Assembly (NCBI GenBank): GCA_021736445.1
Contig: JAIPGA010000006.1
Location: forward strand, 1 to 54,726
Direction: 5' to 3'
From: Synergistales bacterium
GTDB lineage: Bacteria; Synergistota; Synergistia; Synergistales; Aminiphilaceae
DNA: 54,726 nucleotides
Positions within the stretch are counted from its first letter, which is position 1, and each line of letters begins with the position of its first letter. Shown piece after piece: positions 1 to 54,726 of this stretch. Both the position numbers and the translations under genes were made by a program. The notes under the pieces are model-generated. The model was not told where the DNA came from. It searched no databases and saw nothing but the letters and a program-made list of their open reading frames with translations.

Positions 1-43
1 CACCCCCACACCGGTGGGCAGCCTGGCCACCGGTGTGGGGGTG
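1..43. repeat. Perfect 17-bp inverted repeat at the window's left edge
   Basis: Arms 1-17 and 27-43 are exact reverse complements, separated by nine bases. The repeat begins at base 1 and runs into the FapA-family coding frame. A perfect stem exactly at a sequence end can be a fold-back assembly or amplification artefact, or a real hairpin. Only the right arm continues into sensible protein sequence. Confidence 0.75.
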
Positions 44-1393
44 CCGAGACTCCGCATCACCGACGACGAAATGGCCTGTTATCTGTGGCTCCCGGCCGGG
101 TGGACCGATCCCCACACCCTGCTGGAGACGCTGGAGGGGGCGGGTGTGGTGTACGGCATCCGGCTGGATGCCATCCGCGCCGCTCTCGGGAAGAGCCGGT
201 CCGGCGCGGCCGTGCCGGAGGTACTGGCCGCCGAGGGCACCCGGGCCGTCCCGGGAGGCGACGGCCGGTTTTCGTTCATCACCTCCCGCCCCTCGTCGAA
301 TCCTGTACATGGGCACGACGGCACGGTGATCTCCTACCTCCTCAACAGCATCGTTCCCGTTTCATCCGGACAGACGGTGGGACAGTACCTCCCGCCTTCC
401 GTCGGGGAACCGGGACACACCGTCACGGGGCGCACAATCCCCGCAGCAGGCGGCAGGCATCCCGCCTCCATCCTCGGCCGGGGGCTGGCGCTGCAGGGGA
501 GATCCATCATCGCGACCCAGCAGGGGACATTGGTCTGGCGGGGCGGGGCCACCGCGGTGGAACCGCTGGAGATCGTCGAAGGGGACCTCTCCCCGGAAAC
601 CGCCTCGCCCTCCTCCTCCGGCCATCTCCTGGTGACAGGCCACGTCAGGGACGGCTGCAACATTGTCACCGAGGGACACGTGGAGGTGCGGGGGAATGTG
701 GGAAGGGCCTATCTGGAGAGCCGGAAGGGCAACATCACCGTATTCCGGGGCGTGCTCGGCCGGGGCGGCGGGCATCTCCGCGCCGGCGGGGAGGTGCGTG
801 CGGGGTACATCGACGAGGCCATCATCGAGGCCGAAACCGTGGTGGTCAACGAATACCTCTCCCGCTCCCTCGTCCAGGCCCGGACAGGCGTCAAGGCCCA
901 GGGGAAGAAGGGCCTCCTCGCCTCCTCGTCGATCAAGGCGAACGCCCATGTCCACGCCAACAACATCCACGCCGCCCGCTGGAACGACACCAGGATCTCC
1001 ATACCCGGCGTCTCCCGGACCGCCCTTCTTTTCGAATACCGTCTCCTCCCGATCCGCATCAACAGATGCAAGAAGGTTCTCGTGGAACTCAGCAGCCGGC
1101 TCCGGAGCCTGGATTCCGGGACGTCTCCCCAGGACGCGCAGAAGCTGGCACGGAGATTCGGGGAACGGTCACGGGAGCTCATGCAGCTCCAGGAGCGCCT
1201 GCTCTACCTCCACGACCTGCTCCTCCATCTCCAGGGGAACGCCACCTTCTCCCTGAGCGGCTCCTCCACGCCAGGCGTAGACGTCACCCTCAGCGGTGTC
1301 GCGGCGCGTCTGGAGCGGGGCTGCAGGGATCTCTCCGTTTCGATGGACCCCTTTACGGGGCGCTTCCACTTCAGACACGCCTCGATCGCCTGA
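14..1393 (+). CDS. FapA family protein (DUF342), 5' end probably incomplete
   Basis: The protein resembles FapA/DUF342 polymerases-of-unknown-role: an N-terminal domain of about 60 residues, then a central glycine- and valine-rich beta-solenoid region (roughly residues 195-320, with repeated 'G-x-V' strands), then a helical coiled-coil segment (about 335-405) and a short C-terminal beta part. The family has been linked to flagellar assembly and surface behaviour, but its biochemical role is unclear. The frame is open to the left edge of the window; the GTG at 14 lies inside the edge inverted repeat, so the true start may lie outside. The recognisable family sequence begins near residue 10. 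No partner gene is visible here. Confidence 0.7.
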   Translation: MGSLATGVGVPRLRITDDEMACYLWLPAGWTDPHTLLETLEGAGVVYGIRLDAIRAALGKSRSGAAVPEVLAAEGTRAVPGGDGRFSFITSRPSSNPVHGHDGTVISYLLNSIVPVSSGQTVGQYLPPSVGEPGHTVTGRTIPAAGGRHPASILGRGLALQGRSIIATQQGTLVWRGGATAVEPLEIVEGDLSPETASPSSSGHLLVTGHVRDGCNIVTEGHVEVRGNVGRAYLESRKGNITVFRGVLGRGGGHLRAGGEVRAGYIDEAIIEAETVVVNEYLSRSLVQARTGVKAQGKKGLLASSSIKANAHVHANNIHAARWNDTRISIPGVSRTALLFEYRLLPIRINRCKKVLVELSSRLRSLDSGTSPQDAQKLARRFGERSRELMQLQERLLYLHDLLLHLQGNATFSLSGSSTPGVDVTLSGVAARLERGCRDLSVSMDPFTGRFHFRHASIA

Positions 1394-1530
1394 GGTGGAG
1401 CACACGCCGCGGGAACACCCTTTCGGCATTACGAAAAGCGGGGGTTCGCCGCCGACACGGGACACCACCGAAACAACGAACCAGCGTGCTATACTGAAAG
1501 CAAACCGCCACTATCGAGGAGGGAACAGCT

Positions 1531-2514
1531 GTGCAGATCTCGTTTGGACTCATGTACCTCATGGGCATTGTTGTCGGAATCATTGTTGTCATCACCCTGG
1601 TGTTCAAGTCAGGGGTGATCGTCCCGCAGCAGAACGCCTACGTCATCGAGCGGCTCGGCAAGTACAAAAAGACCCTCAGTTCGGGGTTGCACCTGGTCAT
1701 GCCGTTCTTTGACCGGGTCGCCTACCGTCATTCGCTGAAGGAACAGGCAAAGGACGTGCCCCCGCAGATGTGCATCACCCAGGACAATGTCTCCATCGAC
1801 GTTGACGGCGTCCTCTACTACAAGGTGGTGGACCCCGTGAAGGCCTCCTACGGCGTCAGCGACTACGAGTTCGCCTCTATCCAGCTCTCCCAGACCACCA
1901 TGCGCTCTATTATCGGCACCATGAAGCTGGACAAGACCTTCGAGGAACGCGAACGCATCAACGAAAAGATCATCCGCGCCGTCGACGAGGCCTCGGATCC
2001 CTGGGGCGTCCAGGTGACACGTTACGAGGTGCGCAATATCTCCCCTCCGGAATCGATCCGGCAGGCCATGGAGTCGGAGATGAAGGCGGAACGGGAGAAG
2101 CGGGCCACCATCGCCACGTCGGAAGGGAAGAAGCAGGCCCAGATCAACAGCGCCCAGGCCGACCGGGAGGAGATGATCCAGCGTTCGGAAGGGGAAAAGC
2201 AGAAGCGGCTCAACGAGGCAGAGGGAGAAGCCGGCGAGATCGAACGGCTGGCCGACGCGACGGCCCGGGGGCTCGCCAAGGTCGCCGAGGCCATCAGCCG
2301 GCCCCAGGGCTCCGAGGCCGTCAATCTGCGGATCGCCGAGCAGTACGTGAAACAGTTCGGCCACCTGGCCCGGGAGAACAACACCATGATCGTTCCGCAG
2401 AACCTCTCCGATATCGCCGGAACGGTGGCCTCCCTCTCCCGGGTGCTGGAACAGACCGGCCATATGGCGGTACCGGCGGGAGAGACCGCCGACAGCCCCC
2501 GGAAGGGGGAATAG
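1531..2514 (+). CDS. SPFH domain (stomatin/prohibitin, QmcA-like) membrane protein
   Basis: 327 residues. One N-terminal membrane segment (about residues 5-26) is followed by the SPFH/band-7 domain starting near the motif VPQQNAYVIERLGKY. A long charged helical region (about 175-250, rich in E, K, R, A and Q) then follows, as is usual for paraslipin/QmcA proteins that form oligomeric membrane scaffolds and affect protease or lipid-domain organisation. The GTG start at 1531 is preceded by a strong ribosome site, GAGGAGGG at 1516-1523. No NfeD-type partner gene adjoins it; the next gene is convergent gpt. Family assignment is firm, specific role unknown. Confidence 0.88.
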   Translation: MQISFGLMYLMGIVVGIIVVITLVFKSGVIVPQQNAYVIERLGKYKKTLSSGLHLVMPFFDRVAYRHSLKEQAKDVPPQMCITQDNVSIDVDGVLYYKVVDPVKASYGVSDYEFASIQLSQTTMRSIIGTMKLDKTFEERERINEKIIRAVDEASDPWGVQVTRYEVRNISPPESIRQAMESEMKAEREKRATIATSEGKKQAQINSAQADREEMIQRSEGEKQKRLNEAEGEAGEIERLADATARGLAKVAEAISRPQGSEAVNLRIAEQYVKQFGHLARENNTMIVPQNLSDIAGTVASLSRVLEQTGHMAVPAGETADSPRKGE

Positions 2515-2520
2515 CGTAGC

Positions 2521-2554
2521 CGGCGGGCCCCGGTGCGAATCCGGCAGCCCGCCG
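2521..2554. terminator. Hairpin between convergent qmcA-like and gpt genes
   Basis: Arms CGGCGGGC (2521-2528) and GCCCGCCG (2547-2554), with an inner CCGG/CCGG pair at 2530-2533 and 2541-2544. It lies in the 50-bp gap between two convergent genes. There is no clear T-run on either strand, so intrinsic termination is only a guess. Confidence 0.4.
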
Positions 2555-2564
2555 CTTCTCCCTA

Positions 2565-3050
2565 CTACCCGTTGTCGACCAGGGGACGCACAAACTGGGA
2601 CTGCGAGTCCCAGGGAAAGAGGATCCAGGTATCCTGGCTCACCTCGGTGACGAAGGTGTCCACCAGGGGGCGGCCGTCGGGCTTGGCGTAGACCGTCGCG
2701 AAATGGGCCTTCGGGAGCATCTCCCGGACCACGCGGGCGGTCTTGCCGGTATCCACCAGATCATCGATGATCAGCCATCCTTCGCCGCTTCCCTGGATCT
2801 CCTTCAGCACCGAGAGCGGCCCCTGCTCCCGCAGCGTGTAACTGGAGACACAGACCGTATCCACATAGTGGATGTCCAGTTCGCGTGCGATCACCGCCGC
2901 AGGCACAAGCCCGCCGCGGACCACGGCGATAATCCGCTCCCAGGCGGCGCCGCTGCCGAGCAATCGCCAGGCAAGCGCCCGGCTGTCCCGGTGCAGCTGG
3001 TCCCAGGAGACCGGGAAATTGAGGGTATACCGACTGCTGTTGCTCCCCAT
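2565..3050 (-). CDS. gpt: Xanthine-guanine phosphoribosyltransferase
   Basis: 161 residues, about the length of E. coli Gpt (152), which it resembles along its whole length. It transfers phosphoribose from PRPP to xanthine or guanine in cytoplasmic purine salvage. Visible features: [17 protein letters not shown] near the N-terminus, the PRPP loop [12 protein letters not shown], the segment [10 protein letters not shown], and the C-terminal [10 protein letters not shown]. The ATG at 3050 is chosen because GGGAGAG precedes it and upstream codons have no family match. It is divergent from the nucleoside ABC transporter, with a palindrome over its promoter (3081-3099). A separate hpt gene lies at 42184-42717. 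Confidence 0.9.
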
Positions 3051-3080
3051 GCTATCTCTCCCTGTTCGTGTTATGGTGTG

Positions 3081-3099
3081 ATGCCGACTGTGTCGGCAT
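3081..3099. promoter_or_regulatory. Candidate operator: perfect palindrome over the gpt promoter
   Basis: ATGCCGAC (3081-3088) and GTCGGCAT (3092-3099) form an exact 8-bp inverted repeat with a 3-base centre. It overlaps the gpt -10 box and predicted start point, the classic position for a repressor, in the shared region between gpt and the nucleoside transporter operon. The cognate regulator is unknown. Confidence 0.5.
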
Positions 3100-3126
3100 T
3101 GTACACGGTATCGTCGGGAGTGTCCG
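3098..3126 (-). promoter_or_regulatory. Predicted sigma-70 promoter of gpt
   Basis: Read on the minus strand: -35 CGGACA (3126-3121), a 17-bp spacer, then -10 TACAAT (3103-3098). The expected start point is near 3091, inside the palindrome described separately. The -35 matches consensus at four of six positions. Confidence 0.55.
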
Positions 3127-3136
3127 CAACAAACCG

Positions 3137-3165
3137 TTGACCTGAAAGAGGAATTTGTGTACTTT
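3137..3165 (+). promoter_or_regulatory. Predicted sigma-70 promoter of the nucleoside ABC transporter operon
   Basis: -35 TTGACC at 3137-3142, a 17-bp spacer, then -10 TACTTT at 3160-3165. It lies about 60 bp before the ATG at 3228. It is back to back with the gpt promoter: only ten bases separate the two -35 boxes. Confidence 0.55.
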
Positions 3166-3227
3166 GATACCATCAAGCAACATGCCGGTAGACCGGCTCA
3201 GCATTCCATATGGAGGGATGAACTGTC

Positions 3228-4313
3228 ATGAAACCGCTTGGTATTCTGCTCGCGCTCGCTCTCTGCCTGACGGCGGCTGCTCCCCCCGCCGCAACGATGG
3301 GTCCTGTTCCACCTGAAGAACTGAACCCCGGTTTTGTCTATATCGGCCCGGTTGGCGACGGTGGCTGGACCTACATGCACGAACAGGGGCGGCTGGCCAT
3401 GGAGGAGGCCTACCCCAAGGTGGACAGCCGTATCGTCGAATCGGTTCCCGAGGGCCCCGATTCGGTCCGCGTCATGGAGACCTTCATCCGCAACGGCTCC
3501 AAACTGATCTTCGCCACCTCCTTCGGGTACATGGATTTTGTCATGGAGGCCGCAAAACGCCACCCCGACGTGACCTTCATGCACTGCTCGGGATTCAAGC
3601 GCGCCGAGAACGTGGGGACCTACTTCGGCAGGATGTACCAGGCCCGCTACCTCTCCGGCCTGGTTGCCGGCAACGCCACCGACAAGGATGTCATCGGCTT
3701 CGTGGCGGCCCATCCCATCCCCGAGGTCATCAGGGGCATCAATGCTTTCACCCTGGGCGCACGCAAGGTCAACCCCGATGTCACGGTGAAGGTGGTATGG
3801 CTCTTCTCCTGGTTCGATCCCGGTAAGGAAAAGGAGGCCACCAAGGCCCTCATCGACTCCGGCGCCGACGTCATCGCCATGCACGCCGACACAGGCGCCG
3901 CACCTCAGGCCGCCGAGGAGGCGGGCGTCTACGTGGTGGGCTACAACAACGACATGTCCCAGTACGCCCCCACCAAACACCTCACCGCACCGATCTGGCA
4001 ATGGGGGATGGTCTACAAGCGCGTCGTCGGGCAGCTCATCGAAGGCACCTGGGAGTCCGAGGATATCTGGTGGGGCCTCAAAGAGGGGCTCGTCGGCCTG
4101 GCGCCCTTCGGGGACGCCGTTTCCGAGGAGACCAGAGAGCTCGTAGCCGCCGAAAAGCAGGCCATCATCGCCGGAGAGAAGGATGTCTTTGACGGACCGC
4201 TCCGGAACCAGAAGGGCGACATCAAGATCCCGGAAGGCGAATCGATGACCGACCAGCAGATGCTCTCCATGAGCTGGTTCGTCCAGGGCGTGCAGGGCGA
4301 GATCCCCGAGTAG
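3228..4313 (+). CDS. BMP family ABC transporter substrate-binding protein
   Basis: 361 residues. This is the extracytoplasmic binding component of a Bmp/PnrA-type importer, a family that binds purine or other nucleosides. Residues 1-22 form a signal peptide (a KPLG start, then a Leu/Ala-rich core). The single Cys at residue 13 is preceded by LAL, so it does not fit a lipobox, and cleavage after an Ala near 19-22 is more likely. The mature part opens with the family strand 'GFVYIGPVGDGGWTY' and includes the ligand-side VVGYNNDMS segment. The ATG has GGAGGG ten bases upstream. It is first in an operon with ATPase and permease genes. Nucleoside specificity is inferred from family and neighbours. 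Confidence 0.88.
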   Translation: MKPLGILLALALCLTAAAPPAATMGPVPPEELNPGFVYIGPVGDGGWTYMHEQGRLAMEEAYPKVDSRIVESVPEGPDSVRVMETFIRNGSKLIFATSFGYMDFVMEAAKRHPDVTFMHCSGFKRAENVGTYFGRMYQARYLSGLVAGNATDKDVIGFVAAHPIPEVIRGINAFTLGARKVNPDVTVKVVWLFSWFDPGKEKEATKALIDSGADVIAMHADTGAAPQAAEEAGVYVVGYNNDMSQYAPTKHLTAPIWQWGMVYKRVVGQLIEGTWESEDIWWGLKEGLVGLAPFGDAVSEETRELVAAEKQAIIAGEKDVFDGPLRNQKGDIKIPEGESMTDQQMLSMSWFVQGVQGEIPE

Positions 4314-4337
4314 GCGATATCGGGAACACACTGCCGA

Positions 4338-4366
4338 GGGGGCGCCTCTGATGCGCCCCCCTTTTT
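4338..4366 (+). terminator. Terminator-like hairpin between the binding protein and ATPase genes
   Basis: Stem GGGGGCGC (4338-4345) with GCGCCCCC (4353-4360), a seven-base loop, then C and TTTTT at 4362-4366. It sits inside the transporter operon. It probably attenuates transcription and stabilises the upstream message, so the binding protein is made in excess over the membrane and ATPase subunits. Confidence 0.75.
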
Positions 4367-4441
4367 CTATACCCCACCGCAGAGATCCTTTCACGCCGAG
4401 CTGTTCGGAATGCAGCAGAAGAGGAAGAAGGTGTCACTCCT

Positions 4442-6004
4442 TTGCAGAACACCAGAGAACCTATTGTCACCATGAGGGGTATCTCCAAATCCTTTCTCGG
4501 CAAACTCGCCAACGACAGCATCGATTTCGATGTGCGGCCCGGAGAGGTCCACGCCCTTCTGGGCGAGAACGGAGCCGGCAAGAGCACCCTGATGAACGTG
4601 CTCTGCGGCCTCTACCACCCTGATCGGGGCGAAATCCGCATCAATGGAACACCCCACTCCTTTTCGCATCCCAAGGACGCCATCAACGCCGGCATCGGCA
4701 TGGTCCACCAGCATTTCATGCTGGTGCCGGTCCAGACGGTCTGGGAAAACCTCATCCTCGGGCAGGAGTCCCATCCCTTCCTCCTCCGACCCCACCGCAT
4801 CATCCGGACTATCGAATCCCTTTCCAGACAGTACGGTCTGCATGTCGACCCCGAAGCAAAGATCTGGCAGCTCTCCCTTGGAGAACAGCAGCGTGTGGCA
4901 ATCCTGAAAATGCTCTATCGGAACGCCGAAACCCTGATTCTCGACGAACCAACGGCGGTCCTGACACCGCAGGAAACGGAACGGCTCTTTGCCACCATCC
5001 AGACCATGCGCTCCGAGGAACACGGCGTCATCTTCATCACCCACAAACTGGACGAGGTGATGCGTACCGCCGATCGGGTGACCATCCTGCGGGGCGGGAG
5101 ACGGGTCACCACCGTGGACACCGGGGATACCTGTCAGGAGGAGCTCGCCGAATTGATGGTGGGCAAGAAGGTGGTGCCCGTGGTCAACCGGACATCCCTG
5201 CCTGCCGGCCGCTCCCTGCTCCGGGCGGAGCGGATCACCGCCTGGAACGACAAGGACTTCCCAGCCGTCAAGGAGCTCTCCCTGGAGCTGAAGGGCAACG
5301 AGATCCTCGGGATCGCGGGCATCGACGGCAATGGCCAGCGGGAGCTCTGCGAGGCCCTCGCCGGGCTGCGCCCGCTACGCTCCGGCGCGGTGCGTTTTGA
5401 AGGAAAGGACATGACCGGCCGGCCGGCGCGGGACTTTATCGACGCCGGGATTTCCTATATCCCCGCCGACAGGAAGGGAACCGGACTGATCGCGACGATG
5501 AATCTTCGGGAAAACAGCGTGCTCCGCGACTACTGGAACCCGCCTTTCGCCAGGGGCATCTTCATCAACTGGGAGGCTGTGGCCGGTCATACCGGTTCGC
5601 TGGTGGAACGATACAGCGTGAGCGCACCTTCGCTGGATGTGCCCGTGCGGATGCTCTCGGGCGGCAACCTCCAGAAGCTCATGCTGGGCCGCGAGCTGAC
5701 GGGAACCCCCAGGGCGATCATCGCCATGCAGCCCACCTGGGGGCTGGACGTGGGCGCCACCACCTTTGTCCGGGAGACACTGCTCCAGCAGAGGGAACGG
5801 GGGGCGGGGATCCTTTTGATCTCCGAGAATCTCGAGGAGCTCCTGGCTCTCTCCGACCGCCTGGCGGTGATCCACGCCGGAAGGATCATGGGGACCGTCA
5901 CCGACACATCGGCGGTGACGGAACAACAGCTCGGCCGGATGATGGCGGGTACGCCGATCTCCGAACTGAATATGGAAAGGGATGTTCGGGACCATGCACA
6001 TTGA
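4442..6004 (+). CDS. Nucleoside/BMP-family ABC transporter ATP-binding protein (two fused ABC domains)
   Basis: 520 residues with two ATPase domains, as in the sugar/nucleoside (RbsA/YufO-like) class. Domain 1 has Walker A GENGAGKST (about residues 40-48), Q-loop VHQHFM, signature LSLGEQQR and Walker B LILDEPT. In domain 2 the Walker A is degenerate (GIDGNGQRE), the signature is LSGGNLQK, and the Walker B Glu is replaced (AMQPTWGLD). These are normal traits of this family, not decay. It energises nucleoside uptake with the two permeases downstream. The TTG at 4442 is used because family members carry several residues before the MRGISKSF strand; the ATG at 4472 is an alternative. Confidence 0.88.
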   Translation: MQNTREPIVTMRGISKSFLGKLANDSIDFDVRPGEVHALLGENGAGKSTLMNVLCGLYHPDRGEIRINGTPHSFSHPKDAINAGIGMVHQHFMLVPVQTVWENLILGQESHPFLLRPHRIIRTIESLSRQYGLHVDPEAKIWQLSLGEQQRVAILKMLYRNAETLILDEPTAVLTPQETERLFATIQTMRSEEHGVIFITHKLDEVMRTADRVTILRGGRRVTTVDTGDTCQEELAELMVGKKVVPVVNRTSLPAGRSLLRAERITAWNDKDFPAVKELSLELKGNEILGIAGIDGNGQRELCEALAGLRPLRSGAVRFEGKDMTGRPARDFIDAGISYIPADRKGTGLIATMNLRENSVLRDYWNPPFARGIFINWEAVAGHTGSLVERYSVSAPSLDVPVRMLSGGNLQKLMLGRELTGTPRAIIAMQPTWGLDVGATTFVRETLLQQRERGAGILLISENLEELLALSDRLAVIHAGRIMGTVTDTSAVTEQQLGRMMAGTPISELNMERDVRDHAH

Positions 6005-7058
6005 ACGCCGGTACGACGCACCAGGGTGGACATCCTTCGTGATCCCCACCGTCGCCGTTCTGGTGGCCCTTCTCCTCGGAGGGATGCTGATCTCGCTGAT
6101 GGGCGTCTCGCCGGTCACAGCCTACATGGAGATGTTCAAAGGGGCGCTGGGCGACAGCTATGGTCTCTCGGAGACCATCGTCAAGGCGATCCCACTGATC
6201 CTGGCGGGGATCGCCGTAGCCCTCGCCTTTTCCATGACCCTCTGGAATATCGGCGCCGAGGGACAGCTTGTGATGGGCGCCCTGGCATCCGCTGCCCTTG
6301 TGCGACATGTAACGGTGGACAACTGGTTCGTGATGTTCTGCCTCATGTTCCTCGCCGCCGGCATCGCCGGGGGGCTCTGGGCAGCCCTCACCGGGTATCT
6401 GAAAGCCCGCTGGAACGTCAACGAGATCATCACCACGCTGATGATGAACTACATCGCCCTCCTTGGCCTGGACTATTTCGTCTACGGCCCCTGGAGGGAT
6501 CCCACAAGCCTTGGATTCCCCATGACGCCGCCCTTTCCCGAGGCGGCCCGGATTCCTCAGCTCTTCGGGACGCGGGTCCATCTGGGGATCCTTCTGGCGC
6601 TGCTCTTTGCCGTTCTCTACCGGGTACTCATGCGGTGGACCCAATGGGGTTTCGAGATACGTGTCACCGGCGAGAACCCCAGGGGAGCCGAATACGCCGG
6701 GATCAACACAACGCGGAATGTGGTGCTGGTCATGTTTCTTTCCGGTGCCGTCGCCGGCCTCGCGGGCATGTGCGAACTCGCCGGCCTTCAAGGGAGGCTC
6801 CAGCCCGGATTCTCGGTGGGCTACGGCTACACGGCGATCATTGTGGCCTGGCTGGCGCGTCTCCACCCCGTGGGGATCATCGTGGTCTCTTTCCTGATGG
6901 GGGCCCTTCTGGTGGGAGGGGACACGCTGCAGATCGTCATGGGGCTTCCCCTGTCCAGCGTACAGGTTCTGCAGGGGCTGATCCTCTTTTCCGTTCTCGG
7001 CGGGGACTTCTTCCGCCGCTATAGAATCCGGTTCCCGGGCAAAGGGGGCAGGGCGTAA
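5982..7058 (+). CDS. Nucleoside ABC transporter permease, first subunit
   Basis: 358 residues, an integral membrane protein of the BPD_transp_2 family (YufP-like). About nine hydrophobic segments are visible, beginning at residues 13-38, with the family motif ALAFSMTLWNIGAEGQLVMG at about 77-96 and FEIRVTGENPRGAEYAGI as the ATPase-coupling loop. It overlaps the end of the ATPase gene by 23 bases. The ATG at 5994 is an alternative start: the upstream GGAAAGG (5974-5980) lies almost against the ATG at 5982 but 13 bases from 5994. It forms the channel together with the next gene. Confidence 0.88.
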   Translation: MFGTMHIERRYDAPGWTSFVIPTVAVLVALLLGGMLISLMGVSPVTAYMEMFKGALGDSYGLSETIVKAIPLILAGIAVALAFSMTLWNIGAEGQLVMGALASAALVRHVTVDNWFVMFCLMFLAAGIAGGLWAALTGYLKARWNVNEIITTLMMNYIALLGLDYFVYGPWRDPTSLGFPMTPPFPEAARIPQLFGTRVHLGILLALLFAVLYRVLMRWTQWGFEIRVTGENPRGAEYAGINTTRNVVLVMFLSGAVAGLAGMCELAGLQGRLQPGFSVGYGYTAIIVAWLARLHPVGIIVVSFLMGALLVGGDTLQIVMGLPLSSVQVLQGLILFSVLGGDFFRRYRIRFPGKGGRA

Positions 7059-7987
7059 TGGACATTCTCATACCGATCCTCGCCGCGGCCGTACGGAGCG
7101 GCACACCCATTCTCTACGCAACCCTGGGGGAGATCCTTACGGAGAAGGCGGGTGTCCTCAATCTGGGGATCGAAGGCATCATGCTGCTCGGCGCCTTCTC
7201 CGGATTCGCGACCACCTTCGCCACCGGGTCGCCCTGGATCGGCCTGGGGGTCGCCTTCCTTGTCGGTGTGGCCGCCGCCGCCATCCACGCCGTGCTCTGT
7301 GTCAGCCTGGGAGCCAATCAGGTGGTCAGCGGCCTGGCCATCACCATGTTCGGCACCGGCGCCAGCGCACTGCTCGGCAGGGATCTCATCGGCAAGACCA
7401 TTCAGGGCCTCTCCCCTGTCCATCTCCCCCTTCTGGGGGATATCCCTGTTCTCGGCCCTGTGCTGTTCCGGCAGGATCCGCTGGTGTATCTCTCCTTCTT
7501 CCTGGTCGCAGGGATCTGGTTCTTCCTCTCCTCTACCCGGCCCGGACTGAGTCTTCGGGCCGTCGGCGAGAGCCCGCAGTCCGCCGAATCGGTGGGTTTG
7601 AGCGTGGCCAGGACACGGTACCTCTACACACTGCTGGGAGGCGGGATCGCTGCAGTGGGCGGGGCCTATCTCTCGGTGGTCACCAGCCATATGTGGGTGG
7701 AACGGATGACGGCGGGCCGGGGCTGGATCGCCATCGCCCTGGTGATCTTCGGAATCTGGCATCCCCTGCGGGCCGCCTTCGGTTCCTACCTCTTCGGCGG
7801 AGTCGGTGCGCTCCAGCTCCGTATCCAGGCCGCTGGGACCCGGGTCCCCGCTCCCCTTCTCCTGATGCTGCCCTATATCCTCACTATCGTCGTTCTTGTG
7901 TTTATCGCCGTACGGAAAGGCAAAGGCGTGCTCCTCGGCGCGCCGGCGGGCCTGGGTCAGCACTTCAACCGCGAGGAACGGGAATAG
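7058..7987 (+). CDS. Nucleoside ABC transporter permease, second subunit
   Basis: 309 residues, BPD_transp_2 family (YufQ-like), about eight membrane segments. Visible family features are TEKAGVLNLGIEGIMLLGAF near residue 28 and the cytoplasmic coupling segment 'LRAVGESPQSAESVGLSV' near residue 165. Its ATG overlaps the stop of the previous gene (TAATG), indicating translational coupling and equal expression. It ends the transporter operon; the next gene is convergent. Confidence 0.9.
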   Translation: MDILIPILAAAVRSGTPILYATLGEILTEKAGVLNLGIEGIMLLGAFSGFATTFATGSPWIGLGVAFLVGVAAAAIHAVLCVSLGANQVVSGLAITMFGTGASALLGRDLIGKTIQGLSPVHLPLLGDIPVLGPVLFRQDPLVYLSFFLVAGIWFFLSSTRPGLSLRAVGESPQSAESVGLSVARTRYLYTLLGGGIAAVGGAYLSVVTSHMWVERMTAGRGWIAIALVIFGIWHPLRAAFGSYLFGGVGALQLRIQAAGTRVPAPLLLMLPYILTIVVLVFIAVRKGKGVLLGAPAGLGQHFNREERE

Positions 7988-8017
7988 ACTGGAGCGCATC
8001 CTTCCTCTCCAGTACAG

Positions 8018-8055
8018 ATGAGCGCGGCCACGGGTTCCCCCACGGCCGCGCTCAT
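8018..8055. terminator. Perfect 12-bp hairpin between convergent genes
   Basis: ATGAGCGCGGCC (8018-8029) pairs exactly with GGCCGCGCTCAT (8044-8055) around a 14-base loop, between the stops of the permease (7987) and the NCS2 gene (8089). Neither strand has a T-run next to the stem. It may be a bidirectional terminator or 3'-end protecting structure. Confidence 0.5.
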
Positions 8056-8088
8056 CGATTCAGTACCGGGCGACGTTCCCGGCTCCCT

Positions 8089-9501
8089 TTACTCTTCCTG
8101 TTTCGGTTCCTCCGGCGGCTCGCTTCCGGGCATGGGGACACCGATACCGCGTTCCTCGGGCGTCCCGGGAACGATGGAATCCCAGAAGGCCGCACAGATC
8201 CCGGCGACGGCCATGGGCGTGCTCATGAGGGCCCAGACCACCTGTCCGGCGACACCGATACCGAAAAAGTAGGCCTTCTGTTCGGTCGCCCAGCCGGGCA
8301 ATCCGAGCGCCATGAGGAACGAAAACCCGACGATGAGGATATTCCGCTGACTGCCCATGTCGGCCCTGGTGAGCACCTGGATCCCCAGGGCGCCGATGGT
8401 GCCGAAGAGCGCTATGTAGGCACCGCCGATCACCGGGGTGGGTACCGTAGCGACCAGGGCGCCCAGCTTCCCCACCATGCTCATCATGATCAGCAGGACG
8501 GCACCGGTCCGCACCACCCAGCGGGAGGCCACACCTGTCAGTCCGATGAGACCGACATTCTCGGTGTAGGATGTGGTCCCCACGGCACCGAGGAAACCGG
8601 CCAGGGCACAGTTGGCGCCTTCAGCCCCAACCCCCCTGCTGATGGTCTGCGGGCTCGGGTCGTCGAGCCCCGCGGCATAGGAACAGGAGTGGTAGTCGCC
8701 GATGGACTCGATCATGGCGGCAAAGAATCCGGCAGCCAGCGCACCGACCGCCACAAAGCTGAACTTCGGGGGCCCCCAGTGCATCAACCCGGTGAACCGG
8801 AACCACTGGGCGTTCGCGATCTCCGTCATATCCACAAAGGCCGGATGGCCGGGCCCAAAGATCCCGGCGACACTGCCGATGTAGCAGACCAGGTAGGCGA
8901 TCACCACGGAAGAAAGCACCGAAAAGATATTGAAGTATCTGTTTTTGCTCATCAGCCCAAAGAAGAACACACAGACCACCACAAGCAGCGAGACCGGCCA
9001 GTACTGGGCGGCGTTGGACTTGACGGCCACATCGTAGAGGGAAAACCCGATGGCCATGATGGTCGGCCCGATGACGATCGGCGTGATCAGCTTGCGGATC
9101 AACCCCACGATCCGGCTGTATCCGATCACCGAAAGGAAGAGACCGCCCACAATCAGACCTCCCCCGACATACTGCATGATCACGCCGGGCCCCATGGCTT
9201 CGTAGATACCGATCACCGTCATGATAGGGGGGATAAAGCTGAAGCTCGACCCCTGCACGATCGGCAATCCCGACCCCAGCAACGGACTGGTCTGGATCAG
9301 TGTCGCGATCCCCATGGCCAGATAGACGCAGGAGATCAGGGCGGCGATCTGCGCCGTATTCATCCCCATCGCAGGCCCCAGTACCAGCGGAACCAGCGTG
9401 GTCGCCCCAAAGAGGGTCAACACATGCTGTGCTCCGGCGAGCAGCATGATCGGCAACGGCGGCCTGTCCAGCAGACCGTACACCACTGTCTTTCTCGACA
9501 T
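8089..9501 (-). CDS. NCS2 family nucleobase:cation symporter (uracil/xanthine permease type)
   Basis: 470 residues with about 12-14 membrane segments. It imports a purine or pyrimidine base with a cation. Family marks: QHVLTLFGATTLVPL near the N-terminus, the half-helix 'GSGLPIVQGSSFSFIPP', the substrate-site region 'AMIESIGDYHSCSYAAG', and 'VGTTSYTENVGLIGLTGVASR' with its conserved Glu/Asn. The Pro/Glu-rich C-terminus is soluble. The ATG at 9501 follows GGGAGG by eight bases; the adjacent GTG at 9504 is less likely. Its position next to the nucleoside importer suggests shared salvage duty. The exact base (uracil, xanthine or uric acid) cannot be told from sequence. Confidence 0.9.
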   Translation of the reverse strand: MSRKTVVYGLLDRPPLPIMLLAGAQHVLTLFGATTLVPLVLGPAMGMNTAQIAALISCVYLAMGIATLIQTSPLLGSGLPIVQGSSFSFIPPIMTVIGIYEAMGPGVIMQYVGGGLIVGGLFLSVIGYSRIVGLIRKLITPIVIGPTIMAIGFSLYDVAVKSNAAQYWPVSLLVVVCVFFFGLMSKNRYFNIFSVLSSVVIAYLVCYIGSVAGIFGPGHPAFVDMTEIANAQWFRFTGLMHWGPPKFSFVAVGALAAGFFAAMIESIGDYHSCSYAAGLDDPSPQTISRGVGAEGANCALAGFLGAVGTTSYTENVGLIGLTGVASRWVVRTGAVLLIMMSMVGKLGALVATVPTPVIGGAYIALFGTIGALGIQVLTRADMGSQRNILIVGFSFLMALGLPGWATEQKAYFFGIGVAGQVVWALMSTPMAVAGICAAFWDSIVPGTPEERGIGVPMPGSEPPEEPKQEE

Positions 9502-9546
9502 CACTGTAACCTCCCTCAGGATACTGCCTCTATCTTTTGCAGGGCA

Positions 9547-9563
9547 GTCCGAAAACCTCGGAC
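9547..9563 (-). other. Small hairpin in the NCS2 gene leader
   Basis: GTCCGA (9547-9552) and TCGGAC (9558-9563) form a perfect 6-bp stem in the 5' region of the NCS2 gene. A GATAAT box lies just upstream on the minus strand (about 9565-9570). I see no purine-riboswitch core. Its function is unknown. Confidence 0.3.
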
Positions 9564-9617
9564 ATTATCACAGAACCGGCACAGGATTTCCACCGCCGTT
9601 GTCTCAAAGCGTCCATT

Positions 9618-9646
9618 TTGACAGCAGGGCGCCGCACCCCTAGAAT
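9618..9646 (+). promoter_or_regulatory. Strong sigma-70 promoter of the ABC-F gene
   Basis: Consensus -35 TTGACA (9618-9623), a 17-bp spacer, then -10 TAGAAT (9641-9646). The predicted leader is only about 30 nt. It contains the perfect stem CTATGC/GCATAG (9649-9654, 9659-9664), directly followed by the AAAGGA ribosome site. Confidence 0.75.
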
Positions 9647-9682
9647 TCCTATGCAGCAGCATAGAAAGGACGTCGGTCATCG

Positions 9683-11671
9683 ATGATCAAACTCGAAGGG
9701 ATCAACCTGAGCTTTGGGGAGACCCAACTCTTCCGGAACCTCACCTGGCATATCCCGGATGGCGCCAAGATCGGCCTGGTAGGCCGCAACGGCGCAGGCA
9801 AAACCACGCTCTTCCGCCTGATGCTCGGCCAGGAGACCCCGGACAGCGGTACGGTCACCACCCCTGGCAAGGCGCGGCTGGGATTCCTTCCCCAGGAAAC
9901 GGTGGCTCTCGGCGAGGGCACGGTGCTCTCCTATCTCAAAGCCTACACAGGTATGGCGCAGCTGGAAGCGGAACTGGCCCGCCTCGAGGAGCGGATCACC
10001 GGGCTGAGCGCAAGGAAACAGCACGACAATGACCGGGAACTCCAGTCGCTCCTCCACCGCCACGACCAGGTCCTCCACCGGTTCCACCTCCTCGGCGGAT
10101 ACGGCTTTGAAGCCGAGATGAGCAGAACCCTGGCGGGCCTGGGGTTCCCCCCCGGTGCCGCCTCCAGGGCCTGCAGCGAATTCTCGGGGGGGTGGAAGAT
10201 GCGGATCTTCCTCAGCGCTCTGCTCCTCTCCAGACCTGATATCCTGCTTCTCGACGAACCGACCAACCACCTGGATACCGAGAGTATGGAATGGCTGGAA
10301 CAGTATCTCCAGGCCCATTCCGGGACGATCATCGCCATCTCCCACGACCATCGTTTCCTCGACCGTATCATGGGCGGCATCGCCGAGCTGGTATCGCAAC
10401 GGATCATGGTCTACCAGGGCAACTACAGCCAGTTCCTGCAGAAGCGGAACCAGTATATCGAACAGATCCGCAGGGAACAGGCCCAGCTCCAGGAGCGGAA
10501 ACAGCAGCTCGAACGCTTTATCGGCCGCTTTCGCTACACCGCCAGCCACGCCTCGCAGGTGCAGAGCAAGATCAAGCAGCTGGAGAAACTGGAGGCGCAG
10601 GAGCAGACGCTTCCCGAAGAACCGCAACGCGTCCGCTTCGCCTTCCCCGAATGCCCGCGCAGCGGCCTGCAGGTCGTCACAGCCAGGGATGTACGGAAAC
10701 AGTACGGGGAGAACACCGTCTTCGATGGTGTCTCCCTGGAGGTCCAGCGCGGGGAGCGGGTGGCGCTTGTGGGGGCGAACGGGGCCGGGAAATCGACGCT
10801 GTGCAGGATGCTCAGCATGCAGGAGCCGCCCACCCTTGGGGATGTGGCCTACGGCTACAATGTTCACCTCGGTTTCTTCTCCCAGGAGAGCCAGCACAAC
10901 CTGGACTACAGCCGCACCGTCTGGGAGGAGATCACCAACACGGGGTCGGAGATCAACGCCTGCAGGAAACGGGATCTCCTGGGCGGATTCCTCTTCCGCG
11001 ACGACGACATCCACAAACCGGTGCAACTCCTCTCGGGGGGAGAGAAATCCCGGCTGGCCCTGCTCAAACTCCTCCTCCAGCCGCTGAATCTGCTGATCCT
11101 CGATGAACCGACCAACCACCTGGATATGACCACCAAGGACCTCTTCCAGGACGCGCTGCTCTCCTTTGGGGGCACGGTGATCATCGTCTCCCACGACAGG
11201 TACTTCCTCGACCAGCTGATCACGCGGGTCCTGGAGGTCCGTGGGGGAGGACTTCACGAATACCTCGGCAACTACAGCTATTTCATCGAGAAACGGGCGG
11301 AACAACGCGAACGGCAGGGGGATACCGCCTCCCAATCCAGCGACACCGCCACCAAAACGCCGACGCCGGAACAGCCCCGCTCCCGGAAGGAAGCACGGCG
11401 GAAGGAATCGGAGGAACGCAAACAGAAAGGTCGGGAACGGAGAGAGGTCACCGACCAGCTTGAACCGCTGGAAGAACAGATCGAGGAGCTGGAACGGGAA
11501 AAGAGCGAGGTGGAAGAAAGGCTCTGCGACCCCCAAACGCTCCAGAACGCTCAGGAGGTACAGTCGCTGATGCGGCGCCTCAACGACATCAATGGAACCC
11601 TCGACACACTCTTTCCGCAGTGGGAGAGATTGATGGAACAGCTCCACGCCGCCGAAGAGGCCACAGGCTGA
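9683..11671 (+). CDS. ABC-F family ATP-binding protein
   Basis: 662 residues, two ABC domains and no membrane segments, so a cytoplasmic ABC-F protein acting on the ribosome rather than a transporter. Domain 1: Walker A GRNGAGKTT (about 34-42), signature EFSGGWKMR, Walker B LLLDEPTNHLD. The interdomain linker (about 240-320) is a charged helical hairpin. Domain 2: GANGAGKST, LLSGGEKSR, LILDEPTNHLD. A C-terminal Lys/Glu coiled coil (about 555-655) follows, as in Uup/YdiF-like members. Both catalytic Glu (EPTNHLD) are present. The short linker and C-terminal coil favour a housekeeping translation factor over an antibiotic-resistance type, but this is inference. Confidence 0.9.
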   Translation: MIKLEGINLSFGETQLFRNLTWHIPDGAKIGLVGRNGAGKTTLFRLMLGQETPDSGTVTTPGKARLGFLPQETVALGEGTVLSYLKAYTGMAQLEAELARLEERITGLSARKQHDNDRELQSLLHRHDQVLHRFHLLGGYGFEAEMSRTLAGLGFPPGAASRACSEFSGGWKMRIFLSALLLSRPDILLLDEPTNHLDTESMEWLEQYLQAHSGTIIAISHDHRFLDRIMGGIAELVSQRIMVYQGNYSQFLQKRNQYIEQIRREQAQLQERKQQLERFIGRFRYTASHASQVQSKIKQLEKLEAQEQTLPEEPQRVRFAFPECPRSGLQVVTARDVRKQYGENTVFDGVSLEVQRGERVALVGANGAGKSTLCRMLSMQEPPTLGDVAYGYNVHLGFFSQESQHNLDYSRTVWEEITNTGSEINACRKRDLLGGFLFRDDDIHKPVQLLSGGEKSRLALLKLLLQPLNLLILDEPTNHLDMTTKDLFQDALLSFGGTVIIVSHDRYFLDQLITRVLEVRGGGLHEYLGNYSYFIEKRAEQRERQGDTASQSSDTATKTPTPEQPRSRKEARRKESEERKQKGRERREVTDQLEPLEEQIEELEREKSEVEERLCDPQTLQNAQEVQSLMRRLNDINGTLDTLFPQWERLMEQLHAAEEATG

Positions 11672-11718
11672 CCCCCAGGGGACACGGCAACCCCACCGGG
11701 CATGCGGCCCGGCGCAAC

Positions 11719-11755
11719 ACGTCCCGCACCAGGCGAAAGGCCTGACACGGGACGT
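11719..11755 (-). terminator. Hairpin just 3' of the RNase P RNA
   Basis: ACGTCCCG (11719-11726) pairs with CGGGACGT (11748-11755), with a further inner CAGGC/GCCTG pair. It begins at the end of the predicted rnpB P1 helix. There is no strong T-run; it may terminate or protect the RNA precursor. Confidence 0.5.
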
Positions 11756-11756
11756 C

Positions 11757-12128
11757 GGTGAGCACTCCGTAAGCCGGGTTCTGTATCAAAGACCACCATT
11801 TATCTCGGAGAGGGCTCGCGCCCTCCCTCCAGCGACCGTACCCGGGGGTCAGCGGGCCGCCTCGTCCCCCCCTATTCGGTCTTGCTCCAGACGGGGTTTA
11901 CCTAGCCCGCCGGTCGCCCGGCGGCTGGTGAGCTCTTACCTCACCGTTTCACCCTTACCCGGCACTTGGAAGAAACCAAAGCAGCATAGAACCTACAGCA
12001 GGGTACCGGGCGGTATATTTCTGTGGCACAGCCTGGGGTTCGCACCCACTGGACGTTATCCAGCGTCTTGCCCTGCGGAGCCCGGACTTTCCTCCGGTTT
12101 GCACCGGCGGTGGTCTGAAGTACTCACC
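11757..12128 (-). ncRNA. rnpB: RNase P RNA (bacterial class A)
   Basis: The minus strand carries the universal elements: near the 5' end GAGGAAAGTCCGGGCTCC, and near the 3' end ACAGAACCCGGCTTAC. The termini GGTGAGTACTTC (12128-12117) and GGAGTGCTCACC (11768-11757) pair to form P1, which fixes the length near 372 nt. It is the catalytic RNA that matures tRNA 5' ends. The RNA lies between the convergent ABC-F gene and divergent cheR. The protein partner rnpA is not in the window. The ends are predicted from P1 pairing and may shift by a few bases. Confidence 0.93.
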
Positions 12129-12136
12129 AGGGAGAT

Positions 12137-12165
12137 ACTATACCAGGGATCCGCAAAAATGGAAG
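12137..12165 (-). promoter_or_regulatory. Predicted rnpB promoter
   Basis: On the minus strand, -10 TATAGT (12142-12137) lies seven to nine bases before the predicted 5' end of rnpB. The -35 region with 17-bp spacing is CTTCCA (12165-12160), a weak match. Confidence 0.45.
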
Positions 12166-12275
12166 CACGTCGGCGTTCCGTGTACAATAGCAGGCTACAG
12201 AGCATCGATTGTTCGTTCCTCGCCACAGGCACCATCGCTTTGCCGACACCAGTCCAAGAAACGGAGAGGGATACC

Positions 12276-13082
12276 ATGAGCGAACGCGTTTATCCAGCCC
12301 CGCCCGAATACGAAGAATTCAAAAAGCAGATCCGGAATCTCACCGGCATCGACCTGAACTCCTACAAATACCAGATCCATCGCCGGGTCCACATGTTGAT
12401 GCAGCGCTGGCGTATCGACGACTACACGGCCTTCTTCCGCCTCCTCAAAGACAACGAGGACAGGTTGCGGGAGTTCCTGGACTACCTGACCATCAACGTA
12501 TCCGAGTTCTTCCGGAACCCCCCACGCTGGTGGGAGATCAGAGACAGTCTCATCCCGAACCTCATGGAACTGCGGAAATCGAAGAAGCTTGCCCTGTGGA
12601 GCGCCGGCGCCGCCACGGGTGAAGAGCCCTACTCGCTGGGCATCCTTTCTGCTGAGATAGGGCTCAAGGTCCCGCCCAAGGTGCAGGCCATGGACATCGA
12701 TGCGGGAGCCCTGGCCAAGGCGAAAAAGGGCCACTATCTCAAGCGGCAGCTCGCCAACGTGCCTCAGGAATGGCTGCAGCGGCATCTGGAGCCTGTAGAA
12801 GAGAATATCTACACCGTCAAACAGCATATCAAAGACAGGGTCAATTTCGTCCGGGGCAACCTCATCGACGATGCCTTCTCGGAGGAGCACTTCGATATGA
12901 TCCTCTGTCGGAACGTGGTGATCTACTTTTCCCCGGAGACCAAGTCGCTTCTGTACAGAAAGTTCTTCAACGCGCTGAAACCCGGCGGCTACCTCGTTGT
13001 GGGTTCCACGGAGCAGATCTTCGAATACCGAAAGATCGGTTTCGCTTCGGCCGGACCCTTTCTCTATCAGCGGCCGCGGTAG
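12276..13082 (+). CDS. cheR: CheR-type protein-glutamate O-methyltransferase
   Basis: 268 residues. CheR uses S-adenosylmethionine to methylate glutamates of chemoreceptors. The N-terminal helical CheR_N domain (about 1-75) includes HRRVHMLMQRW. The SAM-binding core has ALWSAGAATGEEPYSLGI (about 109-126), where the usual Cys-Ser is Ala-Ala, and DMILCRNVVIYF near residue 205, the family motif IV region. The ATG at 12276 has GGAGAGGG five bases upstream. No other chemotaxis genes are near, so it is an orphan copy. Its 3' end overlaps the convergent carbonic-anhydrase-like gene by 16 bases. Confidence 0.88.
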   Translation: MSERVYPAPPEYEEFKKQIRNLTGIDLNSYKYQIHRRVHMLMQRWRIDDYTAFFRLLKDNEDRLREFLDYLTINVSEFFRNPPRWWEIRDSLIPNLMELRKSKKLALWSAGAATGEEPYSLGILSAEIGLKVPPKVQAMDIDAGALAKAKKGHYLKRQLANVPQEWLQRHLEPVEENIYTVKQHIKDRVNFVRGNLIDDAFSEEHFDMILCRNVVIYFSPETKSLLYRKFFNALKPGGYLVVGSTEQIFEYRKIGFASAGPFLYQRPR

Positions 13083-13588
13083 GCCTTTGCCAAACGGACA
13101 TACTCCCCCGCCTGGCGGAGCAGCCGCTCCGCCTCCTCTTCACTGACCTGACGGACCACCTTCGCCGGCACCCCCATGACGAGACTGCAGGGGGGTATCG
13201 CCATGCCTTCCGGGACCAGCGCACCGGCGGCGACCACGGAGTGCGATCCCACCACCACTCCATCCAGGACCGTGGCCCCCATCCCGACCAGCGTCCCGTC
13301 CCCAACGGTACAGCCGTGGACCGTGGCGCCGTGGCCCACGGTCACGTCGCTTCCGATCAGGGCCGGGAGCTCCCGGGTGACGTGGACCGTACTGTTGTCC
13401 TGTATGTTGGAACGCTCTCCCACCTCGATCCGCTTGATATCCCCCCGGAGCACCGTATGGAACCACACACTGGCGTCCGTGCCGAGCGAAACCTCCCCGA
13501 TAAGGACAGCGGAGGGCGCTATCCACGCTGCCTCCGCTGTCCGGGGAGTGTTGCCGTCGAAGGGGATGGAAAGATAGGGAACACCCAT
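13067..13588 (-). CDS. Gamma-carbonic-anhydrase-like hexapeptide-repeat protein
   Basis: 173 residues with left-handed beta-helix hexapeptide repeats through about residues 25-145, then a C-terminal helix. The gamma-CA metal ligands are all present: His69, His86 and His91, together with Arg48/Asp50 (RGD) and Gln63. So it could bind zinc or iron and hydrate CO2; many YrdA/PaaY-like relatives have low or no measured activity. ATG 13588 is preceded by GGGAG. It follows the V-ATPase subunit D gene by 57 bases and may be the last gene of that transcript. Confidence 0.82.
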   Translation of the reverse strand: MGVPYLSIPFDGNTPRTAEAAWIAPSAVLIGEVSLGTDASVWFHTVLRGDIKRIEVGERSNIQDNSTVHVTRELPALIGSDVTVGHGATVHGCTVGDGTLVGMGATVLDGVVVGSHSVVAAGALVPEGMAIPPCSLVMGVPAKVVRQVSEEEAERLLRQAGEYVRLAKAYRGR

Positions 13589-13645
13589 CGGATCACTCCC
13601 ATCTGTCGTTCTGCCGGCGCAGTCTCGTGCTGCAGGGCCTTCCGG

Positions 13646-14272
13646 CTAGTGGGCCCTGATGATCTCCTTGATCACCATGAGCCGACTCAGGGTGGCGCGC
13701 TCCTGTTCGTCCAGCTTCATGGTGATGTAGTGGATGGTCTCCTCAAAGGAAGGGATCAGAACATGCTCCAGGGCGTTGACACGCCGCCGGGTGCGCTCGA
13801 TCTCGGTAGCCATCAGATTGAGCGCCTTCTCCTCCGAAGCCAGTTTGAGCAGTTCGGGCAACAGCCTGGAGAAATGCTCCAGGGCCACATCGAGGCTTCC
13901 GCCGGTGGTGGCGAATCCGTAGTTGCGGACACTGCCCTCCTGGACAATGTCGTATTCCGGCACCTCCACGCTCATGACGTTCTTGAAGCGTACATTGAGA
14001 CTGCTCTGGATGCCGGGAATCATCAACGCCTGTTCGAGAACGGCGGGCACCGTCTGGGCCCGGGCGAGGAGGAAGTTCTTCCGGCAGGTCATGAGATGCT
14101 CCTCCACCTCTTCCCGGAGCTGCCGCAGTGTTTTGGCCCGCTGCAGGAACTCTTTAATGAGGGCGTCCTGTTTGTCCTTGAGGAGCTTGTGACCCCGTTT
14201 GGCAACGATGAGGCGCTTCTTCAGCCGAGAAAGCTCCATCCTGTTGGGATTCACATTCTGTCGTTTGGCCAT
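13646..14272 (-). CDS. ntpD: V-type ATPase subunit D
   Basis: 208 residues forming the long coiled-coil central rotor shaft that turns inside the A3B3 head. The N-terminal stretch NVNPNRMELSRLKKRLIVAKRG is typical in composition for bacterial NtpD, and the C-terminus (ETIHYITMKLDEQER) forms the second antiparallel helix. The ATG at 14272 has GGGAGG seven bases upstream. It is the last ATPase gene of the operon, 19 bases after subunit B. Confidence 0.93.
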   Translation of the reverse strand: MAKRQNVNPNRMELSRLKKRLIVAKRGHKLLKDKQDALIKEFLQRAKTLRQLREEVEEHLMTCRKNFLLARAQTVPAVLEQALMIPGIQSSLNVRFKNVMSVEVPEYDIVQEGSVRNYGFATTGGSLDVALEHFSRLLPELLKLASEEKALNLMATEIERTRRRVNALEHVLIPSFEETIHYITMKLDEQERATLSRLMVIKEIIRAH

Positions 14273-14291
14273 GGCCACGCCTCCCTACACG

Positions 14292-15722
14292 CTAGTGCTG
14301 CTCCGCTTTCTCGGTCGACTCTTCATTCTGCTCTTCCAGTCCCTCCAGCCGCGGTTTCAGATACTTCTCGATGTAGGCGTCGCGGACACGCTTGAGCTCC
14401 CTGGTGGGTATCCGGGTGAGGAGACACCACCCCTGCTCGAGGGTCTGTTCGATGGTGCGCTCTTCGTACTCGCCCTGGCGGATGTACTGTTCCTCGAAGT
14501 CGTCGGCGAAATCGGCAAAGGCCTTGTCCTCCGTGGAGAGCGCCCCCTCGCCGAGGATCACCGCAAGCTCCTTGGCCTCCTTGCCCCTCGCGTAGGCGGC
14601 GAAGAGCTGATTCATCAGGTCGGCGTGGTCTTCCCTTGTTTTGCCCTTGCCGATCCCCTTGTCCTTCAGACGGGAGAGGGAAGGCATGACATCCACCGGC
14701 GGATAGATCCCCTTGCGGTGGAGCGCCCTGCTCAGGATGATCTGTCCCTCGGTGATGTAGCCGGTGAGGTCGGGAATGGGATGTGTCTTGTCGTCTTCAG
14801 GCATGGTCAGGATGGGGAACTGGGTGATCGAGCCCTTGCGCCCCTTGATCCGTCCGGCGCGTTCGTACATGGTGGCCAGGTCCGTGTAGAGATAGCCCGG
14901 GTAGCCGCGGCGTCCGGGGACCTCCTTGCGGGCCGCCGAGATCTCCCGCAGCGCTTCGCAGTAGTTGGTCATGTCCGTCATGATAACCAGGACGTGCATG
15001 TCCTGCTCGAAGGCCAGGTATTCGGCACAGGTAAGGCCCAGCCGGGGTGTGGTGATCCGTTCGATCGCCGGATCATCGGCCAGGTTGACATACATGACCG
15101 CCCGCTCAAGGGCACCGGTCTTCCGGAAATCCTCCATGAAGAAGGAGGCCTCCTCGAAGGTGATCCCCATGGCGACAAAGACCACGGCAAAGGCCTCGTG
15201 ACCGCTGATGACCGTGGCCTGCCGCGCCACCTGGGCGGCGATCCGGTTGTGGGGCATGCCGCTCCCCGAGAAGATCGGCAGCTTCTGTCCCCGGACAATG
15301 GGGTTCATCCCGTCGATGGCCGAGACCCCGGTCTGGATGAATTCCGAAGGGTAGTCCCTGGAAAAGGGATTGATGGGGTACCCGTTGATATCGATCTTCT
15401 TGTTGGCGACAATCTGTTCGCCCCCGTCGATGGGCTCGCCGCGTCCATTGAAGATACGCCCCAGCATCCCCTCGCTCACCGGCAGGGTCAGCACCTTGCC
15501 GAGAAAGCGCACCCTGGTGGTGTCCAGGTCGATACCGGAGGTTCCCTCGAAGACCTGCACCATGGCGCTGTCCGTGGAGATCTCCAGCACCCTGCCGTTG
15601 CGGCGCTCCCCGTTACTGAGCTGGATCTCCACCAGTTCATCGTACCGGACATCCTCCACCCTCTCCACCATCAGCAACGGTCCGGAGAGATCGGATATGG
15701 TTCGGTATTCCTTAGGCAACAT
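14292..15722 (-). CDS. ntpB: V-type ATPase subunit B
   Basis: 476 residues, the non-catalytic nucleotide-proximal subunit of the A3B3 head. It contains [21 protein letters not shown] in place of a true P-loop, and [19 protein letters not shown] and the [18 protein letters not shown] segment typical of subunit B. The C-terminus is Glu-rich. The start is the ATG at 15722, with AGGTGG eight bases upstream; it overlaps the end of subunit A by 11 bases. A longer in-frame opening to 15890 encodes unrelated sequence antisense-free within subunit A and is rejected. Confidence 0.94.
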
Positions 15723-17511
15723 CAGATTCACCACCTGTCGGCAGGATCTCCTGGATCGCCTGCACAATCTCGTCTTCCAGCGCCCGTATCGTATCGAGGT
15801 CGGATTCTTCCTGATAGCGCATACGGGCGATCTTCTCCCGCACGGGCAGTGAAAACAGGGAATCCATGGGCGTACCCCGATTGAGCGCATCGAGGCCTTC
15901 CCTGTGGAACTCCAGGATGTTTTTCAGCATCAGGAACTGCTTTTCCATGGATGCATAGGTGTCGATCTCGTGGAAGGCGTTCTGGTGGAGAAAGTCCTCG
16001 CGCAGGGACTTCGCCGTTTCCAGCACCATCCGCTCCTTTCTGGAGAGAGCGTCCACACCGACAAGGCGCACGATCTCAAGCAACCGGTCTTCCTCCTCGA
16101 GAAGCGACATGGCCTCGGTGCGCAGGGCGCTCCACTCGTCGTCGTACTGTCGGTCCCAATACTGCCCCAACCGATCGTCGTAGAGTGAATAGCTGTTCAG
16201 CCAGTTGATGGCCGGGAAGTGCCGCTGATAGGCGAGATTCGCATCGAGCCCCCAGAACACCTTGGTGACACGCAGCGTATTCTGGGTGACCGGCTCGGAG
16301 AGGTCGCCCCCCGGCGGCGAGACGGCGCCGATCACCGAGACGGCGCCCTCCTGTTCCTGTCTGCCCTTGCAGATCGCCCTGCCGGCGCGTTCGTAGAAGG
16401 AGGCAAGCCGGGTACCGAGATAGGCGGGATAGCCCTCTTCTCCGGGCATCTCCTCGAGACGTCCGGAGATCTCCCGCAGCGCTTCGGCCCAGCGGCTCGT
16501 CGAATCGGCCATGAGCGCCACGGAGTACCCCATGTCGCGGAAGTATTCGGCAATGGTGATCCCCGTGTAGATGCTGGCCTCGCGGGCCGCCACCGGCATG
16601 TTCGAGGTGTTGGCGATCAGCACGGTCCGTTTCATCAGAGGGTGGCCGGTCCGCGGGTCTTCCAGCTCGGGGAATTCCAGCAGCACGTCGGTCATCTCGT
16701 TGCCGCGTTCCCCGCAGCCTACGTAGACCACGATCTCCGCATCGGCCCATTTGGCCAGCTGGTGCTGGATCACCGTTTTCCCCGAACCGAAGGGACCGGG
16801 GACACAGGCGGTGCCCCCCCGGGCGATGGGGAAGAAGGTGTCCACCACACGCTGTCCCGTGTTGAGCGGCACCTCCGGCGCAAGCCTCTGGCTCACCGGC
16901 CGGGGGAACCGCACCGGCCAGCGCTGCAGCATCCTGACCTCGTGTTTTCCGCCGTTGTCATCCTCGATGACGACCACCACGTCCTCGACGGTGAAACTGC
17001 CCTTCTCGATCTTCTTGACCGTTCCGGAGACCCCTCCGGGAACCAGCACACGATGCTCCACCAGAACGGTTTCCTGTACCACGCCCAGGACATCGCCGGG
17101 GTTGACGGTACTCCCCTGTTCCACCTGGGGCTCGAAGGCCCACTCCTGATTTCGGTTGATTGCGGGGACCGAGATCCCCCTGGAGATAAAGGGGCTCTCC
17201 GCCTCCTCCTCGATCAACCGAAGGGGCCGCTGGATACCGTCATAGAACTGCTCGATAAGGCCGGGACCGAGTTCCACACTCAGCGGTTCCCCGGTACTCA
17301 CCACCTTCTCGCCGGGCATGATGCCCGAGGTTTCTTCGTAGACCTGGATCGAAGCCTCGCCGGATTTCAGTTCGATGATCTCGCCGACAAGCCCAATCTC
17401 ACCGACGCGCACCACGTCGAACATGCCAGCCTGTTGCATGCCCTCCGCTATGACCAACGGCCCCGATATCTTCTTGATACTGCCTTGTATTGTTTTTTGC
17501 TGGGCCACCAA
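15712..17511 (-). CDS. ntpA: V-type ATPase subunit A (catalytic)
   Basis: 599 residues, the ATP-hydrolysing or synthesising subunit. The N-terminal beta-barrel is followed by the bulge domain peculiar to V/A-type subunit A (about 110-200). The P-loop GPFGSGKTV is at 239-247. [13 protein letters not shown] carries the catalytic Glu (about residue 268), and [22 protein letters not shown] follows. The start is TTG 17511 or GTG 17508, both after GGAGG. It lies downstream of subunit F by 42 bases and overlaps subunit B. Confidence 0.95.
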
Positions 17512-17553
17512 GTATCGCCTCCAGAATATCCTGCCAGATACGCAAGCGGTGTC

Positions 17554-17892
17554 TTAGGAACCACTCGCAAAGATGTCCATGCCAACAGCCTTCTCGACAC
17601 TCGTCCGAATCATCTCCGATCCGATTCCCGTGGCGCTCTTCTGGTTCGGGAGCGGGATGATACTCACCGGATAGGTTTGGTTCAGCTCGTTCACCTCTTC
17701 GCGGAGTTCGATAAACCAGTTCTCGTCGAGAAAGATCACCGCACACTCCGCTGCGAGCCTGCGCAGGCTTTCCAGTGCTTCCCCCTCATCAAGGACATGG
17801 GGTTCGACACCGACAGCCTGGAAGGGAAGGACGCTGTCCCTGTCCCCCGCCGCCACCATCCGGGCCTTCCGATTATTCCGTTCAGGAGACAT
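17554..17892 (-). CDS. ntpG: V-type ATPase subunit F
   Basis: 112 residues, matching the small rotor subunit F (NtpG in Enterococcus hirae naming) that caps the central shaft with subunit D. The Rossmann-like N-terminal part contains VAAGDRDSVLPFQAVGVEPH, and AVIFLDENWF and 'VSIIPLPNQKSATGIGSEMI' are typical of the family. Its ATG overlaps the end of subunit C by 11 bases, which is consistent with translational coupling. Confidence 0.9.
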   Translation of the reverse strand: MSPERNNRKARMVAAGDRDSVLPFQAVGVEPHVLDEGEALESLRRLAAECAVIFLDENWFIELREEVNELNQTYPVSIIPLPNQKSATGIGSEMIRTSVEKAVGMDIFASGS

Positions 17893-18895
17893 TCCGCAAC
17901 AACTCCCAGGCTTTGTCCGTATTCATCTGATTCTTCTTCGCCACCAGCACAATCCGGAGATTCTTGGTCTCTATCTCCTTCTGCCAGAGGAACCGGATGA
18001 CCTCTTCCGGGGCAAAGGGCTGATTGGCGTACCTGTCGATAACAAACGTCAGAAATTCGTCAAGCAGCCTGTCCAGGGTTTCTACGCTCAGCTCGTAGTT
18101 CCGCGGCTCTTCCAGTTTCGCCATCATGGCCGAGGCGTCGGCGTAGCCGAGCAGTCTGCTCCAGGACTCGGGGGTTTCGGCGTACATGGCAGAGAGGACC
18201 GGCTGCGAGATCACCCCGCCGTCGAGGAGAAAGCCGTAGATCGATCCCTGCTCGACACCGAAGCGCTTGAGCCGCATGAGGGAACGCAGGTTTTCGGCGT
18301 CCACCCGGGATTTGTACCAGGAGATCACCCCGGGGTACGCCAGCCTGGAGACAAAGGCGCCCATGATCTTGTACATGGCGGCATCGAGCTCGCACTCCAC
18401 CCAGAGCATCTCGTGATGCTGCTCCCAGGTTGATTTGCAGTCGCGCATCGCGTCATCGAACCCGTAGGGGAGCTGGTCGAAGTTGTCCGTCTCGACAGCC
18501 GAGATGATCGTGTCGGTTTCGATGCTCCCCAGGGAGGAGAGCAGATCCCATCGGCGCTCCTTCCCCTGTTTCTGGAGTATTGTGCTTTTGAACGCCACCT
18601 TCAGATTGTGTACATCGTAGGGCAGCTGGAAGAGGGTGACCAGCTGCGGGTCCGGCACAAAACGTTTGACCTGGGTGAAGATGTCTGCCAGCTCCTGCAC
18701 GAGAACCTGCTCGAAGTCCGTCCTCTCGCCCGCCTCGTTGAGCCAGGGGGCGTAGGCGGTCTCGCCGAGTATCTTGTAGCACGCAGCGAAATCCGGGGCC
18801 TCAAGCAGGCGGTTGTAGACCCTCTCATCGATCAGCCGGACTCCCATGGAGTGTATCCGTGCAATGGCATACCCGTAGGCTTCTACTCTGGACAT
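17882..18895 (-). CDS. ntpC: V-type ATPase subunit C (rotor cap, d-like)
   Basis: 337 residues from ATG 18895. An all-helical V-ATPase C/AC39-family protein that joins the membrane ring to the central shaft. Family features: the RVEAYGYAIARI opening, YDVHNLKVAFKS near residue 105, and the C-terminal EVIRFLWQKEIETKNLRIV. GTG 18907 would add four residues but coincides with the Shine-Dalgarno stretch GAGGGTGG; ATG 18895 is the better choice. It sits between subunits E and F. Confidence 0.92.
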   Translation of the reverse strand: MSRVEAYGYAIARIHSMGVRLIDERVYNRLLEAPDFAACYKILGETAYAPWLNEAGERTDFEQVLVQELADIFTQVKRFVPDPQLVTLFQLPYDVHNLKVAFKSTILQKQGKERRWDLLSSLGSIETDTIISAVETDNFDQLPYGFDDAMRDCKSTWEQHHEMLWVECELDAAMYKIMGAFVSRLAYPGVISWYKSRVDAENLRSLMRLKRFGVEQGSIYGFLLDGGVISQPVLSAMYAETPESWSRLLGYADASAMMAKLEEPRNYELSVETLDRLLDEFLTFVIDRYANQPFAPEEVIRFLWQKEIETKNLRIVLVAKKNQMNTDKAWELLRNVS

Positions 18896-18913
18896 CAGGC
18901 GCACCACCCTCGC

Positions 18914-19495
18914 TTACGCGGAAAAGAGCTTTTCATAGACCGTGGATTCCAGATCCTCTTGTGTTGTTGCGACAAGCATCTCAAAGGTGCAGTTCGTCTC
19001 GATACGGCCGCGACGGAGGATAAAACCACCCTGGAAAGAGCCCTGCTCTCCGGCAAGCTTCAGCGAAGAACCGTGCTTTTCGTTGAAGGCATCGAGCCAT
19101 TCCCGGGTAAGCACCTTCTCCGCCTTCCCGACGACGACCTCCTCGTCTCCGGAAACCATGGCCTCTTCCAGAAGCTGCTCCGCAAAGGAACCGTATTCCT
19201 CATTGGAGAGATTCTGCAGTCTGTCCAGAGCCTTGGCAAAGACATCGCGGATCAGCGTTTTCTGGAAGCCCAGCCTGGCCTTCTTGATGTCCAGATCGGC
19301 AACGATTTCATGACGCTGAAACACCTTGGGCTTTTCGTCGTTGATCTTCCTCTGGTTTTCCTTTTCCCGTTCCTCTATCTCCTGTTCGGCGAACTCCTTT
19401 GTCTTCGTCGCTTTTCGGTTCGCCTTTTCCTTTATCTCCCGGGCCTTCTCGTCGGCCTCCTGCTGTATCTTCGTTTTGATATCTGCGAGTGCCAC
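18914..19495 (-). CDS. ntpE: V-type ATPase subunit E (peripheral stalk)
   Basis: 193 residues. A long, very charged N-terminal helix (about 1-80, many Lys/Glu) is followed by a globular C-terminal domain that binds the A3B3 head, as in V/A-type subunit E. The C-terminal signature is GGFILRRGRIETNCTFEMLV. It pairs with the G/H subunit to form the stator. The GTG start at 19495 follows AAGGGGGAA. It follows subunit K by 25 bases. Confidence 0.9.
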   Translation of the reverse strand: MALADIKTKIQQEADEKAREIKEKANRKATKTKEFAEQEIEEREKENQRKINDEKPKVFQRHEIVADLDIKKARLGFQKTLIRDVFAKALDRLQNLSNEEYGSFAEQLLEEAMVSGDEEVVVGKAEKVLTREWLDAFNEKHGSSLKLAGEQGSFQGGFILRRGRIETNCTFEMLVATTQEDLESTVYEKLFSA

Positions 19496-19520
19496 AATGG
19501 TTCCCCCTTCCCGTGGGGAG

Positions 19521-20000
19521 TTACAGCTGGATGCTGTTCAGCAGGATAATGGTCACCAGGAGCGCAAAGACTGCGTAGGTCTCCACCATTGCCGGCAGAA
19601 CGATGGCTTTCCCCGTTTCTTCCGGACGCTTCACGACCATGTGGATACAGGCAGCGCAGGTCTTGCCCTGGGCCCAACCCGTGTAGAACCCGGCGATGGC
19701 GATGGGAAGACAGGCAAAGAGGATACCCAGTCCCTGCCAGAGGGAGACCTCGACATCACCGCCGCCGAAGAGGCCGACCTTGAGGATGGCAAAGAAGGCC
19801 GCCAGCAGCCCGTAGATGCCCTGTGTTCCGGGGAGCGCCTGCATCAGCAGCACGAGGCCGAACTTCTTCGGGTCTTCGGTCATCACACCTGCACCGGCTT
19901 CGCCGGCCACGCCGATTCCCAGACCGGAACCCGCTCCGGCGAACCCTGCAGCCAATGCTGCCCCAAGGGCGGCAAGCATGGTGCCCATGATATCTTCCAT
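19521..20000 (-). CDS. ntpK: V-type ATPase subunit K (proteolipid, probable Na+ type)
   Basis: 159 residues, four membrane helices as two fused c-type hairpins. Only the second hairpin has the ion-carrying acid, Glu140 in MVETYA. The other residues that form the sodium site in Enterococcus hirae NtpK are matched: Leu56, Thr59 and Gln60 in LPGTQG, and Gln111 in AQGK. This supports sodium rather than proton coupling, as inference from alignment by eye. The ATG at 20000 has GAGAGGAG nine bases upstream. It forms the rotor ring in the membrane and lies next to subunit I. Confidence 0.94.
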   Translation of the reverse strand: MEDIMGTMLAALGAALAAGFAGAGSGLGIGVAGEAGAGVMTEDPKKFGLVLLMQALPGTQGIYGLLAAFFAILKVGLFGGGDVEVSLWQGLGILFACLPIAIAGFYTGWAQGKTCAACIHMVVKRPEETGKAIVLPAMVETYAVFALLVTIILLNSIQL

Positions 20001-20023
20001 AAAAAACCACTCCTCTCAAGAAA

Positions 20024-22033
20024 TCACGTTTTATTATGCTTAATGTTGATGTACTTCGTATTGTATTCAAAGGGCTCCATGAACCGTCCGCCGGCACTGT
20101 AGAACTTGCTGAAAAACTCGACATACTGCAGACGGAGGGAGTGGATGAAGGCCCCGAGTACGTTGACGGCGATACTGAAGGTATGCCCTATCAGGAATAC
20201 AAAGAGACCGATGAGCCACCCCACATAGGGAACATCGCCTATCAGCGTCACCAGCATGTTGACGATCATCGCGATGGCGCCTGTCGCCATGCCCAGGGCG
20301 AGAAGACGGCTGTAGCTCAGGATGTCGGAAATATAGGAGGTCACATTGTACAGGCTGAGCAAACCCGTCATGGCCTTCCCCAGAAGTGTGGGCTTCTCCC
20401 GGCCCTGGGTCGCCACAAGCAGGCCGGCGCCGAAGGCGGCGCAGAGCTTCCCGAGAAGGGAAAACGAGGCGCCCACACCCTGCGACCCCAGCGCGATCAG
20501 GAGGATTCCGATAAGGATGAGCCCCCAGCCGCCCTGATCGCCGATCGCCGCGATCCGGTCTCCCTGCTTCCAGTTGTCGCGGAAGGCGAGACCGAGACCG
20601 TACAGCACCTGTACAAATCCTAACGCCAGGGCTATGAGCAGGTAGGTGATGGGATCTTCCATGGGGTTGATGAGCGAGATCCCCTCTACCACAGGCTGGA
20701 AGAAGGAGAGGAAGGGGAAGGCGGCAAAGAGGTTGCCGAGCCAGCTCCCGCAGAGGATGCCTACAGCAATGGTGGAGACGCCGCCGAAGAGGAAGAGATT
20801 GAAAAAGCGACGGGTTTCACCCTCCATCCTGTATTTGTAGATCAGAAGGAGGATCAATCCCGTGATGACCACCCCGTATCCGGCATCGCTCAGGCACATT
20901 CCGAAAAAGAGGATAAAAAAGGGCGCCATGGGAACGGTTGGATCCATGGCATGGTAGTGCGGTGCCCCGTAGAGCTTGGTCAGGACCTCGCAGGGTCGTG
21001 CGTAGGCAGGAAGCCGCAGCAGGGCGGGCGGGTCTTCGTCAGGCTCGGGGTCGGTGCTGCTCAGATCGGTGGGAAGATCCAGGGCGCTGACCGCTGCTTC
21101 AAGCTCCTCCAGCCGATCCGCGGGGCACCAGAGCGTGTACGCCACCGTCCGTTCCGTACGTCCCGCTTTGTTCAAGGCCTCGCCGCGGTCCCGCAACACA
21201 CCGAGGTAGTCCACTGCCTTCCGGCATTCGGGCACCCATTCATCAGCCAGTGCAGCGGCCCGTTCTTCCAGCTCGAGACGCTCCTGTTGCAACGCCTCCT
21301 CACGATCGTGGAGGCGTGCCTCCTCGTCTCCGACAAACCCGGACAGACTCTGCGGGAGGTCGACCTTGGAAAAGGGATACTGCCCGAGCAGCTCTTCGAT
21401 CTTCTGCGCTTTCTCCGTCTCGTACAGGATGGCGACCACCGGCGGCGCATCCTTCTCCTCGGGGGCAAAGCGGCGGCATTCCCCCATGGTATCCAGATTT
21501 TCCTCGATCACCGCCTCGAACTGCTCCGCCTGCGCCGCAGGGATCGTTCCCACCACGCCGCGGACACGCTCTGTTCCCGTTGTCAGCAGGGAGAGTTCGT
21601 AGGGAAATGATCGGATGGAAGACAACGTCTCAAGCAGAGAGGCGATCTGTCCCCTCTCCGTGTTGATCTGGCTCAGCCGCCGTTCCAGCGTACGGCTCTC
21701 CTTGGAGAGAGAGGCGAAGTCGGCGGCGTCCTTCAGATCCTTCAGCTCCTCCAGGGAATAGGAATCCTTTGCTCCGAGAAGCCGTTCCATGGCGTTTTCC
21801 GGGTCATCGTAGTGGGACTCGAGGAAACGCAGGGCAAAGCGGAGATCGGTCAGCTCATTCTCGAGATGCTGCAATGCGTCGCTGTCCATCCCCCCGGCCT
21901 GTTTCTTCTTCCCACCCTGCTCCTGCTCCGAAATCAGCTCACAGGAACGCATATCCTGCAGAATGCCGATGATATCATCCCTGGCGTCGCGATGCGCTAT
22001 GATTCTGACCTTTTTAACCTTTGCGATAGCCAT
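20024..22033 (-). CDS. ntpI: V-type ATPase subunit I (a-subunit)
   Basis: 669 residues. The N-terminal cytoplasmic half (about 1-340) is helical and joins the peripheral stalks. The C-terminal half has seven or eight membrane helices and forms the ion half-channels next to the K ring. It contains APFFILFFGMCLSDAGYGV (start of the membrane domain), 'VTSYISDILSYSRLLALGMA' with the essential Arg (SYSRLLALG), and GHTFSIAVNVLGAFIHSLRL near the end, all hallmark subunit I segments. The start overlaps the G/H gene by 20 bases. Confidence 0.94.
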   Translation of the reverse strand: MAIAKVKKVRIIAHRDARDDIIGILQDMRSCELISEQEQGGKKKQAGGMDSDALQHLENELTDLRFALRFLESHYDDPENAMERLLGAKDSYSLEELKDLKDAADFASLSKESRTLERRLSQINTERGQIASLLETLSSIRSFPYELSLLTTGTERVRGVVGTIPAAQAEQFEAVIEENLDTMGECRRFAPEEKDAPPVVAILYETEKAQKIEELLGQYPFSKVDLPQSLSGFVGDEEARLHDREEALQQERLELEERAAALADEWVPECRKAVDYLGVLRDRGEALNKAGRTERTVAYTLWCPADRLEELEAAVSALDLPTDLSSTDPEPDEDPPALLRLPAYARPCEVLTKLYGAPHYHAMDPTVPMAPFFILFFGMCLSDAGYGVVITGLILLLIYKYRMEGETRRFFNLFLFGGVSTIAVGILCGSWLGNLFAAFPFLSFFQPVVEGISLINPMEDPITYLLIALALGFVQVLYGLGLAFRDNWKQGDRIAAIGDQGGWGLILIGILLIALGSQGVGASFSLLGKLCAAFGAGLLVATQGREKPTLLGKAMTGLLSLYNVTSYISDILSYSRLLALGMATGAIAMIVNMLVTLIGDVPYVGWLIGLFVFLIGHTFSIAVNVLGAFIHSLRLQYVEFFSKFYSAGGRFMEPFEYNTKYINIKHNKT

Positions 22034-22352
22034 ACTGCTTCATCACCTCTTGCGCAACCCAGTCGGCCACTTTATCCACACGACTCTCCTGCTTCCGGAC
22101 GTCCTCTTCCGCCTTCTCGATGCCCTTCTTCCGGATCGATTCCGCGTGTTCGGCGGCCTCCTGCCTGAAGCGCTCAATGGATTTACGGTAGGTTCTCGTT
22201 GTCTGCTGGCGCGCCTCCTTCTTCCGTTCTTCCGCATCGGTTCTGGCCTTCTCGACAATCTGCTGCGCCTCTCGTCGTGCAGTCTTGACCGTCTCCTGGG
22301 CCTCCCGTTCCATTGCACGTATCTCCTCGGTCGTATTCTGCGCGTTCACCAT
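22014..22352 (-). CDS. ntpF: V-type ATPase subunit G/H (peripheral stalk)
   Basis: 112 residues, almost wholly charged coiled coil rich in Glu, Lys, Arg, Ala and Gln. This suits the stator partner of subunit E (NtpF in E. hirae naming). It is first in the operon, so gene order matches the E. hirae ntpFIKECGABD order. The start ATG 22352 follows AAAGGGGGG; an upstream in-frame ATG at 22400 would add 16 unlike residues. The assignment leans on position plus coiled-coil character. Confidence 0.8.
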   Translation of the reverse strand: MVNAQNTTEEIRAMEREAQETVKTARREAQQIVEKARTDAEERKKEARQQTTRTYRKSIERFRQEAAEHAESIRKKGIEKAEEDVRKQESRVDKVADWVAQEVMKQYGYRKG

Positions 22353-22402
22353 ACCACCCCCCTTTTCAGCACGTTGTCGGTGCTTCCTCAGGAAAGACAA
22401 TT

Positions 22403-22419
22403 TGTGGGATTACCCCACA
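22403..22419. promoter_or_regulatory. Inverted repeat in the V-ATPase operon leader
   Basis: TGTGGG (22403-22408) and CCCACA (22414-22419) form a perfect 6-bp repeat with a 5-base centre, about eight bases past the predicted transcription start. It could be an operator or a leader stem. No regulator is known. Confidence 0.35.
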
Positions 22420-22432
22420 GGACATTAAAACA

Positions 22433-22462
22433 ATTCTACGCGAAGCCACAAAGTTGTGTCAA
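22433..22462 (-). promoter_or_regulatory. Predicted promoter of the V-ATPase operon
   Basis: On the minus strand: consensus -35 TTGACA (22462-22457), an 18-bp spacer, then -10 TAGAAT (22438-22433). The expected start point is near 22426, giving a leader of about 75 nt before the subunit G/H ATG. Confidence 0.7.
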
Positions 22463-22532
22463 ATCAGGCAATTCGCGAAAAATTCGCAAAATATTCGAAA
22501 GAAAGACAAACTTGCATCAACCTTTCGGCAGA

Positions 22533-22560
22533 TACAAGAAAAGGGAGGCTAGGCCTCCCT
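22533..22560 (-). terminator. Intrinsic terminator after tRNA-Gly
   Basis: On the minus strand, AGGGAGGC and GCCTCCCT (22560-22553 and 22549-22542) form a perfect 8-bp stem with a 3-base loop, followed by TTTCTTGTA. It lies just past the 3' end of tRNA-Gly. Confidence 0.75.
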
Positions 22561-22568
22561 GAATACCC

Positions 22569-22644
22569 TGGAGCGGAAAACGGGACTCGAACCCGCGACC
22601 CTCAGCTTGGGAAGCTGATGCTCTACCAACTGAGCTATTTCCGC
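22569..22644 (-). tRNA. tRNA-Gly (anticodon CCC)
   Basis: 76 nt with encoded CCA. The acceptor stem GCGGAAA/TTTCCGC is perfect, discriminator T, anticodon stem TCAGC/GCTGA with loop TTCCCAA giving anticodon CCC, and T-loop GGTTCGAGTCC. It reads GGG codons. It has its own promoter and terminator. Confidence 0.95.
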
Positions 22645-22662
22645 CTTCGCAACACGCCCTGA

Positions 22663-22691
22663 ATTATAGAAGCCCAGGGGCATCAATGCAA
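22663..22691 (-). promoter_or_regulatory. Predicted tRNA-Gly promoter, overlapping the end of the upstream gene
   Basis: On the minus strand: -35 TTGCAT (22691-22686), 17-bp spacer, consensus -10 TATAAT (22668-22663). The -35 box lies within the last codons of the RumA-family gene. Confidence 0.65.
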
Positions 22692-24083
22692 GCGCCAATT
22701 ATTGCATTCACTCTCCCGGGGCCCCGTTTTCCGCAGGTCCCTCTGCAACGTCACCACGGACTCCACATGATAGGTCTGGGGGAACATATCGAAGAGACGC
22801 ATCCGGGGCATCCTGTACCCACCTCGCTCCACAAGGACACGGAGGTCCCGGGCAAGCGTAGCGGGATTGCAGGAAACATAGACCACCGTCTCCGGCCCGG
22901 CGCTCTGGATCCATTGGAGCAGTTCCGGCGTACAGCCGCTCCTGGGCGGATCGAGGACAACGCACTGGGGGCACCGTTCCATCCTCCTCACGGCCGCCGT
23001 GACGTCATCGCAGACAAAGGACACGTTCGACGCACCGAGGGCGGCGCCGTTACGCCGGGCATCCTTGACAGCCGCGTTCTGTCCCTCCACCGCCACCACC
23101 TCCCCTACATGAGGCGCCAGCATCAGGGCCAGCACGCCGACACCGGAAAAGAGCTCCACCACCCTTTCGCAGCCGCAGCGATCCACCTCGGCAAGGACAT
23201 AGTTGAAGAGCCGCTCCGCCTGCAGGGTGTTCACCTGGAAAAAGGACTCCATATGAAAGGCAAACCGGAGACCGCAGAGACACTCCGCAAGCGAGGGCTC
23301 CCCGTGCATGCTCCTGTAACGGCGCTCTCCGGGCAACCGGCCGAAGACGGACGCGGAGGCACCGTACTCCCGGAGCGCTCCATACAGCCTGTCCAGCTCC
23401 CTTTCGGAGAACGGTGACGCGTGGTCGATCCCGAGAGCCACATGCCCCGTGCGCACCCCCGTACGGAGGCGCAGTGCGACTCCTTCACTCCCTTTGTGCT
23501 CTCCAAGGGCACCCTGCATCCCTTCCAGAAGCTCAGGAAGATCCTGGAGCAGCCGTTCCAGGGGAGGGGCAAGGACGGGACACCGGGAAAGGGGAACCAC
23601 AGATCTGCTCTTCTCCTGATAGAACCCAACACTCGGCCGCCGGGATCCCGCCGGATACCAGCCCCGCAGGATCGCATGGTTCCGATAGCCGAAGCGATCC
23701 GGGCTTGGCTGACAGAGAGGGATCCCCTCCTCGGGAACGATCCCGCCGCCGATCCTTCTGAAGTGATCTTCCAGAATCGCCTGCTTCAGTCTCATCTGCA
23801 AGGTCGGCGCGGCATGCTGGAGATGACAGCCGCCACAGCTGCCGTAGTGGCTGCAGGGCGGAGCGATACGGAAGGGACTCGACCTGTGGATCTCCAGCAC
23901 CTCTCCATAGGCATAGCTCCTCCGTTCCCGGATGGTCCTGGCGATCACCCGTTCCCCGGGGAGCGCCCCGGGAAGAAAGACCACCTTCCGGCTCTCCGGT
24001 TCGCGGCCGATCCCCTCACCGCGGCTGTTGACAGCGGAAACCTCGAATGTTCTTGCCTGTTCATGCATACGCCTCAGCTCCAT
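22683..24083 (-). CDS. RumA/RlmD-family 23S rRNA (or tRNA) uracil-C5 methyltransferase
   Basis: 466 residues. The enzyme methylates C5 of a uridine with SAM. An N-terminal TRAM-like domain (about 8-65) is followed by a [4Fe-4S] site made by Cys77, Cys83, Cys86 and Cys168, then the SAM-binding part with ELFSGVGVLALMLA and VVLDPPRSGC, and the nucleophile Cys in VYVSCNPATLARD. The cluster cysteines place it in the RumA/RlmD class. Family members include 23S U1939, U747 and tRNA U54 enzymes, so the target is not certain. ATG 24068 is an alternative start. It lies between the kor operon terminator and tRNA-Gly. Confidence 0.88.
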   Translation of the reverse strand: MELRRMHEQARTFEVSAVNSRGEGIGREPESRKVVFLPGALPGERVIARTIRERRSYAYGEVLEIHRSSPFRIAPPCSHYGSCGGCHLQHAAPTLQMRLKQAILEDHFRRIGGGIVPEEGIPLCQPSPDRFGYRNHAILRGWYPAGSRRPSVGFYQEKSRSVVPLSRCPVLAPPLERLLQDLPELLEGMQGALGEHKGSEGVALRLRTGVRTGHVALGIDHASPFSERELDRLYGALREYGASASVFGRLPGERRYRSMHGEPSLAECLCGLRFAFHMESFFQVNTLQAERLFNYVLAEVDRCGCERVVELFSGVGVLALMLAPHVGEVVAVEGQNAAVKDARRNGAALGASNVSFVCDDVTAAVRRMERCPQCVVLDPPRSGCTPELLQWIQSAGPETVVYVSCNPATLARDLRVLVERGGYRMPRMRLFDMFPQTYHVESVVTLQRDLRKTGPRESECNNWRLH

Positions 24084-24131
24084 AGACTCCTCTGGTTCCT
24101 GCAGATCAGGGACAGAAGGGGAGAAACGACA

Positions 24132-24173
24132 AATAGGGGGAGGACACAGGGAAACCCTGCTCCTCCCCCTATT
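24132..24173 (-). terminator. Long hairpin after the korDABC operon
   Basis: Outer arms of 13 bp (24132-24144 and 24161-24173) are perfectly complementary, and CAGGG/CCCTG pairs inside them (24147-24151, 24155-24159). On the minus strand it is followed by TGTCGTTTC, a weak T tail. It probably terminates the kor transcript. Confidence 0.65.
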
Positions 24174-24213
24174 CTATCAGGTGATATCTTCAGGGGTTCC
24201 CTGCGGAAGGGAT

Positions 24214-24759
24214 CTACTTCACCAGGGCGTACCCCTCTTCAAAGGCCTTGGCGTTCAGCTCCTCCGTTCCCCTGGGAACCCTGTCGAGGATGGCGTTCTT
24301 GATGGACTCCGGCTTGAAAAGCCCCTTGCGCTCCAGGAACTTCGCCGCAGCACCGAGAGCGACCATATTCGTCACGATCATCTTCCCGATCTTGTCCCTG
24401 GCGGTGCGCACGATGGGAAGACGGTGGACCTCCCCATCGATTTCAGGGATATCGGTAACAAAGAAATCATCGAGAATGACAACCCCGCCGGGTTTGGTGT
24501 CACCGTGGTAATCACCGCAGGCCTCCTGGGTAAGGATGATCTGCAGATCAGGCGCCGTTGCCTTGGGATAATCGATCTCGCTCCGGGAGACCACAACCTC
24601 CGATTTGGAGGATCCGCCCCGGGCCTCCGGCCCGTAGGACTGGCTCTGCACCGCCAGCAGCCCCTCATGGAGCACCGCGGCTTCTCCAAGGATCACGGCG
24701 GAAAGGATAACGCCTTGACCGCCGGAACCGGCGACACGAATCTCAAAGCGATCACTCAT
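24214..24759 (-). CDS. korC: 2-oxoacid:ferredoxin oxidoreductase gamma subunit (2-oxoglutarate type)
   Basis: 181 residues of the OFOR gamma family. It opens with RVAGSGGQGVILSAVILGEA and has the YGPEARGGSSKSEVVVS motif, both typical of this subunit, which helps bind CoA and completes the complex. It is last in korDABC, four bases after the beta gene. The 2-oxoglutarate label comes from the alpha subunit's resemblance to KorA; it is not readable from this subunit alone. Confidence 0.88.
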   Translation of the reverse strand: MSDRFEIRVAGSGGQGVILSAVILGEAAVLHEGLLAVQSQSYGPEARGGSSKSEVVVSRSEIDYPKATAPDLQIILTQEACGDYHGDTKPGGVVILDDFFVTDIPEIDGEVHRLPIVRTARDKIGKMIVTNMVALGAAAKFLERKGLFKPESIKNAILDRVPRGTEELNAKAFEEGYALVK

Positions 24760-24763
24760 GATG

Positions 24764-25579
24764 CTACCCCCTCACCCGTTCGATGAGCTGCTCGTACTCC
24801 GCCACGAACTCCGGAGTGTCCTTTTCAACAAACTCACCGGTTACAATCTTGTCCTGCAGCTCTTCAGCAGCCATCTTCTCCGCCTTGGCTTTGGGAACGC
24901 TCTTATCCCTGAGTCGGTTGATGTTGTCCACAGGCTTGGGGATCTTGTTCCGCCGGCCGAACTGTGTATGACAGAAGGTCATGATCTCCACCACGGAAAA
25001 GCCCTTGTTTTCGATCCCCTTCTTGATGTACTTCTCGCAGATATTGGGCTGCGCCACAGTGGACCGTGCCACATAGGAGGCGCCGGCACCGGCGGCAAGC
25101 TCGCAGAGGTTGAAATTGGGCTCGATGGCGCCGTAGGGAGCCGTGGAAGCCTTGGCCCCGATAGGCGTTGTCGGCGAAGACTGCCCGCCGGTCATGCCGT
25201 AGATGTTGTTGTTCATGATCACGGCGGTGATATCGATGTTCCGCCGTGCGGCGTGGATGAAGTGGTTGCCGCCGATGGCGCTGCAGTCTCCGTCACCCAT
25301 CACGTCGACGATGGTCAGCTCGGGATTGGCCAGCTTGATGCCGGTGGCGAAGGCCAGCGAACGGCCGTGGGTGGTGTGCACCGTACAGGCATCGATGTAT
25401 CCCGGCATACGGCTGGAACAGCCGATCCCCGAGGCGATGACCGTCTCCTCGGGCTTCTTGCCCGTGTCAACCAGGGAACGGAGGATTGCGTGCATGATAA
25501 TGCCGTGGCCGCAACCCGGGCACCAGATATGCGGGAAGAACCGCGTCCGCAACCAGTCCATTACTTCTGGGCGGGGCAT
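24764..25579 (-). CDS. korB: 2-oxoacid:ferredoxin oxidoreductase beta subunit (thiamine-diphosphate binding)
   Basis: 271 residues. The catalytic half binds thiamine diphosphate and one [4Fe-4S] cluster. Cluster ligands: Cys20 and Cys23 (CPGCGHG), Cys54 (GIGCSS), and a later Cys in IMTFCHTQ. The ThDP motif runs from GDGDCSAIG to [11 protein letters not shown]. The complex oxidatively decarboxylates a 2-oxoacid to acyl-CoA and reduces ferredoxin in the cytoplasm. The start ATG at 25579 follows the alpha stop by two bases. Confidence 0.92.
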   Translation of the reverse strand: MPRPEVMDWLRTRFFPHIWCPGCGHGIIMHAILRSLVDTGKKPEETVIASGIGCSSRMPGYIDACTVHTTHGRSLAFATGIKLANPELTIVDVMGDGDCSAIGGNHFIHAARRNIDITAVIMNNNIYGMTGGQSSPTTPIGAKASTAPYGAIEPNFNLCELAAGAGASYVARSTVAQPNICEKYIKKGIENKGFSVVEIMTFCHTQFGRRNKIPKPVDNINRLRDKSVPKAKAEKMAAEELQDKIVTGEFVEKDTPEFVAEYEQLIERVRG

Positions 25580-25581
25580 GG

Positions 25582-26715
25582 CTATACAACCTCCTTAATT
25601 TTCTCGAGAATCTCGGAGGGTTTGAAAAGCTCTCCGTTGACAAGTGTCTGCTGGACAACCTCAACGCGCCCGCAGGAGGCTCGTTCGACTTCGTGTACCA
25701 TCTGGCCGCAGTTCAGTTCCGGCACGATGACCGTCTTGGCCGTATCCAGCTGCGCCTGAAGTTCTTTATCCGGGAAGGGCCACAGGGTCACGGGACGGAA
25801 GTATCCCACCTTGTGCCCGGCTGCGCGGGCCTCGCGCACTGCGCTGAGGCCGGTGCGGGCCACGCTGCCGTACCCCAGCACGATGACCTCGGCATCCTCG
25901 ATGCTTTCCGTATCGTATTTGATGATGTCGTCACGGAACCGCTCGACCTTCCGCATCACCCGCAGCATCTTCTGTTCGATCTCGGGAGCCTTGTTGGTCG
26001 GGAATCCCCACTCGTTATGGGTGAGCCCCGTGACGTGCCAGCGGTATCCGTCGCCGAAACCGGCCATGGCGGGGATGTCATCCTTGGGATCGGCCTTGTA
26101 GGGGACGAAGTCCGAGGGGGAGACCTCCGGCTTCTTCCGGTCTACAAGTGCAATGGAATCGCTCTCGGGGACGATGACCCGCTCCCGCATGTGGCCCAGC
26201 ACCTCGTCGCTGAGGATGATCACCGGCTGGCGGAACCGCTCTGCCAGGTTGAACGCATCGATCGCCAGCTCGTAGCACTCCTGCACCGACGAGGGGCAGA
26301 GTGCGATGGTGGCGTGGTCGCCGTGGGTTCCCCAGCGGGCCTGCATCACATCCTGCTGGGAGATCTTGGTGGGGAGCCCGGTGGAGGGACCGCCACGCAT
26401 CACATCGACCACCACAATGGGGACCTCCGCCTGGTAGGCGAGCCCCAGATTCTCCTGCTTCAGCGAGAAACCGGGCCCCGAGGTGGCGGTCAGCGATTTT
26501 TTCCCTGTCAGGGACGCGCCGATGGTGGCCGCGATGCTGGCGATCTCGTCTTCCATCTGGATAAAACGGCCATCTCGTTTCGGCAGCTCCTTCGACATCG
26601 TTTCGGCGATCTCGGAGGACGGCGTGATGGGGTATCCGCCGAAGAATCGGCACCCGGCGGCGAGGGCTCCCTGGGCGAGCGCTACATTGCCCTGCCAAAA
26701 TTCCGTCTTAGGCAT
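25582..26715 (-). CDS. korA: 2-oxoacid:ferredoxin oxidoreductase alpha subunit (2-oxoglutarate type)
   Basis: 377 residues. Domain I and II of OFOR: GCRFFGGYPITPSSEIAE near residue 20, MEDEIASIAATIGASLTGKK, TSGPGFSLKQEN, VDVMRGGPSTGLPTK and RWGTHGDH. This pattern is that of KorA of 2-oxoglutarate synthases, and differs from the VorB-type alpha at 52131-53204. The ATG at 26715 has AGGAG ten bases upstream; a GTG at 26724 sits too close to that site. It overlaps the ferredoxin gene by eight bases. Confidence 0.9.
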   Translation of the reverse strand: MPKTEFWQGNVALAQGALAAGCRFFGGYPITPSSEIAETMSKELPKRDGRFIQMEDEIASIAATIGASLTGKKSLTATSGPGFSLKQENLGLAYQAEVPIVVVDVMRGGPSTGLPTKISQQDVMQARWGTHGDHATIALCPSSVQECYELAIDAFNLAERFRQPVIILSDEVLGHMRERVIVPESDSIALVDRKKPEVSPSDFVPYKADPKDDIPAMAGFGDGYRWHVTGLTHNEWGFPTNKAPEIEQKMLRVMRKVERFRDDIIKYDTESIEDAEVIVLGYGSVARTGLSAVREARAAGHKVGYFRPVTLWPFPDKELQAQLDTAKTVIVPELNCGQMVHEVERASCGRVEVVQQTLVNGELFKPSEILEKIKEVV

Positions 26716-26929
26716 CCGTTCCACGCTCCTTTACCGTTATTGCCAGATCCGGGCATATATTGACGCACTGCATGCACCCGATGCAATCATCCATGCGGGC
26801 CGGCTCACTTTTCATCTTGTCGTCAAGCTCGAGAACGTTCTTGGGACAGACCGAGATGCACAGCTCACATCCCTTGCACCAACCCTTGTTGATCGTGACT
26901 GTGAATTGCTTACTCACTCGTTGCACCAT
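26708..26929 (-). CDS. korD: Ferredoxin-like delta subunit of the oxidoreductase, 2x[4Fe-4S]
   Basis: 73 residues with two CxxCxxCxxxCP motifs: Cys18/21/24/28 and Cys49/52/55/59. It passes electrons from the beta subunit cluster to soluble ferredoxin. It is the first gene of the korDABC operon. The ATG at 26929 directly abuts GGAAGG, so a downstream GTG (26917) may be used instead. Confidence 0.9.
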   Translation of the reverse strand: MVQRVSKQFTVTINKGWCKGCELCISVCPKNVLELDDKMKSEPARMDDCIGCMQCVNICPDLAITVKERGTDA

Positions 26930-26967
26930 CCTTCCGTGTGGAGCTTCGGCGCTCGAAACCGCTCGGC

Positions 26968-26996
26968 ATTATGACACTTTTTGAACAAAGTTGCAA
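26968..26996 (-). promoter_or_regulatory. Predicted promoter of korDABC
   Basis: On the minus strand: -35 TTGCAA (26996-26991), a 17-bp spacer, then -10 CATAAT (26973-26968). It gives a leader of about 30 nt before korD. Confidence 0.65.
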
Positions 26997-27070
26997 GCGC
27001 GAATTGTGAGCACATTGCGCAAAAAATACTAATTTTCCGACAATTCACCCCTGGGCGCCCTGTGGCGCGC

Positions 27071-27100
27071 CAAGAAAAAGGAGAGGGGCATCCCCTCTCC
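27071..27100 (-). terminator. Intrinsic terminator of the amino-acid dehydrogenase operon
   Basis: On the minus strand, GGAGAGGGG (27100-27092) and CCCCTCTCC (27088-27080) form a perfect 9-bp stem with a 3-base loop, followed by TTTTTCTTG. It separates this operon from the kor promoter. Confidence 0.88.
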
Positions 27101-27126
27101 CTTCAAGCCTTGCCAACACTCCCCGA

Positions 27127-28281
27127 TCAGACGACCGCCGGTTCCAGGATCAGCTCGCCTTTGGCGAAGCGTCGGTAGTGCAGCATCTCGATTGGAATGG
27201 AGGGCTCCTGCCCATTGATCAGTTCGGCCATGAGCGGCCCCGTAATGGTGGCGAACATGAACCCGTGGCCGGAATAGCCGACAGAGAGATAGAACCCCTT
27301 GATTCCGTCGGCCTCGCCGAGAATGGGCTGCTTGTCGGGGGTCATGTTGTACTGGCCGGACCACTGCCTGACAACCCTGACCTCCCTGGTGGCAGGAAGG
27401 AGCCGGGTGAACTTCCGGGACATCTTCTCCAGGAACTCCCAGGTGTTGCCGTTGGCCATGTCGTCGGGATGCCCTTCGGGGCTGCAGCCGCCGATGATCG
27501 AGCCGTTGGGGCGCTGCTGGATATAGAAGTTGCCGGTGAAGCTCATCAGCATGGGCGGACAGAGGCCGTACTCCACCGGCTCGGTGACGATGATCTGGTG
27601 CCGTTCGGAGTAGTTGGGCAGCTCGATGCCGGCCATCTTGGCCACCTGCTGGGCGTACCCGCCGGCGCAGTTCACCACCACCGGCGTGTCGATCTCGCCG
27701 CGGGTGGTCTCCACACCGGCCACCCGTCCCTTGTCCACCTTGATGCCCGTGCATTCGGTGAACTTGAGAAAGGTGACGCCCAGGCGCTTGGCGGCTTCGT
27801 GGTAGGCGTAGGTGGTCAGGAAGGGATCGGCGTGGCCGTCCCTGTCGTGATAGAAAAAGCCCGCCGCGTCCTCGGCCCAGAGGCCGGGAGCGATCTCGCA
27901 GGCCTCCTCCCTGGACAGCTCCCGGGAGGCGATGCCCATTCGGTTCTGCAGACCTACGCTCTGTTTCAGCTGCTGGTACTCCTTGTCGCCGTAGGCGATC
28001 ATGATGTAGCCACCCTGATGCAGGTCGATCTTCATGCCCAGTTCCTCTTCGAGGTTTTCAAAGTTCTCCAGGCAGGCCAGACCAAGACGGCAGTTCATCT
28101 CTGTTCCCCACTGCGCCCTGATGCCGGCGCCGCAGCGGCCGGAGGAACCGGAGCAGAGGGAATCCTTTTCAAGGACAACCACATCCTTGATGCCGAGTTT
28201 GGCCAGATTGTAGGCCAGAGAGCAGCCCTGCACGCCGCTCCCGATGATCACCGCATCGGCGCTCTTCTTCCACTCGGCCAT
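27127..28281 (-). CDS. FAD-dependent amino-acid dehydrogenase catalytic (beta) subunit
   Basis: 384 residues, DAO-superfamily flavoprotein. The Rossmann motif GSGVQGCSLAYNLAKLG is at about residues 14-30, and VVLEKDSLCSGSSGRCGAG follows. The C-terminal SVGYSGHGFMFA is the FAD-contact strand of HcnC, sarcosine oxidase beta and proline dehydrogenase beta proteins. It likely oxidises an amino or imino acid (proline, hydroxyproline, sarcosine, glycine or an opine). The substrate cannot be told from sequence. The ATG at 28281 overlaps the TGA of the preceding small iron-sulfur gene. It is the last gene of a five-gene operon. Confidence 0.85.
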   Translation of the reverse strand: MAEWKKSADAVIIGSGVQGCSLAYNLAKLGIKDVVVLEKDSLCSGSSGRCGAGIRAQWGTEMNCRLGLACLENFENLEEELGMKIDLHQGGYIMIAYGDKEYQQLKQSVGLQNRMGIASRELSREEACEIAPGLWAEDAAGFFYHDRDGHADPFLTTYAYHEAAKRLGVTFLKFTECTGIKVDKGRVAGVETTRGEIDTPVVVNCAGGYAQQVAKMAGIELPNYSERHQIIVTEPVEYGLCPPMLMSFTGNFYIQQRPNGSIIGGCSPEGHPDDMANGNTWEFLEKMSRKFTRLLPATREVRVVRQWSGQYNMTPDKQPILGEADGIKGFYLSVGYSGHGFMFATITGPLMAELINGQEPSIPIEMLHYRRFAKGELILEPAVV

Positions 28282-28562
28282 CAGTCGTCGCCCCCCTCGG
28301 CCAGCAAACCGAGCTTGACGGGCTTGCTGGGCGGGCGGAAGGTGCCCGGCGGAACCTCGCTGTAGGGGGTGCCGGTCATCCTGGAGATCTCCCGCAGGAT
28401 GATGTCCCGGCACCCGCGGCCCTGGCAGGGGCCCATCCCGACCCGCAGCACCCGCTTCAGCTCGTCGAATGTGTCGTATCCCTTGGCGATCCACTCGCGG
28501 ATCTCGCCCATGGTGACCTCTTCGCAGCGGCAGACGACGATTTCGTTGCTCTTGTCAGCCAT
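28281..28562 (-). CDS. BFD-like [2Fe-2S] protein of the dehydrogenase complex
   Basis: 93 residues. It matches the bacterioferritin-associated-ferredoxin-like [2Fe-2S] domain: Cys11 and Cys13 (CRCE), then Cys46 and Cys51 (GPCQGRGC). In HcnB and sarcosine oxidase alpha this domain is normally fused to the NAD(P)/FAD subunit; here it is a separate gene between the 4Fe-4S subunit and the beta subunit. This position matches the small subunit gene of archaeal dye-linked L-proline dehydrogenase clusters, as I recall them. Confidence 0.85.
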   Translation of the reverse strand: MADKSNEIVVCRCEEVTMGEIREWIAKGYDTFDELKRVLRVGMGPCQGRGCRDIILREISRMTGTPYSEVPPGTFRPPSKPVKLGLLAEGGDD

Positions 28563-28564
28563 CT

Positions 28565-29071
28565 CTACACCACCTTCACGGCACGTACGTCGTTGACCTT
28601 GTCCCTGGGGACGCTGACGTGGACCACCAGGGTGCTGTCTTTCCAGGGTTCCTGCACGTTCACGACGTTGCTCCGGCAGACTTCCCGGCCTTCCCGGTCC
28701 AGGCAGGCGACCTCCTGGCCTTTCTCGGGGCGGGGCAGCATCTCGTAGGGGAGCTTCATCAGGGCTTCGTCTTTGCCGCCGTAGGTGAGGTCCACGACGA
28801 AGCAGGCGAGGCCGGGGCACTTGGCGACGCACATGGCGCAGCCGGTGCACTTGCTGTAGTCGATGGTGGGCACGTCGTTGATGTCTTTGAAGGGCTGCAC
28901 GGCGCCGGTGGGGCAGCTGGTGTGGCAGGGGTTGCAGGGGATCCGCTGGGGGCATTCGATGATGACGAGTCCGTTGGCTTTGTTCTCCCACAGATCTTTC
29001 GGCGGGGTGACGGCGCCGGCACGCTCTTCGGTGAGCACGCCGCTGTTGAAGAGCTGTTCTTTCTCTGTCAT
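28565..29071 (-). CDS. 4Fe-4S electron-transfer subunit of the dehydrogenase complex
   Basis: 168 residues. Two clusters are likely: Cys40, 46, 49 and 53 (with CNPCHTSCP), and Cys75, 78, 81 and 85 (CTGCAMCVAKCP). A beta-rich C-terminal part (about 95-168) has no cysteine set, apart from two isolated Cys. It probably relays electrons between flavin subunits. The ATG at 29071 follows GGGAGG by nine bases. It sits between the alpha subunit and the BFD-like gene. Confidence 0.85.
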   Translation of the reverse strand: MTEKEQLFNSGVLTEERAGAVTPPKDLWENKANGLVIIECPQRIPCNPCHTSCPTGAVQPFKDINDVPTIDYSKCTGCAMCVAKCPGLACFVVDLTYGGKDEALMKLPYEMLPRPEKGQEVACLDREGREVCRSNVVNVQEPWKDSTLVVHVSVPRDKVNDVRAVKVV

Positions 29072-29075
29072 GGCT

Positions 29076-30176
29076 TTATACCTCCCAGCAGGTCTGGCAG
29101 ACTTCTTCGAGCCCGCTGCGGATCTTGGCGCCCACTTCTCCGGCACGGAGGTGGTTCAGCCGCTCGCGCAGATGCCTGGATTTCTCCCTGATGTCTTCTT
29201 CGTTCCCGTGCCGCAGGGAGGCGGCGGCGAAGACTCCGGCGATCTGTCCTTCCACCATGGCCGACGAGGCTTCTTCGATTCCGGCGGCGTCTCCGGCGAC
29301 CCAGAAATCGGGGTTGCTGGTCCGCATGTCGTCGCTCCGCAGCGGCACGTATCCGCAGAGCTGCGGGACGAAACGCATCTCTGCATCGGCTTGCCAGAGG
29401 AGTTCGCAGGTGGGGGTGAGGCCGACGGCCATGCAGATGATGTCGCAGTCGATGTTCTTGGGATCGCCCACGGGCTGGAAGTTCTCGTTGATCTCCTGGA
29501 TGACGGCGCCTTCTACGATGCCCTCGCCGTAGGCTTCGCTGACGGTGTGGCGCAGGTAGATGGGAACGCCCAGGCGGCGGATCTTCGCGGCGTGTACCCA
29601 GTACCCGCCGACTTTGGGCATGGCTTCCACGACGCCGGCGATGTCCACGCCTGCCTGCATGAGCTGGTAGCTGACGATGAGGCCGATGTTCCCTGCTCCT
29701 ACCATGAGCACCCGGTCACCGGGCAGGACGCCGTAGACGTTCATCAGGGTCTGGACGGCTCCGGCTCCGTAGACGCCGGGCATGTCGTTGTTGGGGAAGG
29801 GGATGAGCCGCTCCTGCGCTCCGGTGGCGACGATGACTTTCCTGGGTTTCATCCGGAAGTATTCGTCTTCGCCGATGGTACAGGACACCACGCCGTCTTC
29901 TTTGTAGTACCCTGTGGCGGTACAGTTGGAGAGGATGGTGACCTTGTCTTTCAGTCCTTCCAGCTCGTCAAAGAGGATGTCGCCGATCTTGTACCCCCGG
30001 GTCCCGGCGTGCTCCTCCCGGGAACCGAAAAACTTGTGGGTCTGCTTGATGAGCTGGCCGCCGAGCCGAAGGTCGCTGTCCACGACGGTGACCTCCGCTC
30101 CCAGTTTCGCTGCTTCCACGGCCGCCGAAAGTCCGGCCGGGCCTCCTCCGATTACGAGTACCTCTGTCTGACGCAC
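29076..30176 (-). CDS. NAD(P)/FAD-dependent oxidoreductase (alpha) subunit of the dehydrogenase complex
   Basis: 366 residues. FAD-binding GGGPAGLSAAVEAAKLG at about 10-26, ATGAQERLIPFP near 122, a second dinucleotide motif VGAGNIGLIVSYQL near 160, and WVAGDAAGIEEAS near 300, as in HcnB, SoxA and opine oxidase A proteins. It would accept electrons from the catalytic flavin subunit and pass them to NAD(P)+ or another acceptor. The HcnA-like domain and the BFD domain, fused in many relatives, are separate genes on either side. Confidence 0.87.
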   Translation of the reverse strand: MRQTEVLVIGGGPAGLSAAVEAAKLGAEVTVVDSDLRLGGQLIKQTHKFFGSREEHAGTRGYKIGDILFDELEGLKDKVTILSNCTATGYYKEDGVVSCTIGEDEYFRMKPRKVIVATGAQERLIPFPNNDMPGVYGAGAVQTLMNVYGVLPGDRVLMVGAGNIGLIVSYQLMQAGVDIAGVVEAMPKVGGYWVHAAKIRRLGVPIYLRHTVSEAYGEGIVEGAVIQEINENFQPVGDPKNIDCDIICMAVGLTPTCELLWQADAEMRFVPQLCGYVPLRSDDMRTSNPDFWVAGDAAGIEEASSAMVEGQIAGVFAAASLRHGNEEDIREKSRHLRERLNHLRAGEVGAKIRSGLEEVCQTCWEV

Positions 30177-30189
30177 CTGATCTACCCCC

Positions 30190-30510
30190 TTACGCCTTCT
30201 CCGGGCTGATGACGCCTTTGCCCTTCTGTGTCTCCACCTGCATTCCCTCGCTCAGGGGCGTCACGCAGGTACGCACGTTCGGTACGCCGTCGACGACCAT
30301 GAAGCAGGAAGAACACTTTCCGATGGCGCAGAAAAACCCCCGCGTCCGTTCCATCTCCGGCGTGACCCGGTAGGTCCGGACACCGTTGGCGTGCAGCGCC
30401 GCCGCGATGGGCTCGCCTTCAAAACCTTCCATGGGTTTCCCGTCAAAGGAGAACGTCACGCGACGTCCGTGGGAAAAATCCAGTATCGGATGCTCCTCGA
30501 TCAGTTTCAA
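30190..30510 (-). CDS. HcnA-like [2Fe-2S] ferredoxin subunit of the dehydrogenase complex
   Basis: 106 residues. Plant-type [2Fe-2S] ligands are at Cys61, 66, 69 and 82 (FFCAIGKCSSC...RTC), the layout of HcnA and of the N-terminus of sarcosine oxidase alpha. It includes FDGKPMEGFEGEPIAAAL. The TTG at 30510 is chosen because AAGGAGGGG lies seven bases upstream and earlier codons have no family match. It is the first gene of the five-gene operon, 13 bases before the alpha gene. Confidence 0.85.
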   Translation of the reverse strand: MKLIEEHPILDFSHGRRVTFSFDGKPMEGFEGEPIAAALHANGVRTYRVTPEMERTRGFFCAIGKCSSCFMVVDGVPNVRTCVTPLSEGMQVETQKGKGVISPEKA

Positions 30511-30607
30511 TACTTCACCCCTCCTTGTTGGATATACTCGGTGCCAGCATGCAACGCCGTTTTCGTCCCTGCGAACCACCCCCACAGCTCCTGAAGCGAG
30601 GTTCAAC

Positions 30608-30627
30608 TGTATCCAGTATATGATACA
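30608..30627. promoter_or_regulatory. Candidate operator of the amino-acid dehydrogenase operon
   Basis: TGTATC (30608-30613) and GATACA (30622-30627) form a perfect inverted repeat with an AT-rich 8-base centre. It spans the predicted transcription start. A repressor would block the promoter here. No regulator gene is adjacent. Confidence 0.5.
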
Positions 30628-30630
30628 TAA

Positions 30631-30659
30631 TTTATAGCACTCCGTTCACAAGCCCGCAA
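30631..30659 (-). promoter_or_regulatory. Predicted promoter of the amino-acid dehydrogenase operon
   Basis: On the minus strand: -35 TTGCGG (30659-30654), a 17-bp spacer, then -10 TATAAA (30636-30631). The expected start point is near 30624, within the inverted repeat listed separately. Confidence 0.5.
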
Positions 30660-30667
30660 GGCACAGC

Positions 30668-31324
30668 TTACCCGATATCGGGGCTGCGGAGATAATTGCC
30701 CTGGATCGTGTCCGGGGCAACCGCCTGATCGATCCGTCTCCCGCCGATGCGCGCCACCGTCCCTCCCCGGGCCGTAATGCCGTCTATCACCGGCATTGCG
30801 GCCCCTTCAAGGAACGAAAGAGAGGCCCGGTCGTTACAGAGGACCGTGGTGCGCTCCTCCGATGCAAGAATCTTTAGACATTCGTCTTCCGGCATCACCG
30901 TCTCGCCGAGAATGGAGCAGAGCCCCCCTTCATCGGTGCAGAGGAACCCCCCAGTAAAGACAAGATTCCTTCTGGCCCGAACGACAGGATAGACCCTCCT
31001 GCCGGGGACCGGAAGCTGCCACGCCATGGCCTCCAGCGTACTCACCGGGCAGACGGGAATCCCCAGTCCATGCGCCAGGGCGGCCCCGTAGGCGAGGCCC
31101 ACCCTGATCCCAGTGAAGTAGCCGGGGCCGTTGGCGATGGCGATGAGGTCGAGATCCTGAAGGGAACAGCCAAGAGAGGCAAAGAGATGATCCACCAGAC
31201 CGGGAAGCGCGGAGGCCTGCCGCCGGCCGGAAACAAGCGTGGTCTCGCCGATACAGCTACCATCTTCTACGAGCCCGATATTGGTCGCACGCAGCGAACA
31301 GTCGATTCCAAGGGTCACACCCAT
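30668..31324 (-). CDS. tsaB: tRNA threonylcarbamoyladenosine biosynthesis protein TsaB
   Basis: 218 residues of the ASKHA fold. TsaB is a non-catalytic partner of TsaD in making t6A37 of ANN-decoding tRNAs. Visible: LGIDCSLRATNIGLV at the start, AIANGPGYFTGIRVGLAYG (the family GPGSFTGLRIG motif with Tyr for Ser) at about 64-82, and VYPVVRARRN. Its ATG overlaps the TsaE stop (ATGA). The C-terminal NYLRSPDIG is common in the family. Confidence 0.92.
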   Translation of the reverse strand: MGVTLGIDCSLRATNIGLVEDGSCIGETTLVSGRRQASALPGLVDHLFASLGCSLQDLDLIAIANGPGYFTGIRVGLAYGAALAHGLGIPVCPVSTLEAMAWQLPVPGRRVYPVVRARRNLVFTGGFLCTDEGGLCSILGETVMPEDECLKILASEERTTVLCNDRASLSFLEGAAMPVIDGITARGGTVARIGGRRIDQAVAPDTIQGNYLRSPDIG

Positions 31325-31830
31325 CACTCCACCTCCCTCTCCGCGGACGCGGCGTCCGCCCCCGCCAGGGCCGCCATGGCACCGTCCAGGGAGATCCATG
31401 CCCGGTTCCCCCGGGCGGTGAGACGACAGGATCGCGGGGCGTTCCACGGCTGCGTCCCGACACCTTCCCCGAAGGCAAGCGTGATGCGCCAGACATCACT
31501 GCCCGGGGGGCGGCGCCACCGTTCGGCCCATTCGACAAGGAGAAGCGCGCCCTCCCGGGCGTACTCCTCCAGTTCCAGCTCGCCCACCTCTTCCGGAGCA
31601 ATGCGGTAGAGGTCGGCATGGACCACATGGACGGTCCCTCTATACTCGTTGACCAGGGTGAACGATGGGCTCCTCGTCTCCGCTGTCCCCAGACGGGCTG
31701 CGATAGCCCGGACCAACTCCGTCTTCCCCGTCCCGAGTTCGCCGTCGAGCAACACAATGAGTCCTTCGTAGGCGGATTCCGCCAGAACGCGCCCCAACTG
31801 CTGCGTCTCGGCGAGATCCTCCAGATACAA
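31324..31830 (-). CDS. tsaE: tRNA threonylcarbamoyladenosine biosynthesis ATPase TsaE
   Basis: 168 residues. The P-loop GELGTGKT is at 30-37, with SPSFTLVNEYRG and HADLYRI, both TsaE family marks. It hydrolyses ATP in the TsaBDE complex that makes t6A. The TTG start at 31830 has AAGGAG six bases upstream. The C-terminal 20 residues (Ala/Asp-rich) extend past the usual core. It couples to tsaB by a 4-base overlap. Confidence 0.92.
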   Translation of the reverse strand: MYLEDLAETQQLGRVLAESAYEGLIVLLDGELGTGKTELVRAIAARLGTAETRSPSFTLVNEYRGTVHVVHADLYRIAPEEVGELELEEYAREGALLLVEWAERWRRPPGSDVWRITLAFGEGVGTQPWNAPRSCRLTARGNRAWISLDGAMAALAGADAASAEREVE

Positions 31831-31881
31831 TCGATACTCCTTCAGCCCTATCCCTCCGTCTCGATCAGGGTTTCCATACAG

Positions 31882-32112
31882 TCACTTCTTCCCCCGCGCC
31901 ATCAGGATCAGCAGAAGCGTCCCGCCCGCGAGCGCCGCCAGAACGGTGACCGCAGACCCCACAGGCCACCCTCGGTGCAGGGATTTGGTGGCCAGCAGAA
32001 AGCCCAGGGCGATCACAAAGGCACCCAGGGTGAACTTCAATCCCCTGATCCGGGTCTCCTCGGTGCGCCGTTCCTCCTCCTCCCAGTCCACGCGCCGTCT
32101 CTTTCTAGTCAT
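31882..32112 (-). CDS. Small two-helix membrane protein of unknown function
   Basis: 76 residues. A strongly charged N-terminus (about 1-25, Arg and Glu clusters) is followed by two hydrophobic helices (about 27-43 and 50-68) and a basic end (ARGKK). I do not recognise a family. It starts at ATG 32112, overlapping the end of nnr by eight bases, and precedes tsaE by 51 bases, so it is co-transcribed. The positive-inside pattern suggests both ends are cytoplasmic. Confidence 0.65.
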   Translation of the reverse strand: MTRKRRRVDWEEEERRTEETRIRGLKFTLGAFVIALGFLLATKSLHRGWPVGSAVTVLAALAGGTLLLILMARGKK

Positions 32113-33634
32113 CGGCGGGACACCCCAGGACCTTCGGGACAGCATGGGCGATCTCCGAGGCCAGCAGCCCCTCCTCGGAGCAGCTCTCCCCCGCCGCCTC
32201 TCCGGCCATGGCATGGAGGAGGGCGCCTGCGGCGGCCGCTCTCTCCGGCGGATGCCCCTTCGCCATCAGTGAGGCGATGACACCGCCCAGGACATCCCCG
32301 GAACCGGGGACCGCCAGCCGGGGGCCGCCCCGGTCCACCACAAAGACACGATGTGCATCGGCCACCAGGGTGTTCGCCCCTTTGAGCAGGCAGCAGCCGT
32401 ACCGTCCCGCCAACTGCCGGACGGCATCCATCCGTGCATCGGCGACACCGGCGACACTGCTCCCCAGCAGTCGGGCGGCCTCCCCTTCATGGGGGGTGAG
32501 GACGGTGTCACCGCGGAAGCGCCGCACCGTCTGCACAGCCAGGGCGTAGAGGGCATCGGCGTCAACAACCATGGGGATATCCAGCTCTTCCCACAGGGAG
32601 GCGCAAAGCTGGACAGTGGACTCCTCCCTGCCGCAGCCGGGGCCCAGCACCACCACATCCGCACGCTCCGTCCAGGCGCGGACCGTCTCCATTGCATCGG
32701 GGCCGAGCACATCGCCCGGACAGGCGCTCTGGACAACGGCCTCGGGGAGCTGGGCGGCACAGCTTCCGGCCGCCGCCTCCGGCACCAGCAGGACCACCAG
32801 CCCCGCTCCGGCCCGGAGCGCGCCGAGAGCGGTCAGCACCGGTGCGCTCCGGTAGAAGGCACTCCCACCGACCACAAGGACAACACCCTCCCGCGATTTG
32901 TGGGTGTCCTTCGCCCTTCCGGGATAGAAGGCCCGCAGCTCGGCGGGCTCCATCAGCGCGTACCCGCTCTCCTGGGGGAAGACCGCCTTCCCGGGCACGC
33001 CGATGGGCACAACCGTTATCTCCCCGGCCGCCTCCCGCGCAGGCATTGTGTAGAGACCGGCCTTGGCCCCCAGAAAGGTGGCGGTGAGGTCCGCCCGGAA
33101 GAAGAGATCTGCCCGTTCGCCTGTGGTCGCATCGATCCCGCTGGGGACATCCAGGGCCGCAGCGGGCGCACCGCAGTTGCGGCAGAAGGTGAGCAGACGC
33201 TCGATCTCGCCCCGCGGCGCCCCCTTGCTCCCGGTTCCCAGAAGGGCGTCGACAACCAGATCCGTCCTGTCGAGCAACCCTCCTATCTCGCGATCGGCCA
33301 GTGCGCCGGACAGATGGAGCGGAATCCCCAGACGCTCCGCGATGCCCCTGTTCAGCGCGGCATCCCCCCGATACCGCCCGGCCTCGGCCGTTGCGACGAC
33401 CACCGGCTCCACACCGTTGATCGCGAGGTGCCTGGCCGCCACGAATCCGTCACCGCCGTTGTTCCCCGGGCCGGCGAGGACCACGGCCCTCCGCGTCTTC
33501 GGGAAACGGCGCAGGATCTCCCGGACAGCCCCTCCTCCGGCGTTTTCCATCAGCAGTTCTCCGGGAATCTGCATGTCCTCGATGGCCCTGCGGTCCGCTT
33601 CACGTACCTGTTCCGCCGTATAGAGATGCCTCAT
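32105..33634 (-). CDS. nnr: Bifunctional NAD(P)H-hydrate epimerase / ADP-dependent NAD(P)H-hydrate dehydratase
   Basis: 509 residues, a fusion typical of bacterial Nnr/YjeF. The N-terminal epimerase domain (about 1-210) has AGPGNNGGDGFVAARHL. The C-terminal ribokinase-like dehydratase (about 220-500) has VVLGPGCG, LTPHEGEAARLL and VPGSGDVLGGVIASLMA. The enzyme repairs hydrated NADH and NADPH in the cytoplasm. The start overlaps acpS by four bases. Confidence 0.93.
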   Translation of the reverse strand: MRHLYTAEQVREADRRAIEDMQIPGELLMENAGGGAVREILRRFPKTRRAVVLAGPGNNGGDGFVAARHLAINGVEPVVVATAEAGRYRGDAALNRGIAERLGIPLHLSGALADREIGGLLDRTDLVVDALLGTGSKGAPRGEIERLLTFCRNCGAPAAALDVPSGIDATTGERADLFFRADLTATFLGAKAGLYTMPAREAAGEITVVPIGVPGKAVFPQESGYALMEPAELRAFYPGRAKDTHKSREGVVLVVGGSAFYRSAPVLTALGALRAGAGLVVLLVPEAAAGSCAAQLPEAVVQSACPGDVLGPDAMETVRAWTERADVVVLGPGCGREESTVQLCASLWEELDIPMVVDADALYALAVQTVRRFRGDTVLTPHEGEAARLLGSSVAGVADARMDAVRQLAGRYGCCLLKGANTLVADAHRVFVVDRGGPRLAVPGSGDVLGGVIASLMAKGHPPERAAAAGALLHAMAGEAAGESCSEEGLLASEIAHAVPKVLGCPADD

Positions 33635-34002
33635 TCTCTTCCCTCCAATACCACAACAGCAACCGCCATCCCCTCTTCATAGCTGATGCTGACAAAACTG
33701 GATGTCACCCCGCGACGCCGGAACATCCGCCCGACCCTCTCGTCGATGATCAGCGACGGGCCGTCACTCCCCCGTCGGAGCCCCACCCCGCGCAACCCCA
33801 GCGCGGCGAGCCCCTGCCCGCAGGCCTTGGCACAGGCCTCCCTGGCCGCGAAGGAGCCGGCCAGGGACTGGGCCATCCGATTCCCGCCACGGGCGTACTC
33901 CAGCTCTTCGTCCAGAAACACGCGCCGCAGAAAATGATCACTCCCTGCAGCCCGCGCCATTCTCCTGATTGAGCAGAGATCCACACCAACACCGACTATC
34001 AT
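33631..34002 (-). CDS. acpS: Holo-[acyl-carrier-protein] synthase
   Basis: 123 residues. AcpS transfers 4'-phosphopantetheine from CoA to apo-ACP. It has VGVDLCSIRRM (metal-binding Asp) at the start and SFAAREACAKACG with the second Glu, then SFVSISYEEGMAVA near the end. It is the first recognisable gene of the acpS-nnr-tsaE-tsaB run, a linkage common in bacteria. Confidence 0.93.
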   Translation of the reverse strand: MIVGVGVDLCSIRRMARAAGSDHFLRRVFLDEELEYARGGNRMAQSLAGSFAAREACAKACGQGLAALGLRGVGLRRGSDGPSLIIDERVGRMFRRRGVTSSFVSISYEEGMAVAVVVLEGRE

Positions 34003-34315
34003 GGGCTCACCCCGGGCACAAGTATACCGCTCTGCAGGTCGGCGAACAGAATCAATGATACACGGAAATGCCCATCTCTTCGATGGGCCATGGTATCCAG
34101 CCTCACAATTTTTTCATATAATACAATGAGCAACCACGCGGAGGCCGCGGAAGGGGGAATGACCGGCAATTCGGCAGGCTGACAATTTGGAAAGCAAATC
34201 GGTGGGCAACACTTAAGGGCTGACAAAAAGCCCCAAGGAGGAGAAAATGCCATCTTCCTGACAACAGAAAACGGGCTAGGAAGCGGACGTGGATTTCAGG
34301 GGGTATTTTTGCAAG
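34003..34315. other. About 310-bp gene-free interval upstream of acpS
   Basis: No convincing gene. It holds a perfect hairpin GCCCATC/GATGGGC (34070-34076, 34082-34088) in the acpS leader, and an AT-rich patch with TATAAT on the plus strand (34117-34122) but no good -35. Short open frames on both strands lack family-like sequence. A small RNA is possible but unsupported. Confidence 0.4.
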
Positions 34316-34319
34316 GCAG

Positions 34320-34353
34320 AAAAAACCCCTCATGCCCTGGGGCACAAGGGGTT
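34320..34353 (-). terminator. Intrinsic terminator after tRNA-Val
   Basis: On the minus strand the stem AACCCCT/AGGGGTT (34353-34347, 34330-34324) with an inner TGCCC/GGGCA pair is followed by six T residues (34325-34320 on the complement). It ends the tRNA-Val transcript. Confidence 0.85.
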
Positions 34354-34362
34354 GCTTTCAGA

Positions 34363-34437
34363 TGGTGGGTGGTATAGGACTCGAACCTATGACCTCTTCC
34401 GCGTCAAGGAAGCGTTCTTCCTCTGAACTAACCACCC
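34363..34437 (-). tRNA. tRNA-Val (anticodon GAC)
   Basis: 75 nt with encoded CCA. Acceptor stem GGGTGGT/ACCACCC, discriminator A, anticodon stem CTTCC/GGAAG with loop TTGACGC (anticodon GAC), T-loop GGTTCGAGTCC. It reads GUC and GUU codons. Confidence 0.95.
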
Positions 34438-34447
34438 AACGGCAGAG

Positions 34448-34476
34448 ATTCTACTCGACCAACGGGGAGTTGTCAA
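34448..34476 (-). promoter_or_regulatory. Strong tRNA-Val promoter overlapping the rlmB-like stop codon
   Basis: On the minus strand: consensus -35 TTGACA (34476-34471), 17-bp spacer, -10 TAGAAT (34453-34448). The -35 overlaps the last codon and stop of the upstream methyltransferase gene. Confidence 0.75.
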
Positions 34477-35220
34477 CATTTCCTTCGCCTGGCCCATTCG
34501 AACATCCCCAGTGCCGCGGCCACACTGGCGTTGAGCGAGGCCGTTGTCCCCTGAAGCGGTATGCGGTAGAGCATGTCGGCATTCCTGGTGACGGCATGGC
34601 CGAGCCCTCTTTCTTCGTTGCCCACCACCAGGACACAGCGTGCGGGCATGCCGTCACACTCCCAGAGCGAGGCAGATCCCTCAGGGTCGAGACCGACCAC
34701 CCACAGCCCCCGCTCCTTTGATTCCCGCAGCGCCCTGGAGAGATTGGGCACCGCGAAAAGCGGCAGACGCGCCGCCGCGCCGGCGCTGCTTTTCAGCACA
34801 CCGCCGGCGATCCGCGCCGAACGTCGTTCCGGCAGGACCACGGCAGCCGCGCCGCAGGCTTCGGCGGACCGGATCACCGCCCCCACATTGTGGGGATCCT
34901 GCAGATGGGCCAGGGCCACCACGAGCAGCGGCCCCTCTCCCTCCCGGGCCTCCAGGAAGGCTCCGAATCCCTTCTGTTCCAGCCGGCGGACCTCCGCGGC
35001 GATGCCCTGGTGTTTCGGCTCGCCCACCACTCTGGCAAGCTCCCCCCTGGCCAGGGTCTCCAGAGGGACCGCCCCGCGCTCCGTCAACCTGCGCACCTCT
35101 CTGAGGCGGTCATTTTCCGTGCCCTCCTGAACCAGCACCCGTTCCACATGGCCCGGGCTGTGCTCCAGAAGGGAGAGCACCGCCCACTTCCCGGTGCAGA
35201 AGAAGGTGCTCTGTACGCTC

Positions 35221-35228
<8 letters not shown>
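34473..35228 (-). CDS. rlmB: SpoU/TrmH-family RNA 2'-O-methyltransferase (RlmB-like)
   Basis: 251 residues. An N-terminal L30e-like substrate domain (about 10-80) precedes the SPOUT knot methyltransferase. Motifs: LAHLQDPHNVGAVIRSAEACG (motif 1), VVGNEERGLGHAV (motif 2) and IPLQGTTASLNASVAAALGMFEW (motif 3), the RlmB/TrmH pattern. It methylates a ribose 2'-O, probably in 23S rRNA; the target is inferred. ATG 35228 has GGAGG eight bases upstream and overlaps uvrA by eight. Confidence 0.87.
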
Positions 35229-38058
<2,830 letters not shown>

Positions 38059-40055
38059 CCGTCGGGGCACCTCCTTGCTCCTTGGAAATCAGATCTCTCA
38101 GCTGGGCCGCCCGCTCGAAGTCGAGGTTCTCCACGGCGTCCCACATCAACTCCTCCAGCGATTCCGGCGGCAGATCGCGGCTCTCGGCGACGCGCTCCCC
38201 CTTTCTCTTGGGTGTCGCCTCCTTCTCGATCAGCTCATCGGGGAGCAGGCTGGTGATGGCCTTCTCGATGCTCCGGGGCGTGATGCCGTGCTCCTCATTG
38301 AACCGCTGCTGGATACCGCGCCGCCGCGCCGTCTCCTGGTAGGCCTGGCGGATACCCCTGGTCTCTTCGTCGGCGTAGAGCACCACCGTACCGCTGATAT
38401 TCCGGGCCGCCCTGCCGATGATCTGGATGAGCGAACGCGCTGAGCGCAGGAACCCCTCCCTGTCGGCGTCGAGGATCGCCACCAGCGTCACCTCCGGGAG
38501 GTCGATCCCCTCCCGCAGGAGGTTCACCCCCACCAGGACATCGATGGTCCCCTGTCGGAGATCCCGGATCAGCTCCGCCCGCTCGAAGGCGTCGAGCTCG
38601 GAGTGGATATAGCGCACCTTGATCCCCAGCTCCCCCAGGTACTCGGCCAGATCCTCGGCGGAACGCTTGGTGAGGGTGGTGATGATGGCCCGCTCCCGGC
38701 GCTCCACGGTGCCGCGGATGCGTTCCATCACGTCGTCCACCTGGGTCTGCGCCGGAACGATGACCACCTCCGGGTCCACCACACCGGTGGGCCGGACGAT
38801 CTGCTCCACAATCCGGGAGGAGTGACTCCGCTCCCAGTCCGCCGGGGTCGCCGAGACCATGATGACCTGGTTCATGTACGACTGGAACTCCTCCCAGCGG
38901 AGGGGCCGGTTATCCAGCGCCGTGGGGAGGCGGAACCCGTAGTCCACCAGGGTCTGCTTGCGCGCCCGGTCGCCGTTGAACATCCCCTGGATCTGCGGGA
39001 TGGTCATGTGGGATTCGTCGATGACCATCAGGAAATCGTCGGGGAAGAAGTCCAGCAGCACGCCGGGAGGCTCGCCGGCGTTCCGGCCGTCGAGGTATAC
39101 AGAGTAGTTCTCGATGCCCGAACAGTAGCCCACCTCGGAGAGCATCTCCATATCGTAGCGCGTTCTGGAACGGATGCGCTGCGCCTCCACATACTTGCCC
39201 TCCCGTTCGAAGGCCTCGACCTGACGCTCCATATCCGCTTCGATCTGCGACAGAGCCTTCTGGATCGCCTCCGGCCCCGTCACGTAGTGCCGCGCCGGGT
39301 AGACGGCGCCGTGGTCCTTCTTCTCGATCCTGTGGCCGCTCACCGGGTCGATCTCGTCGATGGTCTCGATCTCGTCGTCGAAGAAGCTCACCCGCAGCGC
39401 CGTATCGCTGTAGGCGGGGTAGACCTCCACCACATCGCCCCGGACCCGGAAATAGCCCGGTTCCATGGCATAGTCGTTCCGCTCGTAGTAGCTCTGGACC
39501 AGTCGCTCCACAAAGGTCCGCCTGGTGACGGTCTCCCCCACGGAGAAGGAGAAGATGGCCTCCTCGTAGTTCCGGCGCTTCCCCAGGCCGTAGATACAGG
39601 AAACGCTGGCCACCACAATGACATCCCGCCGCTCGAGCAGGGATTTCGTGGTGGCCAGGCGGAGCTTCTCGATCCGCTCGTTGATGGAGGCATCCTTCTC
39701 GATATAGAGGTCCTGGGTGGGGACGTAGGCCTCCGGCTGGTAGTAGTCGTAGTAGCTCACAAAGTAATTCACCGAGTTGTTGGGGAAAAAGGCCTTGAAC
39801 TCGCTGTACAGCTGGGCCGCCAGTGTCTTGTTGTGAGCCATGACCAGCATGGGACGCTGGATCTGCATGGCCACATTGGCGATGGTGAAGGTCTTCCCGC
39901 TGCCGGTGACCCCCAGCAGGGTCTGGAGCTCTTCGCCCTGCTCGATGCCTTCGGTGAGCTCGCGGATCGCCTTCGGCTGATCCCCTGCCGGCTCCCAGTC
40001 CGCTTCCAGGGAAAATGCATGAGAGCTCATTCGCCGGCCCTCCTTGAACGCAATC

Positions 40056-40085
40056 CACGCGCTGCAGCTAGAGCTGCAGCGCGTG
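40056..40085. terminator. Perfect 14-bp hairpin between ftsH and uvrB
   Basis: CACGCGCTGCAGCT (40056-40069) and its exact complement at 40072-40085 leave a 2-base centre. It lies between the stop of ftsH and the start of uvrB, both on the minus strand. It lacks a T-run, so it may be a factor-dependent terminator, a processing site or a protein-binding palindrome. Confidence 0.5.
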
Positions 40086-40145
40086 TCCGATGCTCCCTTA
40101 TCCTGTCTCGGTTGCCCGTCGCCTCCGCCGTTGGACCGCGGCGGT

Positions 40146-42152
40146 CTAGGCTTGCCTGACGTTCTCGTCGGATTCGTGCTGCTTCTCCCCGGAATCGGCC
40201 TCGTCTGCGCCCGATTCCTCTTCGGCCGCCTGGGCCGCTTCTTCTGCTTCTGCTTCTGCTTCTGAGGAGGCATCCTCGTCGGCGGTCCGGTCCTCATCGT
40301 TCTCTTCAGAAGGGGCGGGTTCCTCCTCTTCCTTTTTCTCCTCCAGGGGCGGCAGCTCTCCCACCATCAGCTGTTCGAGATCGTCGGCCTCGATGACCTC
40401 ACGCTGGAGCAGCGACCTGGCGAGGCGTTCGAGGATCTCCTCGTTCTCGCCGAGGATCCGGGTCACCTCGTCGTAGCAATCGTCCATGATACTCCGGATC
40501 TCCTGGTCGATGGCGTAGGCCACCTCGTCGCTGTAGTTGCGATCCTCGCCGAGATCCCGGCCGAGGAAGACCTCGTGTTTCTTCCGGCCCAGGGTGATCG
40601 GTCCCAGACGGTCGCTCATGCCGTAGCGGGTCACCATCTCCCTGGCGATATCCGTGGCCCGCTCCAGGTCGTTCTGGGCACCGCTGGTCACGTCGCCGGT
40701 GTGCATATGCTCCGCCACCCGGCCGCCGAGGAGCACCTTGATCCTGTCGAGCATCTCGCTCTTGGAGATCAGGAACCGGTCCTCTTCGGGCAGCTGCAGC
40801 GTGTAGCCCAGCGCCTGGCTTCCCCTGGGGATGATGGAGATCTTGTGGACCGGGTCGGTCCCCGGCAGGAGCTTGGCGCAGATGGCGTGGCCCGACTCGT
40901 GGTAGGCGATGATGTCCTTCTCCTTGTCGCTGATGATCCGGCTCCGGCGCTCCGGACCGGCCAGCACACGGTCGATGGCCTCCTCGAGTTCGTCCATCTG
41001 GACCTTCTTCTTTTTGCGCCGCGCCGCCAGCAGCGAGGCCTCGTTGATCAGGTTGGCCAGATCGGCGCCGACGAAGCCCGGCGTCCGGCGGGCGATCACG
41101 TCGAGATCCACCTCGTCGTCGAGCTTTTTCTCCTTGGAATGGACCTCAAGGATCTCCTTGCGCCCCTTCACATCCGGACGATCCACCATGATCTGCCGGT
41201 CGAAACGGCCGGGGCGCAGCAGCGCCGGGTCAAGGATGTCGGGCCGGTTGGTGGCGGCGATCAGGATAATCCCGGTGGTGGCCTCGAAACCGTCCATCTC
41301 CACCAGCAGCTGATTGAGGGTCTGCTCCCGCTCGTCGTGCCCTCCGCCGAGGCCGGCGCCCCGCTGGCGTCCCACGGCATCGATCTCGTCGATGAAGATG
41401 ATGCAGGGCTGGGACTTGCGGGCCTGCTCAAAGAGATCCCGCACCCGGGCGGCGCCGACGCCGACGAACATCTCCACGAAGTCGGAACCGCTGATGCTGA
41501 AGAAGGGCACATCCGCCTCGCCGGCGGCTGCCCGCGAGAGCAGCGTTTTGCCCGTTCCAGGCGACCCCAGAAGGAGCACGCCCCGCGGCACCTGGGCCCC
41601 GAAGCTGGTAAAGCGATCCGGGTCCTTCAGGTATTCGATGACCTCCTGGAGCTCCTCCTTGGATTCGTCACAGCCGGCCACATCCGCGAAGGTCACCTTG
41701 GGGCGGTTGTCGATAAAGACCTTCGACTTGTTCTTGGCGAAGTTCATCACCTTGTTGCCGCCGCCCTGCATGTGGTAGATGATGAAGATCCACGCCCCGA
41801 TCAGAAGCATCGTCGGGAAGAGCGTGGACATGATGCTGGCCCACCAGGGGGTCTGCTGGGGCGGGTTCACCTTCACCTCGATATTCTTTTCGGCAAGCTT
41901 CGGGGCCATATCGCCGACCCCCACCACATGGGTCACAAAGGCGTTCCCGTCTTTGAAGACCCCTTCCACGCTGTTTTCCTTTATCGTCACACTCTGGACG
42001 CGGTCGGCATCCACCGCTTTGAGAAAGGAACTGTAGGAAATCTCCCGGGCTTGCTGCGGACCTGTCGTCGGTGTCAGAAAAACATTGACGATACTGACGA
42101 CAAGGACGATCAGCACCAGGTAAAGCCCCAGGTTCTTTGCAAGCCTCTTCAA
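40146..42152 (-). CDS. ftsH: ATP-dependent zinc metalloprotease FtsH
   Basis: 668 residues. Two membrane helices (about 8-25 and 108-126) flank the periplasmic domain. The AAA+ module has GSPGTGKT at 196-203 and FIDEIDAV near 253. The protease site is HESGH at 418-422, with the third metal ligand probably Asp in ATDIARE. It degrades membrane and some soluble regulators as a hexamer. Oddly the last 70 or so residues (about 597-668) are a low-complexity Glu/Asp/Ala tail. A TTG start at 42152 follows AAGGGTGG. It lies downstream of hpt and tilS, a widespread linkage. Confidence 0.95.
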
Positions 42153-42183
42153 ACTCTAACCACCCTTTCGCGTGCGCCGCTCC

Positions 42184-42717
42184 CTAATTTTCTTCGATTG
42201 TTGCTATATCCGGCAGATTACGCCACCGTTCTCCAGCGTCAAGGCCGTATCCGACAACAAATTTGTCGGGGATACGGAATCCCGCGTAATCCACCGCGAC
42301 ATCCACCTCTCGCCGTTCGGGCTTGTCAAGCAGCGCACAGATCCTCGTGGACGCCGCAAGTCGCTCTCGAATGATCGAGGAGAGATAGGAGAGGGTGAGG
42401 CCGGTATCGACAATATCCTCGACGATGAGGATATGCTTGCTTCTGATATCGGCATCGAGATCCTTGACGATCTTGACGATTCCCGCGGATTTCGTTGCGT
42501 CACCGTAGGATGAGACAGCCATGAAGTCAATCCGCGTATCCACGCGTTCGTCGATATGACGGATCAAATCGGATAGAAAGACAAAGGCACCTTTGAGGAT
42601 ACCCACACATACCAGTTCGCTTCCTGCGTATTCATCTGAAATCTGCGTTCCCAATTCCTGCACCCGTGCGGCGATCTGGTCCCTGGAAAGCAGATTCTCT
42701 GCCAACGTCAACGCCAT
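42184..42717 (-). CDS. hpt: Hypoxanthine phosphoribosyltransferase
   Basis: 177 residues. Hpt forms IMP or GMP from hypoxanthine or guanine and PRPP. It has VCVGILKGAFVFLSDLIRHID, the flexible-loop region FMAVSSYGDATKSAGIV, the PRPP motif LIVEDIVDTGLTL, and FVVGYGLDAGERWRNLPDI at the C-terminus. It lies between tilS and ftsH in the canonical tilS-hpt-ftsH cluster. It complements gpt at 2565-3050. Confidence 0.94.
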   Translation of the reverse strand: MALTLAENLLSRDQIAARVQELGTQISDEYAGSELVCVGILKGAFVFLSDLIRHIDERVDTRIDFMAVSSYGDATKSAGIVKIVKDLDADIRSKHILIVEDIVDTGLTLSYLSSIIRERLAASTRICALLDKPERREVDVAVDYAGFRIPDKFVVGYGLDAGERWRNLPDIATIEEN

Positions 42718-42773
42718 CGGAGATCCAACACCCTCCCTGTCTACCTCGGTCCGTCCCTGCCTGCCGCCATCGG

Positions 42774-44195
42774 TCAGCCCTTTTCGGGGGCCTGGCCGCA
42801 GGCCGCATGTGCCGAATCCGGACCAAGGCTCATATTCAGCCGAATCATTCTAACATGATTTGATTTTTGTGCCGATGGATTGCCGTCGGATTTTCCGTTT
42901 CTTCCGCCCCAATAGGGCACCCACCACCGGCCGTCGCCACAGAGAACCACAGGCCACTGCGCTCTGGCCCACCAGGGGACAGCCCTTCTCTTCTTTTTGG
43001 GAAGGCCCCCGGACACCGGCCGAAGAAGGACCTCTTCGTCGGGTTCCACCGCAAAGCAGGTCGTCCAGCCGCTCTGCACCTCACCAGAGGTTGCTCCGGC
43101 ACACCCCACATCGAGGCGGATCTCCCAGGGGCCCCAGCGGAACCGGCCGTTGACGCCGGACCGGAGGGGGCATGAAGGCAACAGATCAAGCATACACCGT
43201 TTCCCCCATACAATCATACCCTTGCCGCAGAAGAGCTCAAAATCCTCTTTCCACTGGAACCGCCAGGAGGCGCTCCTGCGGAGGAGAGCGATCAGCTCCT
43301 CCAGCCGTTTCCGTTCCAGCGTGGGCAGACCAAGCCGCTCCGCCCCGACGCGGAAGAGGATCTGCAGCGCCGGATCCTCCCGGCGCCGCAGCGCTTCCTG
43401 CCTCCAGCAGTCCAGACCGAAGGGAAGCGTGTGCCGGATGGCGGAGATACGTGCCTCCGCCCACCGGCGGTCCCACAGCACCCGCTCCTCCGCTTCCTTC
43501 CCCAGCGAGAGGATATGCTTTCGGGCCCCACTGTTCACACTGTCGAAGCCCGGGATGAGCACGGCGCGGATGTAGTTCCTGCTGTACCGGATATCCCGGT
43601 TGGTGTGGTCTTCCTTCCACGTATAGCCATTCTCCAGCAGAAAGGCCCTGAGGGTTTCCTTGTCGATATCCAGGAGGGGACGGATGATCCGCCCCCGCTT
43701 CCGGGCGATCCCCTGCAGACCGTCGAGGCCGCTCCCCCGGGCGATATTGAACAGGATGCTCTCCACCTGGTCATCCTCGATGTGGGCCGTCGCGATCCAC
43801 GAGGCGCCATGGGCCGTTCCGGCCTGTTCCAGGAAGGCGTACCGGAGTCTTCTCCCGCACTGCTCTCCGCTTTCGTGGCGCTCTTTGCGCCTGGTGATGT
43901 TCGTTTGCCGGGATGAAAAGGGAAGGTGGAGGGAGGTGGCAAGCCTGCGGACAAAGGCCGCGTCCTCAAGGGATTCCTGACCGCGCATGCCGTGTTCGAG
44001 ATGTGCGACCACAAGCCGTCTGCGCTCCACGAGCGCCGCAAGGATCACCAGAAGGGCGACGGAATCGCATCCTCCGGAGACGGCGACCAGGATCGTTCCC
44101 GATCCGTAGAGCCATTCCTCTTTCTCTCCATGTCTGACCACAGATTCGCGGATTGCCGCGGGAAGGATCACGCGGCCACACTCGTACCGTTCCAT
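42774..44195 (-). CDS. tilS: tRNA(Ile)-lysidine synthase
   Basis: 473 residues. TilS converts C34 of tRNA-Ile2 (CAU) to lysidine so that it reads AUA. The PP-loop SGGCDS is at about 40-45, with LEHGMRG, TAHIEDDQVESILFNIARGSGLDGLQG and RPLLDI. The C-terminal third is the substrate-binding part, with a divergent Trp-rich end (about 405-435). ATG 44195. The two tRNAs with CAU anticodons lie directly upstream on the same strand. It is first of tilS-hpt-ftsH. Confidence 0.92.
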   Translation of the reverse strand: MERYECGRVILPAAIRESVVRHGEKEEWLYGSGTILVAVSGGCDSVALLVILAALVERRRLVVAHLEHGMRGQESLEDAAFVRRLATSLHLPFSSRQTNITRRKERHESGEQCGRRLRYAFLEQAGTAHGASWIATAHIEDDQVESILFNIARGSGLDGLQGIARKRGRIIRPLLDIDKETLRAFLLENGYTWKEDHTNRDIRYSRNYIRAVLIPGFDSVNSGARKHILSLGKEAEERVLWDRRWAEARISAIRHTLPFGLDCWRQEALRRREDPALQILFRVGAERLGLPTLERKRLEELIALLRRSASWRFQWKEDFELFCGKGMIVWGKRCMLDLLPSCPLRSGVNGRFRWGPWEIRLDVGCAGATSGEVQSGWTTCFAVEPDEEVLLRPVSGGLPKKKRRAVPWWARAQWPVVLCGDGRWWVPYWGGRNGKSDGNPSAQKSNHVRMIRLNMSLGPDSAHAACGQAPEKG

Positions 44196-44215
44196 CGCTC
44201 ACCACGCACAAATCA

Positions 44216-44236
44216 GGCGGGAGCAGCGCTCCCGCC
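44216..44236 (-). terminator. Hairpin between tRNA-Met and tilS
   Basis: GGCGGGAGC (44216-44224) pairs with GCTCCCGCC (44228-44236) around a 3-base loop. On the minus strand TGATTTGTG follows, so the T tail is weak. It may partly end the tRNA transcript or let it read into tilS. Confidence 0.55.
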
Positions 44237-44266
44237 CTCTATAAAACTGCTTTGAGCTTCCTTGCC

Positions 44267-44343
44267 TGGTGGCGGTGAGTGGGCTCGAACCACCGACCCT
44301 ACGGGTATGAACCGCATGCTCTTGCCAGCTGAGCTACACCGCC
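44267..44343 (-). tRNA. tRNA-Met (anticodon CAT, elongator type)
   Basis: 77 nt with encoded CCA. Acceptor stem GGCGGTG/CACCGCC (normal G1:C72 pair), discriminator A, anticodon stem TGCGG/CCGTA with loop TTCATAC. The normal first pair rules out an initiator. The loop TTCATAC is like the elongator Met of Bacillus, whereas tRNA-Ile2 usually has CTCATAA; this favours Met, but Ile2 cannot be fully excluded. Confidence 0.9.
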
Positions 44344-44347
44344 GAAT

Positions 44348-44424
<77 letters not shown>

Positions 44425-44449
44425 ATCCCTGTTTTTTGCGACAAGAGGA

Positions 44450-44478
44450 ATGATACCAAACCTCGCCGTCCCTGGCAA
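44450..44478 (-). promoter_or_regulatory. Predicted promoter of the tRNA-fMet/tRNA-Met transcript
   Basis: On the minus strand: -35 TTGCCA (44478-44473), 17-bp spacer, -10 TATCAT (44455-44450), about 25 bases before the tRNA-fMet 5' end. Confidence 0.65.
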
Positions 44479-44524
44479 GGGGTTTTCGCAAAAAAGTTTC
44501 AAATCCGTCGAACTGGGGCCGCGG

Positions 44525-45166
44525 CTATCCGGTCTGCGGTGCCGGCTCGGGAAACGGGACCAGTTCGAGCAGGGAATCCACCACAACGGCCGCGCCGGCT
44601 TCGGCAAGGTCATCGCGTCCCGTGGCCCCGGTCGCGACCCCGATCCCGGGGACACCACCCGCTACAGCCGTTCGCATATCGATGGCGGTGTCGCCCACAT
44701 AGCAGGCGCTCTCCTTCTCCCCGCCCAGCCTGTGGAGGGCCAGCTCGAGCATCGCCGGCGAGGGCTTTGCCGCAACCCCCTCTTCCAGACCGATCACCAG
44801 ATCCACGGCGTCGTTCAGCCCGATGGCGCCGGCTGCCTTCCCGGCATGGTGCCGGTTGGTGACAATCGCCGTGGCGATCCCCTCGTCACGGCAGTACGCC
44901 AGCAGCTGCCGGGCCCCCTCCATCAGGCTCAGCCGGGGATGCTCCTCCCCCCTGAGTCGGGAGCGGTAGATCTCCGGCCACTCGGGATCGTAGTCGCCCC
45001 AGAGTTCGATCAATGCTTCGCGGAAGGGCAGGCCGATAGTGGCCCGGACCTCTTCTTCCGAGCAACGGCGCAGACCCGCCTCCTCGGCGAGCCGGTTCAT
45101 GCAGTAGGTGATCGCCGGCGCGCTGTCCACCAGGGTCATGTCGAAATCAAAGAGTACCGTCTTCAT
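44525..45166 (-). CDS. HAD-family hydrolase (phosphoglycolate phosphatase-like)
   Basis: 213 residues. Motif I LFDFDMTLVDS has both Asp (the nucleophile and the acid); motif II is IVTNR, where Asn follows Thr; motif III Lys is in AAKPSP; motif IV is YVGDTAIDM. The helical cap (about 15-80) is of the Gph/PpaX C1 type. It removes phosphate from a small metabolite; the substrate is not predictable. ATG 45166 is preferred: GGAGG lies 11 bases upstream, and the ATG at 45184 would overlap the previous stop. Confidence 0.85.
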   Translation of the reverse strand: MKTVLFDFDMTLVDSAPAITYCMNRLAEEAGLRRCSEEEVRATIGLPFREALIELWGDYDPEWPEIYRSRLRGEEHPRLSLMEGARQLLAYCRDEGIATAIVTNRHHAGKAAGAIGLNDAVDLVIGLEEGVAAKPSPAMLELALHRLGGEKESACYVGDTAIDMRTAVAGGVPGIGVATGATGRDDLAEAGAAVVVDSLLELVPFPEPAPQTG

Positions 45167-45167
45167 C

Positions 45168-46121
45168 TCAGGGAATGCCTCCATCGTTCAATCCGATTCC
45201 TTCGGTAAGGGTCATCTGCCGCGGCCCCCGCTCCGGGGCGAAGCCGAACAGAGCCTGCATCTTCCGCGCACTCTCCACAGCCCAGTCCCGGTAGCAGTTG
45301 TTGAACATCACAAAGACCCGTCCTTCCTTCCAGACCTGTCCGGCGATCCGATCCTTCCACCCTTCCAGCTCGGCCGAGTCATAGCGGTAGGCAAACCGCT
45401 CCTGTACGGTAGCGCCCTTCTTCCTCCAGGCCCGCCTGTTGCGGCCGTGGAAACGGAGGACGCTCCCCCAGCTTGCCGTCCTGGGCCATTCCGGCGGCAC
45501 CGTCCAGGCGAGCTCCGGCTCGTCGACGCCGACGTAGGCGATGTTCTCCCGCTCCAGGGTCTTCAGAAAGGGCTGTCGGTTCTCCTCGTCAAACCAGGAA
45601 CGGTGGCGCACCTCCACAGCCACCTTCATGGGGGCGGCCACCTCGCTGATCCGGGTGAAGTACTCGAGGTTCTTCCGGGAGAACTTGAACCACGGCGGCA
45701 GCTGGAAGAGCAGGTATCCCATCCTCCCCATCCCCGCGAGGTGGCCGACGGACCGCTTGAAATAGGCCCAGAGCTGCCGCCGAACACCCAGCGGCAGATC
45801 CCAGAGGGTGACCCGCTCCTTTTTCTGCGGCGCGGCCCCCCGTGCCCAGGGGGGCAATCGCGTCACCACCACGGGATGGAAGGTGAAAAGCCCGAAGGCC
45901 TTTACGTTAAACAGAAAACGCGGCGGCGTCCGGGCGGCCCAGCGGTAGACCGTCTCCTGGGCCGGCATGGCATAGAAAGTGCTGTCTACCTCGACGGTAT
46001 CGAAGAACCTCGCGTAGTAGCGCAGCCGTTTGGCGGGTCTGTTTTCGCTCCCGGGATAGAACCCCGAATCGATCAGACTCGATTCCGCCCAGGAGCAGGT
46101 CCCGATCCGCAGCTCTCCCAT
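45168..46121 (-). CDS. DUF72 family protein
   Basis: 317 residues with a TIM-barrel-like DUF72 pattern: IGTCSWAESSL at the start, YYARFFDTVEVDSTFYAMP, FLFNVKAF, LLFQLPPWFKFS, VAVEVRHRSWF and VFVMFNNCYRDWAVESA. The biochemical function of DUF72 is unknown; some members are related in fold to sugar-isomerase-type barrels. ATG 46121 follows GGAGG. It precedes the HAD gene by one base, so the two are co-expressed. Confidence 0.88.
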   Translation of the reverse strand: MGELRIGTCSWAESSLIDSGFYPGSENRPAKRLRYYARFFDTVEVDSTFYAMPAQETVYRWAARTPPRFLFNVKAFGLFTFHPVVVTRLPPWARGAAPQKKERVTLWDLPLGVRRQLWAYFKRSVGHLAGMGRMGYLLFQLPPWFKFSRKNLEYFTRISEVAAPMKVAVEVRHRSWFDEENRQPFLKTLERENIAYVGVDEPELAWTVPPEWPRTASWGSVLRFHGRNRRAWRKKGATVQERFAYRYDSAELEGWKDRIAGQVWKEGRVFVMFNNCYRDWAVESARKMQALFGFAPERGPRQMTLTEGIGLNDGGIP

Positions 46122-46260
46122 GATGCCTCCTATCCGGCCCTTCCACAGCCTGCTCCTTCCGGTGCCGCGCTCCCCTCGGGAACACCGCACCGGCATGCCG
46201 GGATGTGGTACGCCCTGTAAGGCAGTATATCATCGTCGAGGAGGAAGGATGGCCAGACAA

Positions 46261-46305
46261 AGAAAAGCCCGCAGAACCAAGGGGCAAACCTCCCTGCTCT
46301 ACGGG
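46261..46305 (-). terminator. Intrinsic terminator after tRNA-Leu
   Basis: On the minus strand, CCCGTAGAGC (46305-46296) pairs (with two G:T pairs) with the run ending TCTGCGGG (46275-46268), followed by CTTTTCT. It ends the tRNA-Leu transcript. Confidence 0.7.
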
Positions 46306-46317
46306 AAACATCAGTTC

Positions 46318-46404
46318 TGGTGCCGGGCGGGGGACTTGAACCCCCACGGGCACCTGCCCCCGGGATTTTAAGTCCCGTGCGTCTACCACTTCCGCCAGCC
46401 CGGC
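46318..46404 (-). tRNA. tRNA-Leu (anticodon TAA)
   Basis: 87 nt with encoded CCA and the long variable arm of a class II tRNA. Acceptor stem GCCGGGC/GCCCGGC, discriminator A, anticodon stem CGGGA/TCCCG with loop CTTAAAA (anticodon TAA), T-loop GGTTCAAGTCC. It reads UUA and UUG codons. Confidence 0.95.
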
Positions 46405-46417
46405 TTGGGATAACCTC

Positions 46418-46445
46418 ATTATAAGCGCACAGAGGCAGTCGTCAA
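46418..46445 (-). promoter_or_regulatory. Strong tRNA-Leu promoter
   Basis: On the minus strand: -35 TTGACG (46445-46440), 16-bp spacer, consensus -10 TATAAT (46423-46418). It lies in the gap downstream of the sigma-like gene. The rest of this gap (46446-46604) holds only a short GAGAGG/CCTCTC hairpin (46491-46507) and an 11-bp direct repeat (46469-46479 and 46597-46607). Confidence 0.75.
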
Positions 46446-46604
46446 GCGGGTTCGCGCACCGGTCGCCGGGAGGCGGTCACAGCGCTCCGAGAGAGGCTTT
46501 TCCTCTCGTCCCGTGTACTCCTCGAAGGCTTTCGGCGAAACGTCTCCGTCCTGCGTTCGTACCGAATGGAAAGGCAGGAGGGGGCATTGCGGGACAGGAG
46601 GCGG

Positions 46605-47114
46605 TCAGGATTCCCTCCAGAGCGCCCAGGCCTTGGTGCGGATACGGGAGAGGGCGTTTTCCATACGCTTGTAGGGCCACCCCAGCAGGCGCGCCGCCTG
46701 CGCACATCCCCCGGCGACACAGAAGGCATCCAGCGCCGCCGTCTCCAGCGGGGTCAGCCTTTCGAGCAACCGCTCGAAGAGATCGTTCCGTTCCACCACG
46801 TCCCAGATAGGGCGATCGTGCTCGGGCATGGTCTCCGGCTGCTCCCGATAGCGCCGGATCCGCCGGAGGTAGGAGATCATCCGGTTCCGAATGCAGCTGC
46901 AGGCAAAGCCGGCGAAGGAACCCCGCTCGGGGCGGAACCGCCCGATCCCGTTGTAGAGACCGATCATCCCCTCCTGGATCAGATCGTCCTTGAGATGGGC
47001 GTCCCCTCCGGCAAGGTCGCCGGCCTTCTTGCGGGCATAGGGGAGGAAGGCGATGAGGGCCTCCCGGGCATCAACGGGAGCGCCCCCCTCCCCCTGGTGT
47101 TCCTCGACACTCAT
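46605..47114 (-). CDS. Sigma-70 family RNA polymerase sigma factor (SigH-like)
   Basis: 169 residues. Region 2 is visible at about 25-85: FLPYARKKAG, DDLIQEGMIGLYNGIGRFRPERGSFAGFA and RNRMISYLRR, the pattern of sigma-H-type factors. Region 4 (about 115-165) has LTPLETAALDAF and a helix-turn-helix SQAAR-type segment (AQAARLLGWPYKRMENALSRIR). Region 3 is short or missing. It would direct RNA polymerase to an alternative promoter set. ATG 47114 overlaps the deoA stop by four bases (ATGA), an unusual partner. No anti-sigma gene is nearby. Confidence 0.85.
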   Translation of the reverse strand: MSVEEHQGEGGAPVDAREALIAFLPYARKKAGDLAGGDAHLKDDLIQEGMIGLYNGIGRFRPERGSFAGFACSCIRNRMISYLRRIRRYREQPETMPEHDRPIWDVVERNDLFERLLERLTPLETAALDAFCVAGGCAQAARLLGWPYKRMENALSRIRTKAWALWRES

Positions 47115-48427
47115 GATCCCACACGACCGAGCATCAGAGACGGGGCAGCGGCCCCGTCGCCGACGGTCCATGCATCTTCAAGCATGGCCAGGGCATCGTT
47201 CAGCCGACTTCCGTCGTTGTAGTAGAGCCGCAGCAGGGCATCATCCCTCGACACCGGATCGCCCACCTTGCGCAGCATGCGTATCCCCACGGCGTGGTCG
47301 ATGGGATCGTCGGTACGCTTCCGACCGCCGCCGAGATCGCGCACCGCACCGCCGATCCGTCGTCCGTCCAGCCGCAGGAGCGTTCCCTCCCGGTCCGACC
47401 TGATATCGTAGTACGAAGCGGCAAGCTCCATATGCTCCTCCGGACTGTCCAGCACGCGTCGTTCCACACCCTGGGCCTCCAGCATGGCGAGGAAACGGCG
47501 GTAGGCCTCCCCCGAATCGAGCACCCTGCGGCAGCGCTCCCTGGCGGTCTCCGGGGACGCGGCGTCGCCGTGGAGAAGGATCATCTCCGCGGCGAGCTCC
47601 AGGCAGAGCTCCCTCGTGTCGGCGGGCCCTCCACCCCGCAGCACCGCACAGGCCTCACGGACCTCGCAGGCGTTGCCCACCCACTCGCCAAGGGGCTGTT
47701 CCATCCCCGTAATGAGGGCGACGGCCCTCCTGTCCAGCCGCCGGGCAAGACCCACCAGCTGTTCGGCCAGTGTTCGGGCCTCCTCCGGGGTCTCCATGAA
47801 GGCGCCGCTGCCGCACTTGACATCGAAGACGAAGCCCGCCGAACCGCCGGCCATCTTCTTGCCGAGGATGCTGCTGCAGATCAGCGGGAGCGAGGGCACC
47901 GTTCCCGTGACATCCCGGAGAGCGTAGAAGATCCCCTCCGCCGGGGCCAGCTCGCCGGAATGGCCCGAGACGGCACATCCCAGCCTCTCCACCTGGGCGA
48001 CAAAGGTCTTCATGGAGAGATGGGCGTCGAAACCCGGGATCGACTCCAGCTTGTCCACCGTCCCGCCGGTAAAGCCAAGCCCCCGGCCGCTGAGTTTGGC
48101 CACGGGAACCCCACAGGCGGCGGCCAGCGGCGCGACAATCAGCGTGGTTTTGTCCCCCACGCCGCCGGTGCTGTGCTTGTCCATACAGCGCTGCCCGCCG
48201 GGAAAGGCCACCATGCTGCCCGACCGGGCCAGCGCGTCGGTGAAGGCCACCAGCTCCTCCGGTTCCATGCCCCGGAAATATACCGCCATCAACCAGGCCG
48301 CGATCTGATAGTCGGGGATCTCCTGCGCCCCGCAGGCACGGACGAAGTCCTGCAGTTCCGCTGTGCCGTGGGCCCTGCCGTCCCGTTTCGCCTCGACGAA
48401 GGCCAGCGGGTCACGCACCGTCTTCAC
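47111..48427 (-). CDS. deoA: Thymidine/pyrimidine-nucleoside phosphorylase
   Basis: 438 residues. It splits thymidine, deoxyuridine or uridine with phosphate in the cytoplasm. Signature: KHSTGGVGDKTTL (phosphate-binding), KLSGRGLGFTGGTVDKLESIPGF, CSSILGKKMAGGSAGFVFDVKCGSGAFM. It may be either the DeoA or the Pdp subclass. GTG 48427 overlaps the end of punA by 17 bases; GTG 48418 is a second option. It works with punA and the nucleoside importer in nucleoside catabolism. Confidence 0.92.
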   Translation of the reverse strand: MKTVRDPLAFVEAKRDGRAHGTAELQDFVRACGAQEIPDYQIAAWLMAVYFRGMEPEELVAFTDALARSGSMVAFPGGQRCMDKHSTGGVGDKTTLIVAPLAAACGVPVAKLSGRGLGFTGGTVDKLESIPGFDAHLSMKTFVAQVERLGCAVSGHSGELAPAEGIFYALRDVTGTVPSLPLICSSILGKKMAGGSAGFVFDVKCGSGAFMETPEEARTLAEQLVGLARRLDRRAVALITGMEQPLGEWVGNACEVREACAVLRGGGPADTRELCLELAAEMILLHGDAASPETARERCRRVLDSGEAYRRFLAMLEAQGVERRVLDSPEEHMELAASYYDIRSDREGTLLRLDGRRIGGAVRDLGGGRKRTDDPIDHAVGIRMLRKVGDPVSRDDALLRLYYNDGSRLNDALAMLEDAWTVGDGAAAPSLMLGRVGS

Positions 48428-49244
48428 CGAGCTTTCCGAGCATCGACGAGACAAGCCGCTGGAGCCGGTTCGCCGATCTGCCCACCTCGCGGAGCACCTC
48501 TTCGTGGCTCAGGGGGGTCCGGGAGATCCCGGCGGCGTAGTTGGCCACACAGGAGATGGCGCAGACCTTCATGCCCATATGGTTGGCCGCGATCACCTCC
48601 GGAACGGTGGACATCCCCACCGCATCGGCGCCGAGCATGCCGGCCATGCGGATCTCCGCAGGGGTCTCAAAGGAGGGGCCGCCAAAGGCCACATAGACCC
48701 CCTTTTTCAGCTGGATCCCCTGTTCTGCGGCGGTCTCCTCCGCCACAGCCTGCAGTCCGGGATCGTAGGCTGTAGACATGTCGGGGAAGCGGTCCCCCCA
48801 GGACGCCTCATTGGGCCCCACCAGCGGGTTCGCCCCCATGAGGTTGATATGATCCTTTATGAGCATCAGGTCCCCGGGGTTCAGTCCGCTGTGGATACCG
48901 CCGGAGGCGTTGGTGGCGATATAGACGGAGATCCCCAGCTGCCCCATGACACGTACGGGAAAGACAACCTCCTCCAGGCTGTACCCCTCGTAGGCGTGGG
49001 CCCTCCCCTGCATGGCGAGCACAGACACGCCCCCCAGTTCTCCCGCGATCAGCCGGCCCTCGTGGCCCGGAGCCGTGCTGTGCGGCCAGGCCGGGATCTC
49101 CTCGTAGGGCACCACCGTCGCCCCGGTGATGAAATCAGCCAGTCCGCCCAGGCCGGAGCCCAGAACCAGGCCCACCCTCGGTCGGGCCCCAATCCGTTCT
49201 TGCAGGAGCGAACAGGCCTTGTCTACCCTTGTTTTGCTCTCCAT
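48411..49244 (-). CDS. punA: Purine nucleoside phosphorylase (trimeric type)
   Basis: 277 residues. It phosphorolyses guanosine, inosine or deoxy forms. Family signs: GLVLGSGLGGLAD with the phosphate loop, HSTAPGHEGRLIAGELGG, MQGRAHAYEGYS, and NASGGIHSGLNPGDLMLIKDHIN, then the base-binding 'YVAFGGPSFETPAEIRMAG' and GADAVGMSTVPEV. It lies between xerD and deoA, an arrangement also found in Firmicutes. Confidence 0.93.
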   Translation of the reverse strand: MESKTRVDKACSLLQERIGARPRVGLVLGSGLGGLADFITGATVVPYEEIPAWPHSTAPGHEGRLIAGELGGVSVLAMQGRAHAYEGYSLEEVVFPVRVMGQLGISVYIATNASGGIHSGLNPGDLMLIKDHINLMGANPLVGPNEASWGDRFPDMSTAYDPGLQAVAEETAAEQGIQLKKGVYVAFGGPSFETPAEIRMAGMLGADAVGMSTVPEVIAANHMGMKVCAISCVANYAAGISRTPLSHEEVLREVGRSANRLQRLVSSMLGKLGEDGA

Positions 49245-49288
49245 GAAGCATGCACCACCTTTTTTGGTTATCGTTCCAGCAGCAGTTC

Positions 49289-50188
49289 CTACGCCCTGGG
49301 ATGACAGGCGTCAAAGACCCTGCGGGTCTCGTCGTCGAGATGGGTATACCGCTCCGTGGTCGCGATGGAGGCATGCCCCAGCATCTCCTGCAGCGTACGG
49401 AGATCCATGCCGCGGCGGAGCAGATGGGTGGCGAAGGAGTGACGCAGGATATGCGGGTAGAGCTTGCGCTCCGGCAGCCCCGCGGCCAGACCGCGTCGTT
49501 TGACCACCAGCCAGATATCCTCGCGCCCCATTGGGTTCCCCCGGCGCGACAGAAAGAGCTCCTTCCGTTCCTGGCGGTTCAGCCGCGGTCTCCCCTCTTC
49601 GGTGTAGCGCTTCGTCCGGCGCCGTACCTCGCCGACAAAGGGCAGCAGCCGCTCCTTCTGCCCCTTGCCGGCGGGCTTGATGGTGCCGTTCGCCCCGTCC
49701 AGCCGCGCCATGGTCAGCGACGCAAGCTCACTGGCCCGCAAGCCGCAACCGTAGGCAACCTCCAGCAGCGCCCTGTCTCTCAGGGAAAGGGGGTCCGAGC
49801 CTTCCACCGCATCGAGGAGGGTGGTCACCTCGGATTCGCTGAGCACCCTGGGGAGCGTCTTCCCCCGGTCGGGGAGGCGTGCCGCAAAGGGTTCGTCCTC
49901 GATGGCACCCTCTTCCGCAAGATAGCGGGCCCAGGAGCGCAGCGCAGCGAGATGCCGCTGGATACTGGCCTTGCCGTACTTGGCAGCGGCCAGCGAACGG
50001 GCATAGCCGGTCACCTGGGCCTCCCCGAGATCGTAGGGAGAGAGCCCACGGTCCGCACAGAAGGCGCACCAGCGGCGGAGATCGCTCTCGTAGGCCATCA
50101 GGGTGTTCCTGCTGCTGCCGCGCTCCATGGCGAGATAGTCGAGAAAGGCCGCCAGGGCCTCACTACAGCGCTCCATGGGGGTCACCAT
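49289..50188 (-). CDS. xerD: Tyrosine recombinase XerC/XerD
   Basis: 299 residues, the standard Xer length. The catalytic set is complete: Arg151 (GCGLRASEL), Lys175, His246 and Arg249 (HILRHSFATH), His272 (LGHAS) and the nucleophile Tyr281 (TERYTH). An N-terminal SAM-like domain (about 8-95) precedes. It resolves chromosome dimers at dif. It is probably the chromosomal Xer rather than a mobile-element integrase, given the housekeeping neighbours. ATG 50176 is an alternative start. No dif-like site was recognised nearby. Confidence 0.92.
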   Translation of the reverse strand: MVTPMERCSEALAAFLDYLAMERGSSRNTLMAYESDLRRWCAFCADRGLSPYDLGEAQVTGYARSLAAAKYGKASIQRHLAALRSWARYLAEEGAIEDEPFAARLPDRGKTLPRVLSESEVTTLLDAVEGSDPLSLRDRALLEVAYGCGLRASELASLTMARLDGANGTIKPAGKGQKERLLPFVGEVRRRTKRYTEEGRPRLNRQERKELFLSRRGNPMGREDIWLVVKRRGLAAGLPERKLYPHILRHSFATHLLRRGMDLRTLQEMLGHASIATTERYTHLDDETRRVFDACHPRA

Positions 50189-50202
50189 CTCTCAGCACAA
50201 GT

Positions 50203-50232
50203 CTGTAGGCGGGCCGCACGGCCCGCCTACAG
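50203..50232 (-). terminator. Perfect 13-bp hairpin between the NUDIX gene and xerD
   Basis: CTGTAGGCGGGCC (50203-50215) pairs exactly with 50220-50232 around a 4-base loop. On the minus strand ACTTGTG follows, not a T-run. It lies between two co-directional genes. Confidence 0.55.
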
Positions 50233-50270
50233 GATAGCATATGCAGCTGCCGCGGCATCGCGGAGATGGT

Positions 50271-50801
50271 TCAGCGCCGGCGGTTGCAGAGCAGCCAGAA
50301 CAGCGCCGTCAGTGTTTTGCCGTCCTCCACCGCATTCCGGGCGAGGAGCTGAGGGATCTCCTCCGAAGACACCCTGACGATGTCGATGAACTCGTCGTCG
50401 TCACCTTCCAGTGAGGAGCGTGTCAGGCCCTGCGCGTGGTAGAGAATCAGCAGCTCGTCGCTGAACCCCGGCGAGGTGTAGAACCGGGCGACCTCTTCCA
50501 GTTCGTCGGCGGCAAAGCCGATCTCCTCCTGCAGTTCCCGGTGGGCTGTCTCCCGCGGCTCTTCGCCCTCTTCCACGATGCCTGCGGGGACCTCCAGCAG
50601 CATCTTGCCCACCGGATACCGGAACTGCCGGACCAGAAAGATGTCGCCCCTTTCCGTCTCGGCCAGCACCCCCACCGCCGGAGCGTGTTCCACCACGGAA
50701 CGCTCGGCGGTCTTGCCGTTGGGCAGCGTCACCTCGTCGACACGGAGATTGACGATCCGACCCCTGTAGATCATATCGCTGGAGCGACAGGCTTCGTTCA
50801 T
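50271..50801 (-). CDS. NUDIX hydrolase (ADP-ribose pyrophosphatase type)
   Basis: 176 residues. The NUDIX box is GIVEEGEEPRETAHRELQEE followed by IGF (about 74-96), fully matching GX5EX7REUXEEXGU. The preceding YPVGKMLLEVPAG and following FYTSPGFSDELLILYHAQGL are typical of ADP-ribose pyrophosphatases (NudF/YqkG class). It cleaves ADP-ribose to AMP and ribose 5-phosphate. The ATG at 50801 follows GGAGAG. It sits 14 bases after the VOR gamma gene. Confidence 0.9.
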   Translation of the reverse strand: MNEACRSSDMIYRGRIVNLRVDEVTLPNGKTAERSVVEHAPAVGVLAETERGDIFLVRQFRYPVGKMLLEVPAGIVEEGEEPRETAHRELQEEIGFAADELEEVARFYTSPGFSDELLILYHAQGLTRSSLEGDDDEFIDIVRVSSEEIPQLLARNAVEDGKTLTALFWLLCNRRR

Positions 50802-50814
50802 GCTCTCTCCTTTG

Positions 50815-51372
50815 TCACGAGACGTGGCGTTTGCCGATCTCGCGGCCCCGGGCGTAGGCCTCCACATTGACCTCCAGCAGATGGGCCTTCTTGGCGCCGA
50901 GTTTCTCTTTGATGGTCTCCAGGCAGATCTCGGGATCCACAAGATCCGTGGCCTCGGCGAGCGCACCCAGGGTGATCACATTGGCCACCCTGCTGTTGCC
51001 GAGCTCGTTGGCGATGGAGCTCGCCTTAACGGGGACAATGGTGATGTCATCACGGGGGTTCTCGTACTCCACCAGATCCTGGTTGTACAGAAGCGTCCCG
51101 CCGGGCTTCACGCTGTCCACGAACTTGGCCAGCGACGGCTTGTTCATGATCACCAGCACGTCGGGGCTCTGCACCACCGGCGAGGCCACCTCCGCCTCGG
51201 AGACCACAACGGTGCAGTTGGCCGTTCCCCCGCGCATCTCCGGACCGTAGGAGGGAATCCATGTCACCTGGCGCTGTTGGTTCATGGCCGTGTAGGCCAC
51301 CAGCTGGCCAAGCGTCAACACCCCCTGGCCGCCGAACCCTGCAACGATAAGACTACGGAAAAAGGCTGCCAT
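50815..51372 (-). CDS. 2-oxoacid:ferredoxin oxidoreductase gamma subunit (VOR cluster)
   Basis: 185 residues of the OFOR gamma family: LIVAGFGGQGVLTLGQLVAY at the start and SYGPEMRGGTANCTVVVS. It is paralogous to korC at 24214 but shares only the family motifs. It completes the complex encoded just upstream. It is followed by the NUDIX gene. Confidence 0.88.
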   Translation of the reverse strand: MAAFFRSLIVAGFGGQGVLTLGQLVAYTAMNQQRQVTWIPSYGPEMRGGTANCTVVVSEAEVASPVVQSPDVLVIMNKPSLAKFVDSVKPGGTLLYNQDLVEYENPRDDITIVPVKASSIANELGNSRVANVITLGALAEATDLVDPEICLETIKEKLGAKKAHLLEVNVEAYARGREIGKRHVS

Positions 51373-51384
51373 GCGTATCCCCCC

Positions 51385-52131
51385 TTACTCCTCAGGCTGC
51401 TTGAATTCCCCAAGCGGATAGTAGGGAATCATGTTCTCAATAAGCCACTTCTTGGCGTCCACAGGCCGCATGCCCCAGTTGGTGGGACAGGTGGAGAGCA
51501 CCTCCACCATCGAGAAGCCCCGGTCGTCGATCTGCACCTGGAAGGCCTTCTTGATGGCCTGCTTGGCCTTGGTGATGTACTTGGGCTCCGCCACGGTCAC
51601 CCGGGCGATATAGCCGGGAGCCGCCAGCGTCGCCAGCATCTCGCACATCCGCATAGGATAGCCGTGGGCCTTGGGATCCCGGCCCCTGGGCGAGGTGGTG
51701 GTCTTCTGGTCCAGCAGGGTGGTCGGGGCCATCTGGCCGCCGGTCATCCCGTAGATGGCGTTGTTGATGAAGATCACGGAGATCCGCTCGCCGCGGTTGG
51801 CGGCATGGATGATCTCCGCCGTTCCTATGGAGGCCAGGTCGCCGTCGCCCTGGTAGGTGAAGCCGATCATATCGGGACGGACCCGCTTGATGCCCGTCGC
51901 CACTGCAGGAGCCCGCCCGTGGGCCGCTTCGCACATGTCCGTGTCGATGTAGTTGTAGACAAAGACCGAGCAGCCTACGGGGGCTACGCCGAAGGTCCGT
52001 TCCTGGATTCCCAGCTCGTCGATCACCTCGGCGATGATCCGGTGCACCGTGCCGTGCATGCAGCCCGGGCAGTAGTGCGTCGCCACGTCATAGAGCGCCC
52101 TGGGACGTTCGAAGATCCTGGTTTCCGCCAT
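51385..52131 (-). CDS. 2-oxoacid:ferredoxin oxidoreductase beta subunit, thiamine-diphosphate binding (VOR cluster)
   Basis: 248 residues. Cys21 and Cys24 (YCPGCMHG) and Cys54 (PVGCSVF) are [4Fe-4S] ligands, with a late Cys in LSTCPTNWG. The ThDP motif spans GDGDLASIG to [11 protein letters not shown]. It works with the alpha, gamma and ferredoxin subunits around it. The ATG at 52131 shares one base with the alpha stop (TGATG). Confidence 0.92.
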
Positions 52132-53204
52132 CAGGCACACCCCCTTTCCCGTGCCAGCTCCGTCAGTTTCTCGGTGATCTCCTCCACCTGCGGCGGGTGC
52201 CCCCCGGAATGCCCGAAGAAGGAGACGGGGATGTCGTGTCCCACGCCGAGCTTCACATCCTCGATCATCTGGCCGCAGTTCATCTCCACCGTCAGGATCG
52301 CCTTCACGCTCTCCGGCAGTGTCTCGAAGGTCTCATAGGGGAAGGGATAGACCGTGATGGGCCTGACCAGCCCCACCTTGACCCCCTGTTCGCGCAGGGT
52401 GTCCACACTGGAGCGGGCGATCCGGGCCGTGGTGCCGAAGGCGGCGACGACAAGCTCGGCATCGTCGAGGCGATAGGTCTCCACGCGGATCTCCTCATCG
52501 CGCATCCGCCGGTATTTCGCCTGCAGCTTCTCGTTGTGCTCGTCCAGCTCGTCGGGATCGAGGTGGACACTCTCCACCAGGGAACGCCCGCCCCGTTCCT
52601 TCATGTAGCCGATGGCCCACTCCCTCTTGTCGGGCAGATCCATGGGTTCGGGCTTGCGGAACTCCACAGCCTCCATCATCTGGCCCATAAACCCGTCGGC
52701 CAGGACCATCACGGGGTTGCGGTACTTCTCGGCGAGATCGAAGGCGAGCATGGTGAGATCCAGGCCCTCCTGCAGCGTGCTGGGCGCCAGGACCAGCAGG
52801 TGGTAGTCGCCGTGCCCCCCGCCCTTGGTGGCCTGCAGGTAGTCGGCCTGCCCGGGGAGGATCCCGCCCAGTCCCGGTCCGCCGCGCACCATGTTGATCA
52901 GCACGCAGGGCACCTCGGCACCGGCGATATAGCTGATTCCTTCGGACATCAGGGAAATCCCGGGACTCGACGAGGAGGTCATGATCCGCTCTCCCGTCGC
53001 CCCGGCACCCATCAGCATGTTGATCGCGGCAACCTCGCTCTCGGCCTGCAGGTAGACGCCGCCCACCTCGGGCAACCGGCGGGACATGTATTCGGGCAGC
53101 TCGTTCTGCGGGGTGATGGGATACCCGAAGAAATGCCGGCACCCCGCCTGTACGGCTGCTTCCGCAAGCGCTTCGTTCCCTTTCATGAGCACTCGATCAC
53201 TCAT
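52131..53204 (-). CDS. vorB: 3-methyl-2-oxobutanoate:ferredoxin oxidoreductase alpha subunit (VorB-type)
   Basis: 357 residues. [75 protein letters not shown] and KGGGHGDYH match the VorB-type alpha used for branched-chain 2-oxoacids. These differ from the KorA-type alpha in the first cluster. It would form acyl-CoA from oxoacids of Val, Leu and Ile and reduce ferredoxin. Substrate assignment is family-based. Confidence 0.9.
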
Positions 53205-53275
53205 CGATGGTTACACCTCCTCCGAAACCACGGGGCGCGCCTGGGCACCCCGAACACCGTTCCCATCCAGTCTGC

Positions 53276-53494
53276 CTACTCCTCGTCGTCACGATAGACC
53301 TCGATGGCCACATCGGGACAGGTAAGCGCACACATCCTGCAGGCGATGCAGCCCTCCTTGAACTGCTCCACCGGCCTGTATCCCCGGCTGTTGATCCGTT
53401 CCGAGATCCGGAGAACCCCCGAAGGGCAGACCTCCACACAGAGTCCGCAGCTTTTGCACCGTTCCTCGTTCACCCTGATGTGTCCCTTGGGCAA
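53276..53494 (-). CDS. Ferredoxin-like subunit of the VOR complex, 2x[4Fe-4S]
   Basis: 72 residues with Cys13/16/19/23 and Cys49/52/55/59 in two CxxCxxCxxxCP motifs. It begins MPKGHIRVNEERC when TTG 53494 is read, with AAGGGG eight bases upstream; GTG 53503 would abut the ribosome site. It precedes vorB by 71 bases and overlaps the end of the P-loop ATPase gene by a few bases if the upstream start is used. Confidence 0.87.
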   Translation of the reverse strand: MPKGHIRVNEERCKSCGLCVEVCPSGVLRISERINSRGYRPVEQFKEGCIACRMCALTCPDVAIEVYRDDEE

Positions 53495-53495
53495 A

Positions 53496-54239
53496 TCACT
53501 CACCCCTTTCCCATGGCAATAGAACGTACCGCGCGAGCGGCCAGAGGGGGACCCCATCCACTTCCGTCCCCAACTCTTCCTCTACCGCAGGCCAGCATGT
53601 TTCGCCGACTCCCGCAAACAAAAGGGGAAGCGACAGCTCAGCCGCCGCTTCCCCTGCCACTGCTATGCCGGACCGGATGATATCCGTTCCGGTCTGCTCC
53701 ATAATATGGGCATTGCTGATGAGTCCCGTCGGCTCGAGCCCCGTCCGGGCCGCTACGGAACGGACGAAATCCACCACCGGCTCCGGCCGGGTCGTCCCGG
53801 TCCGGGCCGCATTGACCACCACAAGCAGCGAATAGCCCGCCTCCTCCATGTACGGCCGCAGCTGGGTCAGCGCCAGCGTCCCCCGCTGACCACCGCCGAT
53901 ATCGAGGAACACCCGTCTGGGGCCCGCCACCAGCGAAGGCAACCGCGACGGGATGAGGGGCAGATCGGACCACCGGGCGTTCCCCTCGGTGCTGATCACC
54001 TCCAGCCCCTTGTCCTCCAGCTTCGTTTCGATACTCCGGAGACTGAAATAGGGGTTGATGATGTCCGCATCGACGAGAGAAGAGGGCCCTCCCAGATCGG
54101 CAAACACCGCAGCGAGATTGACAAGCCATTCGGTCTTGCCCGAGCCGAGTGCCCCGATCAGGGCGATGCTCTTGCCCAGTGCCTGCGGACCAGTCTGGAG
54201 CTTCTCGATCAGTGCCGTGCGTCGTTCCTGTGGCTGCAT
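53496..54239 (-). CDS. P-loop ATPase of the MinD/CbiA-like class, function unknown
   Basis: 247 residues. P-loop GALGSGKTE at 29-37, a candidate switch/Walker-B-like FLDIGGGQRG near residue 112, and SLVDADIINPYFSLRS near 56, which resembles the deviant P-loop nucleotide-binding families of MinD and dethiobiotin/cobyrinate synthases. There is no membrane segment. It overlaps fmt by 31 bases at its start and sits just before the VOR ferredoxin gene, suggesting a link to the complex (assembly or ferredoxin loading), which is inference. Confidence 0.7.
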   Translation of the reverse strand: MQPQERRTALIEKLQTGPQALGKSIALIGALGSGKTEWLVNLAAVFADLGGPSSLVDADIINPYFSLRSIETKLEDKGLEVISTEGNARWSDLPLIPSRLPSLVAGPRRVFLDIGGGQRGTLALTQLRPYMEEAGYSLLVVVNAARTGTTRPEPVVDFVRSVAARTGLEPTGLISNAHIMEQTGTDIIRSGIAVAGEAAAELSLPLLFAGVGETCWPAVEEELGTEVDGVPLWPLARYVLLPWERGE

Positions 54240-54726
54240 GAAAACCAGAGTCCCTTCTTTCCCTGCAGTCCGTTGAACCAGTCCCGGGCGTCCTGCGGCT
54301 TCTTTCCCTGGGGCTGTACGGAAAGCAGCCGCACCGCGTCAGTGCCGCATCCGACCAGCGGGTACCCATCGCTATCCGGCTGGAGCGAACCCGCCGGCAG
54401 TGCGTGCCGTACAGGCTGGGTCTTCCATATCTTGACTCGTTTCTCTGCTAGGAGAGCGTACGCCCCAGGGGAAGGATGGAGCGCTCGGACCAGGTTGTGA
54501 ACGGCATCTCCTCCTGCATCCCACCGGATACAGGCCTCGTCTTTGCTGATCTTCGGCGCGCAGGTGGCCTCTTGGTGATCCTGCGGCCGCTCGTCGACCT
54601 CGCTATTCTGTAATAATTGTAAAACATCCGTCAGAATTTTACCACCCTTACGGGCCAGGTCCTCCAGCATCCCGCCGGCGGTTTCCTCCGACCCGATCGC
54701 CACTCGCTCACGGCCGAGGAGCGGCC
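54209..54726 (-). CDS. fmt: Methionyl-tRNA formyltransferase, C-terminal part (cut by the window end)
   Basis: 172 residues are in the window; the N-terminal catalytic half lies beyond the right edge. The frame runs to the edge without a start. Recognisable Fmt features: ETAGGMLEDLARKGGKILT, then QDHQEATCAPKISKDEACIRWD and VHNLVRALHPSPGAYALL, where the C-terminal tRNA-binding domain begins. Fmt adds formyl to Met-tRNA-fMet, whose gene is at 44348. The GTG at 54703 is not the real start. Confidence 0.9.
   Translation of the reverse strand, partial: PLLGRERVAIGSEETAGGMLEDLARKGGKILTDVLQLLQNSEVDERPQDHQEATCAPKISKDEACIRWDAGGDAVHNLVRALHPSPGAYALLAEKRVKIWKTQPVRHALPAGSLQPDSDGYPLVGCGTDAVRLLSVQPQGKKPQDARDWFNGLQGKKGLWFSCSHRNDARH

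What the first reader, a model, noticed from the sequence alone, without database searches (positions are those of the whole stretch)
27127..30510. Five-gene amino-acid dehydrogenase operon with every redox domain as a separate subunit
The order is HcnA-like [2Fe-2S], NAD(P)/FAD alpha, double [4Fe-4S], BFD-like [2Fe-2S], FAD beta. In HcnABC, sarcosine oxidase and opine oxidase several of these are fused. The alpha/4Fe-4S/BFD/beta core has the same order as archaeal dye-linked L-proline dehydrogenase clusters (from memory), with the HcnA-like part detached. Substrate is unknown: proline, hydroxyproline, sarcosine, glycine or an opine are all possible. This is the least described multi-protein system in the window.
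Basis: partly seen in the sequence, partly recalled or inferred. Interest (0 to 1): 0.6.

Follow-up and report, generated by a model that had tools for sequence, protein, structure and literature searches.

The report
Modular five-subunit proline dehydrogenase, Synergistota
Five neighbouring bacterial genes encode the separated parts of one flavin and iron-sulphur enzyme that most likely oxidises the amino acid proline, and related genomes reuse the same four electron-carrying parts with a different substrate-binding part.

Summary
Five same-strand ORFs at 27127-30510 encode an HcnA-like [2Fe-2S] protein, a NAD(P)/FAD alpha, a double [4Fe-4S] protein, a BFD [2Fe-2S] protein and a DAO-family FAD beta. 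The order holds in 60 of 63 testable relatives (Synergistota, Clostridia and others), and all 16 predicted cluster-ligand cysteines are invariant in the aligned relatives. One Synergistota genome fuses the first four parts into a single 694-aa protein in the same order. By sequence and predicted fold, beta is closest to Pyrococcus horikoshii L-proline dehydrogenase beta (1Y56_B). Neighbours in relatives include hydroxyproline dehydratase (HypD), proline-type racemase, amino-acid transporters, an aldehyde:ferredoxin oxidoreductase (AOR) and 2-oxoglutarate:ferredoxin oxidoreductase. Classical proline dehydrogenase (PF01619) is absent from all 188 Synergistota genomes searched. Most likely this is an L-proline dehydrogenase of the archaeal alpha-beta-gamma-delta type with its HcnA-like domain detached. 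A new variant of a known kind; no activity has been tested.

The parts
30190..30510 (-). HcnA-like Fer2_4 [2Fe-2S] subunit, 106 aa, C-x4-C-x2-C-x12-C
   Evidence: Pfam PF13510 E 6e-31; 4 Cys invariant in 60 sequences; matches N-terminus of 1Y56_A
29076..30176 (-). alpha subunit, Pyr_redox_2 (FAD plus a second dinucleotide site), 366 aa, no BFD and no GcvT domain
   Evidence: Pfam; PDB hits SoxA and 1Y56_A
28565..29071 (-). double [4Fe-4S] subunit, 168 aa
   Evidence: Pfam Fer4_7/Fer4_10; 8 Cys invariant in 65 sequences
28281..28562 (-). BFD-like [2Fe-2S] subunit, 93 aa, C-x-C-x32-C-x4-C
   Evidence: Pfam PF04324 and PF17806; matches C-terminus of 1Y56_A 411-491; 4 Cys invariant in 71 sequences
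27127..28281 (-). beta subunit, DAO-family FAD catalytic subunit, 384 aa, with R-x-W FMN motif and GYSGHGFM motif
   Evidence: Pfam DAO E 3e-75; best PDB sequence hit 1Y56_B E 1.5e-77; best fold hit 1Y56_B, TM 0.92; motifs
27081..27097 (-). terminator-like hairpin after beta, followed by a T-run
   Evidence: not above chance expectation; sequence read
26708..26929 (-). OorD-like ferredoxin subunit of 2-oxoacid:ferredoxin oxidoreductase; probably a separate transcription unit, conserved neighbour
   Evidence: next recognised gene after beta in 20 of 74 scored loci
25582..26724 (-). OorA-like 2-oxoglutarate:ferredoxin oxidoreductase alpha
   Evidence: NCBIfam PRK08659, 562.6 bits over cut-off 411
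24764..25579 (-). OorB-like subunit
   Evidence: PRK09628, 297 bits, below its cut-off 364
24214..24759 (-). OorC-like gamma subunit
   Evidence: PRK08537, 194 bits, below its cut-off 235

Best explanation
The five genes encode one hetero-oligomeric dye-linked L-proline dehydrogenase that works like the archaeal alpha-beta-gamma-delta enzyme with its HcnA-like domain detached. Beta (FAD) oxidises L-proline to pyrroline-5-carboxylate. Electrons pass through FMN at the alpha/beta interface to the alpha FAD and the [2Fe-2S]/[4Fe-4S] subunits, and on to a soluble carrier. Pyrroline-5-carboxylate, which HypD also makes from hydroxyproline, opens to glutamate semialdehyde, is oxidised to glutamate (probably by an AOR-family enzyme), then goes to 2-oxoglutarate and, through the neighbouring OorDABC, to succinyl-CoA. 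The HcnA/alpha/[4Fe-4S]/BFD set is a general electron module that also serves a second, separately encoded beta (beta2). Shown here: gene set, order, cofactor motifs, module sharing pattern, gene context. Inferred: assembly, substrate, electron path, acceptor, AOR step.
For: Beta is closest to L-proline dehydrogenase 1Y56_B by sequence and by fold of a confident model (pLDDT 86). It shares SGHGFM and the R-x-W motif with 1Y56_B, where sarcosine oxidase beta has Lys in place of that Met. Four-part fusion in the same order in G176. HypD (over cut-off) with its activase, proline racemase (Cys-Cys, Phe at the discriminating site) and transporters sit beside the set in many loci; T. litoralis proline dehydrogenase genes lie beside a proline racemase and a Pyr2C reductase. 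Group-1 beta and HypD co-occur in 72 of 86 versus 9 of 102 genomes. PF01619 is absent from 188 Synergistota and 12 Clostridia. The window's genome has HypD, activase, proline racemase and AOR but no recognisable P5C dehydrogenase. Shared module.
Against: No activity data. Identity to the characterised L-proline dehydrogenase is only 37%, and no characterised enzyme falls inside the beta clade; octopine dehydrogenase type 2 is also close to L-proline dehydrogenase yet does not use proline. In the window's own genome HypD and the racemase are on another contig, and the flanking genes are housekeeping genes plus OorDABC. Co-occurrence counts are not corrected for phylogeny. Purified complex composition is unknown.
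Confidence: 0.66

Rival explanations
1. Same complex, but the substrate is another secondary or D-amino acid: D-proline, cis-4-hydroxy-D-proline or an opine-like N-substituted amino acid.
For: The beta family changes substrate readily; BjOdhB2 is close to L-proline dehydrogenase but oxidises octopine. Proline racemase lies beside several loci, so D-proline is plausible, most of all for beta2.
Against: Group-1 beta sits with HypD, which yields L-pyrroline-5-carboxylate and not a D-product, more often than with a racemase. Neighbouring racemases are mostly proline type (Phe), not hydroxyproline-epimerase type. I recognised no NAD-opine dehydrogenase beside the set, in contrast to the Ti plasmid locus, though neighbours were not all annotated.
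Confidence: 0.2
2. A sarcosine, dimethylglycine or glycine dehydrogenase, with the AOR removing formaldehyde or glyoxylate.
For: Alpha, BFD and beta match sarcosine oxidase models; beta folds like sarcosine oxidase beta (rank 2).
Against: No folate-binding GcvT domain in the 366-aa alpha, no SoxD or SoxG; the Lys of sarcosine oxidase beta is Met; neighbours point to proline.
Confidence: 0.08
3. The five ORFs are neighbours but do not form one enzyme; the small Fe-S proteins are general carriers.
For: Module and beta are sometimes apart (orphan beta2; beta placed upstream in L133).
Against: Fixed order in 60 of 63 loci, four-part natural fusion, concerted identity of the whole module, homologous purified complexes in archaea and proteobacteria.
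Confidence: 0.04

Closest known systems
Archaeal alpha-beta-gamma-delta dye-linked L-proline dehydrogenase (T. profundus pdhAFXB; T. litoralis OCC_00347-00332)
   Same: Same four-part order alpha, gamma, delta, beta; same neighbours (proline racemase, pyrroline-2-carboxylate reductase)
   Different: HcnA-like domain is fused to the archaeal alpha; here it is its own gene with all four cysteines. Here also linked to HypD, AOR and OorDABC
P. horikoshii alpha4beta4 L-proline dehydrogenase PDH1 (1Y56; PH1363/PH1364)
   Same: Best sequence and fold match of beta; alpha holds HcnA-like, Pyr_redox and BFD parts in the same order
   Different: Three parts fused in alpha, the aligned HcnA-like part of PH1363 lacks the cysteines, no [4Fe-4S] protein; beta identity 37%
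Opine dehydrogenase OdhABC and D-hydroxyproline dehydrogenase (alpha4beta4gamma4)
   Same: Separate HcnA-like gamma; R-x-W FMN motif; two betas sharing one alpha/gamma in Bradyrhizobium (OdhB1-C-A-B2)
   Different: BFD is fused to alpha and there is no [4Fe-4S] subunit; different operon context
HcnABC hydrogen cyanide synthase
   Same: HcnA-like protein plus alpha and beta homologues (from general knowledge)
   Different: BFD fused in HcnB, no [4Fe-4S] protein (from general knowledge; not compared directly)
Heterotetrameric sarcosine oxidase SoxBDAG
   Same: HcnA-like, Pyr_redox and BFD (A3) parts in SoxA; SoxB fold
   Different: Fused alpha with folate domain, SoxD/SoxG present, Lys instead of Met in the SGHGF(M/K) motif

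Membership tests
Archaeal alpha-beta-gamma-delta L-proline dehydrogenase | DAO-type beta most similar to L-proline dehydrogenase beta | tested here: met
Archaeal alpha-beta-gamma-delta L-proline dehydrogenase | gene order alpha, gamma, delta, beta | tested here: met
   window order against T. litoralis locus tags in PMC4364671
Archaeal alpha-beta-gamma-delta L-proline dehydrogenase | HcnA-like domain fused at the alpha N-terminus | tested here: not met
   separate ORF 30190-30510; so not filed as a strict member
Archaeal alpha-beta-gamma-delta L-proline dehydrogenase | oxidises L-proline with dyes | not testable with these tools
   needs purified enzyme
Archaeal alpha-beta-gamma-delta L-proline dehydrogenase | beta falls in the same clade as characterised L-proline dehydrogenase | tested here: inconclusive
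   long reference branches, no reference inside the clade
OpnDH/D-HypDH alpha4beta4gamma4 | BFD fused to alpha | tested here: not met
   alpha is 366 aa, BFD is a separate ORF
OpnDH/D-HypDH alpha4beta4gamma4 | separate HcnA-like subunit and R-x-W FMN motif | tested here: met
Heterotetrameric sarcosine oxidase | alpha with C-terminal folate (GcvT) domain, SoxD and SoxG | tested here: not met
   Pfam scan of alpha and neighbouring ORFs
PutA/PRODH proline dehydrogenase | Pfam PF01619 | tested here: not met
   absent from the window's genome and from 188 phylum genomes

The most novel reading that the evidence does not exclude
A plug-in amino-acid oxidation system: one four-protein flavin/Fe-S electron module, kept nearly identical within a genome, serves interchangeable substrate subunits (beta1 for L-proline, beta2 possibly for D-proline). 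The next step, glutamate semialdehyde to glutamate, is done by an AOR-family aldehyde:ferredoxin oxidoreductase instead of an NAD-linked P5C dehydrogenase, giving a ferredoxin-linked anaerobic route from proline and hydroxyproline to succinyl-CoA.
Probability: 0.35. Interest if true: 0.65.

Novelty: new variant of a known kind. Interest (0 to 1): 0.5.

Why it matters
Synergistota ferment amino acids, yet all 188 genomes searched lack classical proline dehydrogenase, and none has a P5C dehydrogenase above the TIGR01237 cut-off. This complex is the best candidate for how they, and a set of Clostridia, oxidise proline and hydroxyproline. It also shows a redox enzyme whose electron-transfer parts look like a reusable module, with near-identical copies of the module next to different catalytic subunits; that is genomic support for the subunit-exchange idea proposed from two Bradyrhizobium betas. 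The AOR step is testable with one enzyme assay.

Tried and rejected
Sarcosine oxidase and HCN synthase: rejected on missing domains and on context. Dye-linked L-lactate dehydrogenase of Sulfurisphaera: looked promising from its four-gene operon, but it is an FMN enzyme of a different family. Beta tree with references: long reference branches, cannot assign the substrate. Plasmid searches for references: gave one intact Ti opine locus; the other Ti locus is broken into fragments and was left out. First region requests were one base too long. First alignment request had wrong coordinates. OorDABC in the same operon: judged unlikely as one transcript from the ~200-base gap and terminator-like hairpin, kept as conserved neighbour. 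Paper searches for Synergistota proline dehydrogenase and for AOR with P5C found nothing on point in the open library.
Full report
OBSERVATION. Five ORFs lie in one direction on the minus strand between 30510 and 27127 with gaps of a few bases or a one-base overlap. Pfam assigns Fer2_4, Pyr_redox_2, Fer4 dicluster, Fer2_BFD/SO_alpha_A3 and DAO in that order. The HcnA-like ORF most likely starts at a TTG at 30510, shortly after AAGGAGG.

MORE THAN CHANCE. An alignment of 12 betas was used for a scan of named genomes. Of 63 loci with enough upstream DNA, 60 keep HcnA-alpha-[4Fe-4S]-BFD-beta, and every predicted cluster ligand is invariant: 4 of 4, 8 of 8 and 4 of 4 cysteines over 60, 65 and 71 sequences. 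The three exceptions are two loci with unrecognised genes and one with beta moved upstream (L133). The hosts are Synergistota (Acetomicrobium, Thermovirga and many MAGs, up to 71% identity), Clostridia (Alkaliphilus, Geosporobacter, Anaerosolibacter, Thermotalea, 52-55%) and single MAGs labelled as other phyla. The window is therefore most likely Synergistota. In genome G176 one 694-aa ORF contains Fer2_4 (19-94), Pyr_redox_2 (121-378), Fer4 dicluster (463-507) and BFD (612-660), next to a DAO gene. This natural fusion in the same order shows that the four small genes belong together.

WHAT IT IS. Beta's best solved relative is P. horikoshii L-proline dehydrogenase beta, 1Y56_B, by sequence (E 1.5e-77; about 37% identity) and by Foldseek of a confident AlphaFold model (E 9.5e-43, TM 0.92). 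1Y56_A contains HcnA-like, Pyr_redox and BFD parts in the same order, but its aligned HcnA-like stretch lacks the cysteines. Beta carries the R-x-W motif that Watanabe and colleagues assign to FMN (PMC4575208), and shares SGHGFM with 1Y56_B, whereas sarcosine oxidase beta has Lys at that Met and beta2 and the Ti plasmid OdhB-like type 2 have Gln. That this Lys binds the substrate carboxylate in sarcosine oxidases is from my own knowledge.

ARCHAEAL COMPARISON. In T. litoralis the alpha-beta-gamma-delta enzyme genes are OCC_00347 (alpha), 00342 (gamma), 00337 (delta), 00332 (beta), matching T. profundus pdhA, pdhF, pdhX, pdhB, in a cluster with trans-3-hydroxyproline dehydratase, pyrroline-2-carboxylate reductase and a proline racemase (PMC4364671). 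Archaeal alpha N-termini (~120 residues) correspond to the HcnA-like gamma of opine and D-hydroxyproline dehydrogenases. I take gamma as the [4Fe-4S] and delta as the BFD-type protein from general knowledge; I did not read those sequences. The set fails the strict archaeal definition on the fused HcnA-like domain, and fails the OpnDH/D-HypDH definition because BFD is not fused to alpha.

GENOMIC CONTEXT. Synergistota neighbours include HypD (NF043068, 1140 bits over cut-off 1100 in L036) and its activase, OCD/pyrroline-carboxylate-reductase-like proteins, proline racemase, TRAP and NSS transporters, and ferredoxin plus an AOR-family protein directly after beta. Clostridia show transporter-module-beta-ferredoxin-AOR. 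In the window's clade OorDABC follows, as in 20 of the 74 loci scored downstream. Racemases next to these genes have the Cys-Cys pair and, in all but one case, Phe at the position that separates proline racemase from hydroxyproline epimerase; L059 has Trp, as in the bifunctional T. litoralis enzyme. The S. meliloti controls gave Tyr (epimerase) and a Cys-Thr-type second residue (dehydratase), as expected.

MISSING CLASSICAL ENZYMES. PF01619 is found in 0 of 188 Synergistota genomes and 0 of 12 Clostridia with this operon, while control genomes ring. The P5C dehydrogenase model TIGR01237 is never over its cut-off in the phylum, has no hit at all in the window's own genome (97.6% complete), and is over cut-off in 1 of 12 Clostridia. 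Weaker ALDH-superfamily hits exist in many genomes, so a divergent P5C dehydrogenase is not excluded there. AOR relatives occur in 71 genomes including the window's (C8:8735-10861, PF01314/PF02730). Group-1 beta co-occurs with HypD in 72 of 86 genomes against 9 of 102 without it (p 3e-27) and with AOR in 62 of 86 against 9 of 102 (p 4e-20). These tests ignore shared ancestry; adjacency in two phyla is the stronger argument. The window's genome holds HypD (1268 bits), its activase, a Cys-Cys proline racemase and TRAP genes together on contig C1.

MODULAR DESIGN. The window's genome has one alpha and two betas; so do G175 (one contig) and G182 (two contigs), each about 99% complete. The second beta (beta2, about 40% identical) often lies beside proline racemase or OCD without its own module. 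Where two modules exist, the stretch from HcnA to BFD is 99.6% (G020), 99.6% (G123), 97% (G017) and 94% (G137) identical in DNA between the beta1 and beta2 loci. In the first three, identity stops at the beta gene; in G137 it runs about 190 bases into beta. The genomes belong to three families. Homogenisation (or recent duplication) of the electron module next to different catalytic subunits supports a shared, interchangeable module, in line with Bradyrhizobium OdhB1-C-A-B2 and a similar beta-gamma-alpha-beta locus on a Ti plasmid. The function of beta2 is inferred only from its neighbours.

MECHANISM AND LIMITS. Proposed: L-proline to pyrroline-5-carboxylate on beta FAD; electrons through FMN, alpha FAD and the Fe-S subunits to a soluble carrier; pyrroline-5-carboxylate, also from HypD, to glutamate (AOR, inferred), to 2-oxoglutarate, to succinyl-CoA (OorDABC, neighbour). 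The acceptor is unknown. Proline oxidation has too high a potential to reduce ferredoxin or NAD easily on its own (general knowledge), so coupling inside the complex is possible but untested. The beta tree recovers separate beta1 and beta2 groups, but the characterised references are long branches outside them; it neither proves nor refutes the substrate.

VERDICT. A real, conserved feature of Synergistota, best described as a fully split variant of the archaeal proline dehydrogenase/opine dehydrogenase kind. Novelty moderate; the module sharing and the AOR link are the parts a specialist would want to test.

Noticed in passing
L042:10804-13395, L123, L126, L136 and others; window genome C8:8735-10861: AOR-family protein (PF01314/PF02730) plus a small ferredoxin directly downstream of beta in Clostridia and some Synergistota; candidate glutamate-semialdehyde:ferredoxin oxidoreductase. 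In the window's genome the AOR gene is apart from the set.
   Followed up: partly
Window genome C53:2859-4010 (L053): Orphan second beta (44% identical) without its own module, on a contig with an SSS symporter, an M20-peptidase-like protein, a lysine-2,3-aminomutase-like protein and an OCD-family gene.
   Followed up: partly
L037 vs L056, L038 vs L060, L034 vs L055, L044 vs L057: Four-gene electron module 94-99.6% identical in DNA between two loci of one genome while the adjacent betas differ strongly.
   Followed up: yes
L041, L046, L061, L063, L141: A third beta type (about 50% identical) with the five-gene set; four of the five loci show a molybdenum-hydroxylase-like protein and an NF045663-like protein next to it, and most an OCD-like gene, a PutP-like symporter or RpiR regulators; substrate unknown.
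   Followed up: no
L066:12176-14257: Single 694-aa fusion of HcnA-like, alpha, double [4Fe-4S] and BFD parts in genome G176.
   Followed up: yes
window 30668-34002 and 22683-24083: tsaB/tsaE/nnrD/acpS-like genes upstream and an RlmD-like methyltransferase downstream are also found around the set in other Synergistota families (L033, L035, L038), suggesting an ancestral location.
   Followed up: no
L156 (pTi_CFBP1898): Ti plasmid opine locus with beta-gamma-alpha-beta order, like the Bradyrhizobium two-beta cluster.
   Followed up: partly
L158 (pTiLBA1191) 3594-6111: Opine dehydrogenase alpha and beta genes broken into several short ORFs; left as they are.
   Followed up: no
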